From: a bacterium SCSIO 12741
GTDB lineage: Bacteria > Bacteroidota > Bacteroidia > Flavobacteriales_G > Salibacteraceae
DNA: 64,000 nucleotides
Assembly: GCA_024398055.1 (NCBI GenBank)
Contig: CP073749.1
Span: forward strand, 2,976,594 to 3,040,593
Reading direction: 5' to 3'
Below, piece by piece: positions 1-64,000 of this stretch. The position numbers and the translations under genes are program-made. The notes beneath the pieces were generated by a model. It was given only the letters and a program-made list of their open reading frames with translations, searched no databases and had not been told where the DNA came from. How positions within the stretch are numbered: the first letter of the stretch is position 1; every line of letters starts with the position of its first letter.

Positions 1-279
1 CTGTTCTACCAAACCGATGTCCCAAGGTGATTCTTCAAAATTGATTCGAGCCTGATCGGCGGCTTCCTTCTGGTATTCAAGAGCAACAACTTGGGCTTTA
101 GGAGCTCGTTGTTTAAGCATAAGGGCGATTAGTCCTGTACCCGTTCCAATATCCAGAATTCGATGCTCATTTTGCACTGCTGCCCAAGCCCCGAGCAAAG
201 CACCATCTGTTCCTACTTTAAAGGGAGCTTGGTCTTGATGGATGGAAAATTGTTTGAACCGAAAAGGCCGGGTAGCCAT
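1..279 (-). CDS. trmN6: tRNA1(Val) adenine-N6-methyltransferase, N-terminal part (cut by window edge)
   Basis: Reverse-strand translation from the ATG at 279-277 gives 93 residues that stay open to the window edge. The start MATRPFRFKQF is followed by VGTDGALLGAW and the SAM-binding motif I LDIGTGTGLIAL around residues 42-53, the pattern of the YfiC/TrmN6 family of Rossmann-fold methyltransferases, which methylate N6 of A37 in tRNA1(Val). The catalytic NPPY motif would lie beyond the edge and cannot be checked. The start codon overlaps the rimM stop by one base (TAATG), so it is probably translated by termination-reinitiation as the last visible gene of an rpsP-rimM-trmN6 operon. Another small class I methyltransferase is the main alternative. 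Confidence 0.8.
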   Translation of the reverse strand, partial: MATRPFRFKQFSIHQDQAPFKVGTDGALLGAWAAVQNEHRILDIGTGTGLIALMLKQRAPKAQVVALEYQKEAADQARINFEESPWDIGLVEQ

Positions 280-809
280 TAATCGATGTACATTTCGATG
301 AGTCCTTCCGGAGTAGTTACAGTCAGCTCCTTGGTTTCACGGTTCAATTTCACCACCGTGTCATCTAACATTGGAATAAGGATTTCTCCTTTTTCATGAT
401 CCACTACCAATAGGTCTTGAGCCGTAGATTCCTGAACCTTGCGCAGAACGCCCAGTTTTCCGTGTTTTTCATCAATGATCTGAAATCCCGGAATTTCATG
501 GTAATAGAAATGATTGCCCGTTAGTTTGGGAAGAATGTCTAACGGGAGGTAGAGGGATTTTCCAACGAGTTCTCGAGCGTCGTCGGGAGTTTCAATGCCT
601 TCGAATTGAATGACAACTTTATTGTTGTGCCCAGGTCGAAGGTCTTCAATAAAAAATGGAACCAGTTGTTTGTTGATTTCAACAAACACTGATTCCATTT
701 CAATGTATTCATGAGGATTGGTAACGTCCAGGAAAACATAGAATTCTCCTTTCAGTCCCTTGGGCTTGACGACATAACCAAGGTAGTAACAATCGTCAAT
801 CTGCGTCAT
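279..809 (-). CDS. rimM: Ribosome maturation factor RimM
   Basis: The 176-residue protein begins with GYVVKPKGLKGEFYV, the hallmark of the RimM N-terminal beta-barrel, and has a C-terminal PRC-barrel-like half (roughly residues 95-176, with LGVLRKVQES and EILIPMLDD). RimM binds ribosomal protein S19 and assists late maturation of the 30S head. Its length matches the family. It lies 20 bases after rpsP on the same strand, the classical rpsP-rimM order, and its stop overlaps the next start by one base. In many bacteria trmD follows; here a trmN6-like gene does. Confidence 0.95.
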   Translation of the reverse strand: MTQIDDCYYLGYVVKPKGLKGEFYVFLDVTNPHEYIEMESVFVEINKQLVPFFIEDLRPGHNNKVVIQFEGIETPDDARELVGKSLYLPLDILPKLTGNHFYYHEIPGFQIIDEKHGKLGVLRKVQESTAQDLLVVDHEKGEILIPMLDDTVVKLNRETKELTVTTPEGLIEMYID

Positions 810-829
810 GTAGCAGTAATCCTAATGGA

Positions 830-1459
830 TTAGTCCTCTTTTTTCTCTTCTTCAGCAGGAGCCTCAGCAGCAGGAGCTTCCTCAGCAGCTTCAGCGGCAG
901 GAGCTTCTTCTGTAGCTTCAGCAGCAGGAGCCTCTTCAGTGGCCTCAGCAGCAGGAGCTTCCTCAGCAGCAGCTTCTTCGCTTACTTCTTCCTCTACAAC
1001 AGGGGCTTCAGCAGCAGCCAATTCAGCTAAACGAGCTTCTGTGAATTCACGCTCAACTTTCAATTGGGCTTCAGCTTGAGCTACTTTCTCTTGGGTCACT
1101 TTGTCTGCCTTAGCAGCAATCTTGCCTTCTTTCTCGGCCAACCACTTGTCGAATTTAGCATCTGCTTGCTCTTGAGTATGAGCACCTTTTGTAACTCCTT
1201 TGTCCAGGTGATTTTTCATCATTACACCTTTGTAAGACAAAATAGCACGAGCAGTGTCTGTAGGCTGAGCACCAACCTTTACCCAGTGCAATGCACGGTC
1301 AAATTCCATCTCGATGGTAGCAGGATTTGTATTGGGGTTATAAGAACCAATACGCTCAATAAAACGACCATCTCTCTTTGCACGGCTGTCAGCTACTACG
1401 ATGTGGTAGTAAGGACGTCTTTTCTTTCCGTGTCTTTGTAATCTAATTTTTGTTGCCAT
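830..1459 (-). CDS. rpsP: 30S ribosomal protein S16 with long acidic C-terminal tail
   Basis: Residues 1-80 are a canonical S16 (KIRLQRHGKKRRPYYHIVVADSR, IGSYNPNT, a conserved WVKVGAQPTDTA). The family is usually 80-90 residues, but here the protein is 209. The extension runs through a charged helical stretch (about residues 95-150) into a Glu/Ala/Pro-rich tail with four 9-residue repeats of the type EEAPAAEAT. Extended S16 proteins are known in Bacteroidota; the tail is probably disordered and solvent exposed. It is the first gene of the rpsP-rimM operon. A hairpin lies between the probable promoter and the start. Confidence 0.96.
   Translation of the reverse strand: MATKIRLQRHGKKRRPYYHIVVADSRAKRDGRFIERIGSYNPNTNPATIEMEFDRALHWVKVGAQPTDTARAILSYKGVMMKNHLDKGVTKGAHTQEQADAKFDKWLAEKEGKIAAKADKVTQEKVAQAEAQLKVEREFTEARLAELAAAEAPVVEEEVSEEAAAEEAPAAEATEEAPAAEATEEAPAAEAAEEAPAAEAPAEEEKKED
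857..964 (-). repeat. Four in-frame 27-nt tandem repeats in the rpsP tail
   Basis: Four consecutive 27-base units encode EEAPAAEAT, EEAPAAEAT, EEAPAAEAA and EEAPAAEAP. They differ mostly at third positions. Such an array could change length by slippage without leaving frame. Confidence 0.85.
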
Positions 1460-1473
1460 TATCTATTATTGAT

Positions 1474-1513
1474 GCGGTACGAAACCGCCGTTAATAATTG
1501 GGCGGCAAATATC
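1474..1513 (-). promoter_or_regulatory. Probable rpsP promoter and leader hairpin
   Basis: On the minus strand, GATATTTG (1513-1506) is one mismatch from the Bacteroidota -7 box TAnnTTTG. Downstream, GCGGT and ACCGC (+ strand 1474-1478 and 1484-1488) form a 5-bp hairpin with a 5-nt loop, 14 bases ahead of the start codon. The shared ACCGCC strand could alternatively pair with GGCGG at 1501-1505, giving two mutually exclusive stems if transcription starts early enough. Leader motifs autoregulating S16 have been proposed in Flavobacteria; assignment to one of them is an inference. Confidence 0.4.
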
Positions 1514-1562
1514 GGATTATTTTCTTTATGATTGAATAACACTTCCATCCTTTTTTATGGGT

Positions 1563-1570
1563 TAACTTTG
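1563..1570 (+). promoter_or_regulatory. -7 box of the DCC-family gene (leaderless type)
   Basis: TAACTTTG matches TAnnTTTG exactly and ends 4 bases before the GTG start at 1575. Transcription would begin about at the start codon. No convincing -33 TTTG is seen at 19-21 bases upstream. Confidence 0.55.
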
Positions 1571-1574
1571 TTTC

Positions 1575-1985
1575 GTGGAACACAAAGAACTCCCTGATAA
1601 TCTGATCCTTTTCGATGGATTATGTCACCTCTGTAGCGGGGCGGTTCAGTTTGTTTTGGAAAGGGATAAACACAATCGCTTTCATTTTGCTCCTCTTCAG
1701 GGCGAAATTGGTCAGCGAATCTTAACCGAACAGGGCAAAAATACCACGGATTTCGATTCCTTCGTTTTGGTTCAAAATGGTCGTTTTTATGAACGCTCTA
1801 CTGCGGCATTAAAGGTGGCTCAAGCCATGCCTGGATTATGGCCTATGTTAGGTGTTTTTCTGATGGTTCCCAGGGTTATTCGGGATGCCGTTTACAATAC
1901 CGTGGCTCGAAATCGCTACCGGTGGTTTGGTAAAAAAGAGAGTTGCTGGATTCCCCGACCAGAGTGGACGGCGAAGTTCCTTTAG
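1575..1985 (+). CDS. DCC-family thiol-disulfide oxidoreductase-like protein (DUF393)
   Basis: The 136-residue protein opens with LILFDGLCHLCSGAV, the D-x-C-x-x-C signature of the DCC/DUF393 (YuxK-like) family; the cysteines are C17 and C20. The family has a thioredoxin-like fold and is presumed to act in thiol-disulfide chemistry, but its substrates are unknown. No signal peptide is visible. The GTG start at 1575 is preferred because no other start precedes the conserved motif and a perfect -7 box sits 4 bases upstream. Its end overlaps the convergent protease gene by 4 bases. Confidence 0.85.
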   Translation: MEHKELPDNLILFDGLCHLCSGAVQFVLERDKHNRFHFAPLQGEIGQRILTEQGKNTTDFDSFVLVQNGRFYERSTAALKVAQAMPGLWPMLGVFLMVPRVIRDAVYNTVARNRYRWFGKKESCWIPRPEWTAKFL

Positions 1986-2839
1986 TTGGAAGCCAATTCA
2001 CTTAGCTTGCCCGCTTTGAGTTTAAGACCCAGATTGGTTTCAGCCCAAATATTGCCTCGTTTATCTACTCCGTAAGATTCATCTTGCATCGTAATCATCC
2101 ACAGGTATCCTTTGGCCTCACTGGCTTCTTTTTTTCCTACCACGAGTGGACTTCCTAAACTACTGAACCAAATGAGTTGATCTTCTTTATTGAGGTAATA
2201 CACATTTTCATCGCCTTTGAATTGAAAACGATAGATGATTTTGTGTTGAGTCAGGTAATCGGTTCGGGCTTGGTGCCGTTCGTTCATTTTTAGTTTACGA
2301 AGTCCAGCCGACTGCATCCAACCTTCGGTTAAGGCCTGAATTCGAGATTCGATCATGGGATGAAGAATGGTATCCGCCACACCATCAATTTGCCGGAGAT
2401 TTCTCAGGGCAGATTGTGCCTCTTCCAAAGTGGCGCCCATCAAATGGAGAATGTAGCCACTAAAATGGTCTGCCTCCAACTCATATCCCGGATTGGTTTT
2501 TCCGGGTTTCACGGTATGTCCTGCAAGGTGGTGACCAATTTCATGGGCCAACACACTGTAGGCCGACCAGTCGGTTTGAGCTTGATTACGCAACCGCAGA
2601 ATAAAATTGGGGTTGTAGCCAATGTAGCGCTTGGAACCCTTGGTGTAGGCTACAACGTTAGGCACATCCTTTTGAACAATGGAAAAATTCTGAGGAAGTC
2701 CGATGTGGTATAGCACCATGGCGGCTGCTTCTTTTGCCAATTGATCGGCCTCATATTCGTTGGCAGAAAGGTTTTGATTTTGGGCAATACAGTTTAGGAA
2801 GGAAAAGGAAAAAAGGACAATCCAAGCTAGGTTTTTCAT
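1982..2839 (-). CDS. Exported M48-like zinc metalloprotease
   Basis: The 285-residue protein has an N-terminal hydrophobic signal peptide (about residues 1-19). H99-E100-I-G-H103 is a zincin HExxH motif, and YELEADHF supplies E122 as the probable third zinc ligand, the pattern of M48 peptidases. The C-terminal 100 residues look like a small beta-domain without a recognisable family. It is too short for the membrane-embedded HtpX/Ste24 type, so a periplasmic or surface BepA-like role is more likely. Its start overlaps the stop of the upstream ABC gene by 4 bases (ATGA), indicating translational coupling in the truA-ABC-protease operon. Substrate unknown. Confidence 0.75.
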   Translation of the reverse strand: MKNLAWIVLFSFSFLNCIAQNQNLSANEYEADQLAKEAAAMVLYHIGLPQNFSIVQKDVPNVVAYTKGSKRYIGYNPNFILRLRNQAQTDWSAYSVLAHEIGHHLAGHTVKPGKTNPGYELEADHFSGYILHLMGATLEEAQSALRNLRQIDGVADTILHPMIESRIQALTEGWMQSAGLRKLKMNERHQARTDYLTQHKIIYRFQFKGDENVYYLNKEDQLIWFSSLGSPLVVGKKEASEAKGYLWMITMQDESYGVDKRGNIWAETNLGLKLKAGKLSELASN

Positions 2840-4596
2840 TCCTGCATTTCTTCTTTAAACTGCACCTCGTACAGATTTTTATATAATCCGTTTTGATCGA
2901 GCAACTCCTGGTGATTTCCAGACTCCACCATGCGTCCTTGATCCATGACAAAAATAGTGTCTGCATTTTGAATAGTCGCCAGTCTGTGGGCAATGATTAT
3001 GGAAGTTCGATCACGGGTCAATTCTTCGGTCGCTTTCTGAATCATTTCTTCGGATTCAGTGTCGATGGAAGAAGTGGCTTCGTCCAAAATCAGAATGTCT
3101 GGATTGTAGACGTAGGCCCGGATAAAGGCCAACAGCTGACGTTGCCCAACGGAAAGAGTTGCACCTCGCTCGCCAGGATTGAAGGAATAACCTCCTGGCA
3201 GATTCATGATAAATTGATCTGCGCCAACTTTGCGTGCAGCCTCTCGAACTTCCTCCAGGCTTATATCAGGGTTGCCCAGAGTGATGTTGTTGAGAATGGA
3301 GTCGCTAAATAAAAATACATCTTGAAGCACCACGCCCACACGACTTCTTAGGAATTCAAGACTGTAGGATCGAATGTCCTTTCCGTCTAAAAGGATTTGA
3401 CCTTTCTGGAATTCATAGGTCCGGCACAAGAGATTAATCACAGAGGTTTTTCCAGCTCCGGTGGCTCCCACAAAGGCTACAGTCTGTCCGGCCTTTACCG
3501 AAAAGTTCAAATCCCGGAGGATGTAATTCTCTTCTTTATAAGCCAACCAAACTCCTTCAACATCAATGTTGCCTCTCAGTTCGTCTGCCGTGAACTCGCC
3601 CTTGTCCTCAATCACCGAATCGGTATCGATTACCTTAAAGACCCGATCAGAACTTACAATGCCCATTTGAAGAGTATTGAAACGATCTGCCAATTGGCGA
3701 ATAGGGCGGAAGAGCATATTGATGTAGAGAATGAAGGCTACCAAATTTCCAAACGACACTTGGTGTTCGATCACCCCTTTTGATCCAAACCAAACCAGCA
3801 AGGCCATAGAGGTGGCGCTCAAAAGCTCTACTGCCGGAAAGAAAATGGCGTTGGCCCAAACTGTGCGAATGTGGGCATTCCGGTGTTCTCGGTTAATGGC
3901 CTTAAATTTTTCCATTTCCCGTACTTCCCGACTAAATATCTGCACCACATTCATTCCGGTAATGTGTTCCTGCACAAAGGCATTGAGTCGGGCTACCTGG
4001 GTTCGAACATCTGTAAAAGCTGACTTAATCGCCTTGTTAAACATTCGCGTAACCAGAATCAGGAGTGGGATGGAGGCTAAACTCAAAAGGGCCAGAAACC
4101 AGTCGGTGTAGAACATCACAAAAATCACCGCAATCAGTTTTAAGAGATCGCCAATGATGATGAGAATCCCATTGGAAAATACGTCGGCAATGGTTTCGAT
4201 ATCGGAAATTACCCGGGTAACCAGAGTTCCGATGGCGTTGTTGTCAAAATACTTGAGCTTAAAGGCAGAAATCTTTTGGTAAACCTGCATCCGAAGATCC
4301 TTAATCACGGACTGCCCGACCCAGTTGGCCAGGTAGGTTTGAAAAAATTGGAGCAGCGTTTCTAAAAGCAGCAACCCAATCATCACCATAGTCATGATCA
4401 GCAATTGATCAGGATTAGGGTCAATAATGGTATTGTCCAGCGTATATTGAATAAGCACGGGACGGACCGGACCCAAAAGGGCTAACACAAGAACGAGGGT
4501 TCCTGTAATGGTAAATAGCGAACGGTAAGGGCGTACGTATTTCAACGTCCGTGAAAGGATCCCAAAATCAAATATTTTACCACTTACTTTACTCAT
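2836..4596 (-). CDS. ABC exporter, fused transmembrane and ATPase domains (MsbA-like)
   Basis: The 586-residue half-transporter has about six membrane segments in residues 20-310 and a nucleotide-binding domain in the rest. I see Walker A GATGAGKTS (about 376-384), Q-loop VLQDVFLF, signature LSVGQRQ (about 479-485), Walker B ILILDEATSS (about 501-510) and the H-loop AHRLATI. This is the homodimeric type IV exporter fold of MsbA and multidrug exporters. Lipid A core or drug export are the usual roles, but the sequence does not say which. It lies 18 bases after truA. Confidence 0.92.
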   Translation of the reverse strand: MSKVSGKIFDFGILSRTLKYVRPYRSLFTITGTLVLVLALLGPVRPVLIQYTLDNTIIDPNPDQLLIMTMVMIGLLLLETLLQFFQTYLANWVGQSVIKDLRMQVYQKISAFKLKYFDNNAIGTLVTRVISDIETIADVFSNGILIIIGDLLKLIAVIFVMFYTDWFLALLSLASIPLLILVTRMFNKAIKSAFTDVRTQVARLNAFVQEHITGMNVVQIFSREVREMEKFKAINREHRNAHIRTVWANAIFFPAVELLSATSMALLVWFGSKGVIEHQVSFGNLVAFILYINMLFRPIRQLADRFNTLQMGIVSSDRVFKVIDTDSVIEDKGEFTADELRGNIDVEGVWLAYKEENYILRDLNFSVKAGQTVAFVGATGAGKTSVINLLCRTYEFQKGQILLDGKDIRSYSLEFLRSRVGVVLQDVFLFSDSILNNITLGNPDISLEEVREAARKVGADQFIMNLPGGYSFNPGERGATLSVGQRQLLAFIRAYVYNPDILILDEATSSIDTESEEMIQKATEELTRDRTSIIIAHRLATIQNADTIFVMDQGRMVESGNHQELLDQNGLYKNLYEVQFKEEMQE

Positions 4597-4614
4597 GTCA
4601 ATCCCTGCTTGAGG

Positions 4615-5397
4615 CTATTCGCCTTCATTCAATTCTCGCTCCCAAATCCATTCCGGATAGCCAATGTCCCATAAAAACAACCCTTGGGCTGGTGCAGAAG
4701 TTCCCGCTTCCGATCGATTTCCCGATTTTATGATGTTTCTAAAATCTTCTTCGCTCAATTTTCCTTCGCCTGCTTCCACCAAGGTACCAACCACTGCTCG
4801 TACCATGTTGCGAAGAAAACGATTGGCCCGAATTTCGAAATAAATTCCAGTTTGATCCTCATCCCAATACCAGGCTGCACTGTGTACCAGACACCGCGTG
4901 TGAGTCACATCTGATCCCGTTTTGGCAAAGGCCGCAAAATCCTCTGTTTCAATGAGAATTTCGCACATTCGGTTCATAAACCCAAGGTCTAATCGCTTGC
5001 CGTAAAGATGCCAGGAATGTTCCCTACGAAAAGGGTTTTTTTGGTAATGGATAAAGTATCGATACGTTCGATGCTCGGCATTGAAGCGGGCATGTGCCGA
5101 TTCTGCCACCGGATCAATTCGCATGATTCCAATGCCAGGAGGAAGCAAACGATTCAATTTGAAAACCAGTTTTTCGGTGTCGATAGAGTTAGGGCTGTTG
5201 AAATGAGCAAAATACTGCTTGGCATGAACTCCTGTATCCGTACGCCCACATCCGGTAACCGGTGCAGGGTGGCGTAGCAGTAAGCCCAAAGCCTTTTCCA
5301 ATTCCTCTTGAACGGTGGCTGCATTAGGCTGAATTTGCCATCCATGAAAGGGGCTGCCGTCGTAGGCTAATTCAACAAAATATCTCTGATCGGGCAT
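4615..5397 (-). CDS. truA: tRNA pseudouridine(38-40) synthase TruA
   Basis: The protein (260 residues from the chosen start) carries the TruA signature YDGSPFHGWQ and the catalytic motif GCGRTDTGVHA, with the nucleophilic aspartate at D54, plus FLRNMVRAVVGTLVEAG near residue 205. It isomerises uridines 38-40 in the tRNA anticodon arm. The ATG at 5397 is chosen because a longer TTG start at 5409 would fall inside the -7 box and lies before the conserved domain. It is the first gene of an operon with the ABC exporter and the metalloprotease. Confidence 0.95.
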   Translation of the reverse strand: MPDQRYFVELAYDGSPFHGWQIQPNAATVQEELEKALGLLLRHPAPVTGCGRTDTGVHAKQYFAHFNSPNSIDTEKLVFKLNRLLPPGIGIMRIDPVAESAHARFNAEHRTYRYFIHYQKNPFRREHSWHLYGKRLDLGFMNRMCEILIETEDFAAFAKTGSDVTHTRCLVHSAAWYWDEDQTGIYFEIRANRFLRNMVRAVVGTLVEAGEGKLSEEDFRNIIKSGNRSEAGTSAPAQGLFLWDIGYPEWIWERELNEGE

Positions 5398-5406
5398 AGA
5401 ATTCGG

Positions 5407-5414
5407 CAAAATTA
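5407..5414 (-). promoter_or_regulatory. -7 box of the truA operon
   Basis: On the minus strand TAATTTTG is a perfect TAnnTTTG match and ends 9 bases before the ATG at 5397. It also argues against the longer TTG start. Confidence 0.6.
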
Positions 5415-5460
5415 GTTCTTCGCGCTATTCCACGGCCATGAGAATTAAGCCAAATGGTTA

Positions 5461-5511
5461 ATTTGAGTAAATGAGGATAAGAAATATTTTTAGCTCATTT
5501 GAGCTAAATGA
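5461..5511. repeat. Direct and inverted repeat upstream of the Asp-rich giant gene
   Basis: ATTTGAGTAAATGA (5461-5474) and ATTTGAGCTAAATGA (5497-5511) are near-identical direct repeats 36 bases apart. The second overlaps a perfect inverted repeat TAGCTCATTTGAGCTA (5491-5506). It lies between divergent truA and the 5585 gene, 74 bases before the latter, where a repressor or activator could bind. Confidence 0.45.
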
Positions 5512-5584
5512 CAACCTTTTTATATATTGTTTCGTAAAACTGACCTTACAGTTTTGAGAGAGACAAACAACTAATTGGCTTTAA

Positions 5585-8500
5585 ATGAAATACTTTTATG
5601 GGAGTTTATTGCTCCTTGCTATCTTTTTTATGCCCTCAAGCGTATTAAGTCAAACTTACTATGCACGCGGTGATGGAGATTGGGATGAAACCGATAAATG
5701 GTCCACTTCCGGGGTAGGTGGATCTTCTTGTTCTTGTACCCCAACAGTAGGATCAACCGTTATTATTGATGGCTATGATATAGACATTGATGCGGGTACA
5801 GGCAATGTGTCCGTTGCCAATATATCGTTGACCAATTCCAGAAATACCAATGCTCAATTGAAAATTGAAGGTGGGGTAACCTTATCCGTAACCAGCAATT
5901 TTCAGATGTACACGGCCAACAATCGAAACAAGCATGTCGATTTGGTTTTGGAGGACGATAACACCACCATGAACGTTACGGGTACCTTTACCATGACTCG
6001 AGCATCTGGCAATACTCAAAACCGCAATCTAACGGTGGATATGTCCAATAATTCGGATTTAACCGTAACCGGATTGTTTACCATTTACAATCAATCTTCT
6101 TCATCGAGTCAAAACAAGGAGGAAATTGAGCTTAATGATCAAGCTACTTTAACCTGCAATGGAGGAGTTTCTGTTCGACAGGATGCCGGTGGTGATTTAC
6201 TTTTTGATCTTAATAATTCTTCTTCCTGGGTAATCGATGGAGACATGGACTTCGATCTAAACGGTGGTGACCATACTGACTTCAATTTATCTGGTACCTC
6301 AAGGATTACAGTTTCACAAGACGTAGATTTTGATGTAGATGGGGGAGATGATATCGAATTTTTACTCAGCGAGGGAAGTTCTTTTCAGGTTGGCGACGAC
6401 ATCACCTTTGACATGGATGGTGGGGAAGATTTGCAGTTTTTGATGAGCAATAATTCCGGGTCCGATCATTTTTTGGTTACCGATGATTTCTTGGTAGATC
6501 ACGATGGGGGCCAGGATATTGATCTGGAATTGACCAATTCGGCTGAGATAGATGTGAATGGCGATTTTACCATCGATTGGGATGCCTCTGATGCCAATGA
6601 CAGTGATATTGATTTAAATATTTCGGACAATGCATTAGTCGATGTCGACGGGTCTTTGGATATTAATCTGAATGAAACCACAAGAGATTACTGCGACCTA
6701 CTCATCGATATGGATTATAATGGTGCCTGGTATGTTGGCGTAAACAACGGAGGACTTGCTGAATCGGCTTCGATAAGGATTGTTGATGGAGACTATTTTC
6801 ACCTCGATTTGGATCGGGACTCTAAGTTTGAAGTTTATGGTAATCTAACCTTCTCCCAAAGTGGAGATGGCGACATGGACCTTCATTTGAATGATAATGA
6901 CGATGGTAGCGCAGCTGATGGACAGCTACGCGTTGACGGAAACATGATCATCAGCAAAGATGATGGGGACGAATTACAGCTAAGAGCCAGAAACCATTCT
7001 GACATTGACATTGCCGGAGACTTGACCATAACTGTTACCGGATATGACGGCACGTTTCAGGATGCCGAAATCAATCTGGATGATGATGTTACGATGGACA
7101 TCGATGGAAATCTTTCCATTACGCATAATGTGACCAACAACAACTCGCTATACCTTGATTTGGATGATAATGCTTCTATTACAGTAGGGGTGAACGATGG
7201 TGCATTGACTAAATCGGCATCCATTTTTTTTACAGATGGATATGGGTATTATTTCGACCTGGATCGGGATGCGGCTTTTACTGTTTATGGTAACTTGACT
7301 CAAACCTTTGCAGGAGATGAGTATTGTCACATTCACTTGAATGCAAACGATGACGGAAGTACCACGGATGGACAGCTAAAAATCGACGGAAACTGGTCCG
7401 TGACTTCCACCGATGGGGATCAGTTCAATATTCGAATTCTCAATCATTCTGATATTGACGTTGGTAGAGATCTCACCTTTAATAATTCGGGCTTCGATGC
7501 CGGTATCTGGGGAGATGCGACTCTTCGGGTAGAGGATGATGCCACCCTGGATGTAGACGGAAGTATGTCATGGACCTTTAACCCAGGCCAGGAGCAAAAC
7601 GATTTGATCCTGGATTTTGATGACAACGCAGTGATTACAATTGGAAATGATAATGGAGCCTTGGCCGAATCATTGACCATCAATATGCTGGATGGCTACA
7701 CCTTCGAATTTGACCTGGACAGGGACTCACGATTAGATGTTTATGGAAACTTTGATTTCTCTTTTGCCGCAGGGACGCATGCCAATTTTGATTTGAATTC
7801 AAACAACAACGGCTCGGCCTCCGATGGCCAGTTGAGAATCGATGGGAATTGGGCATTGGTAAAATCAGATGGTTACCAATTTAGGTTGAGAGCTTATAAC
7901 CACTCTGATATCGATATTGGAGGAAACTTTACCTACACCGGTACCAATCACAAAACAGGTTGGTGGGACGATGAGTTCATTTCCCTTCGTGATGATGCTA
8001 CGATGGATGTGGACGGTCTTTTCAATTTTACCATGACGACTCTTGCCCAAGAAAATAGCCTTCGCATTGACCTGGAAGATAACACGGTTTTTTCTATTGG
8101 CTCGCAGGTTACCGATAACCATGTGATTACCCTGGTTAACGGCTATAGAATGCGGTATCGCCTGGATGATAACAGTGTGTGGAATGTGAATGGAAGCCTA
8201 CAATCTGTTTTGACCAACAGCAACCAACCGGCCGATATTGGTTTGAATCGAGGATCAGGAAGTGCTGCACGACTCAATATCACTGGCAATCTGGATATTG
8301 ATAACAATAAGAATTCCGATGAGTATTATGTGCGTCTGGATGGTTCCTCATCCGTGCTTAATGTAGATGGGAATATCGATTTATCCAGTGCGGCAACAAG
8401 CAACCGGATTGAATTGGAGTTGAACAGTAGTTCCAAAATCGAAATTGGGGGAAATTTTGTTCGAACAGGTGGATTCGGAGAACTCGATTGCAATGGAACC

Positions 8501-9766
8501 TCAACGGTGGAATATAACGGAAATTCAACCCAGACATTCGCCCAGGATGCGGGTTCAGGGACGGATGATTTCGAATACTTTAATGTGATCATTAATAATA
8601 GTTTCGGAACGGCACCCCAACTCACCATGGAAGGTTTAGCCACTATTCCAACGAGTGCTACCATCACTTTTACCGATGGCATTCTGGCTTCTACAGAAGC
8701 CAATATTTTGGTGTTGAACGATAATGCCAATGCTTCCGGAGCCGACGCGGACAGTTATGTAGATGGTCCTATCCGAAAAGTAGGAGATGAGCTCTTTATT
8801 TTCCCAACCGGCGATGGAGACATTTTTGCTCCCATCGGGGTGGATCCGACGAGCGGTACTACTACGGCTTTTCGTTGCGAGTATGTGAATTCAGCTCCAT
8901 CAAACTCCGATGTTTTGGGTACCGGTATCAACAACATTAGTCAAAATGAATATTGGAATGTTGTTAGAACCAATACCACCAATAGTGCCACGGTTACCTT
9001 GTATTGGGATGCAACTCGAAGTGGTGAAATCAACAATTATTCGGAATTGATGGTTTCGCACTACACCGGAGGACAGTGGATTGATGCCGGTAACAATTCA
9101 TTAACTGGCAACAATGCCGGAGGAACTGTGACGTCGGATGCTCAAAGTAGTTTTAGTCCATTTACCTTGGGCAGTAGTACCACCAATAATCCCTTACCCG
9201 TAGAGTTGGTTTCCTTTAAGGCCGTCCCCAACCCAGATGAAGAAGTTGTTGAGCTGATCTGGATTACGGCAAGTGAACTTAACAATGATTACTTCGAAGT
9301 AGAAAGGACCATCGATATGAAAGAATTTATTGAGGTAATTACGGTACCTGGACAAGGAACAACGAACGAAAGAACGGAATACCATGAGCGAGATTTGAAT
9401 CCGGAAAAGGGGATCAGCTACTACCGGTTAAGCCAAACCGATTTTGATGGAAAGCAAACCTACTTTGACCTGGAGAAGGTGCTATACGATATGGAGTCTT
9501 CTAAAAAAGTGGATATTCAGGTCTACCCAAATCCGAATAATGGGCAGACCCTCTTTGTGAAGGTTCCAGATAGCCAGGAAGAAGATATCAATGTGTTGAT
9601 AAACAACTTTCTGGGAGTAGAGGTTTATTCCGATTTTTCGATTTATCACCAGGGTGATTTTTCCTTGGTTTCCATAGAAATGACTCAGAAGCTGGCTCCG
9701 GGAAGTTATTTTGTAAACGTCGAGTTAAAAGGTGAAATCCACACCTACAAGCTCATCGTTCAATGA
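5585..9766 (+). CDS. Giant Asp-rich repetitive secreted protein, T9SS type A
   Basis: A 1,393-residue protein with a clear signal peptide (residues 1-22, cleavage after VLS). Residues about 60-1010 form a repetitive region extremely rich in Asp, Asn and Gly, with alternating hydrophobic pattern (phrases such as DVDGSLDI, DGQLRIDGNW, NHSDIDIGG) suggesting a parallel beta-solenoid with calcium-binding turns. A superrepeat of about 150 residues begins at residues 391, 541 and 693. After it come a non-repetitive beta region, LPVELVSFKAV (about residue 1205) and a C-terminal type A sorting domain with VYPNPNNGQTL and SYFVNVELKG. The sorting domain directs export through T9SS and surface attachment or release. 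Function unknown; adhesin or structural surface protein are guesses. Confidence 0.85.
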   Translation: MKYFYGSLLLLAIFFMPSSVLSQTYYARGDGDWDETDKWSTSGVGGSSCSCTPTVGSTVIIDGYDIDIDAGTGNVSVANISLTNSRNTNAQLKIEGGVTLSVTSNFQMYTANNRNKHVDLVLEDDNTTMNVTGTFTMTRASGNTQNRNLTVDMSNNSDLTVTGLFTIYNQSSSSSQNKEEIELNDQATLTCNGGVSVRQDAGGDLLFDLNNSSSWVIDGDMDFDLNGGDHTDFNLSGTSRITVSQDVDFDVDGGDDIEFLLSEGSSFQVGDDITFDMDGGEDLQFLMSNNSGSDHFLVTDDFLVDHDGGQDIDLELTNSAEIDVNGDFTIDWDASDANDSDIDLNISDNALVDVDGSLDINLNETTRDYCDLLIDMDYNGAWYVGVNNGGLAESASIRIVDGDYFHLDLDRDSKFEVYGNLTFSQSGDGDMDLHLNDNDDGSAADGQLRVDGNMIISKDDGDELQLRARNHSDIDIAGDLTITVTGYDGTFQDAEINLDDDVTMDIDGNLSITHNVTNNNSLYLDLDDNASITVGVNDGALTKSASIFFTDGYGYYFDLDRDAAFTVYGNLTQTFAGDEYCHIHLNANDDGSTTDGQLKIDGNWSVTSTDGDQFNIRILNHSDIDVGRDLTFNNSGFDAGIWGDATLRVEDDATLDVDGSMSWTFNPGQEQNDLILDFDDNAVITIGNDNGALAESLTINMLDGYTFEFDLDRDSRLDVYGNFDFSFAAGTHANFDLNSNNNGSASDGQLRIDGNWALVKSDGYQFRLRAYNHSDIDIGGNFTYTGTNHKTGWWDDEFISLRDDATMDVDGLFNFTMTTLAQENSLRIDLEDNTVFSIGSQVTDNHVITLVNGYRMRYRLDDNSVWNVNGSLQSVLTNSNQPADIGLNRGSGSAARLNITGNLDIDNNKNSDEYYVRLDGSSSVLNVDGNIDLSSAATSNRIELELNSSSKIEIGGNFVRTGGFGELDCNGTSTVEYNGNSTQTFAQDAGSGTDDFEYFNVIINNSFGTAPQLTMEGLATIPTSATITFTDGILASTEANILVLNDNANASGADADSYVDGPIRKVGDELFIFPTGDGDIFAPIGVDPTSGTTTAFRCEYVNSAPSNSDVLGTGINNISQNEYWNVVRTNTTNSATVTLYWDATRSGEINNYSELMVSHYTGGQWIDAGNNSLTGNNAGGTVTSDAQSSFSPFTLGSSTTNNPLPVELVSFKAVPNPDEEVVELIWITASELNNDYFEVERTIDMKEFIEVITVPGQGTTNERTEYHERDLNPEKGISYYRLSQTDFDGKQTYFDLEKVLYDMESSKKVDIQVYPNPNNGQTLFVKVPDSQEEDINVLINNFLGVEVYSDFSIYHQGDFSLVSIEMTQKLAPGSYFVNVELKGEIHTYKLIVQ

Positions 9767-9793
9767 AAGAATTTCGCCAAAGCATGGGAACCT

Positions 9794-10273
9794 TTAGTCC
9801 TCTGGAAGATGAATGAGGTGAAGGGTGGAAGGAAAAAATCCCTGGCTCTCCCAAAATCGTTTGGCTCCTTCGTTTTTTACCGAAACCTGGAGCTCAATAT
9901 AATCACCTCCCTGAGAGAAAATCCAGTCTTTAGCCGCATTCACCAGAAAAGTTCCAATACCCAAACTGCGGTGTTCTTTTTGAATCACGGTTTCCGCGAT
10001 GTATCCTTTTTTGCTGTAGGGTGAAACATTGGGTAGCGTTTCCATTTTTAGAATGGTCATGCCCACAGGAATGTTCTCGTTCATTGCTAAGAGTATCGCT
10101 GTATTCTCTGCATTGATCCGTTGAAGTAGAACCTGCTGAACTTCACCCCGCTTTTGATTGTCCAATTGAAATATGGGATGATGATCTTCGTGCTCTGCAA
10201 TTACTTCTAACCACAATGCGGTAACCGCCTCGAGGTCTGCGGCAGTGGCTGTTTGAATCTTAAGCTCTTCCAT
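9794..10273 (-). CDS. GNAT-family N-acetyltransferase
   Basis: About 159 residues from the ATG at 10273, which begins MEELKIQTATAADLEAVTALW, the usual GNAT start. The acetyl-CoA loop motif appears as KEHRSLGIGTFLVNAAKDWI (Q/R-x-x-G-x-G/A), followed by a typical ELQVSVKNEGAKRFWESQGF beta-bulge and C-terminal segment. It should transfer an acetyl group to an amine; the substrate is not predictable. A longer upstream reading would overlap the divergent gene's promoter, so the internal start is preferred. It is convergent with the 5585 gene, 27 bases away. Confidence 0.85.
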   Translation of the reverse strand: MEELKIQTATAADLEAVTALWLEVIAEHEDHHPIFQLDNQKRGEVQQVLLQRINAENTAILLAMNENIPVGMTILKMETLPNVSPYSKKGYIAETVIQKEHRSLGIGTFLVNAAKDWIFSQGGDYIELQVSVKNEGAKRFWESQGFFPSTLHLIHLPED

Positions 10274-10344
10274 ATCAAGGAGTAATGGTTGGTCCAATTT
10301 ACCGAATGCAGATTGCACGACAAAGAAAACCATCATTTATTCCG

Positions 10345-10352
10345 TACATTTG
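10345..10352 (+). promoter_or_regulatory. -7 box of the Asp-box giant gene
   Basis: TACATTTG is a perfect TAnnTTTG box ending 17 bases before the ATG at 10370. No -33 TTTG at the standard spacing is visible. Confidence 0.5.
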
Positions 10353-10369
10353 AACGTTTTTCTTTGCAA

Positions 10370-13300
10370 ATGATGACTATGAGGGGGAAAGTTTATTTGT
10401 TGATTCTTAGTTTGTTGGGAATCAGTGCGTCGGTATATGGCCAAGATTGGATTGAGGGAATGTATGATCCTCAAATGAATTATTTTGAGGTCAATGAAAG
10501 CTACCAGCAGTACTGGCAGACCCACGAAAAAGTAAAGGGCTCCGGACACAAGCAGTTCGAAAGATGGCGCTACTTTATCGACCCCTACATTCAAAAAGAT
10601 GGGAGCATAAGACCCTATAAGGAGATTCAACAATCCATTGAATCGTATTACCAAAGTCACCCTTCGAGATCGGTTCAAGGGAACTGGGTAGAAATTGGCC
10701 CTTGGACGGCACAACGTGTTTCCAGAGGGGTAGGCCGAATGAACTGCATAGGATTTCACCCGACCAATCCCAATAAGATTTATGTAGGAAGCCCCTCAGG
10801 AGGAATTTGGATCTCTGATGACGGTGGACATACCTGGAGAAATCCGGATGAAAGCCTTCAGAATTTTGGAGTTACCTCCATAGCCTTTCACCCGACTAAC
10901 CCGGATATCATGTTGATCGGGACGGGTGATGCTCCGGCCAATGAATCCTACGGAGTAGGTGTTTGGAGAAGTGAAGATGGTGGAGAAACCTGGAACGAGT
11001 CCAACCTTGGAATTTGGGACAAAACGGTATCTAAGGTAATGTTTAATCCAGATTCAGTGGACGAGGTATTGGCCGCTACCAAGACTGGACTGTACCAATC
11101 GATGGATGGGGGGAAAAGCTGGCAACAGCGTATTTCCAACTACGACTTTAGAGACATTGAATTTAAGCCAGGTGATCCTAAGGTTGCCTATTCTGCCACT
11201 TGGTCCTACAACACGACTACGAGCTGGGTGTTCGTTTCGAAAGACGGTGGACGAAACTGGAAGAGACGTATTATCACAGAAGGATTCATTCCTGATTATC
11301 GCTACGAATTGGCGGTGACTCCGGCTAACCCTGAATTGCTTTACTGTGCCGGAGGTTTGAGAATGATGATTTCTGAGAATTCAGGAGATACCTTTAGAAC
11401 AGTAACACAAGAAGGTGGCTTTTTGCTGAGCAACGACAACCAGGCCTGGTACAATGCTTCGCTTGATGCCGATCCCAACAATCCGAATGTAATTTACTGT
11501 GGAAATCGCTACCTCTACAAATCCTATGATGGTGGGGAAAGTTGGATTCGATTGAATCACACTCACGCCGATAACCACTTTATTAGTTTCTCTCCTCATG
11601 ACGGATCCTTGTGGGTATTGGACGACGGAGGTATTCACCGAAGTACCGACGGTGGACTGACTTTTACTGATCTCACTGACTTAGGTATTTCTGCTATTTA
11701 TTCGGTAGCGCAAAGCCCCTTTAATGCTGACCATGCTTTGAATGGTTATCAGGATTGTGGATCCAAATATTACGATGGCCGCACCTGGACCAGCGTTTAT
11801 GGAGCTGATGGTATGCAAGCCCTGTTTGATCCTACAGATAGTAACCGCTTTTACACGTCTTACCAATATGGGCGTATTGTTCGACACCTTAATCATATTG
11901 GTTCCAACCAAGTGATGCCGCAACCCGATGATGAAGGACCTTGGGTAACGCCGTACATTTTGGATGTTAACGATCCGGAAACGATGTACATGGGACGTCA
12001 AAAAATTTGGAAGTCGACCAACATTTTCGAGAGCAAAACCAAAAACATTAAATGGGATACCATCAGTACAGGTATTGCCCAATATCCTTTGGGAACCTTC
12101 ATTAAAATCAAGCAGCACCGCACCAATTCCAAAAGGATGTATGCTTTGAAAAGGGCAGAGAATCGTTCTCGTACCCAATTGATTGCCTGCGACAATATTT
12201 ACGATTCCATTCCAGTTTGGTACAACTTAGGGCTGAATTACCCCTTGGTAACGTTATCCTCTGATTTTGAAACAGACAATCGGGATAGCTCCACGATTTA
12301 CATGTTGGCCGACAACGAAGTTTGGATCACTACTGATATGGGGCAAAACTGGACCGATTTTTCAGGAACCTTGCCGGATGTACCCATGCATTGTTTGACC
12401 TTGGATACGGTAACCGGTGGATTGTATGTAGGTTGCGATGCTGGTGTGTTTTACCGGGGTGCAGGCCAATCGGATTGGGTCTCTTTTAGAGATGGTTTAA
12501 GTCGAAATGCCCGGGTTCGTGATATGGATCTGTATTACCACCCCACTGATCACAACCAGAGTCGATTGAAGGCGGCTACCTATGGTCGTGGTATGTGGGA
12601 ATCTGAGTTGTATGGTAACACAGGTTTTGATCCATCTCCGGTTTATCCGGTTGTTTTTTCTGAAGCCAAAACGTATACCTACGATCAAACTTTCGACTTG
12701 AGAATTGAATTTAAACACCACATTCATACCGAGAAGGTCAATGGATTTGATCAAAGCGATATTCAGGTCAGAAATGGTCGGATTACACAATTTACGGATC
12801 AAGGTGATTATTTTGAGATTACCGTTGAAGCGACTCAGTCTGGGCATGTATACGTAGACATACCACAAGGCGTAGCTACTGATTTGGCCCATGGACTTCC
12901 AAATGACTCCTTAACGACCTGGAGAATTGACTACCTGGACGATCATCCTGAAATTGGTCCTTATGGTCCAGGTGGAGTAGGTGATTCCTCTCATTTATTG
13001 CTCTGGTTAAAAGCCGATCATGGATTATTGGATGCCAATGGCCAGGCAATTTCCACGGATATGACCCGGATAGATCAATGGCAGGATTTCTCAGGAAAGG
13101 GTTATGTAGCCGTTCAAGCTACCGATAGCAGTCGACCTTTCTTTCGTGTAGATACAGCTGGTATCAATGGTCACCCCGCTGTGGAATACAATCCTCCAAA
13201 CCGTTATTTCATGGTCAATGATTTTGGACCGGTTGGAAAAAATCTTTCGGTATTTGCTGTGGCGCAATCGAATACAGAGAATTGGGAAGGACATAGCTGG

Positions 13301-14437
13301 ATAGCCAACAGCCGCATGAACAACGGCTTCCTGATGCACAATTCAAACAACCGCAAGTCCATTTATGCGGTTACGGTGGATGAAAACAAAAAGTACTTAG
13401 GCTCTCCCAGTGTGGAGGTTAAAGATGTGACCGAGCCGCATGTTTTTGGATTGACCTACAACGAAAGAATGTGGAAGAATGCTATCCACTTGGACAATCA
13501 AGTGGGTTACGATGAACTGTATGGCGACCATTTCCGCGACGGTACCGATACGATCAATATCCGATTGGGTAAAGACTACGATGAGCGCTATGGTAATGGA
13601 AAATTAGGAGAGTTTATTTACTACAGCGAAGATCTTCAAGATGCTCGTCGATTGATTGTAAGTAACTACCTCGCTGCCAAGTTCGGAGTAGATCTTCAAG
13701 AAAGCAATCGTTACGATTATGGAGAAAAGTACGGTGAACGAGTGGCTGGAATTGGGCGAGTAAGTGCAGAAGACTGGCACCAGGATGCTAAAGGGCTTAG
13801 CGCCTTCAGGGTTTCTGATCCGGATGATATGGAGAATGGCGAATTCTTGCTCTGGGGTTCAGATACCGCTTCCGTGGACACCTGGATTGCCGGACAGTTG
13901 CCAGACGGTATGGAACGATTGGCTCGAACCTGGCGTGTAGATGAAACCGGAGGAGATCTGGGACAAGTATTGATCCGTTTGAATAAGGATGATGTTCCAA
14001 CCGGCAAAGCGAAATTGGGATTGCTTTATTCCTCTACCGAAGATTTCTCGAGCAACCTGAGTTTGGTTGAATGGAATGTTGGAGGCGATGGTAACTGGGA
14101 ATTGCATACTAACCTGATGAATGAAGGTTATTATGCCTTGGTTACAGCTGAGAAGTTCTTTCTGGGCGAAGAGAGTCTTGCCGTAAACATGAAATACCAG
14201 TTGGTGCCAAACCCCGCCATTAACGGGTTGAGCGAGCTGAGAATCGAAAGCTTTGGGCAAGATGAATTGGAAATCCAAATCACAGACAAACTGGGGCGTC
14301 AATTGCAACGTCAAAAGTTGACCATCGGTGAAGGGTTGTATCAATTACCCATCGATTTGAGCGGTGAGGCCAGCGGTATTTACCTGATCACAGTTTATAG
14401 CAACACAGGAACCGAGACCTATAAATTGGTCCGCTAA
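10370..14437 (+). CDS. Secreted Asp-box/beta-propeller protein with lectin-like domain, T9SS type A
   Basis: About 1,355 residues from the ATG at 10370, which directly precedes a signal peptide (cleavage near SVYGQ). Residues about 110-700 contain repeated Asp-boxes (WISDDGGHTW, WRSEDGGETW, YQSMDGGKSW, FVSKDGGRNW, YKSYDGGESW, HRSTDGGLTF) as in sialidase/VPS10/photosystem-assembly-like propellers. A region near 855-1080 (LLLWLKADHGLLD to LGEFIYYSEDL) resembles concanavalin-like/LamG modules. The C-terminus YQLVPNPAINGLSEL to GIYLITVYSN is a type A T9SS sorting domain. No sialidase FRIP motif is seen, so a binding role is as likely as a hydrolase. Other in-frame starts (10373, 10379) are possible. 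Confidence 0.85.
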   Translation: MMTMRGKVYLLILSLLGISASVYGQDWIEGMYDPQMNYFEVNESYQQYWQTHEKVKGSGHKQFERWRYFIDPYIQKDGSIRPYKEIQQSIESYYQSHPSRSVQGNWVEIGPWTAQRVSRGVGRMNCIGFHPTNPNKIYVGSPSGGIWISDDGGHTWRNPDESLQNFGVTSIAFHPTNPDIMLIGTGDAPANESYGVGVWRSEDGGETWNESNLGIWDKTVSKVMFNPDSVDEVLAATKTGLYQSMDGGKSWQQRISNYDFRDIEFKPGDPKVAYSATWSYNTTTSWVFVSKDGGRNWKRRIITEGFIPDYRYELAVTPANPELLYCAGGLRMMISENSGDTFRTVTQEGGFLLSNDNQAWYNASLDADPNNPNVIYCGNRYLYKSYDGGESWIRLNHTHADNHFISFSPHDGSLWVLDDGGIHRSTDGGLTFTDLTDLGISAIYSVAQSPFNADHALNGYQDCGSKYYDGRTWTSVYGADGMQALFDPTDSNRFYTSYQYGRIVRHLNHIGSNQVMPQPDDEGPWVTPYILDVNDPETMYMGRQKIWKSTNIFESKTKNIKWDTISTGIAQYPLGTFIKIKQHRTNSKRMYALKRAENRSRTQLIACDNIYDSIPVWYNLGLNYPLVTLSSDFETDNRDSSTIYMLADNEVWITTDMGQNWTDFSGTLPDVPMHCLTLDTVTGGLYVGCDAGVFYRGAGQSDWVSFRDGLSRNARVRDMDLYYHPTDHNQSRLKAATYGRGMWESELYGNTGFDPSPVYPVVFSEAKTYTYDQTFDLRIEFKHHIHTEKVNGFDQSDIQVRNGRITQFTDQGDYFEITVEATQSGHVYVDIPQGVATDLAHGLPNDSLTTWRIDYLDDHPEIGPYGPGGVGDSSHLLLWLKADHGLLDANGQAISTDMTRIDQWQDFSGKGYVAVQATDSSRPFFRVDTAGINGHPAVEYNPPNRYFMVNDFGPVGKNLSVFAVAQSNTENWEGHSWIANSRMNNGFLMHNSNNRKSIYAVTVDENKKYLGSPSVEVKDVTEPHVFGLTYNERMWKNAIHLDNQVGYDELYGDHFRDGTDTINIRLGKDYDERYGNGKLGEFIYYSEDLQDARRLIVSNYLAAKFGVDLQESNRYDYGEKYGERVAGIGRVSAEDWHQDAKGLSAFRVSDPDDMENGEFLLWGSDTASVDTWIAGQLPDGMERLARTWRVDETGGDLGQVLIRLNKDDVPTGKAKLGLLYSSTEDFSSNLSLVEWNVGGDGNWELHTNLMNEGYYALVTAEKFFLGEESLAVNMKYQLVPNPAINGLSELRIESFGQDELEIQITDKLGRQLQRQKLTIGEGLYQLPIDLSGEASGIYLITVYSNTGTETYKLVR

Positions 14438-14502
14438 CCGCAAGAATTCTGCATATTTGTTGCCGTTTTCATCCTCCAGGTGAGGGTTGAAAACTGGAAA
14501 CT

Positions 14503-15966
14503 ATGGAACAATCGAGCAGGCCTTTCTACCTTTTAACCTGGGGAGTCATATTGATTCTTCTGTTACCTATTCTGGCTCAGGATGGTATGTTTCTCGATGG
14601 AGTATTGTACAGCAGTGTTGGAAAGAATTTGGCCAATGGCTACGGTACTTTTTGGGCACCTCGTTTTAGCGAATACGGCATTGCCAACTCTCCTATATTT
14701 CATGAGCATCCACCCTTAAATTTTGGTATTCAGGCCATCTTTTATAAGATACTGGGGAATGGATTTCTAACCGAACGCATCTACTCCTTGCTCACTGCAA
14801 TTCTCAATGCTGGCCTTATCCATTTGATTTGGAAAGAGCTTGAGAAGAAGGATCATCGACTAAGAGGAATGAGCTGGTGGGCCCTGCTACTTTGGATTCT
14901 TTTGCCACTCACTTATTGGTGTTTTCAGAACAACGTACAGGAAAATACCATGGGCATATTTGTGCTTAGTTCCGTTTGGTTTCTAATGCGCTACCTCGAT
15001 TCGGGCCGACTCATGCTTCTTATCGGATGTGGGGTTAGTCTCTTTTTGGCTTCTTTCAGTAAGGGAGTCACCGGATTGTTTCCTCTGGGGGCCATTGTAT
15101 TCTGGAGTTGGACGGTAGGTCGGAAAGACAACAACCCAGACAATCCGATCCCATATCAATGGCATTATGCCCGGGTTGGATTTGGACGAGTAGTTCGCGA
15201 TACCCTCATTTTGTTGGTTATTGTGTTTGCCATTTACGGCTTGCTTCTGTCTTATGGACCGGCTTATGACAATTTGATGGGATGGTTTGAAGGCCGTTTT
15301 CTACATCGCTTAGATTCCGCTCCAACCGTGGATCACCGCTACCGAATTTGGATTCGAATCTTTAATGAGATGATCTACACCATGGCCATCACCGCCGTGT
15401 TGATAGGATTGTTTCTATGGCGCAAAGTGGATTGGCTGGCCGGATGGAGTCAACGGAAAAAATGGGTGTCCTTCTTTTTCCTATTGGCTTTGAGTGGATC
15501 CGCTCCTTTGGTACTTACCATGGTGCAGAAGGGATTTTACATGGTTCCGTCCTATCCGTTTTATGCTATCGCATTTGCCTTAATTACGGCTCCCGGACTT
15601 CAGGTATGGATCAAAAAAATGAGCAAAACCGGTAAAGCCATTGTCACCACTTTTTCATCCGTTGTGATTATTGCCGCCATTGGAGTTGCTGCCTTTTTGT
15701 TTCACGGCACCAGTCGCGATCAGGACGTTTTGCCCGATATGCATCGAGTAGGAGAAGAAGTGCCCTTTGGAAGCACCTTGTCTATTTACCCTGACATTTG
15801 GGAAGACTGGAGAGTCCAGGTGTACCTGCAGCGTTACTACCACATTAGTTTAAATCCGCGCACCGGTGATCATACTTATTTCCTGACCAAAGCAGAAGAA
15901 CCGGCTCCCGATGGCTATCAAGAAGTCGATCTTGGGTTGACTCATCACAAGCTTTACCGCAAATAG
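14503..15966 (+). CDS. GT39-like membrane glycosyltransferase (ArnT/PMT fold)
   Basis: The 487-residue protein has about 10-12 hydrophobic segments. Near the N-terminus, DGMFLDGVLYSSVGKNLA supplies the acidic residue found in the first periplasmic loop of ArnT/PMT-type GT-C transferases, followed by HEHPPLNFGIQAIFYK, the usual HPPL-like loop, and FLTERIYSLL. The C-terminal 90 residues are soluble (YPDIWEDWRVQVYLQRYY). These enzymes move a sugar from a polyprenyl-phosphate donor to lipid A, protein or other polyprenyl acceptors on the outer face of the inner membrane. The acceptor here is unknown. It follows the Asp-box gene by 65 bases. Confidence 0.8.
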   Translation: MEQSSRPFYLLTWGVILILLLPILAQDGMFLDGVLYSSVGKNLANGYGTFWAPRFSEYGIANSPIFHEHPPLNFGIQAIFYKILGNGFLTERIYSLLTAILNAGLIHLIWKELEKKDHRLRGMSWWALLLWILLPLTYWCFQNNVQENTMGIFVLSSVWFLMRYLDSGRLMLLIGCGVSLFLASFSKGVTGLFPLGAIVFWSWTVGRKDNNPDNPIPYQWHYARVGFGRVVRDTLILLVIVFAIYGLLLSYGPAYDNLMGWFEGRFLHRLDSAPTVDHRYRIWIRIFNEMIYTMAITAVLIGLFLWRKVDWLAGWSQRKKWVSFFFLLALSGSAPLVLTMVQKGFYMVPSYPFYAIAFALITAPGLQVWIKKMSKTGKAIVTTFSSVVIIAAIGVAAFLFHGTSRDQDVLPDMHRVGEEVPFGSTLSIYPDIWEDWRVQVYLQRYYHISLNPRTGDHTYFLTKAEEPAPDGYQEVDLGLTHHKLYRK

Positions 15967-16039
15967 GGATAAGCAAAGAACCTTTTTCCTATTCCATTTC
16001 TCCTTATTTAGAACCATTCTCAGATTCAAAAGGGAATCT

Positions 16040-16047
16040 TACTTTTG
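16040..16047 (+). promoter_or_regulatory. -7 box of the U32-ferredoxin operon (leaderless type)
   Basis: TACTTTTG is a perfect TAnnTTTG match, ending exactly 4 bases before the ATG at 16052. Confidence 0.6.
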
Positions 16048-16051
16048 CAGC

Positions 16052-17290
16052 ATGAAACAAAAGCAGGTAGAATTAATGGCTCCGGCGGGATCCTTTGCAG
16101 CTATGCAGGCTGCTATTGATAACGGAGCTAATGCGGTCTACTTTGGTGTGGACCAGTTGAATATGCGCGCACGTGCAACGATGAACTTTACCCTGGACGA
16201 TTTAGAAGAAATTGCCCAGCGCTGTCGTGCGGCCAATGTAAGAACCTACCTAACCTTAAATACCATTATTTACGATCACGATTTATCCATTATCAAAAAG
16301 GTGGTTAATCGGGTAAAGGAATCTGGAATTGATGCGGTGATTGCCTCTGATCAGGCAGTCATTGGTTATGCTTCTCAGCAAGGAGTGGAAGTGCATATTT
16401 CTACTCAGTTGAATGTGACCAATTTGGAAACCGTTCGTTTTTACAGTCACTTTGCCGATGTGATGGTTCTTTCACGGGAATTGAGTTTAAGACAAGTGAA
16501 AGACATCTGTGACGGTGTGAAAAAAGAAAACATCTGCGGACCATCAGGTAGACCTGTAGAAATAGAGGTGTTTGCCCATGGAGCTCTGTGTATGGCTGTT
16601 TCTGGTAAGTGTTATTTGTCATTGCACAACCAGAATTCATCGGCTAACCGAGGTGCTTGCATTCAAAATTGCCGTAGAAGCTACAAGGTGATTGACATGG
16701 AAGACGGAGTGGAACTGGAAATCGACAATGAATACATCATGTCACCCAAGGACCTTTGCACCGTCGATTTTCTGGATCAGTTACTCGATACTGGAGTTTC
16801 GGTTCTAAAGATTGAAGGCCGGGGAAGAGCTCCTGAATATGTGGCAACGACCATTCGCTGTTACCGTGAGGCGATCGATGCTATTCAGGAGGGTACCTAT
16901 ACACCAGAGAAAGTGGCCGAATGGATGGGTAGACTCGAAAAAGTATACAACCGGGGTTTTTGGGGAGGATACTTCCTGGGACAAAAAATGGGAGAGTGGA
17001 GTGACGTTAGCGGATCTTCTGCTACCCAGAAAAAAATGTACCTGGGTAAAGGATTGCACTATTACACCAAATTGGGAGTAGGTGTTTTTCGCCTGGAAGC
17101 CCATAGCTTGAAAGTGGGTGATGAGGTGGCCATTATCGGTCCTACGACTGGAGTATTGGAGACCACAATCCAGGAGATTCACGTGGACAATGAAGCTGTA
17201 GAAAAAGCGGATAAAGGGGTGGATTGCGCCATCAAATTGGATCGTACCATTCGTTCTTCGGATAAGTTGTACAAGTATATCCCCGCCTAA
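16052..17290 (+). CDS. Peptidase U32-family iron-sulfur protein (TrhP/RlhA/UbiU relative)
   Basis: The 412-residue protein starts with ELMAPAGSFAAMQAAIDNGANAVYFG, diagnostic of the U32 family, and has the core HGALCMAVSGKCYLS...GACIQNC. Cysteines C180, C187, C203 and C236 (C207 in addition) are spaced like the [4Fe-4S] ligands of UbiU. Despite the name, characterised members are prephenate- or oxygen-independent hydroxylation factors for tRNA U34 (TrhP), 23S rRNA C2501 (RlhA) or ubiquinone (UbiUV). Its length fits TrhP better than the longer RlhA. Its stop overlaps the start of a ferredoxin gene by one base, suggesting the ferredoxin serves it. Which substrate it modifies cannot be read from sequence. 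Confidence 0.88.
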   Translation: MKQKQVELMAPAGSFAAMQAAIDNGANAVYFGVDQLNMRARATMNFTLDDLEEIAQRCRAANVRTYLTLNTIIYDHDLSIIKKVVNRVKESGIDAVIASDQAVIGYASQQGVEVHISTQLNVTNLETVRFYSHFADVMVLSRELSLRQVKDICDGVKKENICGPSGRPVEIEVFAHGALCMAVSGKCYLSLHNQNSSANRGACIQNCRRSYKVIDMEDGVELEIDNEYIMSPKDLCTVDFLDQLLDTGVSVLKIEGRGRAPEYVATTIRCYREAIDAIQEGTYTPEKVAEWMGRLEKVYNRGFWGGYFLGQKMGEWSDVSGSSATQKKMYLGKGLHYYTKLGVGVFRLEAHSLKVGDEVAIIGPTTGVLETTIQEIHVDNEAVEKADKGVDCAIKLDRTIRSSDKLYKYIPA

Positions 17291-17517
17291 TGGTTATCAT
17301 TACCCATCAACGTGAAAAGTGTATTGGCTGCAACTACTGCGTGGAGCTGGCTTTTCAGCGTTGGCGTATGAGTAAAAAAGACGGCAAGGTTACCTTGATT
17401 GGCGGTAAGAACAAAAAAGGTTTTCACACGGCTCGGGTAGGAGATGAAGAGCTTGAAGAAAACAAGAAGGCAGCCGAGGTTTGCCCGATGAACATTATCA
17501 AGGTATCCCAGATTTAA
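17290..17517 (+). CDS. Small single-cluster ferredoxin
   Basis: A 75-residue protein with C11-x2-C14-x2-C17 and a distant C65-P, the pattern of a single [4Fe-4S] (or [3Fe-4S]) ferredoxin. The insert between the cysteines is basic and contains GGKNKKGFH. It is translated from an ATG overlapping the U32 stop (TAATG) and is therefore coupled to it. It most likely supplies electrons to the U32 protein or to its iron-sulfur cluster. No second cluster motif is present. Confidence 0.9.
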   Translation: MVIITHQREKCIGCNYCVELAFQRWRMSKKDGKVTLIGGKNKKGFHTARVGDEELEENKKAAEVCPMNIIKVSQI

Positions 17518-17582
17518 TCGGTTTTAGGCGGGTTTCATTTCGATAAAAATCCTTTACTTGTTGGTTCTAAAGGATTTCAGGA

Positions 17583-18974
17583 ATGAGAATTAGCCAAAAA
17601 CCAGCTCTGATCTTTCTTTTTCTATTTTCCCATTGGCTGGGTTTTGCTCAATTGGTAGTGGATACAAACTACACCGCAGAGCAACTCGTGGACCAAATTC
17701 TGGTGGGCAATGGAATGCGTGTTGGTAATATCGTGCTCAAAGGGCACCGAATTGGTCTGGGGCATTTTCAAAGTGATTCAGCGGTCATTGGAATGAATGA
17801 AGGATTGCTCCTGGCCACAGGCAGTGTGTTTGACGCCGAAGATTTAAATGAAACACCTGGGCAATCTGGTGTTCTATACAGCTACGGAACAGCCACTAAA
17901 GAACGCAAGCCCCGAAGGGGAGACCGTGATTTGAACCGGCTGGCTAAAGGCCGAACCTACGATGTCAACATCATCGAGTTTGATTTTGTGCCCTTCCACA
18001 ATCGGATTACGTTCAATTATTCCTTTGGATCTGAAGAGTTTGAAGAATATGTAGGTTCCAAATACAACGATGTGTTTGGCTTCTTTTTATCCGGACCGGG
18101 TGTTCGAAAAACCAATATCGCACTGCTTACAGGTACGGATATACCTATTGCCATCAACAATGTGAACCAACGCAAGTATCCCGAATACTACATTTCCAAC
18201 GACTACTTCATCAATTATGGATTGCTTAAGGGGATACCCGAGAAACCGCATTTGAACTTCTGGCAGTGGATTCGGATTAACCTTTTGGGAGGAAAATCTA
18301 AAACTGAAGAACAACCCTACTACATCGATGAGGGGAGAAAGGAGAAATTAAACCAAGTGCTTGTTGATGGATTTGAGTACGACGGATTTACGACCAAAAT
18401 GCAATGTACCTGGCTCGTGGAGCCTTTTCAGAAATACCACCTCAAAATTGCGGTAGGTGACGTAGGAGATGCCATTTTTGATTCCGGTGTTTTCATCGAA
18501 GCGGGCTCCTTTTCTTCGTTCAAAGACACCATGCCGGAGGACTTTGTCGATTACCCCGATTTGAGCCAGATCCTCAATTTCGATAGCATCTTCGGCATTT
18601 TTCCCGATACCGAGTTGATCGAAAATCCTTCACCCTTTCAGCTCACCACCATCTACTTCGATAGTGATGAGTATCGCTTGGTGGACACGGCAAAATCATA
18701 CCTAACTCAATTGGCGGAATACTTGAAAAAAGAAACCGATTGGAAAGCCGAAATATGGGGATACACCGACGCCGATGGCGGGGTAAATCACAACCAAAAA
18801 CTTTCTGAAAAGAGAGCCAAATCGGTACAGCGATTTCTCGTGGATCAGGGTATTCATTTTTCACGGATGACCTACCGGGGGTTAAACTATACTCATGCCG
18901 TGGGAGATAATGCCACTCAAAAAGGGAAGGCTCAAAACAGAAGGGTTGAGATTATCCTCTACAAGAACGAATAG
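17583..18974 (+). CDS. Choice-of-anchor L domain protein with C-terminal OmpA domain
   Basis: The 463-residue protein has a signal peptide (residues 1-22). Residues about 30-300 match the choice-of-anchor L module (DTNYTAEQLVDQILVGNG, VIGMNEGLLLATGS, FNYSFGSEEFEEYVGSKYNDVFGFFLSGPG). The last ~115 residues are an OmpA/MotB-type peptidoglycan-binding domain (TIYFDSDEYRLVDTA, GYTDADGGVNHNQKLSEKRAKSV, NRRVEIILYKN) with the diaminopimelate-binding Asp and Arg positions apparently retained. Choice-of-anchor L modules usually occur in surface proteins carrying T9SS sorting domains; here the anchor is a peptidoglycan-binding domain, placing at least that part in the periplasm. It ends at a strong hairpin terminator. 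Confidence 0.85.
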   Translation: MRISQKPALIFLFLFSHWLGFAQLVVDTNYTAEQLVDQILVGNGMRVGNIVLKGHRIGLGHFQSDSAVIGMNEGLLLATGSVFDAEDLNETPGQSGVLYSYGTATKERKPRRGDRDLNRLAKGRTYDVNIIEFDFVPFHNRITFNYSFGSEEFEEYVGSKYNDVFGFFLSGPGVRKTNIALLTGTDIPIAINNVNQRKYPEYYISNDYFINYGLLKGIPEKPHLNFWQWIRINLLGGKSKTEEQPYYIDEGRKEKLNQVLVDGFEYDGFTTKMQCTWLVEPFQKYHLKIAVGDVGDAIFDSGVFIEAGSFSSFKDTMPEDFVDYPDLSQILNFDSIFGIFPDTELIENPSPFQLTTIYFDSDEYRLVDTAKSYLTQLAEYLKKETDWKAEIWGYTDADGGVNHNQKLSEKRAKSVQRFLVDQGIHFSRMTYRGLNYTHAVGDNATQKGKAQNRRVEIILYKNE

Positions 18975-18991
18975 GAAGGGGATAAAACAAA

Positions 18992-19020
18992 AAAAGTCCG
19001 CCCGAAGGCAGACTTTTCTT
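18992..19020. terminator. Bidirectional intrinsic terminator
   Basis: AAAAGTCCGCC (18992-19002), loop CGAA, and GGCAGACTTTT (19007-19017) form an 11-bp stem with one mismatch, flanked by A and T tracts. It lies between the convergent OmpA-like and yceI genes and can stop transcription from both sides. Confidence 0.85.
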
Positions 19021-19039
19021 GACGTGATTCGCAAATTCC

Positions 19040-19642
19040 TTATTTGGAAGCGACCAATTTAAAGTCAAGCGTGAAATCGTCGTAGATCATTTTATCACCC
19101 AAGCCTTCAAAGAAGCTTCCAGAGGCGTATTTTACATTGAAATCAGAACGATCGATAACCACGGTTCCAGTTGCTGTTAGAGTACCGTTGCTTTCAGTAG
19201 ACTCTAATTCGAAGTTTACGTCTTTTGTAATTCCTTTAATCGTTACAGAAGCAACTACATTCGCTTTATTTCCACCGGCAGGTTTGATGGACTTGATTAC
19301 CATTTTTGCCTCTGGGAATTGGCTTACACCAAAGAAATCATCAGATTTTAGATGGCCTACCAATTTTCCATTGTATTCCGCATTTTCGATATCGGTACAA
19401 GTGATGGAATTCATGTCCATAACAATGTTTCCACCTTTGATGTTTCCATCGTCCATTTGCAGCGATCCTGATTTGAATTGAATCATTCCAACGTGCTCAC
19501 CGCCTACTTTGGTTCCCTTCCATTTAACGGTGCTGTTTTTGGTGTTTACGGTGTATGAGTCGCCGTCTCCGGCCATGCTGTTCATCGGGGCGGCTGCGAT
19601 TAAGGTTAAAGCGGCAGCGGCAATCCATTTGGTAATTTTCAT
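19040..19642 (-). CDS. YceI-family periplasmic lipid-binding protein
   Basis: The 200-residue protein has a signal peptide (about residues 1-24) and the YceI pattern YTVNTKNSTVKWKGTKVGGEHVGMI, then KSDDFFGVSQFPEAKMVI and a final VIDRSDFNVKYASGSF. YceI proteins have a lipocalin-like barrel that binds polyisoprenoids or similar lipids and are often induced by stress. Alignment of its start and the 25-base gap to doxX indicate a marR-controlled doxX-yceI operon. Ligand not predictable. Confidence 0.93.
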   Translation of the reverse strand: MKITKWIAAAALTLIAAAPMNSMAGDGDSYTVNTKNSTVKWKGTKVGGEHVGMIQFKSGSLQMDDGNIKGGNIVMDMNSITCTDIENAEYNGKLVGHLKSDDFFGVSQFPEAKMVIKSIKPAGGNKANVVASVTIKGITKDVNFELESTESNGTLTATGTVVIDRSDFNVKYASGSFFEGLGDKMIYDDFTLDFKLVASK

Positions 19643-19667
19643 AATGATGTCGTATTTGAGTTAATGA

Positions 19668-20045
19668 TTATTTGCTTACAAGAATTTTAAAGTGGCTCCA
19701 ATCGGAGATGATCAAGTAGATCACAAGACCAAAAGCTAAGGTTGCTCCTCCAACTCCGGCTGGGTCCAGAAATAGGTGGAAGAGGAAGGCATTCAGCATA
19801 ATGGGAGCAAGAATGGTTAATGCGGCTCTGGTGTAAAGGTTAAAGATCAGTAGCAAACCTGCTATCACCTCTAATCCCTTTACCAATACCATGAGGTATC
19901 CTGAATTGACCAGGGCGCCCATGAAATTTGCCGCTGCTTCTGGAGCAGGTGGCAAGGGCATAAAGTGAAAAAATCCGTTGAGGCCAAAGAAGACCATCAT
20001 TAGTCCGAGTAAGATTCTCAGGACCATTGTAATTTTTGCTTTCAT
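19668..20045 (-). CDS. DoxX-like membrane protein
   Basis: A 125-residue protein with four hydrophobic segments. The first (MVLRILLGLMMVFFGLNGFFHF) and second (GYLMVLVKGLEVIAGLLLIF) are typical of the DoxX/DoxD family of small redox-associated membrane proteins. Function is not established for most members. It sits between marR and yceI, and a candidate MarR operator lies 31 bases upstream of its start, so it is likely induced together with yceI. Confidence 0.85.
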   Translation of the reverse strand: MKAKITMVLRILLGLMMVFFGLNGFFHFMPLPPAPEAAANFMGALVNSGYLMVLVKGLEVIAGLLLIFNLYTRAALTILAPIMLNAFLFHLFLDPAGVGGATLAFGLVIYLIISDWSHFKILVSK

Positions 20046-20075
20046 TTTACTTTTATTGAGTGTTAAAACATTAAG

Positions 20076-20092
20076 TGTATATACATGTAATA
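20076..20092. promoter_or_regulatory. Candidate MarR operator upstream of doxX-yceI
   Basis: TGTATATACATGTAATA contains the palindromes TGTATATACA and TACATGTA. A 17-base site differing at two positions, one of them in the core, occurs before marR itself (20582-20598). Position 31 bases ahead of doxX suits a repressor site. Confidence 0.65.
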
Positions 20093-20104
20093 GAATAAAA
20101 TTTT

Positions 20105-20551
20105 TTATTCTCTCATTTTGTCCAAAAGCCGGCTTAGTTCAATAGCCTCTTCGCTGGTCAGCTTAAATTTCTCAGCGGCACCGTCCAATTCGTTGGAAGC
20201 TTTTTCAATTAGTTCCAACCCTTTTTCGGTGATTACCACATCTACACGTCTTCTATCTTCCGGGCAACTCGTACGTTCCACTAATTTTTTGGCCAGTAAC
20301 TTATCCACCAGGCGAGAAGCATTGCTCATCTTATCCATCATACGCTCGGTAAGGAGTTTGATCGATGCAGGATTAGGGTATTGACCTCTTAGAATACGGA
20401 GAATGTTGAACTGCTGAGAAGAGATACCATAAGGCTTTAAGCGTTCACTGTGTGTCCGATTCAAAAAGAGGTAGGTATAATGCAGATTGACCAACGCCCG
20501 TTGTAAATCGGATTTAAATTGCTTTTGCTTGATTTCGTCTTCAATTCTCAT
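20105..20551 (-). CDS. MarR-family transcriptional regulator
   Basis: The 148-residue protein has the winged-helix MarR layout: an N-terminal dimerisation helix, YGISSQQFNILRILRGQYPNP, recognition region NASRLVDKLLAKKLVERTSCPEDRRRVDVVITEKG (DxR wing motif at DRRRVDV) and a C-terminal helix. MarR proteins are usually repressors released by small phenolics, oxidants or other ligands. Two copies of a shared palindromic site, one before this gene and one before doxX, point to autoregulation and control of doxX-yceI. No cysteine cluster that would make it an obvious redox sensor is seen beyond one Cys near the wing. Confidence 0.92.
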   Translation of the reverse strand: MRIEDEIKQKQFKSDLQRALVNLHYTYLFLNRTHSERLKPYGISSQQFNILRILRGQYPNPASIKLLTERMMDKMSNASRLVDKLLAKKLVERTSCPEDRRRVDVVITEKGLELIEKASNELDGAAEKFKLTSEEAIELSRLLDKMRE

Positions 20552-20558
20552 GACGGGG

Positions 20559-20566
20559 CAAATATA
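20559..20566 (-). promoter_or_regulatory. -7 box of marR
   Basis: On the minus strand TATATTTG is a perfect TAnnTTTG box, 7 bases before the marR ATG. The candidate operator at 20582-20598 covers the region where a -33 element would lie. Confidence 0.6.
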
Positions 20567-20581
20567 TTCATTTGCATTTAA

Positions 20582-20598
20582 TGTATGTACATGTAAAA
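20582..20598. promoter_or_regulatory. Candidate MarR operator upstream of marR
   Basis: TGTATGTACATGTAAAA shares the consensus TGTATRTACATGTAAWA with the site before doxX. It lies 15 bases upstream of the marR -7 box, so binding would block the promoter. Confidence 0.65.
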
Positions 20599-20632
20599 TG
20601 TAAAAATCTCTTAAGGTTGCGTAAATTGTGCA

Positions 20633-21250
20633 CTACCGGTTAAAGGATCCTTCAAATAGTGTTCGGTGCTGAATACTGCTGCCCAGGGTGATTTCATCGG
20701 CATAGTGCAACTCGTCACCCACGCTCACTCCACGGGCAATGGTGGTGATTTTTATTCCCAGAGGTTGAATCTTTTTGTAGAGGTAAAAGCCGGTTGTATC
20801 TCCTTCCATCGTTGCATTGAGGGCCATGATCACTTCTTCCGTTCCCTCCTCCTTAATGCGATCGAGCAGAGTCCCCAGGTTCAAGTCGCCAGGTCCGATT
20901 CCATCCATGGGCGAAATTACCCCACCCAATACGTGGTACAATCCGCCGTATTGTCGCGTAGCTTCTATGGCGATTACATCCCGAAGATCTTCCACCAGGC
21001 AAATGATCTTTTGGTTGCGGGCTGGATTACTACAAATACCGCACAACTCCTGATCAGACAGGTTTCCGCATTTATGACAATGCCGAATGTTTTGCTTCAT
21101 GGCGGCAATGGCCTTCGAAAAACCGAGCACTTCATTCTCATCACGTCGAAGGAGATGAAGAGCCAATCGAAGGGCTGTTTTTTTGCCAATTCCGGGTAAT
21201 GAGGCAATTTCATCTACCGCTTCCTGTAGGTATTTGGAAGGTAAATCCAT
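20633..21250 (-). CDS. recR: Recombination mediator protein RecR
   Basis: The 205-residue protein has the N-terminal helix-hairpin-helix (EIASLPGIGKKTALRLALHLL), the C4 zinc finger CHKCGNLSDQELCGIC, and the Toprim domain starting with ICLVEDLRDVIAIEATRQY and containing NATMEGDTTGFYL. With RecF/RecO it loads RecA on SSB-covered gapped DNA. Length and domain order are normal. A perfect -7 box ends 4 bases before the ATG. It is divergent from the symporter gene. Confidence 0.97.
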   Translation of the reverse strand: MDLPSKYLQEAVDEIASLPGIGKKTALRLALHLLRRDENEVLGFSKAIAAMKQNIRHCHKCGNLSDQELCGICSNPARNQKIICLVEDLRDVIAIEATRQYGGLYHVLGGVISPMDGIGPGDLNLGTLLDRIKEEGTEEVIMALNATMEGDTTGFYLYKKIQPLGIKITTIARGVSVGDELHYADEITLGSSIQHRTLFEGSFNR

Positions 21251-21254
21251 GGGG

Positions 21255-21262
21255 CAAAATTA
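21255..21262 (-). promoter_or_regulatory. -7 box of recR (leaderless type)
   Basis: On the minus strand TAATTTTG matches TAnnTTTG and is followed by CCCC and the ATG at 21250, a 4-base spacing. Confidence 0.6.
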
Positions 21263-21339
21263 GCTAATTCAACGTCAGAATGTGGATGATTTTCACTACA
21301 ATTCCAAGGAACGGCGACCCGTTTGCTTTTATTTGCGGT

Positions 21340-22785
21340 ATGTCACCTGAAATGATCATTGTAGCCGTTTTTGGCTATTTTCTCTTTCTGGCCGGTATAT
21401 CCTGGTATACCACAAGAGCCAGCAGCTCCAACGAAGCTTTTTTTACTGGAAATAAACAATCACCTTGGTTTATCGTGGCCTTTGGAATGATTGGTACCTC
21501 TTTATCCGGGGTTACCTTTATCTCCGTTCCGGGCTGGGTGGCTACCAGTTCGTTTTCCTACATGCAAATGGTGCTGGGCTATTTGGCGGGCTATTTAGTC
21601 ATTGGCCTTATTCTCATGCCGCTATACTATCGACTCAATCTCACATCGATTTATACCTACCTCGAGGAGCGTTTTGGTTTAAATACTTACAAAACCGGGG
21701 CGTGGTATTTTTTGATCAGTCGGGTAATAGGTGCTTCTTTTCGATTGTATTTGGTGGCTATGGTTTTTCAGGAAGCCGTATTCAAACAAATGGGGAAGGA
21801 CGTTCCTTTTTCAGTTACGGTTCTCATCACCATTGCGCTAATCTGGGTTTATACGCACCGAGGCGGAATTAAAACCATTATCTGGACGGATACCCTTCAA
21901 ACTCTTTTTATGCTCCTCGCTGTGGTGATCACTCTTTGGGTGGTAGCCAATCAATTGGACCTCAGTTTCACCGGAATGTTTGGAGCGGTGAAATCTAGTG
22001 AATACAGCCAGGTCTTTTTCTGGGACTGGGAGTCTAAGCTATTTTTTCCAAAGCAGTTTCTCGCCGGGGCCTTCATTGCTATTTGTATGACGGGTCTCGA
22101 TCAGGATATGATGCAAAAGAACCTCAGTTGTAAGAGCCTTGGAGATGCCCAGAAAAACATGTTTTGGTTCAGCTTGATTCTGGTTGTGGTCAATCTTTTG
22201 TTTTTAAGCCTTGGAGCGTTGTTGTATTTGTTTGCCGCTACCAACAATATTGCTATCCCTGAAATGACCGATAAGCTTTACCCCATGCTGGCCACCGAGG
22301 GTTACCTTGGACCCATTGTTGGATTGCTATTTGTCCTCGGACTCATCGCTGCGGCCTACTCTTCCGCCGATTCGGCTTTAACGGCTTTGACGACGAGCTT
22401 TTGTGTGGATATTTTAGGATTCAATCGGAAGAAGGTCGAAAATCCGGAGCAAACCCGAAAATTGGTTCACCTTACCATTTCCATAGTCCTACTTTTGGTG
22501 ATCGTCACTTTTGAGAACTTTACAGATGATGCCGTCATCAAGAAGCTCTTTGAATTGGCTGGATATACCTACGGGCCGCTATTAGGACTTTATTCTTTTG
22601 GCTTGTTTATGCCCAATCGGGTTCCGGATAAGTTGGTTCCCATTGTTTGCATTCTGGCCCCCGTTATTTGTTGGCTGCTCACGCTTCAATTTGCCATAGG
22701 TTTTGAGCTCTTAATTATCAATGGACTAATCACCTTCGTGGGGCTTGCTATTATCGCTCAATTCAGGCCTAAAACGGCTTCTTAA
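21340..22785 (+). CDS. Sodium:solute symporter (SSS family)
   Basis: About 481 residues from the ATG at 21340 with roughly 13 membrane segments. Typical features are FAWSTR-like YTTRASSSNEAFFTGNKQSPW, GTSLSGVTFISVPGW, YLEERFG, and the sodium-site helix with LIAAAYSSADSALTALTTSF. The family couples Na+ to import of sugars, amino acids, vitamins or other small organics; the substrate is not predictable. An ATG 60 bases further upstream is possible, but the chosen start gives a normal N-terminus directly before the first membrane helix and has a near-consensus -7 box (TTTATTTG) 4 bases upstream. Confidence 0.9.
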   Translation: MSPEMIIVAVFGYFLFLAGISWYTTRASSSNEAFFTGNKQSPWFIVAFGMIGTSLSGVTFISVPGWVATSSFSYMQMVLGYLAGYLVIGLILMPLYYRLNLTSIYTYLEERFGLNTYKTGAWYFLISRVIGASFRLYLVAMVFQEAVFKQMGKDVPFSVTVLITIALIWVYTHRGGIKTIIWTDTLQTLFMLLAVVITLWVVANQLDLSFTGMFGAVKSSEYSQVFFWDWESKLFFPKQFLAGAFIAICMTGLDQDMMQKNLSCKSLGDAQKNMFWFSLILVVVNLLFLSLGALLYLFAATNNIAIPEMTDKLYPMLATEGYLGPIVGLLFVLGLIAAAYSSADSALTALTTSFCVDILGFNRKKVENPEQTRKLVHLTISIVLLLVIVTFENFTDDAVIKKLFELAGYTYGPLLGLYSFGLFMPNRVPDKLVPIVCILAPVICWLLTLQFAIGFELLIINGLITFVGLAIIAQFRPKTAS

Positions 22786-22821
22786 TCTCCTTTTCTTTAA
22801 GGCAGCCCTAAGGGCATAAAA

Positions 22822-22851
22822 AAAGGGCTGCTTCCTAAGAAGCAACCCTTT
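22822..22851. terminator. Bidirectional intrinsic terminator
   Basis: AAAGGGCTGCTTC (22822-22834), loop CTAA, and GAAGCAACCCTTT (22839-22851) form a 13-bp stem with one mismatch, with an A tract on the left. It separates the convergent symporter and PKD genes. Confidence 0.85.
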
Positions 22852-22889
22852 CTGACTATCGGGGAAATAGTGCTATGATATAACCACCA

Positions 22890-25706
22890 TTATCTTTTGT
22901 AAATAGGGTATGTTGCTTTGTTCTGTCCCGTTGAAATCTCTAGGTAGTATACTCCAGAGGACAACGATTGAGAGGTCAAATCCAACGTATGCGTCAGTCC
23001 TCGCTCAGCAGATAAGGAGGTTTCCAATAGCATAGCCTTTCCAGTCAGGTCGTACAAACGAATGCTCACTTGATCAATGTCTTGTGACCAGCTGATGTTA
23101 ATTTGATTATCAAATGGGTTAGGGTAAACGCTTACCGATGAAGCTTCCAAGTTTACATTTTGTGCACTTAGAGAGTTAACGGTTACGCTTTTACAAACGC
23201 TATCCATACAGCTGCGGGTAGAATCCTCTACGTATAGACATACAGTGTAGGTTCCAGGAGCGGCATAAGTATGGGCTGCATCGTAAGTGTAAGCGTGATT
23301 TCCATCTCCGAAAGTCCAGTAAGTGTAAGTCAATGGCTGAGCAGAGGTAGAAGTATTGATAAATACGAAGGTTCCGTTAGAATCAATAATGTTGAAGTCT
23401 GCTGCACAAGCAACTGGTGCAGAAAGAACCAATGTATCGCAATGCGTATCCCAGCAATTGGTCAAGGAATCAACAATGGTCAAGCATACAACATACGTTC
23501 CATAGTTTGCGTAGTTGTGAGTTGGGTTCTTCACAGAAGATCCAGGAGTTCCATCACCAAAGTTCCAGCTGTAAGTCACGGAACCTGAGTTAGGAATAGA
23601 CTGGTTCATGAATATAACGTTCTTTCCGTTTGGTACTGGAGTGAATTTAGCATCACAAGTAACCGGAGCGGAGATGGTAAACGTTTGACAAGTAGAGTCT
23701 GAACACTGGTTCAGGGAGTCCTGAATGTGCAGACACACGGTGTAAGTTCCAGGAGTGGTGAACGTTCTGTTTACGTGACGAGTTCCGTATACGGTACCGT
23801 CGCTAAATACCCACTGATAGGTAACTCCAAACTGTGGAGTAGAAGTGTTCACGAATGACAGGTTATTCGGATTCAAAGAATCTGGAATAATGTTGAAGCT
23901 CGCTTGACATGGATTCGTACTGGTCACTACTAATGTGTCGCAGAAAGAATTGTTACAGTTGTTAAGAGAGTCATACATAGTTAAGCAAACTACGTAAGTA
24001 CCAGGATTTTGGTAGTGGTGCTGAGGATTTTTGTTCCACAGAGTAGTACCGTCACCCATATCCCAAATCCAGGTAATGGCACCGTTATTTGGAGTAGATG
24101 TGTTGGTGAAGAAGTACAACAAAGAAGATCCTGAGTAAGTGAAGGAAGCTTTACAGTTTCCACTTCCACCGCCTTGAACAGAGATGGTATCACAACGAGT
24201 GCTTGAGCAGTTGTTCAAAGAATCGGTAATAGTCAAGCAAACTACGTAGCTACCAGAAACGGCATATCCGTGAGAAGGGTTAGCGCTGTAAGCGTAATTT
24301 CCATCACCGAAGTTCCAGAAGTAACTGGTTCCTGGAGTAGTTCCTGTAGAAGAGTTAAAGAAGCTTGCAGATAGACCACTAATGTTGTAGTTGAAAGAAG
24401 CTTGACAAGGTGTAGTACCTCCAACCGTTACTGTATCACAGAAAGTGCTGAAGCAGTTGCTGCTGGTATCGGTCATGGTCAAACAAACAACGTAAGTACC
24501 AGCTTGTGGGTAAGAGTAAGCAGTGTTGTAACCGTTCATAGTAACACCGTTACCCATGTTCCAGGAGTAAGTGGTTCCAAAGGTAGATCCACCTGCAGAA
24601 GTGTTACTAGTAACCACAGTAAGACCAGTAGTGGTGTGTGTAAAGCTTGCTGCACAAGGAGCAGCACCAGTAATGGTGATTACCTTACAAATGGAATCAA
24701 AGCAGTTTTGAGAGCTATCTACAATAGTCAAACATGCCAGGTAGTTACCGTTTGTTGTGTAAGTGTGAACTGGATTTACAAGAGAAGAGTTAGATCCATC
24801 TCCAAAAGTCCAGGTATTAGAAATGTTGTTGTTTGAGGTATTGGTGAAAGTTACCGTTCCATTGTTGTTCGTGTAATTGAAATTGGCAGAACAACCGGTT
24901 GAAGAACTGGTAACCGTTACAGATTTACAAATCGAGTCTGTACAGTTTTGTAGGGAATCTTGAATAATTAGACACACTGTGTAAGTACCTGCAGAAGAGT
25001 AAGTGTAGGTAGGATTGGTAGCCATAGAGCTTGATCCATCACCAAAATACCAAGTGTTGTATACGTTGTTGCTTGAACTGTTGCTGAAAGTAGCAGTAGT
25101 ACCGGAAGCGCTGTAGCTAAAGTTAGCGCTACAGTTAGATCCACTTGAACCGGCTACAGTTACCGACTTACAAATAGAATCGCTACAGTTGTTTACGGTA
25201 TCAACCACCGTCAAACAAACCATGTAGTTACCTGCTGAAGAGTAGGTGTGATTGGGGTAATAAGCAGTAGATGTGTTACCATCTCCGAAATCCCAGTATA
25301 GACTGTATCCAAACGTAGCATAGGAAGAGTCAATGAAATAAGCTGTAAGTCCTGATGTAGAACTGGAAAAGTCGGCGGTACAGCCACCACCAGGAGTACC
25401 GGCAATCACTACCGTGTCACAGTAGGTATGGGTACAAGATTGAGAAGAATCACTTACTGTCAAGCAGATCAGGTAAGTACCTGCAGTGTTGTAAGTTTTT
25501 GTGTGAGTGTTGGCGTAAGAGTAGCCGTAAGTGTTGTCCCCGTATGACCAAGTCAACGAGTTGTAACTGGATGAACTGTTGGTGATCGTCACCGTAGATC
25601 CCGAAACGGATGTACTGAACGACGCCAAACACTGGGCGTTGGAAATCACAGGGATTAATCCACCCAGCAACACCAGTAAGAGTAAAGTTGTTTTAATGCG
25701 TCTCAT
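22890..25706 (-). CDS. Ten-PKD-repeat secreted protein, T9SS type A
   Basis: About 938 residues from the ATG at 25706 (a GTG 27 bases upstream is less likely), with a signal peptide ending near SNAQC. It then has ten PKD-like domains of about 80-85 residues, each with WxFGDG and a YxxxGTYxVCLT strand. Almost every unit carries four cysteines at fixed places: before the first strand (CxASF), in VCL, in NC, and in C-D/K-x-V. The C-terminus (VSVYPNPFDNQINI to SGVYYLEISTG) is a type A T9SS sorting domain. PKD arrays act as rigid extracellular spacers or ligand-binding stalks. It is the last gene of the sigma/anti-sigma/PKD cluster and has its own upstream terminator-separated promoter region. Confidence 0.88.
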   Translation of the reverse strand: MRRIKTTLLLLVLLGGLIPVISNAQCLASFSTSVSGSTVTITNSSSSYNSLTWSYGDNTYGYSYANTHTKTYNTAGTYLICLTVSDSSQSCTHTYCDTVVIAGTPGGGCTADFSSSTSGLTAYFIDSSYATFGYSLYWDFGDGNTSTAYYPNHTYSSAGNYMVCLTVVDTVNNCSDSICKSVTVAGSSGSNCSANFSYSASGTTATFSNSSSNNVYNTWYFGDGSSSMATNPTYTYSSAGTYTVCLIIQDSLQNCTDSICKSVTVTSSSTGCSANFNYTNNNGTVTFTNTSNNNISNTWTFGDGSNSSLVNPVHTYTTNGNYLACLTIVDSSQNCFDSICKVITITGAAPCAASFTHTTTGLTVVTSNTSAGGSTFGTTYSWNMGNGVTMNGYNTAYSYPQAGTYVVCLTMTDTSSNCFSTFCDTVTVGGTTPCQASFNYNISGLSASFFNSSTGTTPGTSYFWNFGDGNYAYSANPSHGYAVSGSYVVCLTITDSLNNCSSTRCDTISVQGGGSGNCKASFTYSGSSLLYFFTNTSTPNNGAITWIWDMGDGTTLWNKNPQHHYQNPGTYVVCLTMYDSLNNCNNSFCDTLVVTSTNPCQASFNIIPDSLNPNNLSFVNTSTPQFGVTYQWVFSDGTVYGTRHVNRTFTTPGTYTVCLHIQDSLNQCSDSTCQTFTISAPVTCDAKFTPVPNGKNVIFMNQSIPNSGSVTYSWNFGDGTPGSSVKNPTHNYANYGTYVVCLTIVDSLTNCWDTHCDTLVLSAPVACAADFNIIDSNGTFVFINTSTSAQPLTYTYWTFGDGNHAYTYDAAHTYAAPGTYTVCLYVEDSTRSCMDSVCKSVTVNSLSAQNVNLEASSVSVYPNPFDNQINISWSQDIDQVSIRLYDLTGKAMLLETSLSAERGLTHTLDLTSQSLSSGVYYLEISTGQNKATYPIYKR

Positions 25707-25814
25707 AATTTGGGTTTTATAAATCTTTCCCACCCCTACAAGGCGTTTTCTAGGAATGTTGGGTTAAAATGAAATTTTTTTTGAGAAATATTTAATTGAT
25801 TGTCAGGTAGATAC

Positions 25815-25859
25815 AAAAAAAAGCTCCAACTTCTGGCGGGGAGCCTGAAGAAAGAGCTT
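25815..25859 (-). terminator. Intrinsic terminator of the 25923 PKD gene
   Basis: Read on the minus strand, AAGCTC...GAGCTT is an outer stem, with an inner CTTC-a-GGC / GCC-a-GAAG stem and loop TCCCC, followed by a run of eight T. It lies between the two PKD genes, so the downstream PKD gene probably has its own promoter. Confidence 0.75.
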
Positions 25860-25865
25860 GAATGT

Positions 25866-25921
25866 CATTCCGACTGAATCGGAATGTCGCCGAGTCAATG
25901 ATGTTTTCCCAGGGAAAACAT
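25866..25921. repeat. Two perfect inverted repeats after the 25923 PKD gene
   Basis: CATTCCGA-CTGAA-TCGGAATG (25866-25886) and ATGTTTTCCC-A-GGGAAAACAT (25901-25921) lie back to back, the second touching the stop codon of the PKD gene. Neither has a T tract, so they may stabilise the mRNA end or be protein-binding sites. Confidence 0.6.
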
Positions 25922-25922
25922 G

Positions 25923-28253
25923 TTATTTTTTCATCACCGGGTAAACCAGATTTTGATCTCCCAAGACTACCTGTAGGTAATACATTCCAGGCTTTACCGC
26001 ATAGTTTGTCAAATCCAAATGAATTTGCGGTTCCTGATCTGTATTCGGAAGTTCAAAACGAGCCAGCGTACGACCAGTCATGTCATAGAGTTCTAAGTTC
26101 GTGATCAAGTGATTCATTCCCGAAGCGGGCAGCTCCAGAATCAGTTCTTGATTAAAAGGGTTTGGATATACCCGTAAATCTTCTTTTTGAAGGTTAATCA
26201 GTTCTTCGGATAGCAGCGTTCCAGCATAAACCGTTTGGCAAACGGAGTCTGCACAATATCCAGTCGAGCTTGAGTCAATAACCGTTAAGCACACATCGTA
26301 AGCACCTGCTTTTGGAAACAAATGGAGTGGATGGCTTGCCCAACTTTTGGTTCCATCACCAAAATCCCAGATGTAGCCTATGCTCGCAGAAGAGGCAATG
26401 CTGTGGTTGAAGAATTGTACCAAGTTCCCAATAGAATCCTGAGAAGAGAAATTGGCCAAACAACCTGGTTGAGATTGAATTAAAACGGTATCGCAAAAAG
26501 TATCGGTACAGTTTACGATGGAATCGCTAAGAATCAAGCAAACCGTGTAGGTTCCTGGAGAAGCGTATACATGCTGAGTGTTGTACAAGTTTGAGCCGAT
26601 GGAATTATCACCAAAATCCCATTTCCAATCTACCCCGGGACTTGTAACCGCGGAGGTATTTACAAATTGTACGGACTGCCCATTGGTTACATAGGTAAAT
26701 CCGGCTCCACAAGGAGTAGGAACGGTATAGGTGAAACTGTGACAAATGCTATCAGAGCATCCTGTTAGAGAATCAAAAATGGTGAGGCACATGGTGTAGG
26801 TGCCTGATGACGTAACTGTATGGGATACATTCTGAGTTCCAAAAACGCTTCCGTCGCTCATCAGCCAGAGATAACTCATGGAAGGTCCGCTTGGGGTAGA
26901 AGTATTAATGAAATCGAACCTTCCTGGGGTCAGGGTGTCAGGAAAAATCGAAAAGCTTGCCTGACAGTTGGATGGGTGAATGCGCACGGTATCGCAAATG
27001 GTATCCACACAAGCCAGAATAGAATCATAGGCAATAAGGCATACGGTATACAATCCTGGACTGGAGTAGGTATGCTGCGGATTTTTTAAGCGGCTCGTGC
27101 TCTGATCTCCAAAATCCCAATCGAATAGACGAGTGGTAGGAGAGGAGGTGTTTACAAAGGTCACCGAGTTTCCGGATACTTGATAGCTAAATCCAGCTGC
27201 ACAAGGTCCTCCTGAAGTGATAACCAGGGTGTCGCAAAAGGTATCCGTACATCCTTTGGCCGAGTCAACAACGGTTAAACAAACGATATAGCTACCTGGA
27301 TTGGAATAAGTATGATTAGGATGCTTTTTCGAAGATTGTGTACCATCTCCAAATACCCAGGTATAAAGAGCCAAACTATCCGCAATGGACGTATTGCTGA
27401 ATTGAACAGAAGGTCCTTGAATTTGATGGGTAAAAGAGGCTGTCGTATTACATGGAGCTTGAACCGTAACACTTTTACAAATTGAATCTGAGCACAAAGA
27501 ATTGGTGTCAATCACCGTTAAACAAATCATATAAGTACCTGACGATTGGTAGGTGTGCTGAGGTGTTTTTTGAAAACTCGTATTTCCATCACCAAAATCC
27601 CAATACCATTGCGTAGGCTGAAAGGGGGTGGATGAATTGGAGAAATAAACGGTGAGGCCAGTGTCCACGTAATTGAATTGGGCATTACAACTGCCCACTG
27701 CTACAGTAATCGTGTGACAAACGGAATCCATACAGCTTTGGGTACTATCTGAGATGTACAAGCAAGCCGTATAGGTACCTGGATTGGAATAGGTATGCGT
27801 TGGGCTGTGTGTATAGTTAAGCGGAGAGGCATCACCAAAGTTCCAGAAATAGCTAAAGGCACTGGTAGAGTTATTGGTAAAGCTCACTGATGCTCCATTT
27901 ACTGAATGAGTAAATGCTGCATTACAAGGTGGGGGAGGTGGTGCTACTGTAACCACTACTGTGTCGCAGTAGGAGGTAACACAGGATATGGAAGTATCTT
28001 CCACAGTCAGGCAGATCGTATAGGTGCCCGATGCCATATAAGTGTGTGTATGGGTGGTAGCAAAAGTGTTACTCGTGGTGCTATCCCCATAGTCCCAGCT
28101 CAATTTGTTGTAGTTATTAGACAAATTGTTAATGGTCACCGTAGGGCCATTAACCACGGTGCTATAAAGAGCCGAACATTGGGCTTGAGCATCCATAGTT
28201 CCGATAACCAGCAAGGCGATGAACCAGACATATATGTTTTTGAACCACATCAT
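25923..28253 (-). CDS. Eight-PKD-repeat secreted protein, T9SS type A
   Basis: About 776 residues from the ATG at 28253 (tandem ATGs at 28253 and 28250), directly followed by a signal peptide ending near AQAQC. Eight PKD-like domains follow, with WDFGDG motifs and the same four-cysteine layout as in the neighbouring protein. The C-terminus (LRVYPNPFNQELIL to GMYYLQVVLGDQ) is a type A T9SS sorting domain. It is clearly a paralog of the 22890 gene with two fewer repeats. It lies 110 bases after the putative anti-sigma gene; an upstream in-frame extension to 28367 overlaps that gene but lacks a signal peptide at its start and is not preferred. Confidence 0.88.
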   Translation of the reverse strand: MMWFKNIYVWFIALLVIGTMDAQAQCSALYSTVVNGPTVTINNLSNNYNKLSWDYGDSTTSNTFATTHTHTYMASGTYTICLTVEDTSISCVTSYCDTVVVTVAPPPPPCNAAFTHSVNGASVSFTNNSTSAFSYFWNFGDASPLNYTHSPTHTYSNPGTYTACLYISDSTQSCMDSVCHTITVAVGSCNAQFNYVDTGLTVYFSNSSTPFQPTQWYWDFGDGNTSFQKTPQHTYQSSGTYMICLTVIDTNSLCSDSICKSVTVQAPCNTTASFTHQIQGPSVQFSNTSIADSLALYTWVFGDGTQSSKKHPNHTYSNPGSYIVCLTVVDSAKGCTDTFCDTLVITSGGPCAAGFSYQVSGNSVTFVNTSSPTTRLFDWDFGDQSTSRLKNPQHTYSSPGLYTVCLIAYDSILACVDTICDTVRIHPSNCQASFSIFPDTLTPGRFDFINTSTPSGPSMSYLWLMSDGSVFGTQNVSHTVTSSGTYTMCLTIFDSLTGCSDSICHSFTYTVPTPCGAGFTYVTNGQSVQFVNTSAVTSPGVDWKWDFGDNSIGSNLYNTQHVYASPGTYTVCLILSDSIVNCTDTFCDTVLIQSQPGCLANFSSQDSIGNLVQFFNHSIASSASIGYIWDFGDGTKSWASHPLHLFPKAGAYDVCLTVIDSSSTGYCADSVCQTVYAGTLLSEELINLQKEDLRVYPNPFNQELILELPASGMNHLITNLELYDMTGRTLARFELPNTDQEPQIHLDLTNYAVKPGMYYLQVVLGDQNLVYPVMKK

Positions 28254-28363
28254 TTTTGGTGAAGCTATCGACTTATACAAGCCTTCTTCTCCCGATGTTG
28301 GGTTTTCCAAATTAAAGTTGGAAAACGGTTTATATTTTGGACTTCTTTTCAATGTCATTTCTA

Positions 28364-29923
28364 TCAAAATCGGTAAAACAAACCTATTTGTGCACCCAGT
28401 GCATCGTACTTAAGATTGATGATTTCGTTGTCTTCATAGAGGTAGTTTAAGTTGGTTTTCCAGAACAGATCAGAGTATAATCCAAGTCGATTCCATTGGT
28501 ACTTTATTCGACCCTGAACCTGGTAGTTAAGCAATACCTTGCGGTAGCTGCCCGCTATCGGAGTAGGGACCTCGGTTCCGTTGTAGATCGATGGCATGGT
28601 TTGATTGCGGGTAAGTAGGCCCACAGAAACACCTGTCATCACACCAAATGTGAATCGCTTTTTACCGAACTCATATCCTACCATGAGTGGAATCTCAACG
28701 TAAGAATGGTTTAGACTAACCCGATGATCCAATTGATTGGTATCCTCAAATTCTACCAGTAATGTATCGGTGTTGGGAATGTAGGTGGAGTCCTCAATGC
28801 GATGGCTAATGGTGTCAATTCTTAAAATGGGTCCACTTGGATCATCGATAAATATGGAGTCATGTACTTCTACAATCACCTCACGAATAATCCATTTACC
28901 CTGATCTACCACAATGGATTTCTGGAGCGTCTCATACTGCTCGTAGGTGTAATCCAGATCGGTGTGATAGCTCTGGTAAAGCATTCCTGTGTTTACGAAA
29001 AACTGATTTCGATACAGAACAAGATCGAGTCCACCATTCTTGGTAATAATGGGCTCCTCGGATACCCGAATATTTGGATTGAGGGATTGGGTGATGGCGG
29101 GAAGGTTATAACTCGCCCCAAACTTGATTCCAATTCCCCAATTCCAGTCAGCAGGCTTTCTTGCCCGGTCCGCGCGACCGAAGCTACTATTAGCGTCATC
29201 AAACTCAGGCTGCTGGATTCCATTTTCCGGGAACAATCCAGGTCCACGAGATTGAAGTAGGAATATCCGGTCCGGTGAGATCATAAAGGTAGACTTACCC
29301 GCTCGATCGTTTGCCGCGACGATAGATTCCTCATGGTCCGTTTCGTCACTCTCAACAGCTGCAATAGCCACAGGGGTTGATGGTGAAGTTGAAGACGAGG
29401 ACGAAGATGACGGTGAAGGCACTGATGAGACTGATCTTTCAGGCTGCGTCGTATTGAATTCTTCTGGTGCTGCGACATTCGTTTCATCCGAATGATTCAT
29501 TTCTGTTTCATCCTGAGTTTTCGCCAGGGCATTCTTGGAGGCTGGGGGAGTAACCGGATTTGGATTTCCTGTTATTCCTGCATCCGAAGTTCCGGCAGCA
29601 ACACCCTTAGCCGAAGTAAAAACGGGTGTGGCCGAAGAAGCTGTAATCGGTAGATCCTCAATAATTCGATCACTACCAGATTCCATCGATTGCTCAGCAA
29701 GCAAAGGCTGATTCGAATCCATCCAATAGTAACCAGCCAAAGCCATTGTAGAGGAGAGCATCGCTCCCCAAAAGAGGTACAGGAAGAATCTCCTGTTGTT
29801 CCCTTTTTTCTTCTGGATATGATCTGCTGCATCCTGCCAATATTGATCTTGGTAGGGCGGATCGTACGCTTCGGCAGCCGTACGAAACAGATCATCCAGG
29901 TTAAAATTTTGCTCTTTTTCCAT
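28364..29923 (-). CDS. Putative dual membrane-spanning anti-sigma factor (Dma-like)
   Basis: The 519-residue protein has four parts: a charged cytoplasmic N-terminus (1-45), one membrane helix (about 46-67), a low-complexity Ser/Pro/Glu/Ala linker of about 190 residues with a poly-Ser run, and a C-terminal region (about 255-519) with beta-barrel character (WGIGIKFGASYNLP, YVEIPLMVGYEFGKKRFTFGVMTGVSVGLL) ending in the aromatic YRF typical of outer membrane barrels. It starts 2 bases after the ECF sigma gene. Anti-sigma factors with an inner-membrane helix, disordered periplasmic linker and outer-membrane barrel (Dma proteins) were described in Bacteroides thetaiotaomicron. By architecture and context this is one; sigma binding is inferred. 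An ordinary barrel protein with an uncleaved anchor is the alternative. Confidence 0.7.
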   Translation of the reverse strand: MEKEQNFNLDDLFRTAAEAYDPPYQDQYWQDAADHIQKKKGNNRRFFLYLFWGAMLSSTMALAGYYWMDSNQPLLAEQSMESGSDRIIEDLPITASSATPVFTSAKGVAAGTSDAGITGNPNPVTPPASKNALAKTQDETEMNHSDETNVAAPEEFNTTQPERSVSSVPSPSSSSSSSTSPSTPVAIAAVESDETDHEESIVAANDRAGKSTFMISPDRIFLLQSRGPGLFPENGIQQPEFDDANSSFGRADRARKPADWNWGIGIKFGASYNLPAITQSLNPNIRVSEEPIITKNGGLDLVLYRNQFFVNTGMLYQSYHTDLDYTYEQYETLQKSIVVDQGKWIIREVIVEVHDSIFIDDPSGPILRIDTISHRIEDSTYIPNTDTLLVEFEDTNQLDHRVSLNHSYVEIPLMVGYEFGKKRFTFGVMTGVSVGLLTRNQTMPSIYNGTEVPTPIAGSYRKVLLNYQVQGRIKYQWNRLGLYSDLFWKTNLNYLYEDNEIINLKYDALGAQIGLFYRF

Positions 29924-29925
29924 AG

Positions 29926-30486
29926 TTAAAGAATCTTGCTGAGCATTTCCTTTAATTTATTCCGGGCATTGTTCAAATGCCAACGTGATGTTCCTTCCGA
30001 AATGTCGAGCATTTCGGCAATTTCTTCGTGTTTATACCCTTCAATGACGTAGAGGTTAAAGACCTTGTTACTCATTGGGGGAAGTTTGCGGACCAAGTGC
30101 AGAATTTCTTCTGCGTCAAACTGTTGCATAACGTCGTTAACTGATCCACTAACTAAATTGGGTTTCATTTCAACAGCTTCCCGATTAGCGGTATTCTTCT
30201 TGGTCTGCTGTTTTTTGTATTCATTAATAATGGTATTCACCGCAATTTTTCGGATCCAGGCTTTGTACGGCACTTCCTCTTTTTTCTTCTCCAGATTGAG
30301 CAGAATCTTGTAGAAAATGTCGTTGAGCATAAAGCGAGCATCCTCTTCGTTAGGATAATAGCGGATACACAGAGACATTAGGTACCTAAAGCTTTTTTTG
30401 AAAAGTTCTTCGTGCGCCCGCTTGTCTCCCTCAATACACTGCTGTATCAGGTGACCACTTATATCCATTTCCGTCTTGCTTACCAC
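29926..30486 (-). CDS. ECF-type RNA polymerase sigma factor
   Basis: The 186-residue protein contains region 2 (LIQQCIEGDKRAHEELFKKSF, EDARFMLNDIFYKILLNLE, AWIRKIAVNTIINEYKK) and region 4 (LPPMSNKVFNLYVIEGYKHEEIAEMLDISEGTSRWHLNNAR). It lacks regions 1 and 3, as in ECF sigma factors. It is followed 2 bases later by the putative anti-sigma gene, so its activity is probably held in check at the membrane. The two adjacent PKD/T9SS genes are possible targets. Confidence 0.93.
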   Translation of the reverse strand: MVSKTEMDISGHLIQQCIEGDKRAHEELFKKSFRYLMSLCIRYYPNEEDARFMLNDIFYKILLNLEKKKEEVPYKAWIRKIAVNTIINEYKKQQTKKNTANREAVEMKPNLVSGSVNDVMQQFDAEEILHLVRKLPPMSNKVFNLYVIEGYKHEEIAEMLDISEGTSRWHLNNARNKLKEMLSKIL

Positions 30487-30692
30487 TACAACGACTGCAT
30501 TTAAAATGTTGGGCCAGTTTTCAATTTATTCCATGAAATACAAATAATGACGTTAATTGCTTGTATTTCAGATTTTTATATTGAAAATTGATCGCCCAGT
30601 TTTTACGGCTTCTAACTATGAAAGTTACTTCACTTCAAAAAACGGAGACCAGATTTCGGTCAATTCGAAAGTGCTTTTTACAAAATAAGACG
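30487..30692. other. Intergenic region upstream of the sigma gene
   Basis: About 200 bases, AT rich, with no ORF longer than 25 codons. It should hold the promoter of the sigma/anti-sigma genes; I see no consensus TAnnTTTG there, which would fit an autoregulated ECF promoter, but I cannot assign one. Confidence 0.35.
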
Positions 30693-30726
30693 TAAAAAAA
30701 GGAGATAGGTAACTTCCCATCTCCTT
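30693..30726 (-). terminator. Intrinsic terminator after glutathione peroxidase
   Basis: AAGGAGATAGG (30699-30709) and CCCATCTCCTT (30716-30726) form an 11-bp stem with one mismatch and a 6-nt loop. On the minus strand it is followed by a T7 run, so it ends the peroxidase transcript. Confidence 0.8.
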
Positions 30727-30779
30727 AAATCCCTTCATCCAACGATGAACGGGCCAAATCTTAGTGCTATGAACAAGGG

Positions 30780-31301
30780 CTATAGCAAGCCTGTTATTTC
30801 TTCATCCAACGGGGATACCGATGAGCGGTAACGGTGAATGAGTTTGCCATTCTCGTCCAAAAGGTATTTTTCAAAGTTCCATTTGATATCGCCTGTGAAA
30901 TCAGGGTTTTCCTGAGCATTCAACCAGGTGAATAAAGCATCTTGATCATCACCTTTAACCGAAACTTTGGCGGCCATAGGGAAGGATACACCATAGTTTT
31001 TCTGGCAAAAGCTTTTGATCTCGTCGTTACTTCCAGGTTCTTGTGCGCCAAAATTGTTGGCAGGAAATCCTATGATTACCAGCTTCTCACCGTAAGCTTC
31101 CCAAAGTTCTTGCAACTGCTTATACTGGGGAGTAAAGCCACATTCCGAAGCGGTATTGACAATCAAAATCTTCTTGCCTTTGTAATCGGCAAAATTGATT
31201 TTATCACCAGCCAGGCCGGGTGCGCTAAATTCATGAATGGACTCCTGAGCCATAATCGATAGATTTAAGAGGATAAAAGATAGAATAAGTGAAATTTTCA
31301 T
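30780..31301 (-). CDS. Exported cysteine glutathione peroxidase-like protein
   Basis: About 173 residues from the ATG at 31301, which gives a short signal peptide (cleavage near MAQ). The catalytic motif NTASECGFTPQY places the peroxidatic residue at C54 as cysteine, not selenocysteine; GFPANNFGAQEPGS and KWNFEKYLL supply the conserved Gln and Trp positions. Members like this usually reduce hydroperoxides with thioredoxin, here probably in the periplasm. It is monocistronic, with a perfect -7 box upstream and a terminator downstream. Confidence 0.92.
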   Translation of the reverse strand: MKISLILSFILLNLSIMAQESIHEFSAPGLAGDKINFADYKGKKILIVNTASECGFTPQYKQLQELWEAYGEKLVIIGFPANNFGAQEPGSNDEIKSFCQKNYGVSFPMAAKVSVKGDDQDALFTWLNAQENPDFTGDIKWNFEKYLLDENGKLIHRYRSSVSPLDEEITGLL

Positions 31302-31325
31302 TGTCGTTTTCTTTTCAAGACAATT

Positions 31326-31333
31326 CAAAGTTA
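31326..31333 (-). promoter_or_regulatory. Promoter of the glutathione peroxidase gene
   Basis: On the minus strand TAACTTTG is a perfect -7 box, 24 bases before the ATG. TTCG lies 21 bases further upstream as a one-mismatch -33 element, giving the most complete promoter seen in this window. Confidence 0.65.
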
Positions 31334-31380
31334 AAATTGTGGAGAATTCCCATTCGAACTTTCTGCTACAAGCGTCGGCT

Positions 31381-33405
31381 CTAAACCAAACCAGCTCTTT
31401 TTAACAGCGGCTTTAAGGCCGGATCTTTACCTCTAAATCTTTTGTAGAGAACGGATGGATGCTCGGAGCCTCCTTTTTCCAATATGTTTTCGCGAAAGCG
31501 ATCAGCCACTTCGGCATTAAAGATTCCTTTTTCCTGAAAAGCTTCGAAAGCATCAGCGTCCAACACTTCAGCCCATTTGTAGCTGTAGTATCCGGAGCTG
31601 TATCCACCACTAAAAATGTGGGCAAAAGCACAGGAAGAGTTGGTGCCTTCCACACCGGGTAGCAGGGCAGTGCGCTCAACGGCTTGTTGTTCAAATTGCG
31701 CCACGTCTGCCACAGGTTCATCATTACGGTGATGCCAGGCCATATCGAGGAGGCCAAAACTGAGCTGACGGATAGTTTGGTATCCTTCAAGAAAAGTAGC
31801 GCTCTGTTTTACTTTTTCCAGCAGTTCTTCAGGCAAAGCTTCTCCGGTTTCATAGTGGCGGGCAAAGAGGTCTAAACACTCTTTTTCGTAACACCAATTT
31901 TCCAAAATTTGAGAAGGCAGCTCTACAAAATCCCAGTACACATTGGTTCCAGACAGGGATTGATATTTTCCCTGACTCAGCATGCCATGGAGGGCATGGC
32001 CAAACTCGTGGAACAAGGTCTTTACCTCATTAAACGTAAGAAGCGAGGGTTTATCAGATGTAGGTTTGTTGAAGTTGCACACGATGGAAATGTGCGGACG
32101 AAAATCCTCCGTGCCTTCGCGGTATTGATCCCGGTAGGAAGTCATCCAAGCTCCAGGACGCTTCCCCGCTCTTGGGAAAAAGTCGGCATAGAAGAGGGAA
32201 ATGAATTCCTCATTTCTTCCATAAACTTCATAGACCATAACCTCTGGGTGGTAAAGCGCCACTTCCTGATTAGGCTTAAAGGTTAGCCCATACAGGCGAT
32301 TGGCGGTTTCAAATACACCATCAATGACTTGTTCCAACGGGAAGTAAGGCTTGAGCAGCTCGTCGTCAAAATCGTACTTGCTCTTCTTTAGTTTTTCACT
32401 CCAAAAGGAAAAGTCCCAGCGCTGCAGGGGCAACTCAGCCCCTTTTTCGGCTGCAAATAAGGATACCTCATTTATCTGTTCCTTAGCTACAGGCAGAGCC
32501 AGATCCAATAGCTCGTCCAAAAAGGACTGAACCTGGGCAGGAGTCTTGGCCATACGCTCTTCCAACACGTATTCGGCGTGAGACTTATAACCTAATAATG
32601 CTGCTCTCTTGGCTCTCAATTCGGCAATTCGGGTAACTATTTCCCGGTTGTCTTGCTCTGGATTTCCGTAAGCCCTGGAAGCAAATGCACGAAACAATTT
32701 TTCCCGGAGCTCCCGGTTTTCGGCATAGGTCATAAAAGGAACGTAACTTGGATATTGCAGGGTAAACATCCAGCCTTCTTTTTCCTGGCTTTGGGCCGTT
32801 TCCCGAGCACCTTGAACTACACTATCCGGAATTCCAGCTAAGTCTTTTTCATCCGTAATTAAAAGTTCAAAGGCATTGGTTGCGGCCAATACATGCTGCC
32901 CAAAAGTCACTTTGAGCGTAGCCAGTTCTTCATCTATTTTTTTGATGGCCTCCTTCGCTTCGGTCGAGGCTTCTGCACCGTTTCGTTTAAACTGCTTGTA
33001 CGTTTTTTCGAGCAGCATACGATCGAAGGTATCCAGGGATTCCAAATCCGTGGAGTCATATACTTTCTTGACCTGGTCGAATAGTTTTTCGTCCAGGGTT
33101 ATTTTGTTTTGGTAGGCCGTTAATCGGGGTGAAAATTCATGAGCCAGTTGTTGCAATTCGTCGCTGGTTTCAGCTGAATTCAGATTAAAAAACGTCCCCG
33201 CTACAACTCCGACCTGACGGCCGCTTTTTTCCAGTTCTACCAAGAAATTTTCGAACGTGGGATTCTCAATCGACTTGAGTTCTTCTATTCGGTTTTCAGC
33301 CTCGGAAATAGCCTTTTCGAGAGCAGGAATAAAGTGATCATTTTGGATGAGGTTAAAGGGAACCGATCCGAAGGGAGTTTTAAAGGGGGCCAGAAATGGA
33401 TTCAT
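31381..33405 (-). CDS. M3-family oligopeptidase / peptidyl-dipeptidase
   Basis: The 674-residue protein carries the zinc motif H-E-F-G-H (about residues 465-469) in TLFHEFGHALHGMLS, followed by the third ligand region FVELPSQILENW about 25 residues later, as in the M3A peptidases oligopeptidase A and Dcp. The family cleaves short peptides in the cytoplasm or periplasm. No signal peptide is visible, so a cytoplasmic role is likely. The ATG at 33405 is preferred over an upstream TTG that falls in the -7 box. Confidence 0.94.
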   Translation of the reverse strand: MNPFLAPFKTPFGSVPFNLIQNDHFIPALEKAISEAENRIEELKSIENPTFENFLVELEKSGRQVGVVAGTFFNLNSAETSDELQQLAHEFSPRLTAYQNKITLDEKLFDQVKKVYDSTDLESLDTFDRMLLEKTYKQFKRNGAEASTEAKEAIKKIDEELATLKVTFGQHVLAATNAFELLITDEKDLAGIPDSVVQGARETAQSQEKEGWMFTLQYPSYVPFMTYAENRELREKLFRAFASRAYGNPEQDNREIVTRIAELRAKRAALLGYKSHAEYVLEERMAKTPAQVQSFLDELLDLALPVAKEQINEVSLFAAEKGAELPLQRWDFSFWSEKLKKSKYDFDDELLKPYFPLEQVIDGVFETANRLYGLTFKPNQEVALYHPEVMVYEVYGRNEEFISLFYADFFPRAGKRPGAWMTSYRDQYREGTEDFRPHISIVCNFNKPTSDKPSLLTFNEVKTLFHEFGHALHGMLSQGKYQSLSGTNVYWDFVELPSQILENWCYEKECLDLFARHYETGEALPEELLEKVKQSATFLEGYQTIRQLSFGLLDMAWHHRNDEPVADVAQFEQQAVERTALLPGVEGTNSSCAFAHIFSGGYSSGYYSYKWAEVLDADAFEAFQEKGIFNAEVADRFRENILEKGGSEHPSVLYKRFRGKDPALKPLLKRAGLV

Positions 33406-33417
33406 GAATTTTTCGCA

Positions 33418-33425
33418 CAAAAATA
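33418..33425 (-). promoter_or_regulatory. -7 box of the M3 peptidase gene
   Basis: On the minus strand TATTTTTG matches TAnnTTTG and ends 12 bases before the ATG at 33405. Confidence 0.5.
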
Positions 33426-33522
33426 GAGTACGAGTTTATAAAACACCTTTTTAGATGTAAGTGGTTATCCATCAATTTGATAAATTTAACGGTTTGATTC
33501 GGATACTCGAGGAATCTTGAAA

Positions 33523-36500
33523 ATGACTATGAAAAACTGGAAGTTTACCTGGACTCTGGTTGTGCTTTTGGCCTGGACCGCTTGTCACACCAATTTGCTT
33601 GCTCAAAAAGAAGCGAATTGGTGGTACTTTGGCATGAACGCCGGACTCGATTTTAATCCCGGATCACCACCCACTGGATACAGTAATGGGGCTATGACAC
33701 CTTTGGAAGGTTGCGCCTCAATTTCTCACCCAACTACGGGTGTACTTCAATTTTATTCCGATGGAATTAGTGTTTGGAATCGAAACCATGTCCAAATGGC
33801 CAATGGATTTGGATTGCAAGGAAATGCCTCGTCCTCTCACTCCGGAGTAATTGTTCCATTCGTGGGAAATCCAAACAAGTACTACTTGTTCACTGTTCCT
33901 GCCGGACCGTCGATTGGGGCGAAGTACTCGATAGTGGACATGACCCTAAATTCAGGTTTAGGCGATGTGGTAATCACTTCCAAGAATACCTCTTTGAGTA
34001 CCATTCCCGTTGCCGATAAGCTCAGCGCTATTGGGCATAAAAACGGAAAGGATATTTGGGTAACCATCCAAGATGATGGCAATTGGTCTCTTCATTCCTT
34101 CTTAATTACCAGTACAGGGGTTTCTACTACTCCGGTAATTTCTACGGTTTCCGGAGTTCCTGCTACCACCGTGGGGCATTATGGCTGTATGAAGTATTCC
34201 CCCAATGGAAAATTGCTATGTACCGTGGCCGGGAATCGCGACAACCTCATGATTTTCAATTTCGACAATGCCACTGGAGTATTGACCAATTTGGTAAATG
34301 TGTCCAACAACATTGATTACGATTTGATTTACGGGGTAGAGTTCTCTCCCAATTCAGAAAGGTTGTATATCTCCACTCGTTCCAAGGTTTATCAATTTGA
34401 TGTTTCTCTTCCAACGAGTGCGGCTATTCTGGCTTCCAGAGTAACGATTGCCAGTATTTCCACTCCGGTTTTTGCCCAAATGCAGTTGGCTCCGGATCAA
34501 AAAATCTACATTTCCCGACCTGGTCAATCCTATTTGTCCTTAATCAATGCGCCGGATTCCTTGGGTACAGCTTGTAACTACTCCGCCATCGGTTTCAATT
34601 TACCTTCTGGGGCTTCTTGTCGTTATGGGTTGCCAACTTTTATCCAATCGTTTTTCGAAACTACAGTCCTGTCAGTAGAAGATGCTTGTGATAGCCAATA
34701 CGTAAAGATCTCCGTAAAAGACACCAGTGCCCCAGATTCCGTTTACTACGATTATGGAGACCCCGCTTCGGGCTCAGCCAACTATTCCTGGAACCTGCTG
34801 GATAGTCACCAGTTTTCCACCTACGGCAAATTCTTAGTTACCGCCTTTGCATATTATACCGATAAACAAGGAAAGGTAGTTGTCGATACGCTTCTGGATA
34901 CCATTCATGTGGAACGCCCACCGGTGGTTTATCTGGCCAGCGATACCATGGTGTGTATATGGGACTCCTTATTTGCCAAAGTCACACAAACGAGTGATTT
35001 TGATCTCCTCTGGAGCGATAGCAGTACCGAGAATTATTACAAAATTGATACAACCGGAACCCTTTGGGTCACGGCGACCAATCGATGCGGAAGTTCGGTA
35101 GATACAGCCACGATTGATAGTCTATTCCTTCGATCCATAGATCTTGGGCCCGATACAACTTTATGTGTCGGTGATACCATATTCCTGGACGTTTCTGATA
35201 CCCTGGCCAGTTACCTCTGGTCGGATAGTTCCACCTCTCCCTATTTTGCCATAGATACGGGTGGATTGGTTTGGGCACAGATCACAAATGTGTGTGGTAT
35301 AAAACGGGATTCCATTAAAGTGGATAGGATTGATGTTCCCCATGTAGACCTGGGCCCGGATACCGTTGTTTGTTTATCCTCCAACTACATTTTGGGTGAT
35401 ATTCGGGAGGACTATACCCGATACACCTGGCACAACGGCTGGGTTAACATACCTCAAATTTGGGCCAATTCGACCGGCTTAAAGTGGTTGGAAAAAGAAA
35501 CCGATTGTGGAATTCATCGGGATTCGGCCTTCGTGGTGGTACAAAAACCACCTAAGGTAGATTTGGGTGCGGATACCCTTCTTTGTTTTGGAGATACCTT
35601 AACGCTTGCCGTTCTGGATTCACACATCACCATTGCCTGGCAAAACGGATCTTCTGATTCGATTCAAAAGGCCTTTGAGAAGAAAACCTATTGGGTGGAC
35701 ATTACTAATTCCTGTGGCAGTGCGAGCGATACCATTGAGGTAGATGTTCTCAAATCTCCGGTGGTGAAACTACCATCCGATACCGTACTCTGCCAAGGCG
35801 ATTCGCTTATGGTAGAAATGCCTAATCCTCAATCTACCTATGCCTGGAGTGATGGCAGTACGAAGCACTTCTTGAGAATCTCAAAACCCGGCATTTATTG
35901 GGGACGAGCAACCAACTTGTGTGGTTTTGCCCAGGATCAGTTTACCGTGAGTTACGACGATACGCTCCGAGCCGATTTAGGACCAGATACAATCCTGTGT
36001 GATGATCAGATGACCACCATTGGTGTGGTCTATCCAAATGGTCCAAACTATTTGTGGGACGACGGAGCTACTACCCCCAGAATTCAGGTGAATGCGGCGG
36101 GTACTTATCGGGTAACCATCTCTAATTCTTGCGGCTCTTCTACTTCTGAAAAGATCATTTACATGGACTATACTCCTGAACCCGATTTAGGACCAGACCA
36201 GTTCATTTGTAATGGGGAAGAGGTTATCCTTCGGACAGGAATTACCGAAGCAGATTTAGATCAATCTACCGTAAAATGGCAAAACCGCTATAAGCGAACG
36301 GAATTTGGTGTTTCGGAAGAAAATCAATGGTTTGTGGAAGTGGCCAATCATTGTGGAGTAGGTCGCGATACCATGAGACTTGGGGTGCATCCACTACCAC
36401 GAGTTGGACTTCCTCTGGATACAACATACTGCGATGGTCAATTTCTCATTGATCTAACTCGTCACAACTACGTATTGGAGTGGGAAGATGGATCCTCCGA

Positions 36501-36882
36501 AGACCAACGCGTCATTCAGGAACCTGGTGACTACATGTTGATCATGGAAGACGAAAACGGCTGTAAGAACATCGAGCGAATGACCGTGAAAGAATGCCCG
36601 GGAAAATTCTATTTCCCTAATGCCTTTTCACCCAACGACGATCAGCTCAACGATCGCTTCCGGGTCTTTAAAACCGATCTTTCTCATTTCCATATTCGGA
36701 TCTACAACCGGTGGAATGAGTTGGTCTACGAATCTCCTGACATCGAAGAAGGCTGGGATGGAACCCGAGGCGACAATCAAACCGATTGTCCGGTGGGGCA
36801 GTATGTCTTTAAAATCGAATTCCGGGAAGAGGCCAACGAACAAACACAGATTTTCACCGGTACCGTTTTTCTTGTTCGGTAG
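33523..36882 (+). CDS. Tandem surface protein paralog 1, T9SS type B
   Basis: About 1,119 residues with a signal peptide (LLAQ cleavage). Residues about 30-380 begin ANWWYFGMNAGLDF and contain propeller-like repeats (MKYSPNGKLLCTVAG, VEFSPNSERLYIST, MQLAPDQKIYIS). A PKD-like domain (YYDYGDPASG) is followed by eight Ig-like repeats of about 70 residues with consensus LGPDTxLCxGD...YxWSDGST...YWxxxTNxCG, two cysteines each. The last ~95 residues (FYFPNAFSPNDDQLNDRF to YVFKIEFREE) are a gliding-motility-associated C-terminal (CHU_C) T9SS type B domain. Its terminal ~300 bases are about 94% identical to those of paralog 2. Its signal peptide and promoter differ from those of paralogs 2 and 3. Ligand unknown. 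Confidence 0.88.
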   Translation: MTMKNWKFTWTLVVLLAWTACHTNLLAQKEANWWYFGMNAGLDFNPGSPPTGYSNGAMTPLEGCASISHPTTGVLQFYSDGISVWNRNHVQMANGFGLQGNASSSHSGVIVPFVGNPNKYYLFTVPAGPSIGAKYSIVDMTLNSGLGDVVITSKNTSLSTIPVADKLSAIGHKNGKDIWVTIQDDGNWSLHSFLITSTGVSTTPVISTVSGVPATTVGHYGCMKYSPNGKLLCTVAGNRDNLMIFNFDNATGVLTNLVNVSNNIDYDLIYGVEFSPNSERLYISTRSKVYQFDVSLPTSAAILASRVTIASISTPVFAQMQLAPDQKIYISRPGQSYLSLINAPDSLGTACNYSAIGFNLPSGASCRYGLPTFIQSFFETTVLSVEDACDSQYVKISVKDTSAPDSVYYDYGDPASGSANYSWNLLDSHQFSTYGKFLVTAFAYYTDKQGKVVVDTLLDTIHVERPPVVYLASDTMVCIWDSLFAKVTQTSDFDLLWSDSSTENYYKIDTTGTLWVTATNRCGSSVDTATIDSLFLRSIDLGPDTTLCVGDTIFLDVSDTLASYLWSDSSTSPYFAIDTGGLVWAQITNVCGIKRDSIKVDRIDVPHVDLGPDTVVCLSSNYILGDIREDYTRYTWHNGWVNIPQIWANSTGLKWLEKETDCGIHRDSAFVVVQKPPKVDLGADTLLCFGDTLTLAVLDSHITIAWQNGSSDSIQKAFEKKTYWVDITNSCGSASDTIEVDVLKSPVVKLPSDTVLCQGDSLMVEMPNPQSTYAWSDGSTKHFLRISKPGIYWGRATNLCGFAQDQFTVSYDDTLRADLGPDTILCDDQMTTIGVVYPNGPNYLWDDGATTPRIQVNAAGTYRVTISNSCGSSTSEKIIYMDYTPEPDLGPDQFICNGEEVILRTGITEADLDQSTVKWQNRYKRTEFGVSEENQWFVEVANHCGVGRDTMRLGVHPLPRVGLPLDTTYCDGQFLIDLTRHNYVLEWEDGSSEDQRVIQEPGDYMLIMEDENGCKNIERMTVKECPGKFYFPNAFSPNDDQLNDRFRVFKTDLSHFHIRIYNRWNELVYESPDIEEGWDGTRGDNQTDCPVGQYVFKIEFREEANEQTQIFTGTVFLVR
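36547..36845 (+). repeat. Conserved 3'-end block, copy 1
   Basis: This 299-base block coding for the end of the last repeat and the CHU_C domain differs from 40000-40298 at 17 positions by hand count (about 94% identity), mostly silent. Confidence 0.8.
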
Positions 36883-36928
36883 AATTTAGAATAATCTTTT
36901 AGGAGGTACCCAACCAAAGTGTTGACTT

Positions 36929-36948
36929 TCAGGTGTATTCTATTAACC
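36929..36948 (+). promoter_or_regulatory. Conserved upstream motif of paralog 2
   Basis: A TCAGGTGTATTCTATTAACC element whose relatives precede paralogs 3 and 4 (consensus TCAGGTrTATnCTAATAgC). It ends 27 bases before the ATG. It does not match TAnnTTTG and may be a non-housekeeping promoter or a regulator site. Confidence 0.5.
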
Positions 36949-37085
36949 AATAGTAATATCGGTTAACCAGCATTCATGCAAAGAGCGATTCAATTTTGGA
37001 TAAAGTGCCTTTGCTTTCTTTTATTAATAGGGGGTAGCACGGCAAATCTGAACGGCCAAAGGGAGGCAGACTGGTGGTATTTTGG
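36947..37085 (+). repeat. Duplicated promoter/signal-peptide block, copy 1
   Basis: 139 bases running from the upstream region through the signal peptide to the codons for WWYFG. It differs from 40403-40541 at only two positions; identity falls immediately afterwards. Confidence 0.9.
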
Positions 37086-40000
37086 GTCCAAAGCAGGCTT
37101 GCATTTTAATGGCTCATCGGCACCCATTGGCCAGAACAATGGAGCTATGCACGCTATTCTTGGATGTGCCTCTATTTCTCATCCAAAAACGGGAGTGCTC
37201 CAGTTTTATACAGATGGTCGAAGTGTTTGGAATCGAAACCACGCACAAATGGCTAATGGATACGGACTGCGAGCAAGTACAAGCATCTCCCAGACCGTAA
37301 TAATTGTTCCTTTTGTTGGAAACCCCAATAAGTACTATTTATTTACCATTGGCGGCACTGGCACTGTTTCAGGGTTAGATTATTCCGTGGTGGATATGAC
37401 ATTAAACTCAGGTTTGGGTGATGTTGTTGCGACTTCAAAGAGTACGCCCTTGGGCACAATTTTGGGACCTTGTAGACTCAGTGCAGTTAGACACAAAAAT
37501 GGGAAGGACATTTGGTTAACCGTCCAGGATGCTAATAATTGGTCTTTTCATTCCTTTTTGATAACCAGTACTGGTGTCTCAAATGTTCCCGTCATTTCAC
37601 CAGTCACGGGTGTACCAACACCTCATGCAGGTAATCACGGTTGTATAAAGTTTGCCCCAGATGGAAAGCTCCTTTGTGCTACAGCTGGTATCCGTGCTAA
37701 CCTGATGTTGTTCCATTTTGATAATTCAACTGGAGTCTTGACCAACTTAGTGAATGTTACCGATTCCTTGGATTATTTCCTGGTGGATGGGGTAGAGTTT
37801 TCGCCCAATTCTGAGGTATTGTACATAAGCACTCGCACTAAAATCTATCAATTTGATGCATCCCTTTCTACCAGCGCTGCTATTCTCGCTTCACGGAAAA
37901 CAATTGCAACTACAAATGTTCCGCATTTTACTCAAATGCAACTGGCTTCCAACCGCAAGATTTATATATCCAGACCCGCTCAATCTTATTTATCGGCAAT
38001 TGATGACCCTGATTCCTTAGGTCTGGCTTGCAATTTTACCGGTATCGGCAGTTCACTGCCTTCTGGAGCAGTTTGTAGGTGGGGACTTCCAACCTTTATT
38101 CAATCGTTTTTTGCACCAGTCTTTGATATAGAAGATGCCTGTGATAGCCAATATGTCAAGATTTCGATTAGTGATACCTCTGGCCTTGACTCAGTTTTCT
38201 ACAACTATGGGGATCCTTCCACTGGTTCTGCGAATTACTCCTGGAATGTGTTGGATAGTCACAGGTTTTCGACTTATGGTAAATTCTTGGTGACGGCCTT
38301 TGCCTACTTTACGGATAAACAAGGACAAGTTGTGGTGGACACCCTCTCCGATACGATTCATATTGAACGTCCCCCCATGATCTATTTGGCCAGTGATACG
38401 ATGGTTTGCTCTGGGGATACGCTTTTTGCCAAAATCACCCAAACCAAGGACTATAATCTGTTGTGGAGTGACAGCAGTATCGTAAACTATTACAAAGTTG
38501 ATACCCCAGCTACTGTTTGGCTTAAAGCTACTAATCGATGTGGAAGTTCAACAGATACGACTACAGTGGACAGTTTATTCCTTCGATCGATCAATCTGGG
38601 TCCGGATACCACTCTCTGTGTAGGAGACACGATTTTTCTCGATGTCTCCGATACCTTAGCGACCTATCTGTGGTCAGATAGTTCCACAGGACCTTATTTT
38701 GAAATTGATTCTGGTGGGTTGTTCTGGGCTCAGGTTACCAATGTTTGCGGTATAAAACGAGATTCTATTCAGGTGGATACCATCGATGTTCCGCAGGTAG
38801 ACCTAGGTCCGGATACCGTTGTTTGTTTATCCTCCAACTACATTTTGGGTGATATTCGAGAGGATTATACTCGATATACCTGGTACAATGGTTGGGTTAA
38901 TGTTCCGCAGATATCGGCCAAATCAAGCGGGTTAAAGTGGTTGGAAAAAGAAACCGATTGTGGGGTTCATAGAGACTCAGTTTACCTTATTGTTCAGCAC
39001 CCTCCTGTGGTAAATTTAGGGCCGGATACCTTGATTTGTTTGGGTGACACGCTAAATCTACATATCCCTGATTCTCATATTACGATTAACTGGCAAAACG
39101 GAACTTCGGACTCCATGCAAAAAGCCTTTGAAAAAAAGACCTATTGGGCGAATATTACCAATAGCTGTGGAAGTGCCAGGGATTCAATCGAGCTGGATAT
39201 ACTCAAATCACCCGTCGTTAAATTGCCATCCGACACGATTCTTTGTCAAGGTGATTCCTTGATGGTGCAAATGCCTAATCCCGTATCCACCTACGTATGG
39301 AGTGATGGAAGTACACGACATTTTTTAAGGGTGTCCAAACCTGGAGTGTATTGGGGGAGAGCTACGAATATTTGCGGTTTCGATCAGGATCAATTTACCT
39401 TGAGTTATGATGATACCCTTCGAGCCGATTTAGGTCCCGATACTACCCTGTGTGATGATCAAATGACAACCATTGGAGTCATATACCCCAATGGGCCAAG
39501 TTACTTATGGGACAATGGAGCCCAAACTCCTCGAATCCAGGTTAACTCCGCTGGTATTTACCGGGTAACCATTTCAAATACTTGTGGTTCTACCACTACT
39601 GACAAAGTGATTCACATGGATTACACTCCCGACCCTGATTTAGGTGCAGATCAGGCCATTTGCTTGGGTGATGAAATAATCCTTAGAACCGGAATGACCG
39701 AAGCCGAATTGAATCAATCCAGGGTGAAATGGCAAAATCGTTACCAGCGAACCGAGTTTGCGGTATCTGAGCAAAACCAATGGTTTGTGGAAGTAGCCAA
39801 TCATTGTGGAGTGGGCCGGGACACCATGCGATTGGAGGTGAATTCTCTACCCCATGTTGGGTTGCCAAAGGATACGACTTATTGCGACGGTCAATTTTTA
39901 ATAGATCTATCCCGGTTTAACTACCAGGTCGAATGGGAGAACGGCTCTTTGGATGAACAACGGTCTATTTATGAAGCTGGAGACTACATCTTATTCATAG

Positions 40001-40335
40001 AAGACGAAAACGGCTGTGAGAACATCGAGCGAATGACCGTGAAAGAATGTCCTGGAAAATTCTATTTCCCCAATTCCTTTTCACCCAACGACGATCAGCT
40101 CAACGACCGTTTCCGGGTCTTTAAAACCGATCTTTCTCATTTCCATATTCGGATCTACAATCGCTGGAATGAATTGGTCTACGAATCTCCTGACATCGAA
40201 GAAGGCTGGGATGGAACCCGAGGTGACAACGAAACCGATTGCCCGGTAGGGCAGTATGTCTTTAAAATCGAATTTCGGGAAGAGGCTAACGAACAAACTC
40301 AGGTTTTTACAGGAAGCCTATTACTGATTCGATAG
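36976..40335 (+). CDS. Tandem surface protein paralog 2, T9SS type B
   Basis: 1,119 residues with the same architecture as paralog 1: signal peptide (about 1-27), READWWYFGSKAGLHF-type propeller region, PKD-like domain (FYNYGDPSTG), eight Cys-containing Ig-like repeats and a CHU_C type B sorting domain. It is a mosaic: the first ~35 codons and upstream DNA are nearly identical to paralog 3, while the third Ig repeat (48 identical bases at 38811-38858 and 35358-35405) and the sorting domain match paralog 1. This pattern is expected of tandem duplication with gene conversion or unequal crossing-over. Each protein should be exported by T9SS and attached at the surface. Confidence 0.88.
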   Translation: MQRAIQFWIKCLCFLLLIGGSTANLNGQREADWWYFGSKAGLHFNGSSAPIGQNNGAMHAILGCASISHPKTGVLQFYTDGRSVWNRNHAQMANGYGLRASTSISQTVIIVPFVGNPNKYYLFTIGGTGTVSGLDYSVVDMTLNSGLGDVVATSKSTPLGTILGPCRLSAVRHKNGKDIWLTVQDANNWSFHSFLITSTGVSNVPVISPVTGVPTPHAGNHGCIKFAPDGKLLCATAGIRANLMLFHFDNSTGVLTNLVNVTDSLDYFLVDGVEFSPNSEVLYISTRTKIYQFDASLSTSAAILASRKTIATTNVPHFTQMQLASNRKIYISRPAQSYLSAIDDPDSLGLACNFTGIGSSLPSGAVCRWGLPTFIQSFFAPVFDIEDACDSQYVKISISDTSGLDSVFYNYGDPSTGSANYSWNVLDSHRFSTYGKFLVTAFAYFTDKQGQVVVDTLSDTIHIERPPMIYLASDTMVCSGDTLFAKITQTKDYNLLWSDSSIVNYYKVDTPATVWLKATNRCGSSTDTTTVDSLFLRSINLGPDTTLCVGDTIFLDVSDTLATYLWSDSSTGPYFEIDSGGLFWAQVTNVCGIKRDSIQVDTIDVPQVDLGPDTVVCLSSNYILGDIREDYTRYTWYNGWVNVPQISAKSSGLKWLEKETDCGVHRDSVYLIVQHPPVVNLGPDTLICLGDTLNLHIPDSHITINWQNGTSDSMQKAFEKKTYWANITNSCGSARDSIELDILKSPVVKLPSDTILCQGDSLMVQMPNPVSTYVWSDGSTRHFLRVSKPGVYWGRATNICGFDQDQFTLSYDDTLRADLGPDTTLCDDQMTTIGVIYPNGPSYLWDNGAQTPRIQVNSAGIYRVTISNTCGSTTTDKVIHMDYTPDPDLGADQAICLGDEIILRTGMTEAELNQSRVKWQNRYQRTEFAVSEQNQWFVEVANHCGVGRDTMRLEVNSLPHVGLPKDTTYCDGQFLIDLSRFNYQVEWENGSLDEQRSIYEAGDYILFIEDENGCENIERMTVKECPGKFYFPNSFSPNDDQLNDRFRVFKTDLSHFHIRIYNRWNELVYESPDIEEGWDGTRGDNETDCPVGQYVFKIEFREEANEQTQVFTGSLLLIR
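40000..40298 (+). repeat. Conserved 3'-end block, copy 2
   Basis: Partner of 36547-36845; the two encode nearly the same sorting domain, with most differences silent. Confidence 0.8.
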
Positions 40336-40384
40336 ACTTTAGTTTTATTTGTGAATGGGGGTTACCCAACCAAAAGGTTGATTT

Positions 40385-40404
40385 TCAGGTGTATCCTAAT
40401 AGCC
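40385..40404 (+). promoter_or_regulatory. Conserved upstream motif of paralog 3
   Basis: TCAGGTGTATCCTAATAGCC, 27 bases before the ATG, same position as before paralog 2. Confidence 0.5.
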
Positions 40405-40541
40405 AATAGTAATATCGGTTAACCAGCATTCATGCAAAGAGCGATTCAATTTTGGATAAAGTGCCTTTGCTTTCTTTTATTAATAGGGGGTAGCACGGCA
40501 AATCTGTACGGCCAAAGGGAGGCTGACTGGTGGTATTTTGG
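40403..40541 (+). repeat. Duplicated promoter/signal-peptide block, copy 2
   Basis: Partner of 36947-37085 with 137 of 139 bases identical by hand count. Confidence 0.9.
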
Positions 40542-43500
40542 AAAAAAAGCCGGTTTGCATTTCAACGGTAATGCAGCGCCTATTGGCCAAAACAATGGGG
40601 CGATGTCTCCTCTGGAAGGTTGCGCTTCCATCTCCAACCCCCTTACCGGAGCTCTTCTTTTTTATACCGATGGAATCCAGGTATTTAATCGCAATCATCA
40701 GCAAATGGGTAATGGATTTGGGCTTTTAGGACATTCTTCCGCCTCTCATTCTGCCGTAATTGTTCCTTTTATTGGAAACCCCAATAAATATTATGTGTTT
40801 ACCGTACCGGCCAACCCTACCATCGGTGCTCATTATTCGATTGTGGATATGACCTTGAATAATGGCCTTGGGGATGTGGTGGCAATAGGTAAAAACACAA
40901 TTATAAATCCTACTCCAAATTTTCAGGTTTCCGATAAATTAAGTGCCGTTAGTCATGCCAATGGAAGGGATGTTTGGGTAGTTATACAAAACGAAATGAC
41001 CTGGGATTTTTATGCCTATTTGGTCACCAGTGCTGGGGTTTCCACAACACCGGTGATTTCCACTGCTTCGAGAAGCGGTTGGGGAGGAGTAGGGCATTAT
41101 GGCTGTATGAAGTTTTCCCCAGATGGAAAATTTCTATGTGCCGTCGCAGGTAGTAATGATAACTTGAAAATAATGTCCTTTAATAGTTTAACTGGAAAGG
41201 CTCTACCCTTGGTGGATGTGACAAGTTCATTGCATTACGATTTTATCTACGGGGTGGAATTTTCGCCCAATTCCAAATTATTATACATCTCCATTCCTGG
41301 CCGCATCTACCAATTTGACTTGACGCTTTCGAATAGCGCTGCGATACAAAATTCCCGAACAATTATTGGAACCATATCAGGTTCAGGATTATTTGCTCAG
41401 ATGCAGTTGGCTCCAGACAAAAAGATCTACATCGCCCGGCCGGGAAAAAATTTCCTTTCTCGAATAGATTTTCCGGATTCTGCTGGAACAGCATGTAATT
41501 ACGTGAGCAACGCGGCAACTCTTCCCTCAGGAGCCTATTGTGAATATGGTTTACCTACATTCATTCAATCCTTTTTCGAAACCACCGACTTCGACGTTCA
41601 AAATGCCTGCGATGGGCAGTATGTTAAGATTGCCCTAAAGGATGCCAATTTAGTCGATTCGGTCTACTATGATTATGGCGATCCAAGTACCGGAGCATTG
41701 AACAATTCCTGGAATCCGCTGGATAGCCACTTCTTTTCCAGGGCAGGGAAGTTTAAGATTACTGCACACGCTTACTACACCGATGGATTTGGAAGAGTCT
41801 ACATCGATACCCTTTACGATTCCATAGACATTAAACTTCCTCCAATAGTCAGTTTACCGGGAGATACCATTCTATGTGCCTGGGATTCCATTGAGGCCAA
41901 GATTAGTCAAACCACGAATTATTCCTTGCTCTGGGGAGATAGTAGTACGGGCAACTTTTTGCCAATTGATTCTGCAGGAACCTATTGGGTAACTGCACGG
42001 AATCATTGCGGTCAATCATCTGATACCGTTGAGGTGGATAGCCTTCTCCTACGCCATATTGATTTAGGTCCGGATACCTTGTTTTGTGTGGGCGATACCC
42101 TTCGATGGGATCTTTCCGATACGCTGGCCACCTACCTTTGGTCCGATGGATCTACGACCCCTTTATACGAAGCCGATACCACCGAAACGATTTGGGCAGA
42201 AGTGTCCAATTTTTGTGGCGTAAAACGGGATACTATTCTCGTTGAACGTGTCCCAATGCCTCATACCGATTTGGGATCGGATACGGCCGTTTGCATCTAT
42301 TCAAATTTTGTGTTGGGCAGCTCCCGTGAACCCTGGATGTCTTATGTATGGCATACCGGACAAGTGGATACATCACAAGTGATAGCCAACAAATCGGGAT
42401 GGTATTGGTTGGAAAAATCCACCCTTTGTGGTGCTCATCGGGATTCGGTACGAATCATTGTTCAAGATTCACTTCAACTCAACCTGGGTAATGATACGCT
42501 CATTTGTTTTGGAGATACCCTTCATTTCCACATTCCGGATTCACCGGCAACTGTTACCTGGCAAGATGGAGCGACAACCTCCAGATACCTGGCGTTTGAA
42601 ACCAAGACCTACTCCGTGGAGGTAATGAATACTTGTGGATTTGCCTGGGATACACTCAATCTTACAGTGCTTAAACCACCTGTGGTTGATCTCCCTTCGG
42701 ATACGGCTATTTGCCAAGGCGACACCCTCTGGTTAGATATCTCTAATCCACTTTCCACCTATGCCTGGAGTGATGGAAGCACCAACCCGACCTTCGCCTT
42801 ATTCAAGCCTAGTACCTATTGGGGACAGGCAACAAACCTTTGTGGGGTTGATCAGGGGCAGGTCAATTTTGCATTAGATATTTCCTTATCCCTCAATCTG
42901 GGTGGAGATACCATTCTGTGCGACGATGCCTTTATCGAATTGGGTCAGAATTTTCCAAATCGACCGAAGTATCATTGGAGTACAGGAGCCAAATCTGCCA
43001 AGATTCAAGTGAACGCTGCCGGAACTTATAGACTAACTGTTACCAATAGTTGCGGGTCCTACCGTTCGGAGCGAAACGTTACCATGCAATATTCTCCAGA
43101 CCCGTACTTGGGGCCGGATCAACTCATTTGTGCAGGAGAGGAATGGGAACTTACCACTGGAATGACCGAAAGCGAGCTGTTGTACTCAACCGTTACCTGG
43201 CAACACAAACACGTTCAAGAGACCTTTAGGGTCAACGAATCCAAGGATTGGATAGTGGAGGTTCAAAACTATTGCGGAATAGGTTATGACACCTTCAACC
43301 TCCATGTTGAGCCACTCCCCAAGGTTCGGTTGCCGCTGGATACCCTGTATTGTGACGAACCATTTTACATTGATTTGACTTCCTACCCGTATTATCTGGA
43401 ATGGGAAGATGGTTCGAACGATAACATGCGTTGGATTGATCAACACGGAGATTATCAGCTGTTGGTTCGAGATGACCATGGCTGTGAAAATTACCTTCCC

Positions 43501-43803
43501 TTGAATATCAAGAGATGCCCGAATGAATTCTATTTCCCGAATAGCTTTACACCCAATCGGGATCAGGTAAATGATCGTTTTCGGGTTTTTAAAGCGGACT
43601 TGATAAATTTTGATATTCAGATATTTAACCGCTGGAATGAACTCATTTATGAATCGGGTGACATAGAGGAAGGTTGGGACGGGACCCGTATGGATAATGG
43701 TACTGAATGCCCCGTGGGACAGTACTTGTGGAAGGTAGAGTTTAAGGAAGATTACAACCATCAAACCCAAGTTTTAACTGGCCAGGTATATTTAATTCGA
43801 TAA
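40432..43803 (+). CDS. Tandem surface protein paralog 3, T9SS type B
   Basis: 1,123 residues. The signal peptide differs from that of paralog 2 at one residue only (TANLYGQ against TANLNGQ). The rest has the same order: propeller-like region (WWYFGKKAGLHF), PKD-like domain (YYDYGDPSTG), eight Ig-like repeats with paired cysteines and a CHU_C domain (FYFPNSFTPNRDQVNDRF). The repeats are clearly more diverged from paralogs 1 and 2 than those are from each other. Role in adhesion, gliding or surface coat is possible, none is shown. Confidence 0.88.
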   Translation: MQRAIQFWIKCLCFLLLIGGSTANLYGQREADWWYFGKKAGLHFNGNAAPIGQNNGAMSPLEGCASISNPLTGALLFYTDGIQVFNRNHQQMGNGFGLLGHSSASHSAVIVPFIGNPNKYYVFTVPANPTIGAHYSIVDMTLNNGLGDVVAIGKNTIINPTPNFQVSDKLSAVSHANGRDVWVVIQNEMTWDFYAYLVTSAGVSTTPVISTASRSGWGGVGHYGCMKFSPDGKFLCAVAGSNDNLKIMSFNSLTGKALPLVDVTSSLHYDFIYGVEFSPNSKLLYISIPGRIYQFDLTLSNSAAIQNSRTIIGTISGSGLFAQMQLAPDKKIYIARPGKNFLSRIDFPDSAGTACNYVSNAATLPSGAYCEYGLPTFIQSFFETTDFDVQNACDGQYVKIALKDANLVDSVYYDYGDPSTGALNNSWNPLDSHFFSRAGKFKITAHAYYTDGFGRVYIDTLYDSIDIKLPPIVSLPGDTILCAWDSIEAKISQTTNYSLLWGDSSTGNFLPIDSAGTYWVTARNHCGQSSDTVEVDSLLLRHIDLGPDTLFCVGDTLRWDLSDTLATYLWSDGSTTPLYEADTTETIWAEVSNFCGVKRDTILVERVPMPHTDLGSDTAVCIYSNFVLGSSREPWMSYVWHTGQVDTSQVIANKSGWYWLEKSTLCGAHRDSVRIIVQDSLQLNLGNDTLICFGDTLHFHIPDSPATVTWQDGATTSRYLAFETKTYSVEVMNTCGFAWDTLNLTVLKPPVVDLPSDTAICQGDTLWLDISNPLSTYAWSDGSTNPTFALFKPSTYWGQATNLCGVDQGQVNFALDISLSLNLGGDTILCDDAFIELGQNFPNRPKYHWSTGAKSAKIQVNAAGTYRLTVTNSCGSYRSERNVTMQYSPDPYLGPDQLICAGEEWELTTGMTESELLYSTVTWQHKHVQETFRVNESKDWIVEVQNYCGIGYDTFNLHVEPLPKVRLPLDTLYCDEPFYIDLTSYPYYLEWEDGSNDNMRWIDQHGDYQLLVRDDHGCENYLPLNIKRCPNEFYFPNSFTPNRDQVNDRFRVFKADLINFDIQIFNRWNELIYESGDIEEGWDGTRMDNGTECPVGQYLWKVEFKEDYNHQTQVLTGQVYLIR

Positions 43804-43858
43804 CCGGCGGTTTTTTGCTCGAAAATTCGGATATTACACCAAACCAAAGTCGTGGTTA

Positions 43859-43878
43859 TCAGGTATATACTAATAGCA
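43859..43878 (+). promoter_or_regulatory. Conserved upstream motif of paralog 4
   Basis: TCAGGTATATACTAATAGCA, ending 32 bases before the ATG, in otherwise diverged upstream DNA, which suggests functional constraint. Confidence 0.5.
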
Positions 43879-43910
43879 TCGCGGTGTGAATAATGGGATA
43901 GTCAGCATTC

Positions 43911-46900
43911 ATGCACAAAACGTATCAAGTATGGGTTAGGTTTTTTTGTTTCCTACTGCTTGTAGGAGGCATGGTAACTGCGTATGGCCAAAGGCAAGCA
44001 AACTGGTGGTATTTTGGAAATCACGCTGGGTTGGATTTTACCTTGGGCTCTGCTACAGGTGTGGCCAATGGTGCACTACGAACCACCGAAGGATGCGCCA
44101 CCATTTCTGACCCCAATACGGGCCAACTTCAATTTTATACGGATGGTACTTCGGTTTGGAATCGAAATCACACTTTAATGCCGAATGGAACCGGTTTGAT
44201 GGGACATTCTTCTTCCTCTCACTCCGCCATCATTGTTCCTTTTCCCTCTAATCCCAATCGCTATTATTTATTCACCGTTCCTACTATGCCCAGCGGTGGA
44301 GCACGTTATTCCATCGTAGACATGTCCTTCGCCGGAGGATTGGGTGACGTAGTGATTAATAGCAAAAACAGACCTTTGAGCAGTATTCCTGTTCCCGATA
44401 AAATCGCGGCAGTGAGGCATGCCAATGGCCGCGACTTTTGGGTGGTGATTCAGCACAATACCACTTGGGATTTGTACGCCTATCTTATCGATTCAAGAGG
44501 TGTTTCAACAACGCCCGTTATAACTCCTATTTCTGCTCCCGTATTGGGACCTGTGGGGCACATCGGATGTATTAAGTTTTCACCCGATGGAAGCCAGCTT
44601 GCTACCTTTAGTTCCAATCGTGTGCTCACCCTGGCCAACTTTAATGCCGGCACAGGTACCTTTACTCAAATTCGTCATAACCAAGGAGTTCCTGGTACCG
44701 GTTATGGAATTGAATTTTCAGCCAATTCCCGTGTTCTCTATGCAGGAAATACCCAGGATATTTATCAATTTGATACTCAAGCCGGAACGGCATCTCAAAT
44801 CTGGGCGAGCAGGGTCAAGATTCCAGGACCAGGAAGCGTAAGCATTGGCCAGCTTCAATTGGGCCTTGATCGTAAAATTTATTTAGCTCAAATGACTTCG
44901 CGACAGTTGGGAGTTATTCATTTTCCGGATCGCTTGGGTTTGGCTTGTACTTTTAGTCCCAATGGAGTGAGCATTCCCGGCACGGCTCAGAGTCAATACG
45001 GTTTGCCCACTTTTGTTCAGTCTTTCCTTGACGTACCGGAGATTCTGATAAAAGGTGCCTGTGAAAATGGGTTTACCACTGTTTCTATCGTTAATCCAAA
45101 TTCCGCTGATTCGGTTTATTACGACTACGGTGACACGCTTTCGGGAGTTAATAATTACTCTACTCATGCCATCGATTCTCATCAATACAATCAAGCCGGA
45201 CCGTATTTAATCACCGCCATTGCCTGGTATACGGTCAATGGCCAAGTAGTGGTAGATACTTTTCGGCAAATGGTTCAGATAACGCCCATCCCTCAACTAA
45301 ATGTTACTCAAGACACGCTCTTTTGCCGCGAAGATTCGATTTGCATTTCGGTGTTGAACACATCGGCGTATTCTGTTTTATGGATGGATAGCTCTACCTC
45401 GTCCTGCTTAACCATTGATACGGCTGGGGCCTATTGGGTAGAAGCCATCAACGAGTGTGGTGTGAGCCGCGATACGGTGCATGTGGATAGTCTTTTTCAG
45501 CGCTCACTGGACTTAGGACCGGATCTTCCCCTGTGTCCATCTGACACGGTGGAACTCGTGATACGAGATACCATGGGAAACTATTTGTGGAGTACCCAGG
45601 AAACCGACTCGTTGATTCAGATCACACAAGCGGGAACTTATTGGGCGCTGAGCAACAATCAATGTGGATTGAAAAGTGATACGATTCGAGTTTATGATTT
45701 GGATCCTCCCGAAGTAGATTTAGGCGGCGATACTGCATTTTGCGGAGGAACCTGGTACGTATTGGATGCTCATTGGCCTGGTTCAAGTTATTTGTGGCAC
45801 GATGGAAACCGACACAATTACCGCCACTGGGCTCGAACTACTGGACTTAAATGGGTAGAGGTAACCAATGCCTGCGGTGTGGCCTCAGATAGCGCTTATA
45901 TTGAGGTACATCACCCCTTGTTTTTTGATTTGGGTCCGGATAGTGTGCTTTGCGAGGGAGATAGTATTCACTTGAAACCCTTTATTGGATTTGGAAACAT
46001 CCTTTGGAGCGATTCGTCCTCCGAGAAAACGATACAAATTAAGAAACCCGGCACCTGGTGGCTACAAGTCACTAACCTTTGTGGTTCCCGTTCCGATACG
46101 ATCCACTTTCGTAACGAATCGGCCCCGGAGGTGGTATTCCCGTCAGATACCGTTCTGTGTATGGGGGAGGGGCTTACCCTTTCTCTGGACAGTCCGTCAA
46201 CGGCATTTGCCTGGAGTACAGGTGATACCGGGTATTCTATTTATGTTCAAAACCCCGGGTTGTATTGGGGGAAAACAGCAAACGAATGCGGTATAGCCTC
46301 TGATAGCCTTCAGGTTTATGTAGACGTTCCGTTAAAACCTACCCTAGGCTCAGATACCACGCTGTGTGAAGGTCAGCAGTTTTCCATGGGATTCCAATTC
46401 CCGAATAATCCTGGATACCTCTGGAATACGGGTGAAACAAGCTCCCACATTCAGGTGGCTTCTGAAGGGGTTTATTCCGTTACCATTAGCAATGCCTGCG
46501 GACCTTATACGGCCCACCGCCGAGTAGATCCATATTACAAACCTGTTATTGAAATTGGGGCCGATACCATTCTCTGTTTTGGAAAATCATTGCTTTTGAA
46601 AAGCGGCCTTTCTATGGCAGATATGAAATATACTGATCTGGTATGGAATGGATCTTACGCCAACAAGGAATGGGTGGCTGCTGAATCCGGAGAACACTTC
46701 CTGGAAGCTACCAACCGCTGTGGAACTGCCCGAGACACCATGGTATTGAGCTACTTCGATCCTATTCACCCTCATTTGCCAGAAGACACCGGACGATGCG
46801 AAGAAATAATTCTACCCACCTGGCATCCTGAAGGGCATCGCTACTACTGGTTTCATAATGGAGATTCCATCGCTGATGAACTTCGAAGCTATCGCTATAC

Positions 46901-47240
46901 TTTGGTGGATAATCACGGATGTCAACAAGAGTTTTCGTTAGAATTGGTAGACTGTCCCTACCAATTCTATTCTCCCAGTGCTTTTACACCCAATAGTGAT
47001 CCTCATAATCCCACTTTCAAGGTTTATTTAACCGGTGGGTATGATTATCACCTCACGGTATTGAACCGTTGGAATGAGGTTGTTTTTGAAAGCTATGAAA
47101 CTGAACAAGGGTGGGATGGGATTCGCCAGGATAATGAAACTCATTGCCCTGATGGTGTATACGTATGGAAGCTTTCCTTCCGCAACGATTTTGACGACCA
47201 ACTCATTCATCAAACCGGCCAGGTAACTTTGTATCGTTAA
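43911..47240 (+). CDS. Tandem surface protein paralog 4, T9SS type B
   Basis: 1,109 residues, the most diverged member of the array. It keeps the signal peptide (about 1-26), the QANWWYFGNHAGLDF start of the propeller region, a PKD-like YYDYGDTLSG domain and eight Ig-like repeats. The sorting domain is altered at its start (FYSPSAFTPNSDPHNPTF in place of FYFPN-F-PN-D-NDRF), but retains LNRWNEVVFES, EQGWDG and the terminal strands. It may have a somewhat different sorting behaviour. No array gene is frameshifted. Confidence 0.86.
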   Translation: MHKTYQVWVRFFCFLLLVGGMVTAYGQRQANWWYFGNHAGLDFTLGSATGVANGALRTTEGCATISDPNTGQLQFYTDGTSVWNRNHTLMPNGTGLMGHSSSSHSAIIVPFPSNPNRYYLFTVPTMPSGGARYSIVDMSFAGGLGDVVINSKNRPLSSIPVPDKIAAVRHANGRDFWVVIQHNTTWDLYAYLIDSRGVSTTPVITPISAPVLGPVGHIGCIKFSPDGSQLATFSSNRVLTLANFNAGTGTFTQIRHNQGVPGTGYGIEFSANSRVLYAGNTQDIYQFDTQAGTASQIWASRVKIPGPGSVSIGQLQLGLDRKIYLAQMTSRQLGVIHFPDRLGLACTFSPNGVSIPGTAQSQYGLPTFVQSFLDVPEILIKGACENGFTTVSIVNPNSADSVYYDYGDTLSGVNNYSTHAIDSHQYNQAGPYLITAIAWYTVNGQVVVDTFRQMVQITPIPQLNVTQDTLFCREDSICISVLNTSAYSVLWMDSSTSSCLTIDTAGAYWVEAINECGVSRDTVHVDSLFQRSLDLGPDLPLCPSDTVELVIRDTMGNYLWSTQETDSLIQITQAGTYWALSNNQCGLKSDTIRVYDLDPPEVDLGGDTAFCGGTWYVLDAHWPGSSYLWHDGNRHNYRHWARTTGLKWVEVTNACGVASDSAYIEVHHPLFFDLGPDSVLCEGDSIHLKPFIGFGNILWSDSSSEKTIQIKKPGTWWLQVTNLCGSRSDTIHFRNESAPEVVFPSDTVLCMGEGLTLSLDSPSTAFAWSTGDTGYSIYVQNPGLYWGKTANECGIASDSLQVYVDVPLKPTLGSDTTLCEGQQFSMGFQFPNNPGYLWNTGETSSHIQVASEGVYSVTISNACGPYTAHRRVDPYYKPVIEIGADTILCFGKSLLLKSGLSMADMKYTDLVWNGSYANKEWVAAESGEHFLEATNRCGTARDTMVLSYFDPIHPHLPEDTGRCEEIILPTWHPEGHRYYWFHNGDSIADELRSYRYTLVDNHGCQQEFSLELVDCPYQFYSPSAFTPNSDPHNPTFKVYLTGGYDYHLTVLNRWNEVVFESYETEQGWDGIRQDNETHCPDGVYVWKLSFRNDFDDQLIHQTGQVTLYR

Positions 47241-47312
47241 GCTGAGAATTGCCTGACTTCATTTTTTTCTTGTCCTCGATTTGAATACCTTAGTGACAAA
47301 TAACAGAGAACT

Positions 47313-48818
47313 ATGCGATACGATGTTTGCGTTATTGGGGGAGGACCTTCGGGCATCGCAGCAGCCATGCGATCCATCGATTTAGGAAAAAAAGTACTAC
47401 TCATTGAGAAACACAAAGTGGGTGGTGCCGGAGTTTTTAACGGAGCCCTTTCTTCCAAAACCCTATGGGAACTATCCGAGAATTACAAAATTGCCAAATC
47501 CAATAAATACGGGTACTACGTATTTGACAGCGAGCTTGATTTTCGCACCGTTATTGGCGAAATGCACAAAGCGGAGAACGAAAAGCATACCCAGATAATG
47601 GAGCAAATTGAGGACCTCGAAAAAATGGAGGCCATTCGATTTATCCGGGGCACAGCCAAGCTTCTTGACCGGAATACCGTACAGGTTGAGTTGAAAGATG
47701 GGATCATCGTAGAGTATGAAGCCGACAACATCATTCTCGCTGTGGGTAGCAGACCCAGATACCTTCCTAACATTCCGATTGATGAAAAAACCATCATGAC
47801 CAGTGACGGGATCAGCTCTTTGGAAGATTTCCCAAAGAGTATCGTGATTTTGGGTGCCGGTGTGATTGGATGTGAATTTGCTACCATCTTCTCCAACTTT
47901 GGAAAAACGAAAGTCTATCTCATTGATAAAGCGGATCGAATCCTGCCATTTGAAGATGATGATATTGCTTCCATGGTTACGAGTAATCTGGAAGAAAATG
48001 GCGTTCGTGTACACCGCAACAGCAGTTTGAAGTCCATGGAGATTGTGGATGGAAAAGTGCAATATGTACTGGAGTACAAGGACGGTCGGACCGAAACCCG
48101 CACTGTAGAAAAAGCACTTATATCGGTTGGACGGATTCCCAATGTCGAGAATCTGGGTCTAAAGGAAGTTGGAATGAAATTGGACGGTCGTGGATTTGCA
48201 GAAGACGAGGACACCCAGACTTCCATTCCCAACATCTATGCAGTAGGTGACTTTACCGCTGATATTGCTTTGGTAAACATTGCTGAAATGGAAGGGCGGT
48301 ATGCCGCCGAGCGGATTGCGGGTAATATTACCTCGCCCATGCATTACAACAACATTTGTACGATCATGTTCCTCAATCCTGAGGTTGCAGGAGTTGGAAA
48401 AAATGAACAACAATGCAGGCAAGAGGGCACTCCCTATAAAATGGCTTTGATGAGTTACCGTTACGTAAATAGAGCCATTGCCAAGAGGAAAACACAAGGC
48501 TTCTTCAAAATTCTGGTCACCGATGACGAGGACATGAAGATTCTCGGAATGCGTGCCATTGGAGATCAAGCCTCATCTACCATCGAGTCTGTTGGTTTGA
48601 TGATTGCCCTGGATCGAAGCGTGCACGACCTGGCCAATTTGATTTTTCCTCATCCTGCCATCACTGAAGGACTTCAGGAATGCGCTCGTATGCTACTTGG
48701 CAAATCCATTATTAAACCAAGTACAATGAACTTACACCTCAAGTGTTATCGGTTTACCAAGGAAGGGGAGATTCAGGATTTGTTTATGACCGGATTGGCT
48801 GAAGAAAACACTAATTAG
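47313..48818 (+). CDS. Dihydrolipoamide dehydrogenase-like flavoprotein without the redox disulfide
   Basis: The 501-residue protein has the fold of class I pyridine nucleotide-disulfide oxidoreductases: FAD motif VIGGGPSGIAAA (7-18), NAD(P) motif ILGAGVIGCEFA, second FAD motif IPNIYAVGDFT, and dimer interface with HPAITEGLQE. The active-site stretch that reads GGTCLNVGCIPSK in normal enzymes is GGAGVFNGALSSK here (37-49), so both redox cysteines are replaced (G40, A45) while the C-terminal His-Glu pair remains. It cannot act as a normal lipoamide or glutathione reductase. Soluble transhydrogenase (SthA) lacks one of these cysteines, so hydride transfer between nucleotides or to a quinone is conceivable. 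No dehydrogenase-complex genes lie nearby. Confidence 0.88.
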   Translation: MRYDVCVIGGGPSGIAAAMRSIDLGKKVLLIEKHKVGGAGVFNGALSSKTLWELSENYKIAKSNKYGYYVFDSELDFRTVIGEMHKAENEKHTQIMEQIEDLEKMEAIRFIRGTAKLLDRNTVQVELKDGIIVEYEADNIILAVGSRPRYLPNIPIDEKTIMTSDGISSLEDFPKSIVILGAGVIGCEFATIFSNFGKTKVYLIDKADRILPFEDDDIASMVTSNLEENGVRVHRNSSLKSMEIVDGKVQYVLEYKDGRTETRTVEKALISVGRIPNVENLGLKEVGMKLDGRGFAEDEDTQTSIPNIYAVGDFTADIALVNIAEMEGRYAAERIAGNITSPMHYNNICTIMFLNPEVAGVGKNEQQCRQEGTPYKMALMSYRYVNRAIAKRKTQGFFKILVTDDEDMKILGMRAIGDQASSTIESVGLMIALDRSVHDLANLIFPHPAITEGLQECARMLLGKSIIKPSTMNLHLKCYRFTKEGEIQDLFMTGLAEENTN

Positions 48819-49278
48819 CCGGGTAGAATCCTTCCGGGGATTCCAAATTGGTGGTAAAGGTGTACTTGTTGGTGCCTAAATCCAGGTGCATTACATTGGT
48901 TTGATCTTCAAACAAATTCAGGATTAGGGTATTCATGATGGAAATGGATTTGGGCGGTTTTTTGCTGGCAATTTCCAGGTAAACAAAAGTGACATCCTCT
49001 TCCGTTTCAAATCCAATAAAAGCCCAGGGCGAATCCTTCTCATTTAATTTGACCTGAAAGTTTTTGGAAAAGTAATCCAGTAAGGCCTCTTCGTTAACTT
49101 CCTTATGCCCATCCTTCTTCAACGCATCGAGCAGATCGTCTGAGAACAATTTGGCTGAAATCTGCAAGGATTTCGAATCATCGCTGTAATCTACGCTGGT
49201 AATGGAAAAATGCAAGGGATGAGCCTTTAGAGACGTCATACTAAGCAAAGAAAGGGCGATGGTTAAAATCAATTTCAT
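48811..49278 (-). CDS. DUF6702-family exported protein
   Basis: About 155 residues from the ATG at 49278, which precedes a signal peptide ending SLKAHP. The mature start HPLHFSITSVDYSDDSKSLQISAKLFSDDLLDAL is characteristic of DUF6702, an uncharacterised Bacteroidota family. It overlaps the end of the convergent flavoprotein gene by 8 bases and is divergent from an M1 peptidase gene, a neighbour often seen with this family. Function unknown. Confidence 0.75.
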   Translation of the reverse strand: MKLILTIALSLLSMTSLKAHPLHFSITSVDYSDDSKSLQISAKLFSDDLLDALKKDGHKEVNEEALLDYFSKNFQVKLNEKDSPWAFIGFETEEDVTFVYLEIASKKPPKSISIMNTLILNLFEDQTNVMHLDLGTNKYTFTTNLESPEGFYPAN

Positions 49279-49410
49279 GGGGACGAATTTACCGAATCCC
49301 TCATAAATAGGACAGTTGGTCGGGAAAAGTACAGGAGATAACCCGCTTATCACTATTTGTTTAACAGATAGGTTGAGAGTTGTATTTTCGCTTTCTTAAT
49401 TCTGACTTGT

Positions 49411-51705
49411 ATGAGAAAATTTGCGCTGATCTGTTTGGCATTGGCTTGGGGGATAGGGGGACAATCCCAGAGCCAAAATAAGTTCAAACAGCTGAAAGAA
49501 GAGCTACCTACGCCAAATGCGTACCGCACAGCTTCCGGTGCACCGGGACCTTGGTACTACCAGCAGCAGGCGAACTATAAAATGGCTATTACCCTGGATG
49601 ATGCCAAACAAACCATCACAGGAGAAGAAACCATCACGTATTACAACAAATCCAAAACAACACTCACTTACCTGTGGCTTCAGCTGGATCAAAACATGCG
49701 AGCCGAGGATAGTGATACACGCTTGATCAGTGACGACGGCATCAAGAAAAGAAACTCCTTTTATGGAGTATCCCGGATGCTATCTGATTTTGATGGAGGA
49801 TTTAAAATTGAGTCGGTTACCTTGACCAACGGAAAGGATCTTGATCACACCATCAACAAAACCATGATGCGTATTGATCTGCCCACTCCGTTGACTCCAG
49901 GATCAAGTTTTTCGTTCAAAGTCAAATGGTGGTACAACATCAACGATCGGATGCAAATTGGCGGAAGATCAGGGTATGAGTACTTCAAGGAAGACGATAA
50001 CTACCTCTACACCATCGCTCAGTTTTTTCCAAGAATGTGCGTATACAACGATGTGGAAGGTTGGCAGAATAAGCAGTTTCTCGGAAGAGGTGAATTTACC
50101 TTGCCTTTCGGAGATTATGAAGTAAGTATTACCGTTCCCGAAGACCATATTGTGGCTGCTACAGGGGAACTTCAGAACGCCTCTACAGTACTTACCTCAG
50201 AACAAAGAAGCCGATTCGCAGAATCCAAAACCGCCGATAAGCCTGTCCTTATTGTAACTCAAGCGGAAGCTGAGGAAAACGAAAAAGAGAAAGCCTCCGG
50301 TACCAAGACCTGGACCTTTAAAGCTAAAAACGTTCGGGACTTTGGATTCGCTTCATCTCGTAAGTTTATTTGGGATGCAATGGGTGTAAAAATGGGTGAT
50401 CGCACGGTGATGGCCATGTCTTTTTACCCGAAAGAAGGAAATCCACTGTGGGAACAGTATTCCACCGAGGTGGTAGCTCATACCTTGAGAACTTATAGCA
50501 AATTTACCTTCGATTATCCTTATCCTGTGGCTCAGTCTATCCATGCCAATCACATTGGAATGGAGTACCCAATGATTTGTTTCAATGGAGGTCGTCCGGA
50601 AAAAGACGGAACCTATTCTGAGCAAACTAAATACGGTATGATCGGAGTAATCATTCACGAAGTGGGGCACAACTACTTTCCGATGATTGTAAATTCTGAT
50701 GAGCGTCAATGGACCTGGATGGATGAGGGCTTAAACACCTTCGTTCAGTACTTGACCGAATGTGAGTGGAGCGATCATTACCCTTCGAGAAGAGGACCAG
50801 CCTACAAGATTGTAGATTACATGAAAGGAGATCCACAATACATTTCTCCCATCATGACCAATTCCGAGTCCATTTGGCAATTTGGAAACAATGCCTATGG
50901 CAAGCCAGCAACGGCTCTCAACATCTTGCGTGAAACCGTTATGGGAAGAGAGTTGTTCGACTATGCTTTCAAAGAATACTGCCAGCGATGGATGTTTAAA
51001 CATCCGACTCCTGCTGACTTTTTCCGCACCATGGAAGATGCCTCGGCTGTAGATCTTGATTGGTTTTGGAGAGGCTGGTTTTACACCACAGACAACGTTG
51101 ATATTTCTCTCGATCGTGTGAATTGGTATCAGTTGAATACCCAAGACCCAGAGATTGAAAAGAACTTCCAGAAAATGGCCGATGAGCAACGTCGCCAATT
51201 CATTGGAGATATCCGTAACGATACAGCCTTGGTTCGCCTTTTGGATCAAAAGCCTGAATTGGCAGACTTCTACGATAGTGATTTCCGCTACCAGGTAACC
51301 GAGATGGATCGGAAAGATTACGAGCGTTACTTGGAACGATTGAGCGATCGTGAAAAAGAATTGCTTCAAAAAGCTTCAGGCATGAACTTTTACGAAGTAC
51401 ACTACAGCAACCAAGGTGGATTGGTGATGCCTATCATTATGCGATTCACCTTTACCGACGGTAGTTCTGAGGTAGTTCGAATTCCTGCCGAAATCTGGAG
51501 ACGGAACAACGAGAAAGTGAAAAAGGTATTCTTCTTTGAAAAAGAGGTGGCCGAAATGGAGTTGGATCCATTCCTGGAAACGGCTGATGTGGATACCGGA
51601 AACCACTATTGGCCTCCTAAGCCCGTACCTACTCGTTTTGAGCTTTACAAAAGCGGCAACCGAAAAAAAATGAACCCGATGCAGCGGGCTCAACCGAGCA
51701 AGTAA
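49411..51705 (+). CDS. Exported M1-family aminopeptidase-like metallopeptidase
   Basis: The 764-residue protein has a signal peptide (about 1-20) and the gluzincin motif H416-E417-V-G-H420 followed by E439 in WTWMDEGLNTFVQ, giving HExxH-x18-E, the M1 arrangement. The usual GAMEN exopeptidase motif appears as IGMEYPMICF (about 383-392), a GMEYP variant. The N-terminal third is the beta-saddle domain, and a long C-terminal region follows. It probably trims peptides in the periplasm. The GMEYP variant, common in Bacteroidota homologs, may alter substrate choice. Confidence 0.92.
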   Translation: MRKFALICLALAWGIGGQSQSQNKFKQLKEELPTPNAYRTASGAPGPWYYQQQANYKMAITLDDAKQTITGEETITYYNKSKTTLTYLWLQLDQNMRAEDSDTRLISDDGIKKRNSFYGVSRMLSDFDGGFKIESVTLTNGKDLDHTINKTMMRIDLPTPLTPGSSFSFKVKWWYNINDRMQIGGRSGYEYFKEDDNYLYTIAQFFPRMCVYNDVEGWQNKQFLGRGEFTLPFGDYEVSITVPEDHIVAATGELQNASTVLTSEQRSRFAESKTADKPVLIVTQAEAEENEKEKASGTKTWTFKAKNVRDFGFASSRKFIWDAMGVKMGDRTVMAMSFYPKEGNPLWEQYSTEVVAHTLRTYSKFTFDYPYPVAQSIHANHIGMEYPMICFNGGRPEKDGTYSEQTKYGMIGVIIHEVGHNYFPMIVNSDERQWTWMDEGLNTFVQYLTECEWSDHYPSRRGPAYKIVDYMKGDPQYISPIMTNSESIWQFGNNAYGKPATALNILRETVMGRELFDYAFKEYCQRWMFKHPTPADFFRTMEDASAVDLDWFWRGWFYTTDNVDISLDRVNWYQLNTQDPEIEKNFQKMADEQRRQFIGDIRNDTALVRLLDQKPELADFYDSDFRYQVTEMDRKDYERYLERLSDREKELLQKASGMNFYEVHYSNQGGLVMPIIMRFTFTDGSSEVVRIPAEIWRRNNEKVKKVFFFEKEVAEMELDPFLETADVDTGNHYWPPKPVPTRFELYKSGNRKKMNPMQRAQPSK

Positions 51706-51743
51706 AATACCTTTACCGAGGGATTTTGTAACTTGATCGGTAG

Positions 51744-52943
51744 ATGGCAAAAGTTCTTTTTCTGACCACACAATTGCCTTTTCCACCAGAGAGTGGAGGA
51801 GTGCTAAAAAGTTGGAATCTGGTGAAGGCCTTGGCGGCCCACCATGAGCTCGGTATGGTTACGCTGCTCAAGGGAAAGGATGAACGGCACGAGGCTGAGT
51901 TTCGAAAGCAAGTAGAAATTCGGGATTATCAATCCTACCCTTGCGACAATCCCAGGAATCTTAAAACTGTGGTAAACTCCTACCTCAGGAGTAGGACGTT
52001 GAATATTTACCGCAATTACTCTCCCCAAGCCAAAGCGGGAATTGAACAATTGGCGGCAAGCTACGATCTATTGATTGCTGATCATTACGAGATGTTTCAG
52101 TACGTTCCGGCCAATTTCAAAGGGCGTGTCATTCTGCATGAACACAATGCGGAATATGTAATGTGGGATCGTTTTGCTTCGGTCGAAAACAACTTACTCC
52201 GCAAGAATGTATTGTTCCTCGAGAGCCGAAGAATTAAGAATGCCGAAAAGCAGTATTGCCGGCGAGCCGATCGAATATGGGCAGCACCTAATGATCAGCA
52301 GGCACTCCAAAAACTGGGTATTCCCGCTCAAAAATTTGCAACAACCTATCATTTGGGCAATGACGCCCTACTCCAGGAGCCTGATTTGATTTTTAAGCAA
52401 ACTGAGCTAAATCTTGCATTTATTGGAACGTTGAGCTGGGAAGCCAACATCGATGGGGTTATTCATTTTTTGAAGAACATCTTCCCAAAAATTCTCGATA
52501 AGAAACCAGAAACCACATTTACCATTATCGGTAAGGATGCCGATAGTCGATTGAAGAAGGCGGCAAGTCCTTATGGTAATCAGGTAGTGTTTACAGGTTT
52601 TGTTCCAGAACTGGAACCTTGGTTATCGAAGGCCAGGGTGTTTGTTTTACCACTGAGATTTGGGAGTGGAATGAAGGTGAAGTTTTTGGATGCTATGTAC
52701 CGTGGAATTCCTGTGGTTAGCACCCCGGTTGGAGCTGAAGGACTTGAAGTGCGTCACGAAAAGGAAGCCATGATTACCGCCGACCCAGTTCAGTTTGCCG
52801 AAGCGTGTCTCTTGCTCTTGGAAGACACGGAGAAATGGAATGAGATGAGCCAAGTTTCCCGGCAATTGGCAAGAGATCGGTATACCTGGAAAGCCCACCT
52901 TCAGGATTTAATGAATGACATACAAACACTTTTGAACTCCTAA
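51744..52943 (+). CDS. Glycosyltransferase family 4 (GT-B fold)
   Basis: The 399-residue protein has the N-terminal nucleotide-fold start VLFLTTQLPFPPESGGVLKSWNLV and the C-terminal donor-binding pattern FGSGMKVKFLDAMYRGIPVVSTPVGAEGL (with the E-x7-E-like region), as in GT4/GT1 retaining transferases acting on cell-surface polysaccharides. HEHNAEYVMWDRFA around residue 133 is typical of a subgroup. The sugar and acceptor are unknown. It is followed 4 bases later by the NTF2-like gene. Confidence 0.88.
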   Translation: MAKVLFLTTQLPFPPESGGVLKSWNLVKALAAHHELGMVTLLKGKDERHEAEFRKQVEIRDYQSYPCDNPRNLKTVVNSYLRSRTLNIYRNYSPQAKAGIEQLAASYDLLIADHYEMFQYVPANFKGRVILHEHNAEYVMWDRFASVENNLLRKNVLFLESRRIKNAEKQYCRRADRIWAAPNDQQALQKLGIPAQKFATTYHLGNDALLQEPDLIFKQTELNLAFIGTLSWEANIDGVIHFLKNIFPKILDKKPETTFTIIGKDADSRLKKAASPYGNQVVFTGFVPELEPWLSKARVFVLPLRFGSGMKVKFLDAMYRGIPVVSTPVGAEGLEVRHEKEAMITADPVQFAEACLLLLEDTEKWNEMSQVSRQLARDRYTWKAHLQDLMNDIQTLLNS

Positions 52944-52947
52944 CGCT

Positions 52948-53376
52948 ATGAGAGCTTTTCTATTCACTTTGTTGTTTTCTCTTTTGGTTTCTTTTTCCTG
53001 GGCTCAAATACCGCCCTCTAAGGATCAAATGCTTGTACAGCAACTCATGGACCAGGTGGAGGCTTTTAAAGCCGGAGATGTGGATCGAATGACCGAAAAT
53101 GTACACGATGAATTCAAGTGGTTTTATGTAACTGCGGATACCATTTTGCTGGAGGTTTCCGGGAAAAAGGAGTTCAAAAAATCCATGACCGGCTATTTCG
53201 CTTCCATTGAATTGGTGGACTCTGAAATTGTAAAGTGGGTAGTAGATGGAAATCGAATCAGTTTTCAGGAGAAGGTTTCCTGGAATACTTCAAAGGGAAC
53301 CCGTTCGCAAACCTCCATGGGAATTTACCAATACAAAGACGGGAAAATCTACCGCGTTTGGTACTTCGTAGATTAG
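52948..53376 (+). CDS. Exported NTF2/SnoaL-like protein
   Basis: The 142-residue protein has a signal peptide (about 1-19, VSFSWAQ). Its mature part has the alpha+beta cone fold pattern of the NTF2-like superfamily (LMDQVEAFKAGDVDRMTENVHDEF, ending GIYQYKDGKIYRVWYFVD). Such domains bind small ligands or act as simple enzymes; no catalytic set is recognisable. Four bases separate it from the GT4 gene, so they are likely cotranscribed. Confidence 0.78.
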   Translation: MRAFLFTLLFSLLVSFSWAQIPPSKDQMLVQQLMDQVEAFKAGDVDRMTENVHDEFKWFYVTADTILLEVSGKKEFKKSMTGYFASIELVDSEIVKWVVDGNRISFQEKVSWNTSKGTRSQTSMGIYQYKDGKIYRVWYFVD

Positions 53377-53649
53377 ATTAAGTCTTCCATTCCATTTTCA
53401 ATAGGTTTCAGTGTGGTAGCTGAACTTGCAGTTTAATCTTTTGTATTTCAGTGTTTTGTGGATTTTGGTATAGATAATCTAACACCAGATTTTATGGGCA
53501 AACCAAAATTTTGGAATCCTTTTTGGCTATCCTTGTCCTGACTTTCGGTTGACCCAAAAACTAAATTATCCGTTCAATTTCAAGCACCTTGCCTGGTCAA
53601 CCCCAAAACACCCTGTGCCTGGCATTGGACCCTAACCAAAACTAATTCT
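53377..53649. other. Long non-coding stretch before the 53650 gene
   Basis: 273 bases without a supported gene. It contains one 15-codon ATG reading frame at about 53494, too short to support. No clear TAnnTTTG box or strong hairpin was found, so promoter and leader cannot be placed. Confidence 0.4.
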
Positions 53650-56472
53650 ATGAACTCTTCAAGAAAACGCGTTCCAAAGTGGAATGCACTACTGCTCTCA
53701 GCTTTTCTGTTGCTTTTTGCAGGCCAAGCCTCAGCCAATTTTTACGTCGTTATTTTCTACACGTTTTCGCCTTACGACAACGTGGAACCAGGGGAAACGA
53801 TTTCCATTGATGTCACCGCCTCGGGTGGGGAGTATGATCCAGCTTTAATGGCCAACCTTAAATTTGACGTTTACTTAAGGGATAATCAGGGAAATTCCAT
53901 TCCATTAGGTGATCTCGATTATGATTTTACGCTTTACTATCCGGGTAGTGGAACCACCTTTTGGTGGAATTCACCAGGGGAGATAGATTTTACCATTCCC
54001 TGTAACCTTCCTGAAGGTCAGTACCACGTAGATGTGGATGTAACTAATTTTACGGGAACAGCTACCAGCAGTTCGCTGTGGGCTTATGATATAATTGCTG
54101 GTGGGGCCAGTCCGATATATACCTTCGGATCCACTCCATTTTTCACCAATGTTTCCGGGGTTAATTTGGATCATCCCAATCCTTACTTTCAAGAGGTAAA
54201 TCCAGCTTGTCCAACCGGTTGTTCTGGTGAGGTAATGGTCTACCCCAATGGAGGCCATGCTCCATATACTTACCTATGGTCGGACAACAGTACCAGCAAT
54301 CCACGCACCAACATTTGTAATCCAAACTTAGCCTTAACCATTACCAATGCGGCCGGCTGTCAGTTTGATTACAGCCACACCATGGACTCCTATGATTTGA
54401 ATGGGACCAACTGGCTCGTATACCCTTCTGAGTGTAGCCAAGGTAACTGCAATGGTTTTATTGCTCATCAAGCGGCAAGCTATCCATACAACCGAAGTTA
54501 TCAGTGGAGCACCGGGGACAATTCTTTAGTTATTTCCAGCAAATGTTCTGGAAACTACGATGTAACCGTCACAGTTGACAATGCTTGTGATTTTACCTTT
54601 TCCCATTACCTGCCAGCGGATTATGATGTAGATGCCACCATTAATGTGGTGGATGAGTCTTGTACCCATTCTGGAGACGGTTCAGTATTGGCCTCGGGCA
54701 ATTCTGGAACTGCCCCCTATTCTTATCAATGGTCCAATGGAGAAACGACCGCACTCATTGACGAGTTGCATGCAGCTACCTATTCGTTAACCATAACCGA
54801 TGATAACGGCTGTACTTATACCGATGCCATTCCCGTGGATAATTCCAATACGCAAAGATTTCCTACGGCTTCTTCTTTATCTTTTAGTGGAGATCAGGGA
54901 AACGACATTGTGTCGGATGAAAACGGAGATGTGTACGTGGTGGGAACCTTCGGACAAAACTCCAATCTCGATGGTTTCACGGTTAGCAGCGGTAGCGGAC
55001 CTCAGGGACTTTATGTGATGAAATACGGTTACTGCGGTCAGCCGGAATGGGTTTCCGTATCCAATTCGGTGGCAGCCACGGGAGTTACTGGTGTGAGCAT
55101 TGCTCGTGATGGAAATGATCTTTATATAACCGGGCAATTCAATGGAACCGCAGGAAATGTAAACTTCATTTCCGATGTCAACATGATTACTGTTCCATCC
55201 AGTTCCATGTTTGTGGCCAAGCTGGATCGTACAGATGGCAGCTTTGACTTTGTGCAAACCGTTTACTCCTCTTTGGTTGCTCCAAGGCCTCAATCCGTGA
55301 ATGTTTCACCCAATGGCGATATTTTGGTTTGTGGGGGAAGTGGAACCTCTCAAGATCAGGTGTTCGTTATGAAATGCTCACCGACCACCGGTTCTGCTTT
55401 GGCGGGATGGCCTAAAATTTCTACCGGTGGATCCGTCGGAGATATAGCCAACGATGTGGTTGAAAATGCCAGCGGAATCTATGTTACCGGTACCTTTTTT
55501 GGAACACTCAATCTTTCCGGCCAATCTTCTACCACCACCGCGAATGGTGATGCCTTTCTCTGCAAGATGAACACCTCCGGGACCTCCCAATGGATCAAAA
55601 AAGCCGGAGCGACTACAGGTTCGAGTGGCGAAGGAAATGGGGTAGCCTTTATCAACGGAGATGTATATGTAACCGGTGGCTACTTTGGTCAGCTTTCTGG
55701 GGCCTTTGGAAGTGCTATCAACCAGAGTAGCTTGATCAACAACTTTTATGTGGCTAAGCTCGATGATAACAGCAATTGCCTTTGGGTAACTAAAATGGAT
55801 GAGAATGCCTATCCTGGTTACCTGCAAATGGCTAAAGGTTTGGCCATTGCTCCTACGGGATACGGAAATGTCTACCTAACCGGGAATTACCGTGGATACG
55901 GAATCTTTTTCCCCGGCTATGTGCCGAATAATAATGGTGGTACCGGGACTTCCGAAGACGTATTCGTAGCCAATATTAATCCTTCCGGTGGAGTAGATTG
56001 GGGAACGGTAGCTTATGGCCCTGGCAATTACCTGGCCGGCGGAGTAGCGGGTGCTGATAACGAGGCCTACAGCACAGGAAAGGTAACGCAAGGTATTATG
56101 ACTCTTCCTCCTTCTTCCGGTCTGAATCACACCAGTGCGAGCAGTGGGTATTATTTGTTTAGAAATGATGCGGCTTATGGAAATGCCTTTAAAACAGGAG
56201 CTACGCTGAGCCAAGTTGAAGAGAGTTTGGAACAGGAGTCTCACTTTAAGTTATATCCCAATCCAAGTTCAGGTCCGATTACGCTGCAATTAGATGATTC
56301 CATTTTGGAAGCCAGTTTCATGGTATTTGATCCTGCCGGAAGAATGGTACATCAAGGAATGCTCTCTCCGGGCGAGAATCTTCCCGATATGACCGATCAC
56401 TCCAAAGGTGTTTACACCATTCGGGTAGAGTCAGAATCGCTTACTGAAGTTCACTCGCTCATTCTTCAATAG
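53650..56472 (+). CDS. Secreted SprB-repeat / SBBP-like propeller protein, T9SS type A
   Basis: The 940-residue protein has a signal peptide (about 1-29). It has an N-terminal beta-sandwich region, then three Ig-like repeats related to SprB repeats (HAPYTYLWSDNSTSNPRTNI, VDESCTHSGDGSVLASG with APYSYQWSNGETT), then a propeller-like half with repeated VYVVGTFG, LYITGQFNG, IYVTGTFFG, VYVTGGYFG motifs and cargo-reporting style units as in SBBP repeats. The end FKLYPNPSSGPITLQL to GVYTIRVESE is a type A T9SS sorting domain. SprB is a gliding adhesin in Flavobacterium; a similar role here is only a guess. Confidence 0.85.
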   Translation: MNSSRKRVPKWNALLLSAFLLLFAGQASANFYVVIFYTFSPYDNVEPGETISIDVTASGGEYDPALMANLKFDVYLRDNQGNSIPLGDLDYDFTLYYPGSGTTFWWNSPGEIDFTIPCNLPEGQYHVDVDVTNFTGTATSSSLWAYDIIAGGASPIYTFGSTPFFTNVSGVNLDHPNPYFQEVNPACPTGCSGEVMVYPNGGHAPYTYLWSDNSTSNPRTNICNPNLALTITNAAGCQFDYSHTMDSYDLNGTNWLVYPSECSQGNCNGFIAHQAASYPYNRSYQWSTGDNSLVISSKCSGNYDVTVTVDNACDFTFSHYLPADYDVDATINVVDESCTHSGDGSVLASGNSGTAPYSYQWSNGETTALIDELHAATYSLTITDDNGCTYTDAIPVDNSNTQRFPTASSLSFSGDQGNDIVSDENGDVYVVGTFGQNSNLDGFTVSSGSGPQGLYVMKYGYCGQPEWVSVSNSVAATGVTGVSIARDGNDLYITGQFNGTAGNVNFISDVNMITVPSSSMFVAKLDRTDGSFDFVQTVYSSLVAPRPQSVNVSPNGDILVCGGSGTSQDQVFVMKCSPTTGSALAGWPKISTGGSVGDIANDVVENASGIYVTGTFFGTLNLSGQSSTTTANGDAFLCKMNTSGTSQWIKKAGATTGSSGEGNGVAFINGDVYVTGGYFGQLSGAFGSAINQSSLINNFYVAKLDDNSNCLWVTKMDENAYPGYLQMAKGLAIAPTGYGNVYLTGNYRGYGIFFPGYVPNNNGGTGTSEDVFVANINPSGGVDWGTVAYGPGNYLAGGVAGADNEAYSTGKVTQGIMTLPPSSGLNHTSASSGYYLFRNDAAYGNAFKTGATLSQVEESLEQESHFKLYPNPSSGPITLQLDDSILEASFMVFDPAGRMVHQGMLSPGENLPDMTDHSKGVYTIRVESESLTEVHSLILQ

Positions 56473-56498
56473 ATTCCAACCTTTAACAATTAGAAATG

Positions 56499-56534
56499 AA
56501 AAAGCCCCGTCCTATCCATTAGGCGGGCTTTTTT
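56499..56534. terminator. Intrinsic terminator between convergent T9SS genes
   Basis: AAAAGCCC...CCTA and TAGG-c-GGGCTTTTTT form an imperfect stem with a small internal bulge, T6 on the right and an A tract on the left. It likely serves both the 53650 gene and the broken gene on the other strand. Confidence 0.75.
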
Positions 56535-56557
56535 GATAATTCTTTTTGATATAACTC

Positions 56558-59066
56558 CTATCGCTTTTGGATGCGAACCGGAACCATTTGATCTTCAAAC
56601 CAAGCTCTAATCAGATAAACTCCTGGCTCCAAATCACCGAGTGAAATAGAAGTGGAGGTTGAAGAAACGGTTTGAATAGAAATTCGTTTGCCCTGCATAT
56701 CGAGAAGCTCTAATCCCTGAGGAAGGACCTTTCCTTCAAAATCGAGATACACTTGTTGGTCCGCTGGATTTGGGTAGACACGCATTCCGGATGCATTCGC
56801 GTATTCCGTTACGCTATTTGGTTTTTTGAAATCAACTGTATCGCTCGGTAGAGAGGTACATCCTTCAGCACTGGTAATAATTACAAAATAGCGATCATCA
56901 ATTTTTGGATGATAAGACCTGTCCGTAGCTCCGTTAATTTTCCGCTGTAGGTTATACCACTGATAGGCGTTTCCTGGGGTAGAAACAACGGAATCTGCCG
57001 CTTGAGAAGCTGTAGGTTTTGTAGGACGAGGGTAGATGTACATCGTATCCACCGCCTGATTGCTACAACCTGTGCTAGGGTCGGTATAGAAATAGGTCAC
57101 CACGTGATTTCCAGGTCCAGAATTTTGCGGTTCCCAAGTATTTCCCACAACTCCAGCTCCACTAAAGGAACCGCCACGAGGATTCTGACCATCCATCAAT
57201 TTAGCTGCGTCATATTCACAGTACTTATCGTTGATCAAGTTTAAGCGAACCATGGGAAGGGCATTAACGACCACGTCAATCGAATCCGAATTAGGACACT
57301 GGTTGCTATCCGTATACTCATATTTTACAGTATGCGTACCCGCTCCCAATGCGGATGCGTCAAACTGGGTGGACGCTGAGCCATTTACGCTGTAGCTGCC
57401 GCCCATTGGACTACCGTTAGACAAAGTAAAACCTGCAGAATCCTCACATAAGGGAGAGATCAGGCTCAAATTGATGGTAGGCAAGGCGTGAACTTTCAAC
57501 ACCTGAGAAGAGGTGTCTTTACATCCATTTCCATCTGTGTATTCGTATACAATGCGGTGGTCACCAGGACCTGCATTCTGAACTACAAATAGATTTCCTG
57601 AAACAAACTGATGCTTGTACGTTCCTCCAGCTGGCATACCTCCATTAAGCGTATCAAAAAGAATGTGGGCACAAACCGCGTTCAGCGGAGAAAAGCTTAC
57701 ACTGGGTAAGTTGTTAACCGTAAGGGCAAAAGGGGCACTGGTATCCGAGCAATTGTTAATCGTACTAATGACTTGATAAGTACCCGGTACTTTGGCCTGC
57801 AATTCGTGACTACTTCCAGCGATATTGGCTCCATTTCGCAACCAGCTATACGATAGACCGGTAGTAGGGTGCTTAAGTAGAATACTGTCTCCCATACAAA
57901 TGGTTCCTCCGCTGTTGGCGTGAATAGAGGAGGTACCACTAAATCCAAGTAGAAACTCCGATCTTTTGGCTTTTGATTTAATCAAGGTAGTAGCCGTTCG
58001 GGGGCACCTGTAGACGCCCAGGTTAAGTCAGCATTGTCGTCGCGTTGCATCCATTCCAATACACATCCAGTGGCATTGAGGTAGCTTTTGTTTTTATCGT
58101 AATAATAAGTAACGCGGCTGGTAGCAGAAGGACCTTCAGCGTAGAAAACTCCCCAATACCGAATGGTATCTATGGAAGTAATCGTTGATGGAATTCCATT
58201 GGTTGAATTAGGCACAAGGCTGTCTACCCGATAAATGTGAACCGAGCCCACCGTTCCTTGAACGCTATCCACCATGAGGGAGTCACCATCAGGGTGGGTT
58301 AATTTGACCGCATAAGGTGAGCTAAAATCATGGGCACTGGCATTACCAATTGGTGCTGATGAGGTAGTCCAGGTGGGGCTACTAATTAGAGAACCCGTAT
58401 GGTTTTTACCTGAGTTGTCTGTGGCAGAGGTTCCCGTTCCATCATCCAGTTTCCAGTATCCTCTAACTGATTGTAATTAGGGTGGCTACTATTGATGGAC
58501 TGACACATCCAATCGCGAATCGTGTTTTGAGACAGGGCTGCTTTAAAAACGCTTACCTCATCAATTTTTCCATCCAAAATTCGGGAGTGAGCATAGGCGC
58601 GCCCAATTTCAAAGGTGCTGTTAGAACGAATCGTCATGGTTTGAGTACGGCTAGCGTCCAGTTTACCATTGATGTAGATTCTCATCGTTGTACCATCGTA
58701 GGTTCCAGCAATATGGTACCACTGATTAACGGTTAATGATTTGCTTCCATCCAGCTTGTAGTGAGTGGACCCGTTGTAGAGAACGAATTGAACTTTTTCC
58801 GCGGCCAATCCACCATCTCCTAATCGGAGCATACATTGGTTTCCATTGGTTTCAGTTCCCCACAAGGAGGAAATATAGGGGTGACCCGTTTTAAAAGAAC
58901 TTACATAAACCCACCCTTGGAGGGTTACGGCGGATCCATTCAGATTGATGGTACCACAGTTTACGTAACTGGAGCTACCGTTAAATGTTAGATTTTTTCC
59001 TGATCCTTGCGCAAAAAGCAAGCTTAAAGGGAGAAGTAGGAAGGGAAGTAGTAGAAATTTTTTCAT
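56558..59066 (-). pseudogene. T9SS type A LamG/Ig-like surface protein gene split by two frame breaks
   Basis: Three successive reading frames encode one protein of about 835 residues. Piece 1 (59066-58386) has a signal peptide and a LamG domain (KNLTFNGSSSYVNCGTINL, WYHIAGTYDGTTMRIYING) and stops after a frame change near 58462. Continuing one frame over restores YWKLDDGTGTSATDNSG, the usual sequel of such LamG domains, through piece 2 (to 57982). A second change near 58005 in a run of five C restores CPRTATTLIKSKAKRSE, leading into piece 3 (to 56558) with Ig-like repeats (HALPTINLSLISPLCEDSAG) and a type A sorting domain (MRVYPNPADQQVYLDF). Both breaks fit single missing bases, either real mutation or sequencing error. 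Confidence 0.8.
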
Positions 59067-59287
59067 TCGCATAAGGAGCACTTTTTTGTAACCAAAAACC
59101 GAAAATTGATCTTCTATTTAGGGTTACAGCATTTTTGAAGAGGTTGTTAGTATTGTTATCCAAGAGCAGGCTCAAGGATTCCATTTGGGTAAATGTACGA
59201 AATATGACTTATTACTTCGGCAAATGGCATTTTTACTAACTTGAGCCCCTATTTATAAACGGTCTCTGGCCCCGCTATCGACTCATT
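59067..59287. other. Divergent intergenic region
   Basis: About 220 bases between the broken gene and the CxxC-protein gene. No gene, consensus -7 box or strong hairpin was recognised. Confidence 0.3.
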
Positions 59288-59905
59288 TTGAACGACGAAA
59301 ATTTTCCCGAAAACGAATCCGACGACTTTAAACTACCCCAGCCTCAGGAGGTCGATATCCCGGCGGATTTTCATAGCTATTCCGAGGAAGGACCTTTTCA
59401 TCAATGCCAGGTCTGTGAAAAAGAGCTTTTGCATTCCAATGAAGATTACTTTATCGAAAAGGCGATGAAAAGGGTAAACTCAACTACGGAATACGTGGTA
59501 TATGAGTACGCCCTATGTACCAGTTGTGCTGAAACGCTTCAAGAAAAAATGTCTGAAGAATCCCGGCTGGCCATTAAGCGATACATGTGGATGCAGGCCA
59601 ATCCCATGATGCTACAGCAAAGAATGGAGGGGAATGGGGATTGGAAAGAAAAGGCCGGATCCTGCTTGATAAAAGGAACCCCCAAGGAAGAAGTGGGCGA
59701 GTATACCCTGTGTGGTTATTTTAGGGGAAACAAACTTTTGGTTCGTGAGTTTCCCTACATGATCAGTTTTGAAGCCATGGATGAGATTTCTGAATTGCTT
59801 TCGGAAGAAACCAAAGATGAAATGGATGACTTCAAAAACACCTATCTCGGCGGACCACCCGAGCTGGAAGAGTTGTTTAAGGGAAAACCTTTGTTGGTTC
59901 TGTAG
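59288..59905 (+). CDS. Hypothetical protein with two CxxC pairs
   Basis: A 205-residue acidic protein starting with TTG at 59288. Two pairs, CQVCEKELL (about residue 38) and LCTSCAETL (about residue 76), are separated by about 35 residues and could form a zinc knuckle. The rest is helical and rich in Glu, ending with GGPPELEELFKGKPLLVL. No signal peptide or membrane helix is seen, so it is probably cytoplasmic. I do not recognise the family. No ATG is available ahead of the first CxxC, hence the TTG choice. Confidence 0.65.
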   Translation: MNDENFPENESDDFKLPQPQEVDIPADFHSYSEEGPFHQCQVCEKELLHSNEDYFIEKAMKRVNSTTEYVVYEYALCTSCAETLQEKMSEESRLAIKRYMWMQANPMMLQQRMEGNGDWKEKAGSCLIKGTPKEEVGEYTLCGYFRGNKLLVREFPYMISFEAMDEISELLSEETKDEMDDFKNTYLGGPPELEELFKGKPLLVL

Positions 59906-59998
59906 GTTCCTTTTACCGTACACCAATCGTTCTTTTGGCAAAAAAGGGGCAATTTAACCGCTAATCCTAATGAGGTGGGGAATGGGGAAGTCTTGAAT

Positions 59999-60006
59999 TA
60001 TCTTTG
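59999..60006 (+). promoter_or_regulatory. -7 box of the DUF2752-TM2 operon
   Basis: TATCTTTG matches TAnnTTTG exactly and ends 15 bases before the ATG at 60022. Confidence 0.6.
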
Positions 60007-60021
60007 ATTCAGTACGTTACC

Positions 60022-60357
60022 ATGAAAAACATGCCTTCCATATCGGTTTTACGAAAAAGCTTTCACCTCGAACTTATTCTTTGGCCGGCTGCACTTTTGG
60101 CGTTGTTTTTCTACAATCCCTATGGCCATGGTGAAGGGTATTTTAGCCTTTGCCTTTTCCACCATCTCGATCTTCCTTGCTTAGGTTGCGGATTGGGACA
60201 CTCGATCTCTTTTCTGCTTCACGGAGACTGGGCATCCAGTTGGTCGGCTCATTGGTTTGGAGCACCGGCATTAGGAATTTTGGTTTACCGTACTGTGCAC
60301 CTGGCATTCCAGGAAATAAAACAATCAAAACATTCTCACAATTATGGAAAGAGTTGA
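60022..60357 (+). CDS. DUF2752-family membrane protein
   Basis: About 111 residues from the ATG at 60022. The conserved CLFHHLDLPCLGCGLGHSI motif (P-C-x-x-C-G-x-x-R/H) between two membrane helices defines DUF2752, a short membrane protein of unknown role. Its last 14 bases overlap the start of the TM2 gene, so the two are coupled. A third hydrophobic segment is GAPALGILVYRTVHLAF. Confidence 0.82.
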   Translation: MKNMPSISVLRKSFHLELILWPAALLALFFYNPYGHGEGYFSLCLFHHLDLPCLGCGLGHSISFLLHGDWASSWSAHWFGAPALGILVYRTVHLAFQEIKQSKHSHNYGKS

Positions 60358-60724
60358 CGAACCCGGAGAGCCGAATAAGGTTTTGGATCTCCTGCCTGAA
60401 TTAAAAGGCGAAGAAATGATTTTTGTTCAAGGTGTCTTGGACAAGTTAACTGCTAATCAGGCCCGCACATTTGCCATGGCCTACCGAACTCGCAGGAAAG
60501 ATCCTCAAATTATTCTAATCACTGCTCTTATCGGATTGATCTGGGTAGCCGGAATTCATCGATTTCTGATGGGACAAGTGGGTATGGGAATCCTTTATTT
60601 GCTGACCGGAGGATTGTGTTTTATCGGAACCATTGTGGATTTGGTAAATCATGAAAAACTGGCCATGGAATACAACATGGGAGTAGCCATGGAATTGGAA
60701 ACCATGGTAAGGTCTCATGCCTAA
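60344..60724 (+). CDS. TM2-domain membrane protein
   Basis: A 126-residue protein with a hydrophilic N-terminus of about 55 residues and a C-terminal TM2 domain: two helices ILITALIGLIWVAGIHRFLMG and MGILYLLTGGLCFIGTIVDLV with the linking GxHRFxxG turn. TM2 proteins are of unknown function in bacteria. The start overlaps the DUF2752 gene by 14 bases; the pairing of these two families recurs in Bacteroidota, hinting that they work together. Confidence 0.85.
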   Translation: MERVDEPGEPNKVLDLLPELKGEEMIFVQGVLDKLTANQARTFAMAYRTRRKDPQIILITALIGLIWVAGIHRFLMGQVGMGILYLLTGGLCFIGTIVDLVNHEKLAMEYNMGVAMELETMVRSHA

Positions 60725-60734
60725 TAATTCTTGA

Positions 60735-61112
60735 TTATTCCCCTGCCTTCTTCGTGAGGTAGGGGTTATCATAAAAATCATCACCCTTATCCTCACCCGT
60801 GAGACACTTGAAGTCTTTTTCGACCAAGATGTCGAGAGAACTTCCATCCGGTAATTTACATTTACCCCGAAATCCTACCCGTTCCGTTGAGGCCCATTTT
60901 TGCGCTACTTCTCCTGGTACCAGTACCTTGAGTTCTTGGTTTTCCCATTCGGCTGACACATTTTCTCCTTCAAACCGAATCAAGGAATAAGAGAGTGCAC
61001 CGCTGTCAGGAAAGTTCAATTTTTCTTGGCAGGACCCCGTGTTGGCGAATTGATCCACTTCTGATTTTTTTAATCGGAGTCGTACCGATTGACCTTGAAT
61101 TCTTAGTTTCAT
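60735..61112 (-). CDS. DUF7009-like protein linked to FdhD
   Basis: A 125-residue soluble protein starting MKLRIQGQSVRLRLKKSEVDQF, with FEGENVSAEWENQELKVLVP and a Cys-containing acidic tail (DFKCLTGEDKGDDFYDNPY). The pattern matches the uncharacterised DUF7009 family. Its start overlaps the fdhD stop by 4 bases, so it is co-translated and may be connected with molybdoenzyme maturation. Family assignment is from memory. Confidence 0.7.
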   Translation of the reverse strand: MKLRIQGQSVRLRLKKSEVDQFANTGSCQEKLNFPDSGALSYSLIRFEGENVSAEWENQELKVLVPGEVAQKWASTERVGFRGKCKLPDGSSLDILVEKDFKCLTGEDKGDDFYDNPYLTKKAGE

Positions 61113-61957
61113 GAGGGGAGAATTATACGTTCTGGGTGCGTGTAAATATTAAATCGTTCACCTCGCAGAAAGCCCACGAGAGTTAGTCCTTGTTTTTCGG
61201 CCAGATCAACGGCGAGACTCGATGGAGCTCCCACAGCAGCTAACACTGGAATACCACTGACAATAGCCTTTTGCACCAGTTCAAAGCTTGCTCGACCGCT
61301 TACGAGAAGAACTGAATCTGACAAGGGAAGTTGACTCTCGAAGAGCCCCGCTCCGGTTATTTTGTCCAGGGCATTGTGCCTGCCCACGTCTTCTCGAAGC
61401 ATCCGCAGTTCGCCCGATGGACTAAAAAGGGCAGAGGCATGAATACCTCCAGTGTATTCAAACAAGTGTTGTTGTTCTCTCAGTGTTTCCGGCAATTGAA
61501 TGAGGGTTTCTGCTTGAATTCGAAGGGATGCATTTAAAGGTGCAGGGCATTGGACTTCAACCGCTTCTAAGCTCGATTTTCCGCAAACGCCGCAACTTGA
61601 GGTGGTGTAGAAGTGCCTTTCCAGTTTTGACCAATCTAGCTCAACCGAATCGCTCAATTCCACAATGACCACATTGCCTTTTTCAGCTTCATCCTTAATG
61701 GTTTCACAATATCGAATGAGGGCTACCTGATCATAACTGGAGATGATGCCTTCGTTATACATAAAACCCAAGGCAAGTTCAAAGTCATTTCCTGGCGTTC
61801 TCATCGTCACCGAGAGGTTACGTTCCTCACGTTCCGTTCGAGGGCCAAAACGAACCCGTATTTCCATCGGTTCCTCCGTTGCCAGAATGTCTCTTTTCGA
61901 TTCTTGGACACCTTGATCCAAAGTGAGTAGTTCGATTTGTTTAACCGGAGTCTTCAT
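61109..61957 (-). CDS. fdhD: Formate dehydrogenase accessory sulfurtransferase FdhD
   Basis: The 282-residue protein has FdhD hallmarks: MRTPGNDFELALGFMYNEGII, the sulfur-carrying C122-x-x-C125 in SSCGVCGKSS, HASALFSPSGELRMLREDVGRHNALDKITG, and SGRASFELVQKAIVSGIPVLAAVGAPSSLAVDLA. FdhD passes sulfur from IscS to the molybdenum cofactor of formate dehydrogenase-type enzymes. No such enzyme gene lies in this window. The gene follows a near-consensus -7 box (GACCTTTG, one mismatch) by 6 bases. Confidence 0.95.
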   Translation of the reverse strand: MKTPVKQIELLTLDQGVQESKRDILATEEPMEIRVRFGPRTEREERNLSVTMRTPGNDFELALGFMYNEGIISSYDQVALIRYCETIKDEAEKGNVVIVELSDSVELDWSKLERHFYTTSSCGVCGKSSLEAVEVQCPAPLNASLRIQAETLIQLPETLREQQHLFEYTGGIHASALFSPSGELRMLREDVGRHNALDKITGAGLFESQLPLSDSVLLVSGRASFELVQKAIVSGIPVLAAVGAPSSLAVDLAEKQGLTLVGFLRGERFNIYTHPERIILPS

Positions 61958-62087
61958 TCAGAGCAAAGGTCGAATTTTAAATGAAATTAGGAGAGCTCGG
62001 AAGATCAGCAGGATAGAACGATTTAGAAGGGGAAATGGAGGGCTAAAAAATGAAGGGGTTGAACGTCAGATGATTGCCCTTATTTTT

Positions 62088-62095
62088 TACCTTTG
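62088..62095 (+). promoter_or_regulatory. -7 box with long leader before the 62196 gene
   Basis: TACCTTTG is a perfect TAnnTTTG match, 100 bases upstream of the start codon, implying an unusually long leader for this window. Confidence 0.45.
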
Positions 62096-62133
62096 AGAGG
62101 AGCAGTGGATAAGAGGGCGCCGGGGTATTCAAG

Positions 62134-62164
62134 GCCTTTCTTGAGCCTACCCTTTAAGAAAGGC
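62134..62164 (+). promoter_or_regulatory. Leader hairpin upstream of the 62196 gene
   Basis: GCCTTTCTT (62134-62142) and AAGAAAGGC (62156-62164) form a perfect 9-bp stem with a 13-nt loop, extendable by a G-T pair. It is not followed by a T run, so it is a leader structure rather than a terminator. Confidence 0.55.
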
Positions 62165-62195
62165 TGGTTAAGACGAAAATTTTAACACGCTATAA

Positions 62196-62492
62196 ATGGC
62201 AACATCCTTTGCACATATTGCCTACATCGAGAAGGAAAAGATCAATTCTCTTCAGTTTCCAAAAGGTGATGTTCTGCAGGAAGATGATGCGCGTTCAAAG
62301 AGGTCTGTCATCATCGATCAAGCGATTGATGCCGGGAACTTTGCTCAATTCAAAGTACTCATCGTATTTGAAGATCTTGATGGTCTGAAAGAGGTGGAAA
62401 CCACCATTTGGGGTCGAGACAAGCGCAGCATTTTGCTAAAGAATGGTATCCGTATACCGGTTGAGCGTATCCATAAGGTGCGCTTCAACTAA
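62196..62492 (+). CDS. Hypothetical 98-residue protein
   Basis: A small soluble protein of mixed alpha/beta pattern. It has no cysteines, signal peptide or membrane helix. The C-terminal half (VLIVFEDLDGLKEVETTIWGRDKRSILLKNGIRIPVERI) alternates like a small beta-barrel with a conserved-looking W-G motif. I do not recognise a family. It has its own promoter and a structured leader, and its stop overlaps the convergent gene by 4 bases. Confidence 0.7.
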   Translation: MATSFAHIAYIEKEKINSLQFPKGDVLQEDDARSKRSVIIDQAIDAGNFAQFKVLIVFEDLDGLKEVETTIWGRDKRSILLKNGIRIPVERIHKVRFN

Positions 62493-63133
62493 TCGTCTTT
62501 CTCTTTTTTTCGGGGGTCTTTGAGGTCTCCGTTTTTGAGAGCCTGAAAGAATTCCGCCCAGGCGAATGGATTGAAAACCGAGATGGGTGGAGACTGTCCG
62601 GCATAATAGAGTCTTTCGGTATAGGCTTGGTTGGATAACTTGTAATTGATACTTCCCCAAGTGTCGTATCCTTCCATTTGAGCCCTTCGCTCTTCTCGTT
62701 CGAGGTTTTTTCGCGCTCGTTCCAGATCATCATCCGGAATGTTTAAGTTCAAGAATGCTTCTCTGAATTCTTCTTTACTCGGCCAGGGAAATATTACCGC
62801 TTCGGGTAGGTTAAAGGTATCCCTTGAAAACAATTGAACCAAGGTATAGCGCTGGGTAGTGAGCGTATCGGGAATGATACATTGAAAGGGACGGTAACCA
62901 ATACAAGTAAACCGAACTGTGTCACCACGATTGGCCACAAAAGAAAATGTACCCCGATAATCTGTAGAAGTACCCCGATGGCGATTTACCACCGCAATAT
63001 TCACAAAGGGAACGGGTGTTAGGCTATCAGCATCCAGAAACACTCCCGAAAATTGAATAAGGCTATCCTTAATCTGGGCGCTCCCTGAAAAGGCTAAAAG
63101 GCCAACAAAAACAATGAGTAAAATCTTCTTCAA
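62489..63133 (-). CDS. Exported protein with carboxypeptidase-regulatory-like domain
   Basis: The 214-residue protein starts at a TTG and has a signal peptide (MKKILLIVFVGLLAFSGSAQ). Residues 25-110 are a CarboxypepD_reg-like beta-sandwich (FSGVFLDADSLTPVPFVNIAVVN, GTSTDYRGTFSFVANRGDTVRFTCIGYRP), which in Bacteroidota is found in surface and TonB-linked proteins. The remaining part is charged and helical and ends with a Lys/Asp tail. No TonB receptor follows. The TTG start is supported by the signal peptide beginning exactly there and a perfect -7 box 5 bases upstream. Confidence 0.78.
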   Translation of the reverse strand: MKKILLIVFVGLLAFSGSAQIKDSLIQFSGVFLDADSLTPVPFVNIAVVNRHRGTSTDYRGTFSFVANRGDTVRFTCIGYRPFQCIIPDTLTTQRYTLVQLFSRDTFNLPEAVIFPWPSKEEFREAFLNLNIPDDDLERARKNLEREERRAQMEGYDTWGSINYKLSNQAYTERLYYAGQSPPISVFNPFAWAEFFQALKNGDLKDPRKKEKDD

Positions 63134-63138
63134 CGCCT

Positions 63139-63146
63139 CAAAAATA
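63139..63146 (-). promoter_or_regulatory. -7 box of the 62489 gene (leaderless type)
   Basis: On the minus strand TATTTTTG matches TAnnTTTG and ends 5 bases before the TTG start at 63133. Confidence 0.5.
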
Positions 63147-63319
63147 CGCCTCTAAAAACGGAAACCCAGAAAATTAGTGCTCAGATTCTTAAAAAACGTT
63201 GGAAGATTTGGGAGGCGAGAGGCGAGATGGGAGAAGCGAGTACGAGGACGAGTTCCCTGAAGCTTTCGGTAAAGGGTGGAGCGGAGTTTTTTGAAAATTC
63301 AGGATTGGAGATTCAAGAT
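63147..63319. other. GA-rich low-complexity intergenic stretch
   Basis: Contains purine-rich near-repeats (GGCGAGAGGCGAGA around 63212) and short repeats of ATTCAGGATT/GATTCAAGATTC around 63296-63322. No gene or clear terminator is seen. Confidence 0.4.
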
Positions 63320-64000
63320 TCAATAAATGAAATGGCCTTTAAGAACCTTTTGGTTTCCTCGCCAGTCGGTTAGTTCGATGGTAAAATCGTGACGGCCGCC
63401 GGTGGCTTGTACCCGATCTATTTCCAGGAAGCCACTTTTTTTGTTTCGTTCATATTCCACTAAAGTCCATTGATCGTCAATGTAGGCTTCGTAATGATGA
63501 AGTCCTGAAATATCGTCTTTGACTGAGAATCGAATTTTACCGGGAGATTGGAATCGCTTACCAGATTTGAAGCCGGTGAAGTTAGCAACCGGAGCTGTAG
63601 TATCAGCCATGACGGTATAGGGACCGAAACTGCGTGTTTTTACTTTTATAAAGTCTCCTTCGATTTCTCCCCCTTCAGCAGCTAGGATTTTTGAATTCTT
63701 GTCCAGGGAAACCACAATGAGCTTTGAATGGAGTCGTTCAGGAATGCTGTCAATTCGAATGGATAATTCCACGTATTCATGAAGCGGATCGTAAAGCGTG
63801 TTGATTCCATAGCGAGGAGTTTGACACCGACCGATGGCTTTTTTCTCACTGATTCTTAGCGGGGTGTTTTCATACACAGCATGTTCGTCCCAATGCAAAT
63901 GCACATGATCATCGGAATAATCTCCCGATTGGCCTAAAATCAATTGATGGGTAGAGGCTTCAAGAACTTGGGGTGCAGTTTGTTTTTGGGCAAGGCTGTT
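63320..64000 (-). CDS. C-terminal part of an M23-family peptidase-like protein (cut by window edge)
   Basis: The reading frame is open to the window end, giving 226 codons of the C-terminus. The order RYGINTLYDPLHE, SKLIVVSLDKNSK, VKTRSFGPYTVMADTTAPV, IRFSVKDDISGLHHYEAYIDDQWTLVEYE and RHDFTIELTDWRGNQ is the extended beta-domain that follows the LytM domain in many Bacteroidota M23 peptidases. The catalytic HxxxD and HxH motifs are outside the window, so activity cannot be judged. An internal TTG at 63943 is not the true start, since coding continues upstream. Confidence 0.7.
   Translation of the reverse strand, partial: NSLAQKQTAPQVLEASTHQLILGQSGDYSDDHVHLHWDEHAVYENTPLRISEKKAIGRCQTPRYGINTLYDPLHEYVELSIRIDSIPERLHSKLIVVSLDKNSKILAAEGGEIEGDFIKVKTRSFGPYTVMADTTAPVANFTGFKSGKRFQSPGKIRFSVKDDISGLHHYEAYIDDQWTLVEYERNKKSGFLEIDRVQATGGRHDFTIELTDWRGNQKVLKGHFIY

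Follow-up and report, generated by a model that had tools for sequence, protein, structure and literature searches.

Genomic setting and layout of the array

The window analyzed here, a stretch of 64,000 nucleotides from bacterium SCSIO 12741, contains four consecutive genes (paralogues 1–4, hereafter p1–p4; Table 1) that lie on the plus strand, are all open, and encode proteins of 1109–1123 aa. The initial annotation described four tandem genes for type IX secretion system (T9SS) type B proteins of ~1,110–1,120 residues between 33523 and 47240, and this is confirmed: a profile search places the CHU_C domain (PF13585) above cut-off in all four proteins, and the type B sorting family TIGR04131 above cut-off in three (p4 scores 29.8 bits vs. 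the 35 needed). By these C-terminal domains the array proteins qualify as T9SS type B cargo, and their N-termini are hydrophobic by inspection of the translations. The most divergent paralogue is p4, with 41–44% aa identity.

The array occupies a slot between genes for an M3-type peptidase and a dihydrolipoyl dehydrogenase-like flavoprotein. The peptidase gene also forms the left border in three relatives (G032, G031, and G026), and the dehydrogenase-like gene the right border in three (G032, G031, and G008). Copy number, which the initial annotation proposed to compare among relatives, differs: there are four copies here, two in G031, two in G032, and at least two in G008. The PorP/SprF family (PF11751) has 12 matches in the genome, all of them more than about 144 kb away from the array. 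A scan of genome contigs identified one locus (DIYJ01000009.1), from a Flavobacteriales assembly. A PHROGs search with two of the four array proteins gave nothing at E 0.01, and promoter-like sites (sigma-70 type only) and terminator-like sites showed no excess over shuffled sequences.

Table 1. Genes bordering and forming the array, and tracts shared between paralogues (window coordinates).
Feature	Position	Strand	Basis or remark
M3-type peptidase (Dcp/oligopeptidase A-like)	31381..33420	-	Below both curated cut-offs; left slot border
Paralogue 1 (p1)	33523..36882 (ORF start 33517/33523)	+	ORF, CHU_C, TIGR04131, Cys pairs
p1 third Ig repeat, identical tract	35356..35405	+	50 bp identical to p2; Ig3 dS 0.85
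p1 sorting-domain segment	36547..36845	+	282/299 vs. p2; dS 0.39 vs. 2.2 for whole gene
p2 converted tract, leader and N-terminal segment	36947..37085	+	137/139 identical to p3; 104 bp exact
Paralogue 2 (p2)	36976..40335	+	ORF, CHU_C, TIGR04131, Cys pairs, head fold
p2 partner of Ig3 tract	38809..38858	+	50 bp identical to p1
p2 partner sorting-domain segment	40000..40298	+	282/299 (94.3%) vs. p1
p3 partner of leader/N-terminal tract	40403..40541	+	137/139 vs. p2
Paralogue 3 (p3)	40432..43803	+	ORF, CHU_C, TIGR04131, Cys pairs
Paralogue 4 (p4)	43911..47240	+	ORF, CHU_C, Cys pairs; TIGR04131 below cut-off
Dihydrolipoyl dehydrogenase-like flavoprotein	47313..48818	+	TIGR01350 386.6 of 408.8 bits; right slot border

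Domain architecture

All four proteins share the same domain order: an N-terminal signal-like segment, a propeller, a PKD domain, eight Ig-like repeats, and CHU_C. This common plan, as proposed in the initial annotation, is borne out by the Cys pairs (eight per protein, regularly spaced), the profile matches, and the predicted fold of the head. CHU_C is the only Pfam domain above cut-off in any of the four proteins, and the head has no Pfam match above cut-off in any of them. The predicted structure of the p2 head (pLDDT 74.5, pTM 0.73) matched beta-propellers with Z up to 24.9 (best match 4qrj, rmsd 3.4 over 298 residues), and it matched the designed seven-bladed protein 7bid with Z 22.6. Thus, by the model, the head is probably a seven-bladed beta-propeller, the blade number being read from the matches rather than counted on the model. 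The top Foldseek match was the archaeal S-layer YVTN propeller and PKD protein 1L0Q (VIA Z 24.4); because the rmsd is 16.1 over both domains, this likeness concerns domain order and is not a single rigid match. A PDB sequence search with a head profile built from 13 hand-chosen rows gave weak partial matches only (best E 0.0005). Head variation is not clearly loop-based (majority fraction 0.60 in strands vs. 0.55 in loops), and the model of stalk plus tail was poor (pLDDT 44.3, pTM 0.26).

With Ig repeat borders set by hand on p2, the best match of a repeat in another protein carried the same repeat number in 75 of 96 cases, and all 21 misses involved p4; shuffling of Ig repeats was rejected as the main process on these counts.

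Exchange tracts within the window

Divergence along the genes is not uniform and copy number varies among relatives, so both outcomes that the initial annotation gave as refuting its reading are contradicted. The near-identity of p2 and p3 across 139 bases read as promoter and signal peptide, and that of p1 and p2 across 299 bases of the sorting domain (~94%), were both correctly reported in the initial annotation; the identical p1/p2 tract in the third Ig repeat is likewise real, although it measures 50 bp and not 48 (Table 1). In a permutation test on polymorphic sites of the four sequences (six pairs, 5000 permutations), no permutation was as extreme as the 5' run and segment of p2/p3 or the 3' segment of p1/p2, and one was as extreme as the longest p1/p2 run. 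For third codon positions alone, the corresponding counts were 0 for p2/p3, 0 for the p1/p2 segment, and 9 for the longest p1/p2 run. The other pairs were not significant once six pairs were allowed for (best p3/p4, 250/5000, and p1/p3, 302/5000), and p4 takes part in none of the tracts. Synonymous divergence is 0 in the p2/p3 N-terminal segment, 0.39 in the p1/p2 sorting domain, and 0.85 in p1/p2 Ig3, vs. 2.2 for the whole p1/p2 gene (dN 0.16); all dN and dS values are pairwise Nei–Gojobori (NG86) estimates only, many of them saturated outside the tracts.

The claim that the ends of the genes are homogenized therefore holds pairwise (the 5' tract in p2/p3 only, the 3' tract in p1/p2 only) and not array-wide. 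Tail identity exceeds head identity in 3/6 window pairs and stalk identity does so in 1/6, and the 5' p2/p3 tract lies outside this head-versus-tail polarity. Because p1 and p2 are sisters in the head, stalk, and tail trees, the window array gives no tree conflict, as is also the case for array G027. With one genome of its genus covered, the window array was assessed by permutation and synonymous sites only.

Head–tail polarity in related arrays

Across 43 same-array pairs from 15 loci, the window included, mean aa identity was 0.48 for the head, 0.64 for the stalk, and 0.79 for the tail, with tail above head in 39 pairs and stalk above head in 35; this set left out array genes shorter than 700 aa or with partial heads (the short L085 and L090 copies and the 677-aa L047 copy), and treated the L096 copies as one array despite a 3 kb gap. 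A 44th pair, from L047, has a tail identity (0.46) below that of the head (0.51). When pairs were matched for head identity (0.40–0.65; without genes of up to 650 aa and the L039 fragment, but with the L047 pair), tail identity was 0.77 for 37 same-array pairs vs. 0.38 for 32 dispersed pairs in the same genome. Matching for length as well gave 0.78 (34 pairs) vs. 0.44 (11 pairs, from two genomes only). Dispersed pairs derive from only four genomes (G030 31, G000 15, G014 8, and G019 6); pairs are not independent of one another, and most relatives' genomes are multi-contig assemblies. For orthologues in G031/G032, used as a control, head and stalk identity are equal (0.79/0.79).

Within one genus (g7), heads group across genomes, whereas in five of seven arrays the stalk and tail together cluster by genome, the exceptions being G010 and G014. 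G014 also carries an exact tract of 926 bp, which could stem from assembly collapse. With the near-twin genomes G013 and G011 removed, the nearest neighbour is in the same genome for 1/19 heads, 12/19 stalks, and 15/19 tails (1, 8, and 11, respectively, for all 25 genes). AU tests reject genome-wise head clades in the three arrays tested (G019, G021, and G009) and reject the head pairing G019_2511+G009_12794 for stalk plus tail. In array G030 C7 the trees conflict in both directions (p 0.0008 and 0.0011). Clades were partly picked after the trees were seen. In array G019, nucleotide identity jumps inside the first Ig repeat, and dS is 0.14–0.17 in the tail, 0.21–0.62 in the stalk, and 2.2 or more in the head. 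Over part of its length, a gene in the relatives thus lies nearer to paralogues in its own genome than to its orthologues. The polarity in the relatives is between a divergent N-terminal head and a common stalk and anchor, not between ends and middle.

A single exchange can be polarized. Copies 2 and 3 of G020 have 170 exact bp in common in the stalk/sorting region, where copy 3 is nearer to the orthologue of copy 2 (152/170) than to its own (136/170), so copy 2 is the donor and copy 3 the recipient; upstream of the tract, both keep normal orthology. The mosaic gene conversion proposed at the outset thus finds support from the permutation test and synonymous divergence in the window, and from trees and this polarized event in relatives. 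We consider it likely that gene conversion homogenizes the stalk and sorting domains of these adhesin-like proteins while distinct heads persist.

Alternative explanations and selection

The rival that survives best, though improbable, is that recombination places new heads on an unchanging stalk-anchor, the stalks being alike because the head was replaced. In its favour, an IgGFc_binding (PF17517) head sits on a PKD-Ig-CHU_C body in slot copy 1 of G031 and G032 and in G026 C38, and for G030 C7b the head is placed with dispersed C15 but the tail with C7a. However, in the polarized event it was the tail that moved and the heads that stayed orthologous, and among all pairs of the four positions in the sister genomes G020/G013, paralogue-like windows (paralogue identity >0.9 and above both orthologues) are confined to the C-terminal part of a single pair.

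It is less probable still that copies were born chimaeric through unequal crossing-over, as partial tandem duplications requiring no repeated conversion. Synonymous sites are near saturation in the stalk too in arrays G027, G030 C7, and G009; exchanges there consequently date far back and may represent ancient chimaeric duplications, for which the G027 and G030 C7 stalks speak. Against this as a general account, tracts of different age occur in one pair (p1/p2, with Ig3 and sorting domain recent and the rest old), and the 170-bp event is interior and flanked by orthologous sequence.

Antigenic or phase variation, with selection driving head diversity and expression alternating between copies, is very unlikely. 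It would accord with tandem surface-protein genes that carry mosaic tracts, and with a longer head branch for p2 than for p1. However, purifying selection dominates: p1 and p2 are more similar in amino acids (0.758) than in nucleotides (0.727), and dN/dS (pairwise NG86) lies far below 1 both for p1/p2 and, at 0.02–0.07, for the heads compared between relatives in six orthologous pairs. A scan of the array found no homopolymers (≥8 A/T or ≥7 G/C) and no short tandem repeats, and inverted repeats within 4 kb are only 16–25 nt long and 71–94% complementary, with no convincing invertible repeat in the array; moreover, all four frames are open. Because purifying selection dominates and no repeats for phase variation were found in the array, the reading of diversifying middles as antigenic variation is not supported; differences in ligand specificity between stably kept heads are possible.

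Stronger constraint on the sorting domain and N-terminal segment with no recombination was rejected as the least credible account, since the tracts show full or almost full identity at synonymous sites and tails that serve the same sorting function in dispersed copies are so much less alike (0.38, or 0.44 when length-matched), even though orthologues, too, are most conserved in the sorting domain (0.89 vs. 0.79).

Proposed mechanism

Under the favoured explanation, conversion of stalk and anchor beneath persisting heads, the array encodes adhesin-like surface proteins that are secreted through the T9SS, each with a propeller head (probably seven-bladed), a PKD neck, a stalk of eight Cys-paired Ig-like repeats, and a type B sorting/anchoring domain. 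The array arose by tandem duplication within the conserved slot, and homologous recombination between neighbours copies stretches of stalk and anchor from gene to gene, as the sequence tracts show. Propeller heads, probably already too divergent for easy recombination, are kept in the relatives as distinct, individually conserved lineages, each of which may bind a different ligand. Common sorting domains could allow every copy to pass through a single PorP/SprF shuttle and reach the same site on the surface. The head–tail polarity may be due to purifying selection holding the sorting domain similar enough for RecA-dependent exchange, which would result in a self-reinforcing 3' zone of exchange; in the window, the process is visible only as the short p1/p2 and p2/p3 tracts. 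The related arrays have the look of a stable collection of distinct probes on a common mount rather than of a shape-shifting system for immune evasion; mosaic arrays of surface genes need not imply immune evasion.

Comparison with known systems

The order of propeller then PKD is shared with the archaeal protein 1L0Q, which differs from the array proteins in being an S-layer protein that is not known to depend on a T9SS.

The head-stalk-anchor layout is that of fibrillar adhesins, among which CHU_C is named as an anchor in 134 Bacteroidetes proteins (PMC8286594). Array proteins share with these the stalk-like repeats and the anchor; they differ in the head, for which the word "propeller" is absent from the main text of that source. 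As to export, the CHU_C/TIGR04131 sorting domain is that of T9SS type B cargo and SprB-like adhesins (PMC9143113, PMC12618676). Type B sorting domains and PorP/SprF shuttles are described as fairly specific pairs (PMC12618676), similar sorting domains being able to share one shuttle (PMC9143113, PMC12618676). A PorP/SprF gene often neighbours its cargo gene but need not, and PMC12618676 describes orphan type B cargo; in F. johnsoniae, three orphan type B sorting domains use one common shuttle (PMC9143113, PMC12618676), and the window array resembles these orphans in having no adjoining PorP/SprF gene.

In Porphyromonas gingivalis, the hagA/rgpA/kgp genes also encode Bacteroidota surface proteins varied by recombination; according to PMC5266723, however, their adhesin domains occur as repeats and strains exchange alleles, whereas in the arrays here heads are kept and stalk and anchor are common to neighbours. 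The het-d/het-e NWD genes of Podospora form a family with beta-propeller recognition modules and concerted evolution, in which, as PMC1805685 describes it, the propeller repeats themselves are homogenized and positively selected; in our arrays the propeller is instead the part that escapes exchange.

The clustered protocadherins of fish, as set out in PMC1852091, are tandem surface adhesion genes with 3' ectodomain stretches homogenized by regional gene conversion and with diverged N-terminal ectodomains that serve to assign orthology. They are unrelated vertebrate proteins, and PMC1852091 cites diversifying selection on mammalian variable ectodomains, which is not seen here. The arrays nevertheless offer a bacterial counterpart to the regional conversion described for protocadherins. 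No report of such T9SS arrays was present among the literature matches listed. Arrays with a homogenized sorting domain and a non-homogenized head offer a natural experiment on the compatibility of large families of cargo with a small number of shuttles, from which it could be predicted which cargos share a shuttle. We tentatively raise the idea, which we hold to be somewhat less than an even chance, that the T9SS arrays of this order are a constant-anchor/variable-head multigene system convergent with clustered protocadherins, in which ancient head lineages for different ligands are retained and ongoing conversion keeps fitting stalk and sorting domain to a single shared PorP/SprF shuttle. 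If so, new heads would automatically be export-compatible.

Architecture of the array

The four tandem T9SS type B paralogues (p1–p4, in gene order) lie in a 5.10-Mb genome assembled as one contig, with intergenic gaps of 93, 96, and 107 bases. At the protein level, p1 and p2 are 76% identical, p3 is 57–58% identical to both, and p4 is 41–44% identical to p1–p3. All four proteins exceed the cut-off for CHU_C and three of the four for TIGR04131, and every stalk (Ig-like repeats, Ig1–Ig8) carries eight regularly spaced cysteine pairs. Same-position repeats match in 75 of the 96 cross-protein repeat comparisons, and all 21 misses involve p4. A beta-propeller fold is predicted for the head: the model built from six input sequences (pLDDT 74.5) matches beta-propeller structures (4qrj: Z 24.9, rmsd 3.4, 298 residues), and its best Foldseek match is an archaeal S-layer propeller+PKD protein, similarity of fold being no proof of function.

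Array genes and other genes noted in the window
Feature	Position	Strand	Description
p1	33523-36882	+	ORF
p2	36976-40335	+	ORF
p3	40432-43803	+	ORF
p4	43911-47240	+	ORF
PKD-rich pair	22890-28367	-	neighbouring proteins with Por_Secre_tail sorting domains; ten PKD stretches in the first, eight in the second
Outer-membrane barrel gene	28364-29923		adjoins PKD-rich pair
Neighbouring pair	5585-14437	+	two ~1390-aa proteins with Por_Secre_tail matches, the first slightly below cut-off; Sortilin-Vps10 match in the second
SprB-repeat gene	53650-56472	+	SprB repeats in a Por_Secre_tail protein

Polarity from head to tail

Across the family, sequence comparison points to polarised concerted evolution. 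Within arrays (43 pairs at 15 loci, the six of the window included), mean identity is 0.48 for heads, 0.64 for stalks, and 0.79 for tails; the tail is more similar than the head in 39/43 pairs, and the stalk in 35/43. Of the four tail exceptions, three are the window pairs that involve p4, and the fourth comes from genome G019, its two copies being 3 kb apart; a 44th same-array pair, omitted for length, is a fifth exception (head 0.51, tail 0.46). Dispersed copies in the same genome have a mean tail identity of 0.37 (60 pairs), and none of them attains a tail identity of at least 0.75, vs. 33 of the 44 same-array pairs. When heads are matched (0.40–0.65), mean tail identity is 0.77 for same-array pairs (37) vs. 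0.38 for dispersed pairs (32) (Mann–Whitney p 4e-12; the pairs are not independent, and the dispersed pairs derive from four genomes, 31/60 from G030); with lengths also ≤30 residues apart, the means are 0.78 (34 same-array pairs) vs. 0.44 (11 dispersed pairs, two genomes). Orthologues in G031 and G032 show no step between head and stalk (0.79/0.79/0.89 for head, stalk, and tail). Between the G019 copies, nucleotide identity is 0.34–0.64 over most of the propeller and 0.81–1.00 from inside the first Ig repeat onward.

In g7, a genus of relatives, the nearest neighbour is in the same genome for 1/19 heads, 12/19 stalks, and 15/19 tails (near-twins G013 and G011 excluded), or for 1, 8, and 11, respectively, of all 25 genes. 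Stalk+tail sequences cluster by genome in five of the seven g7 arrays (support 100/99 for G019, G021, and G020, 91/92 for G017, and 87/85 for G009) and across genomes in G010 and G014. By tests whose p-values are optimistic because the groups were named after the first trees, a grouping of all three heads from one genome is rejected for G019, G021, and G009 (AU p < 1e-30 each), as is, for stalk+tail, the G019_2511+G009_12794 pairing of the head tree; in an independent, similar conflict on contig C7 of G030, heads reject C7a+C7b (p 0.0008), and Ig5-to-CHU_C rejects C7b+C15 (p 0.0011; Ig1–4 weakly, p 0.045). The G027 copies are sisters in every part.

Conversion tracts

In the window array, polarity is weak (tail above head in 3/6 pairs, stalk above head in 1/6), and its genus is represented by one genome in the comparison set; therefore, polarity is claimed for the family, and the claim for this array is limited to conversion tracts. 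Exchange between the window copies is local and pairwise. The initial annotation had described a p2/p3 tract and a p1/p2 sorting-domain tract, both of which are recovered here (137/139 identical at 36947/40403, and 282/299 at 36547/40000), and an identical p1/p2 tract in Ig3, which exists (35356/38809) but measures 50 bp, not 48. When polymorphic columns were permuted 5000 times, and again using third positions alone, neither the p2/p3 5' run nor the p1/p2 3' segment was ever equalled (0/5000; third positions, 0). The longest p1/p2 run was equalled once (third positions, nine times); those of p1/p3 and p3/p4 were equalled in 302 and 250 of 5000 permutations, respectively, and are not significant once all six pairs are taken into account. 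Overall, p1/p2 synonymous divergence (NG86) is 2.2; it drops to 0.39 for the sorting domain and to 0.85 for Ig3, and the N-terminal segment of p2/p3 has a value of 0. The low values in the tracts can be explained by exchange, and not easily by protein constraint. No exact tract of at least 24 bases joins p4 to any other array copy. The p1 and p2 genes are sisters in head, Ig1–4, and stalk+tail trees alike, and hence there is no tree conflict inside the window.

A direct event is seen in G020, which has four array copies orthologous to those of its near sister G013. An identical 170-base stretch of the stalk/sorting region is common to G020 copies 2 and 3; along it, copy 3 agrees with its own orthologue at 136/170 positions and with that of copy 2 at 152/170, and copy 2 agrees with its own at 152/170. 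Upstream, both show normal orthology (0.874, 0.859), so the donor was copy 2. A scan of all pairs among the four copies in G020 and G013 found windows with paralogue identity > 0.9 and above both orthologues in the C-terminal stretch only, for G020 copies 2/3 only. Separately, adjacent copies in L090 2204-7733 (G014 C32) have 926 exact bases in common from mid-propeller into the stalk, by recent conversion or assembly collapse.

Selection and switching

The array pattern does not appear to reflect DIVERSIFYING selection, judging from substitution patterns. For p1/p2, protein identity exceeds nucleotide identity, and dN is 0.16 vs. a dS of 2.2; propeller heads of G020/G013 and G010/G011 have dN/dS of 0.02–0.07 (n = 6 orthologue pairs), these being pairwise averages in which selection at few sites could go undetected. 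The array contains no homopolymers of at least 8 A/T or at least 7 G/C, no short tandem repeats of the scanned kinds, and only weak inverted repeats.

Genomic slot and relatives

The slot between the M3 peptidase and dihydrolipoyl dehydrogenase-like genes is found again in relatives: G031 and G032 have both borders and two genes each, vs. four genes in the window; G026 has the peptidase border, its contig stopping within the slot gene; and in G008 the dehydrogenase border is present together with two genes. The first slot gene of G031 and G032, and likewise G026 C38, joins an IgGFc_binding head to a PKD-Ig-CHU_C body; such heads (PF17517) occur at L041 6012-9530, L042 5962-9489, and L048 5443-9006, two of them in the window-array slot. 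A head profile searched against 42 genomes of the order, mostly multi-contig assemblies, finds one or more heads (E <= 1e-40) in 36 of them; the number per genome ranges from 0 to 15, and there are several tandem runs. In g7, 7/9 array loci, with 2 to 4 full copies, lie between an ABC ATPase and a PadR regulator (flanking-gene families displayed for G020 alone); two ABC_tran stretches together with ABC_tran_Xtn indicate that the ATPase is of ABC-F type.

The family has a fifth close member, ~50–59% identical to p1/p2, elsewhere in the genome (L039 4568-7900; G000:C1:1526570-1529885, -); two frameshifts interrupt it, through either gene decay or errors in sequencing. L085 2596-7640 (G009 C30) includes short or interrupted copies, possibly decayed members, in an otherwise intact array.

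Proposed mechanism

The slot is conserved, its copy number varies, and neighbours recombine, with recombination in relatives concentrated in stalk and anchor. Heads may bind different ligands, and selection holding sorting domains similar would keep them similar enough for exchange. No PorP/SprF gene adjoins the array; 12 occur elsewhere in the genome, the nearest ~144 kb off. According to published work, PorP/SprF shuttles are the partners of type B sorting domains, and similar domains can share one shuttle (PMC12618676, PMC9143113); given this and the lack of a shuttle beside the array, one common shuttle is a plausible candidate reason for the shared tails.
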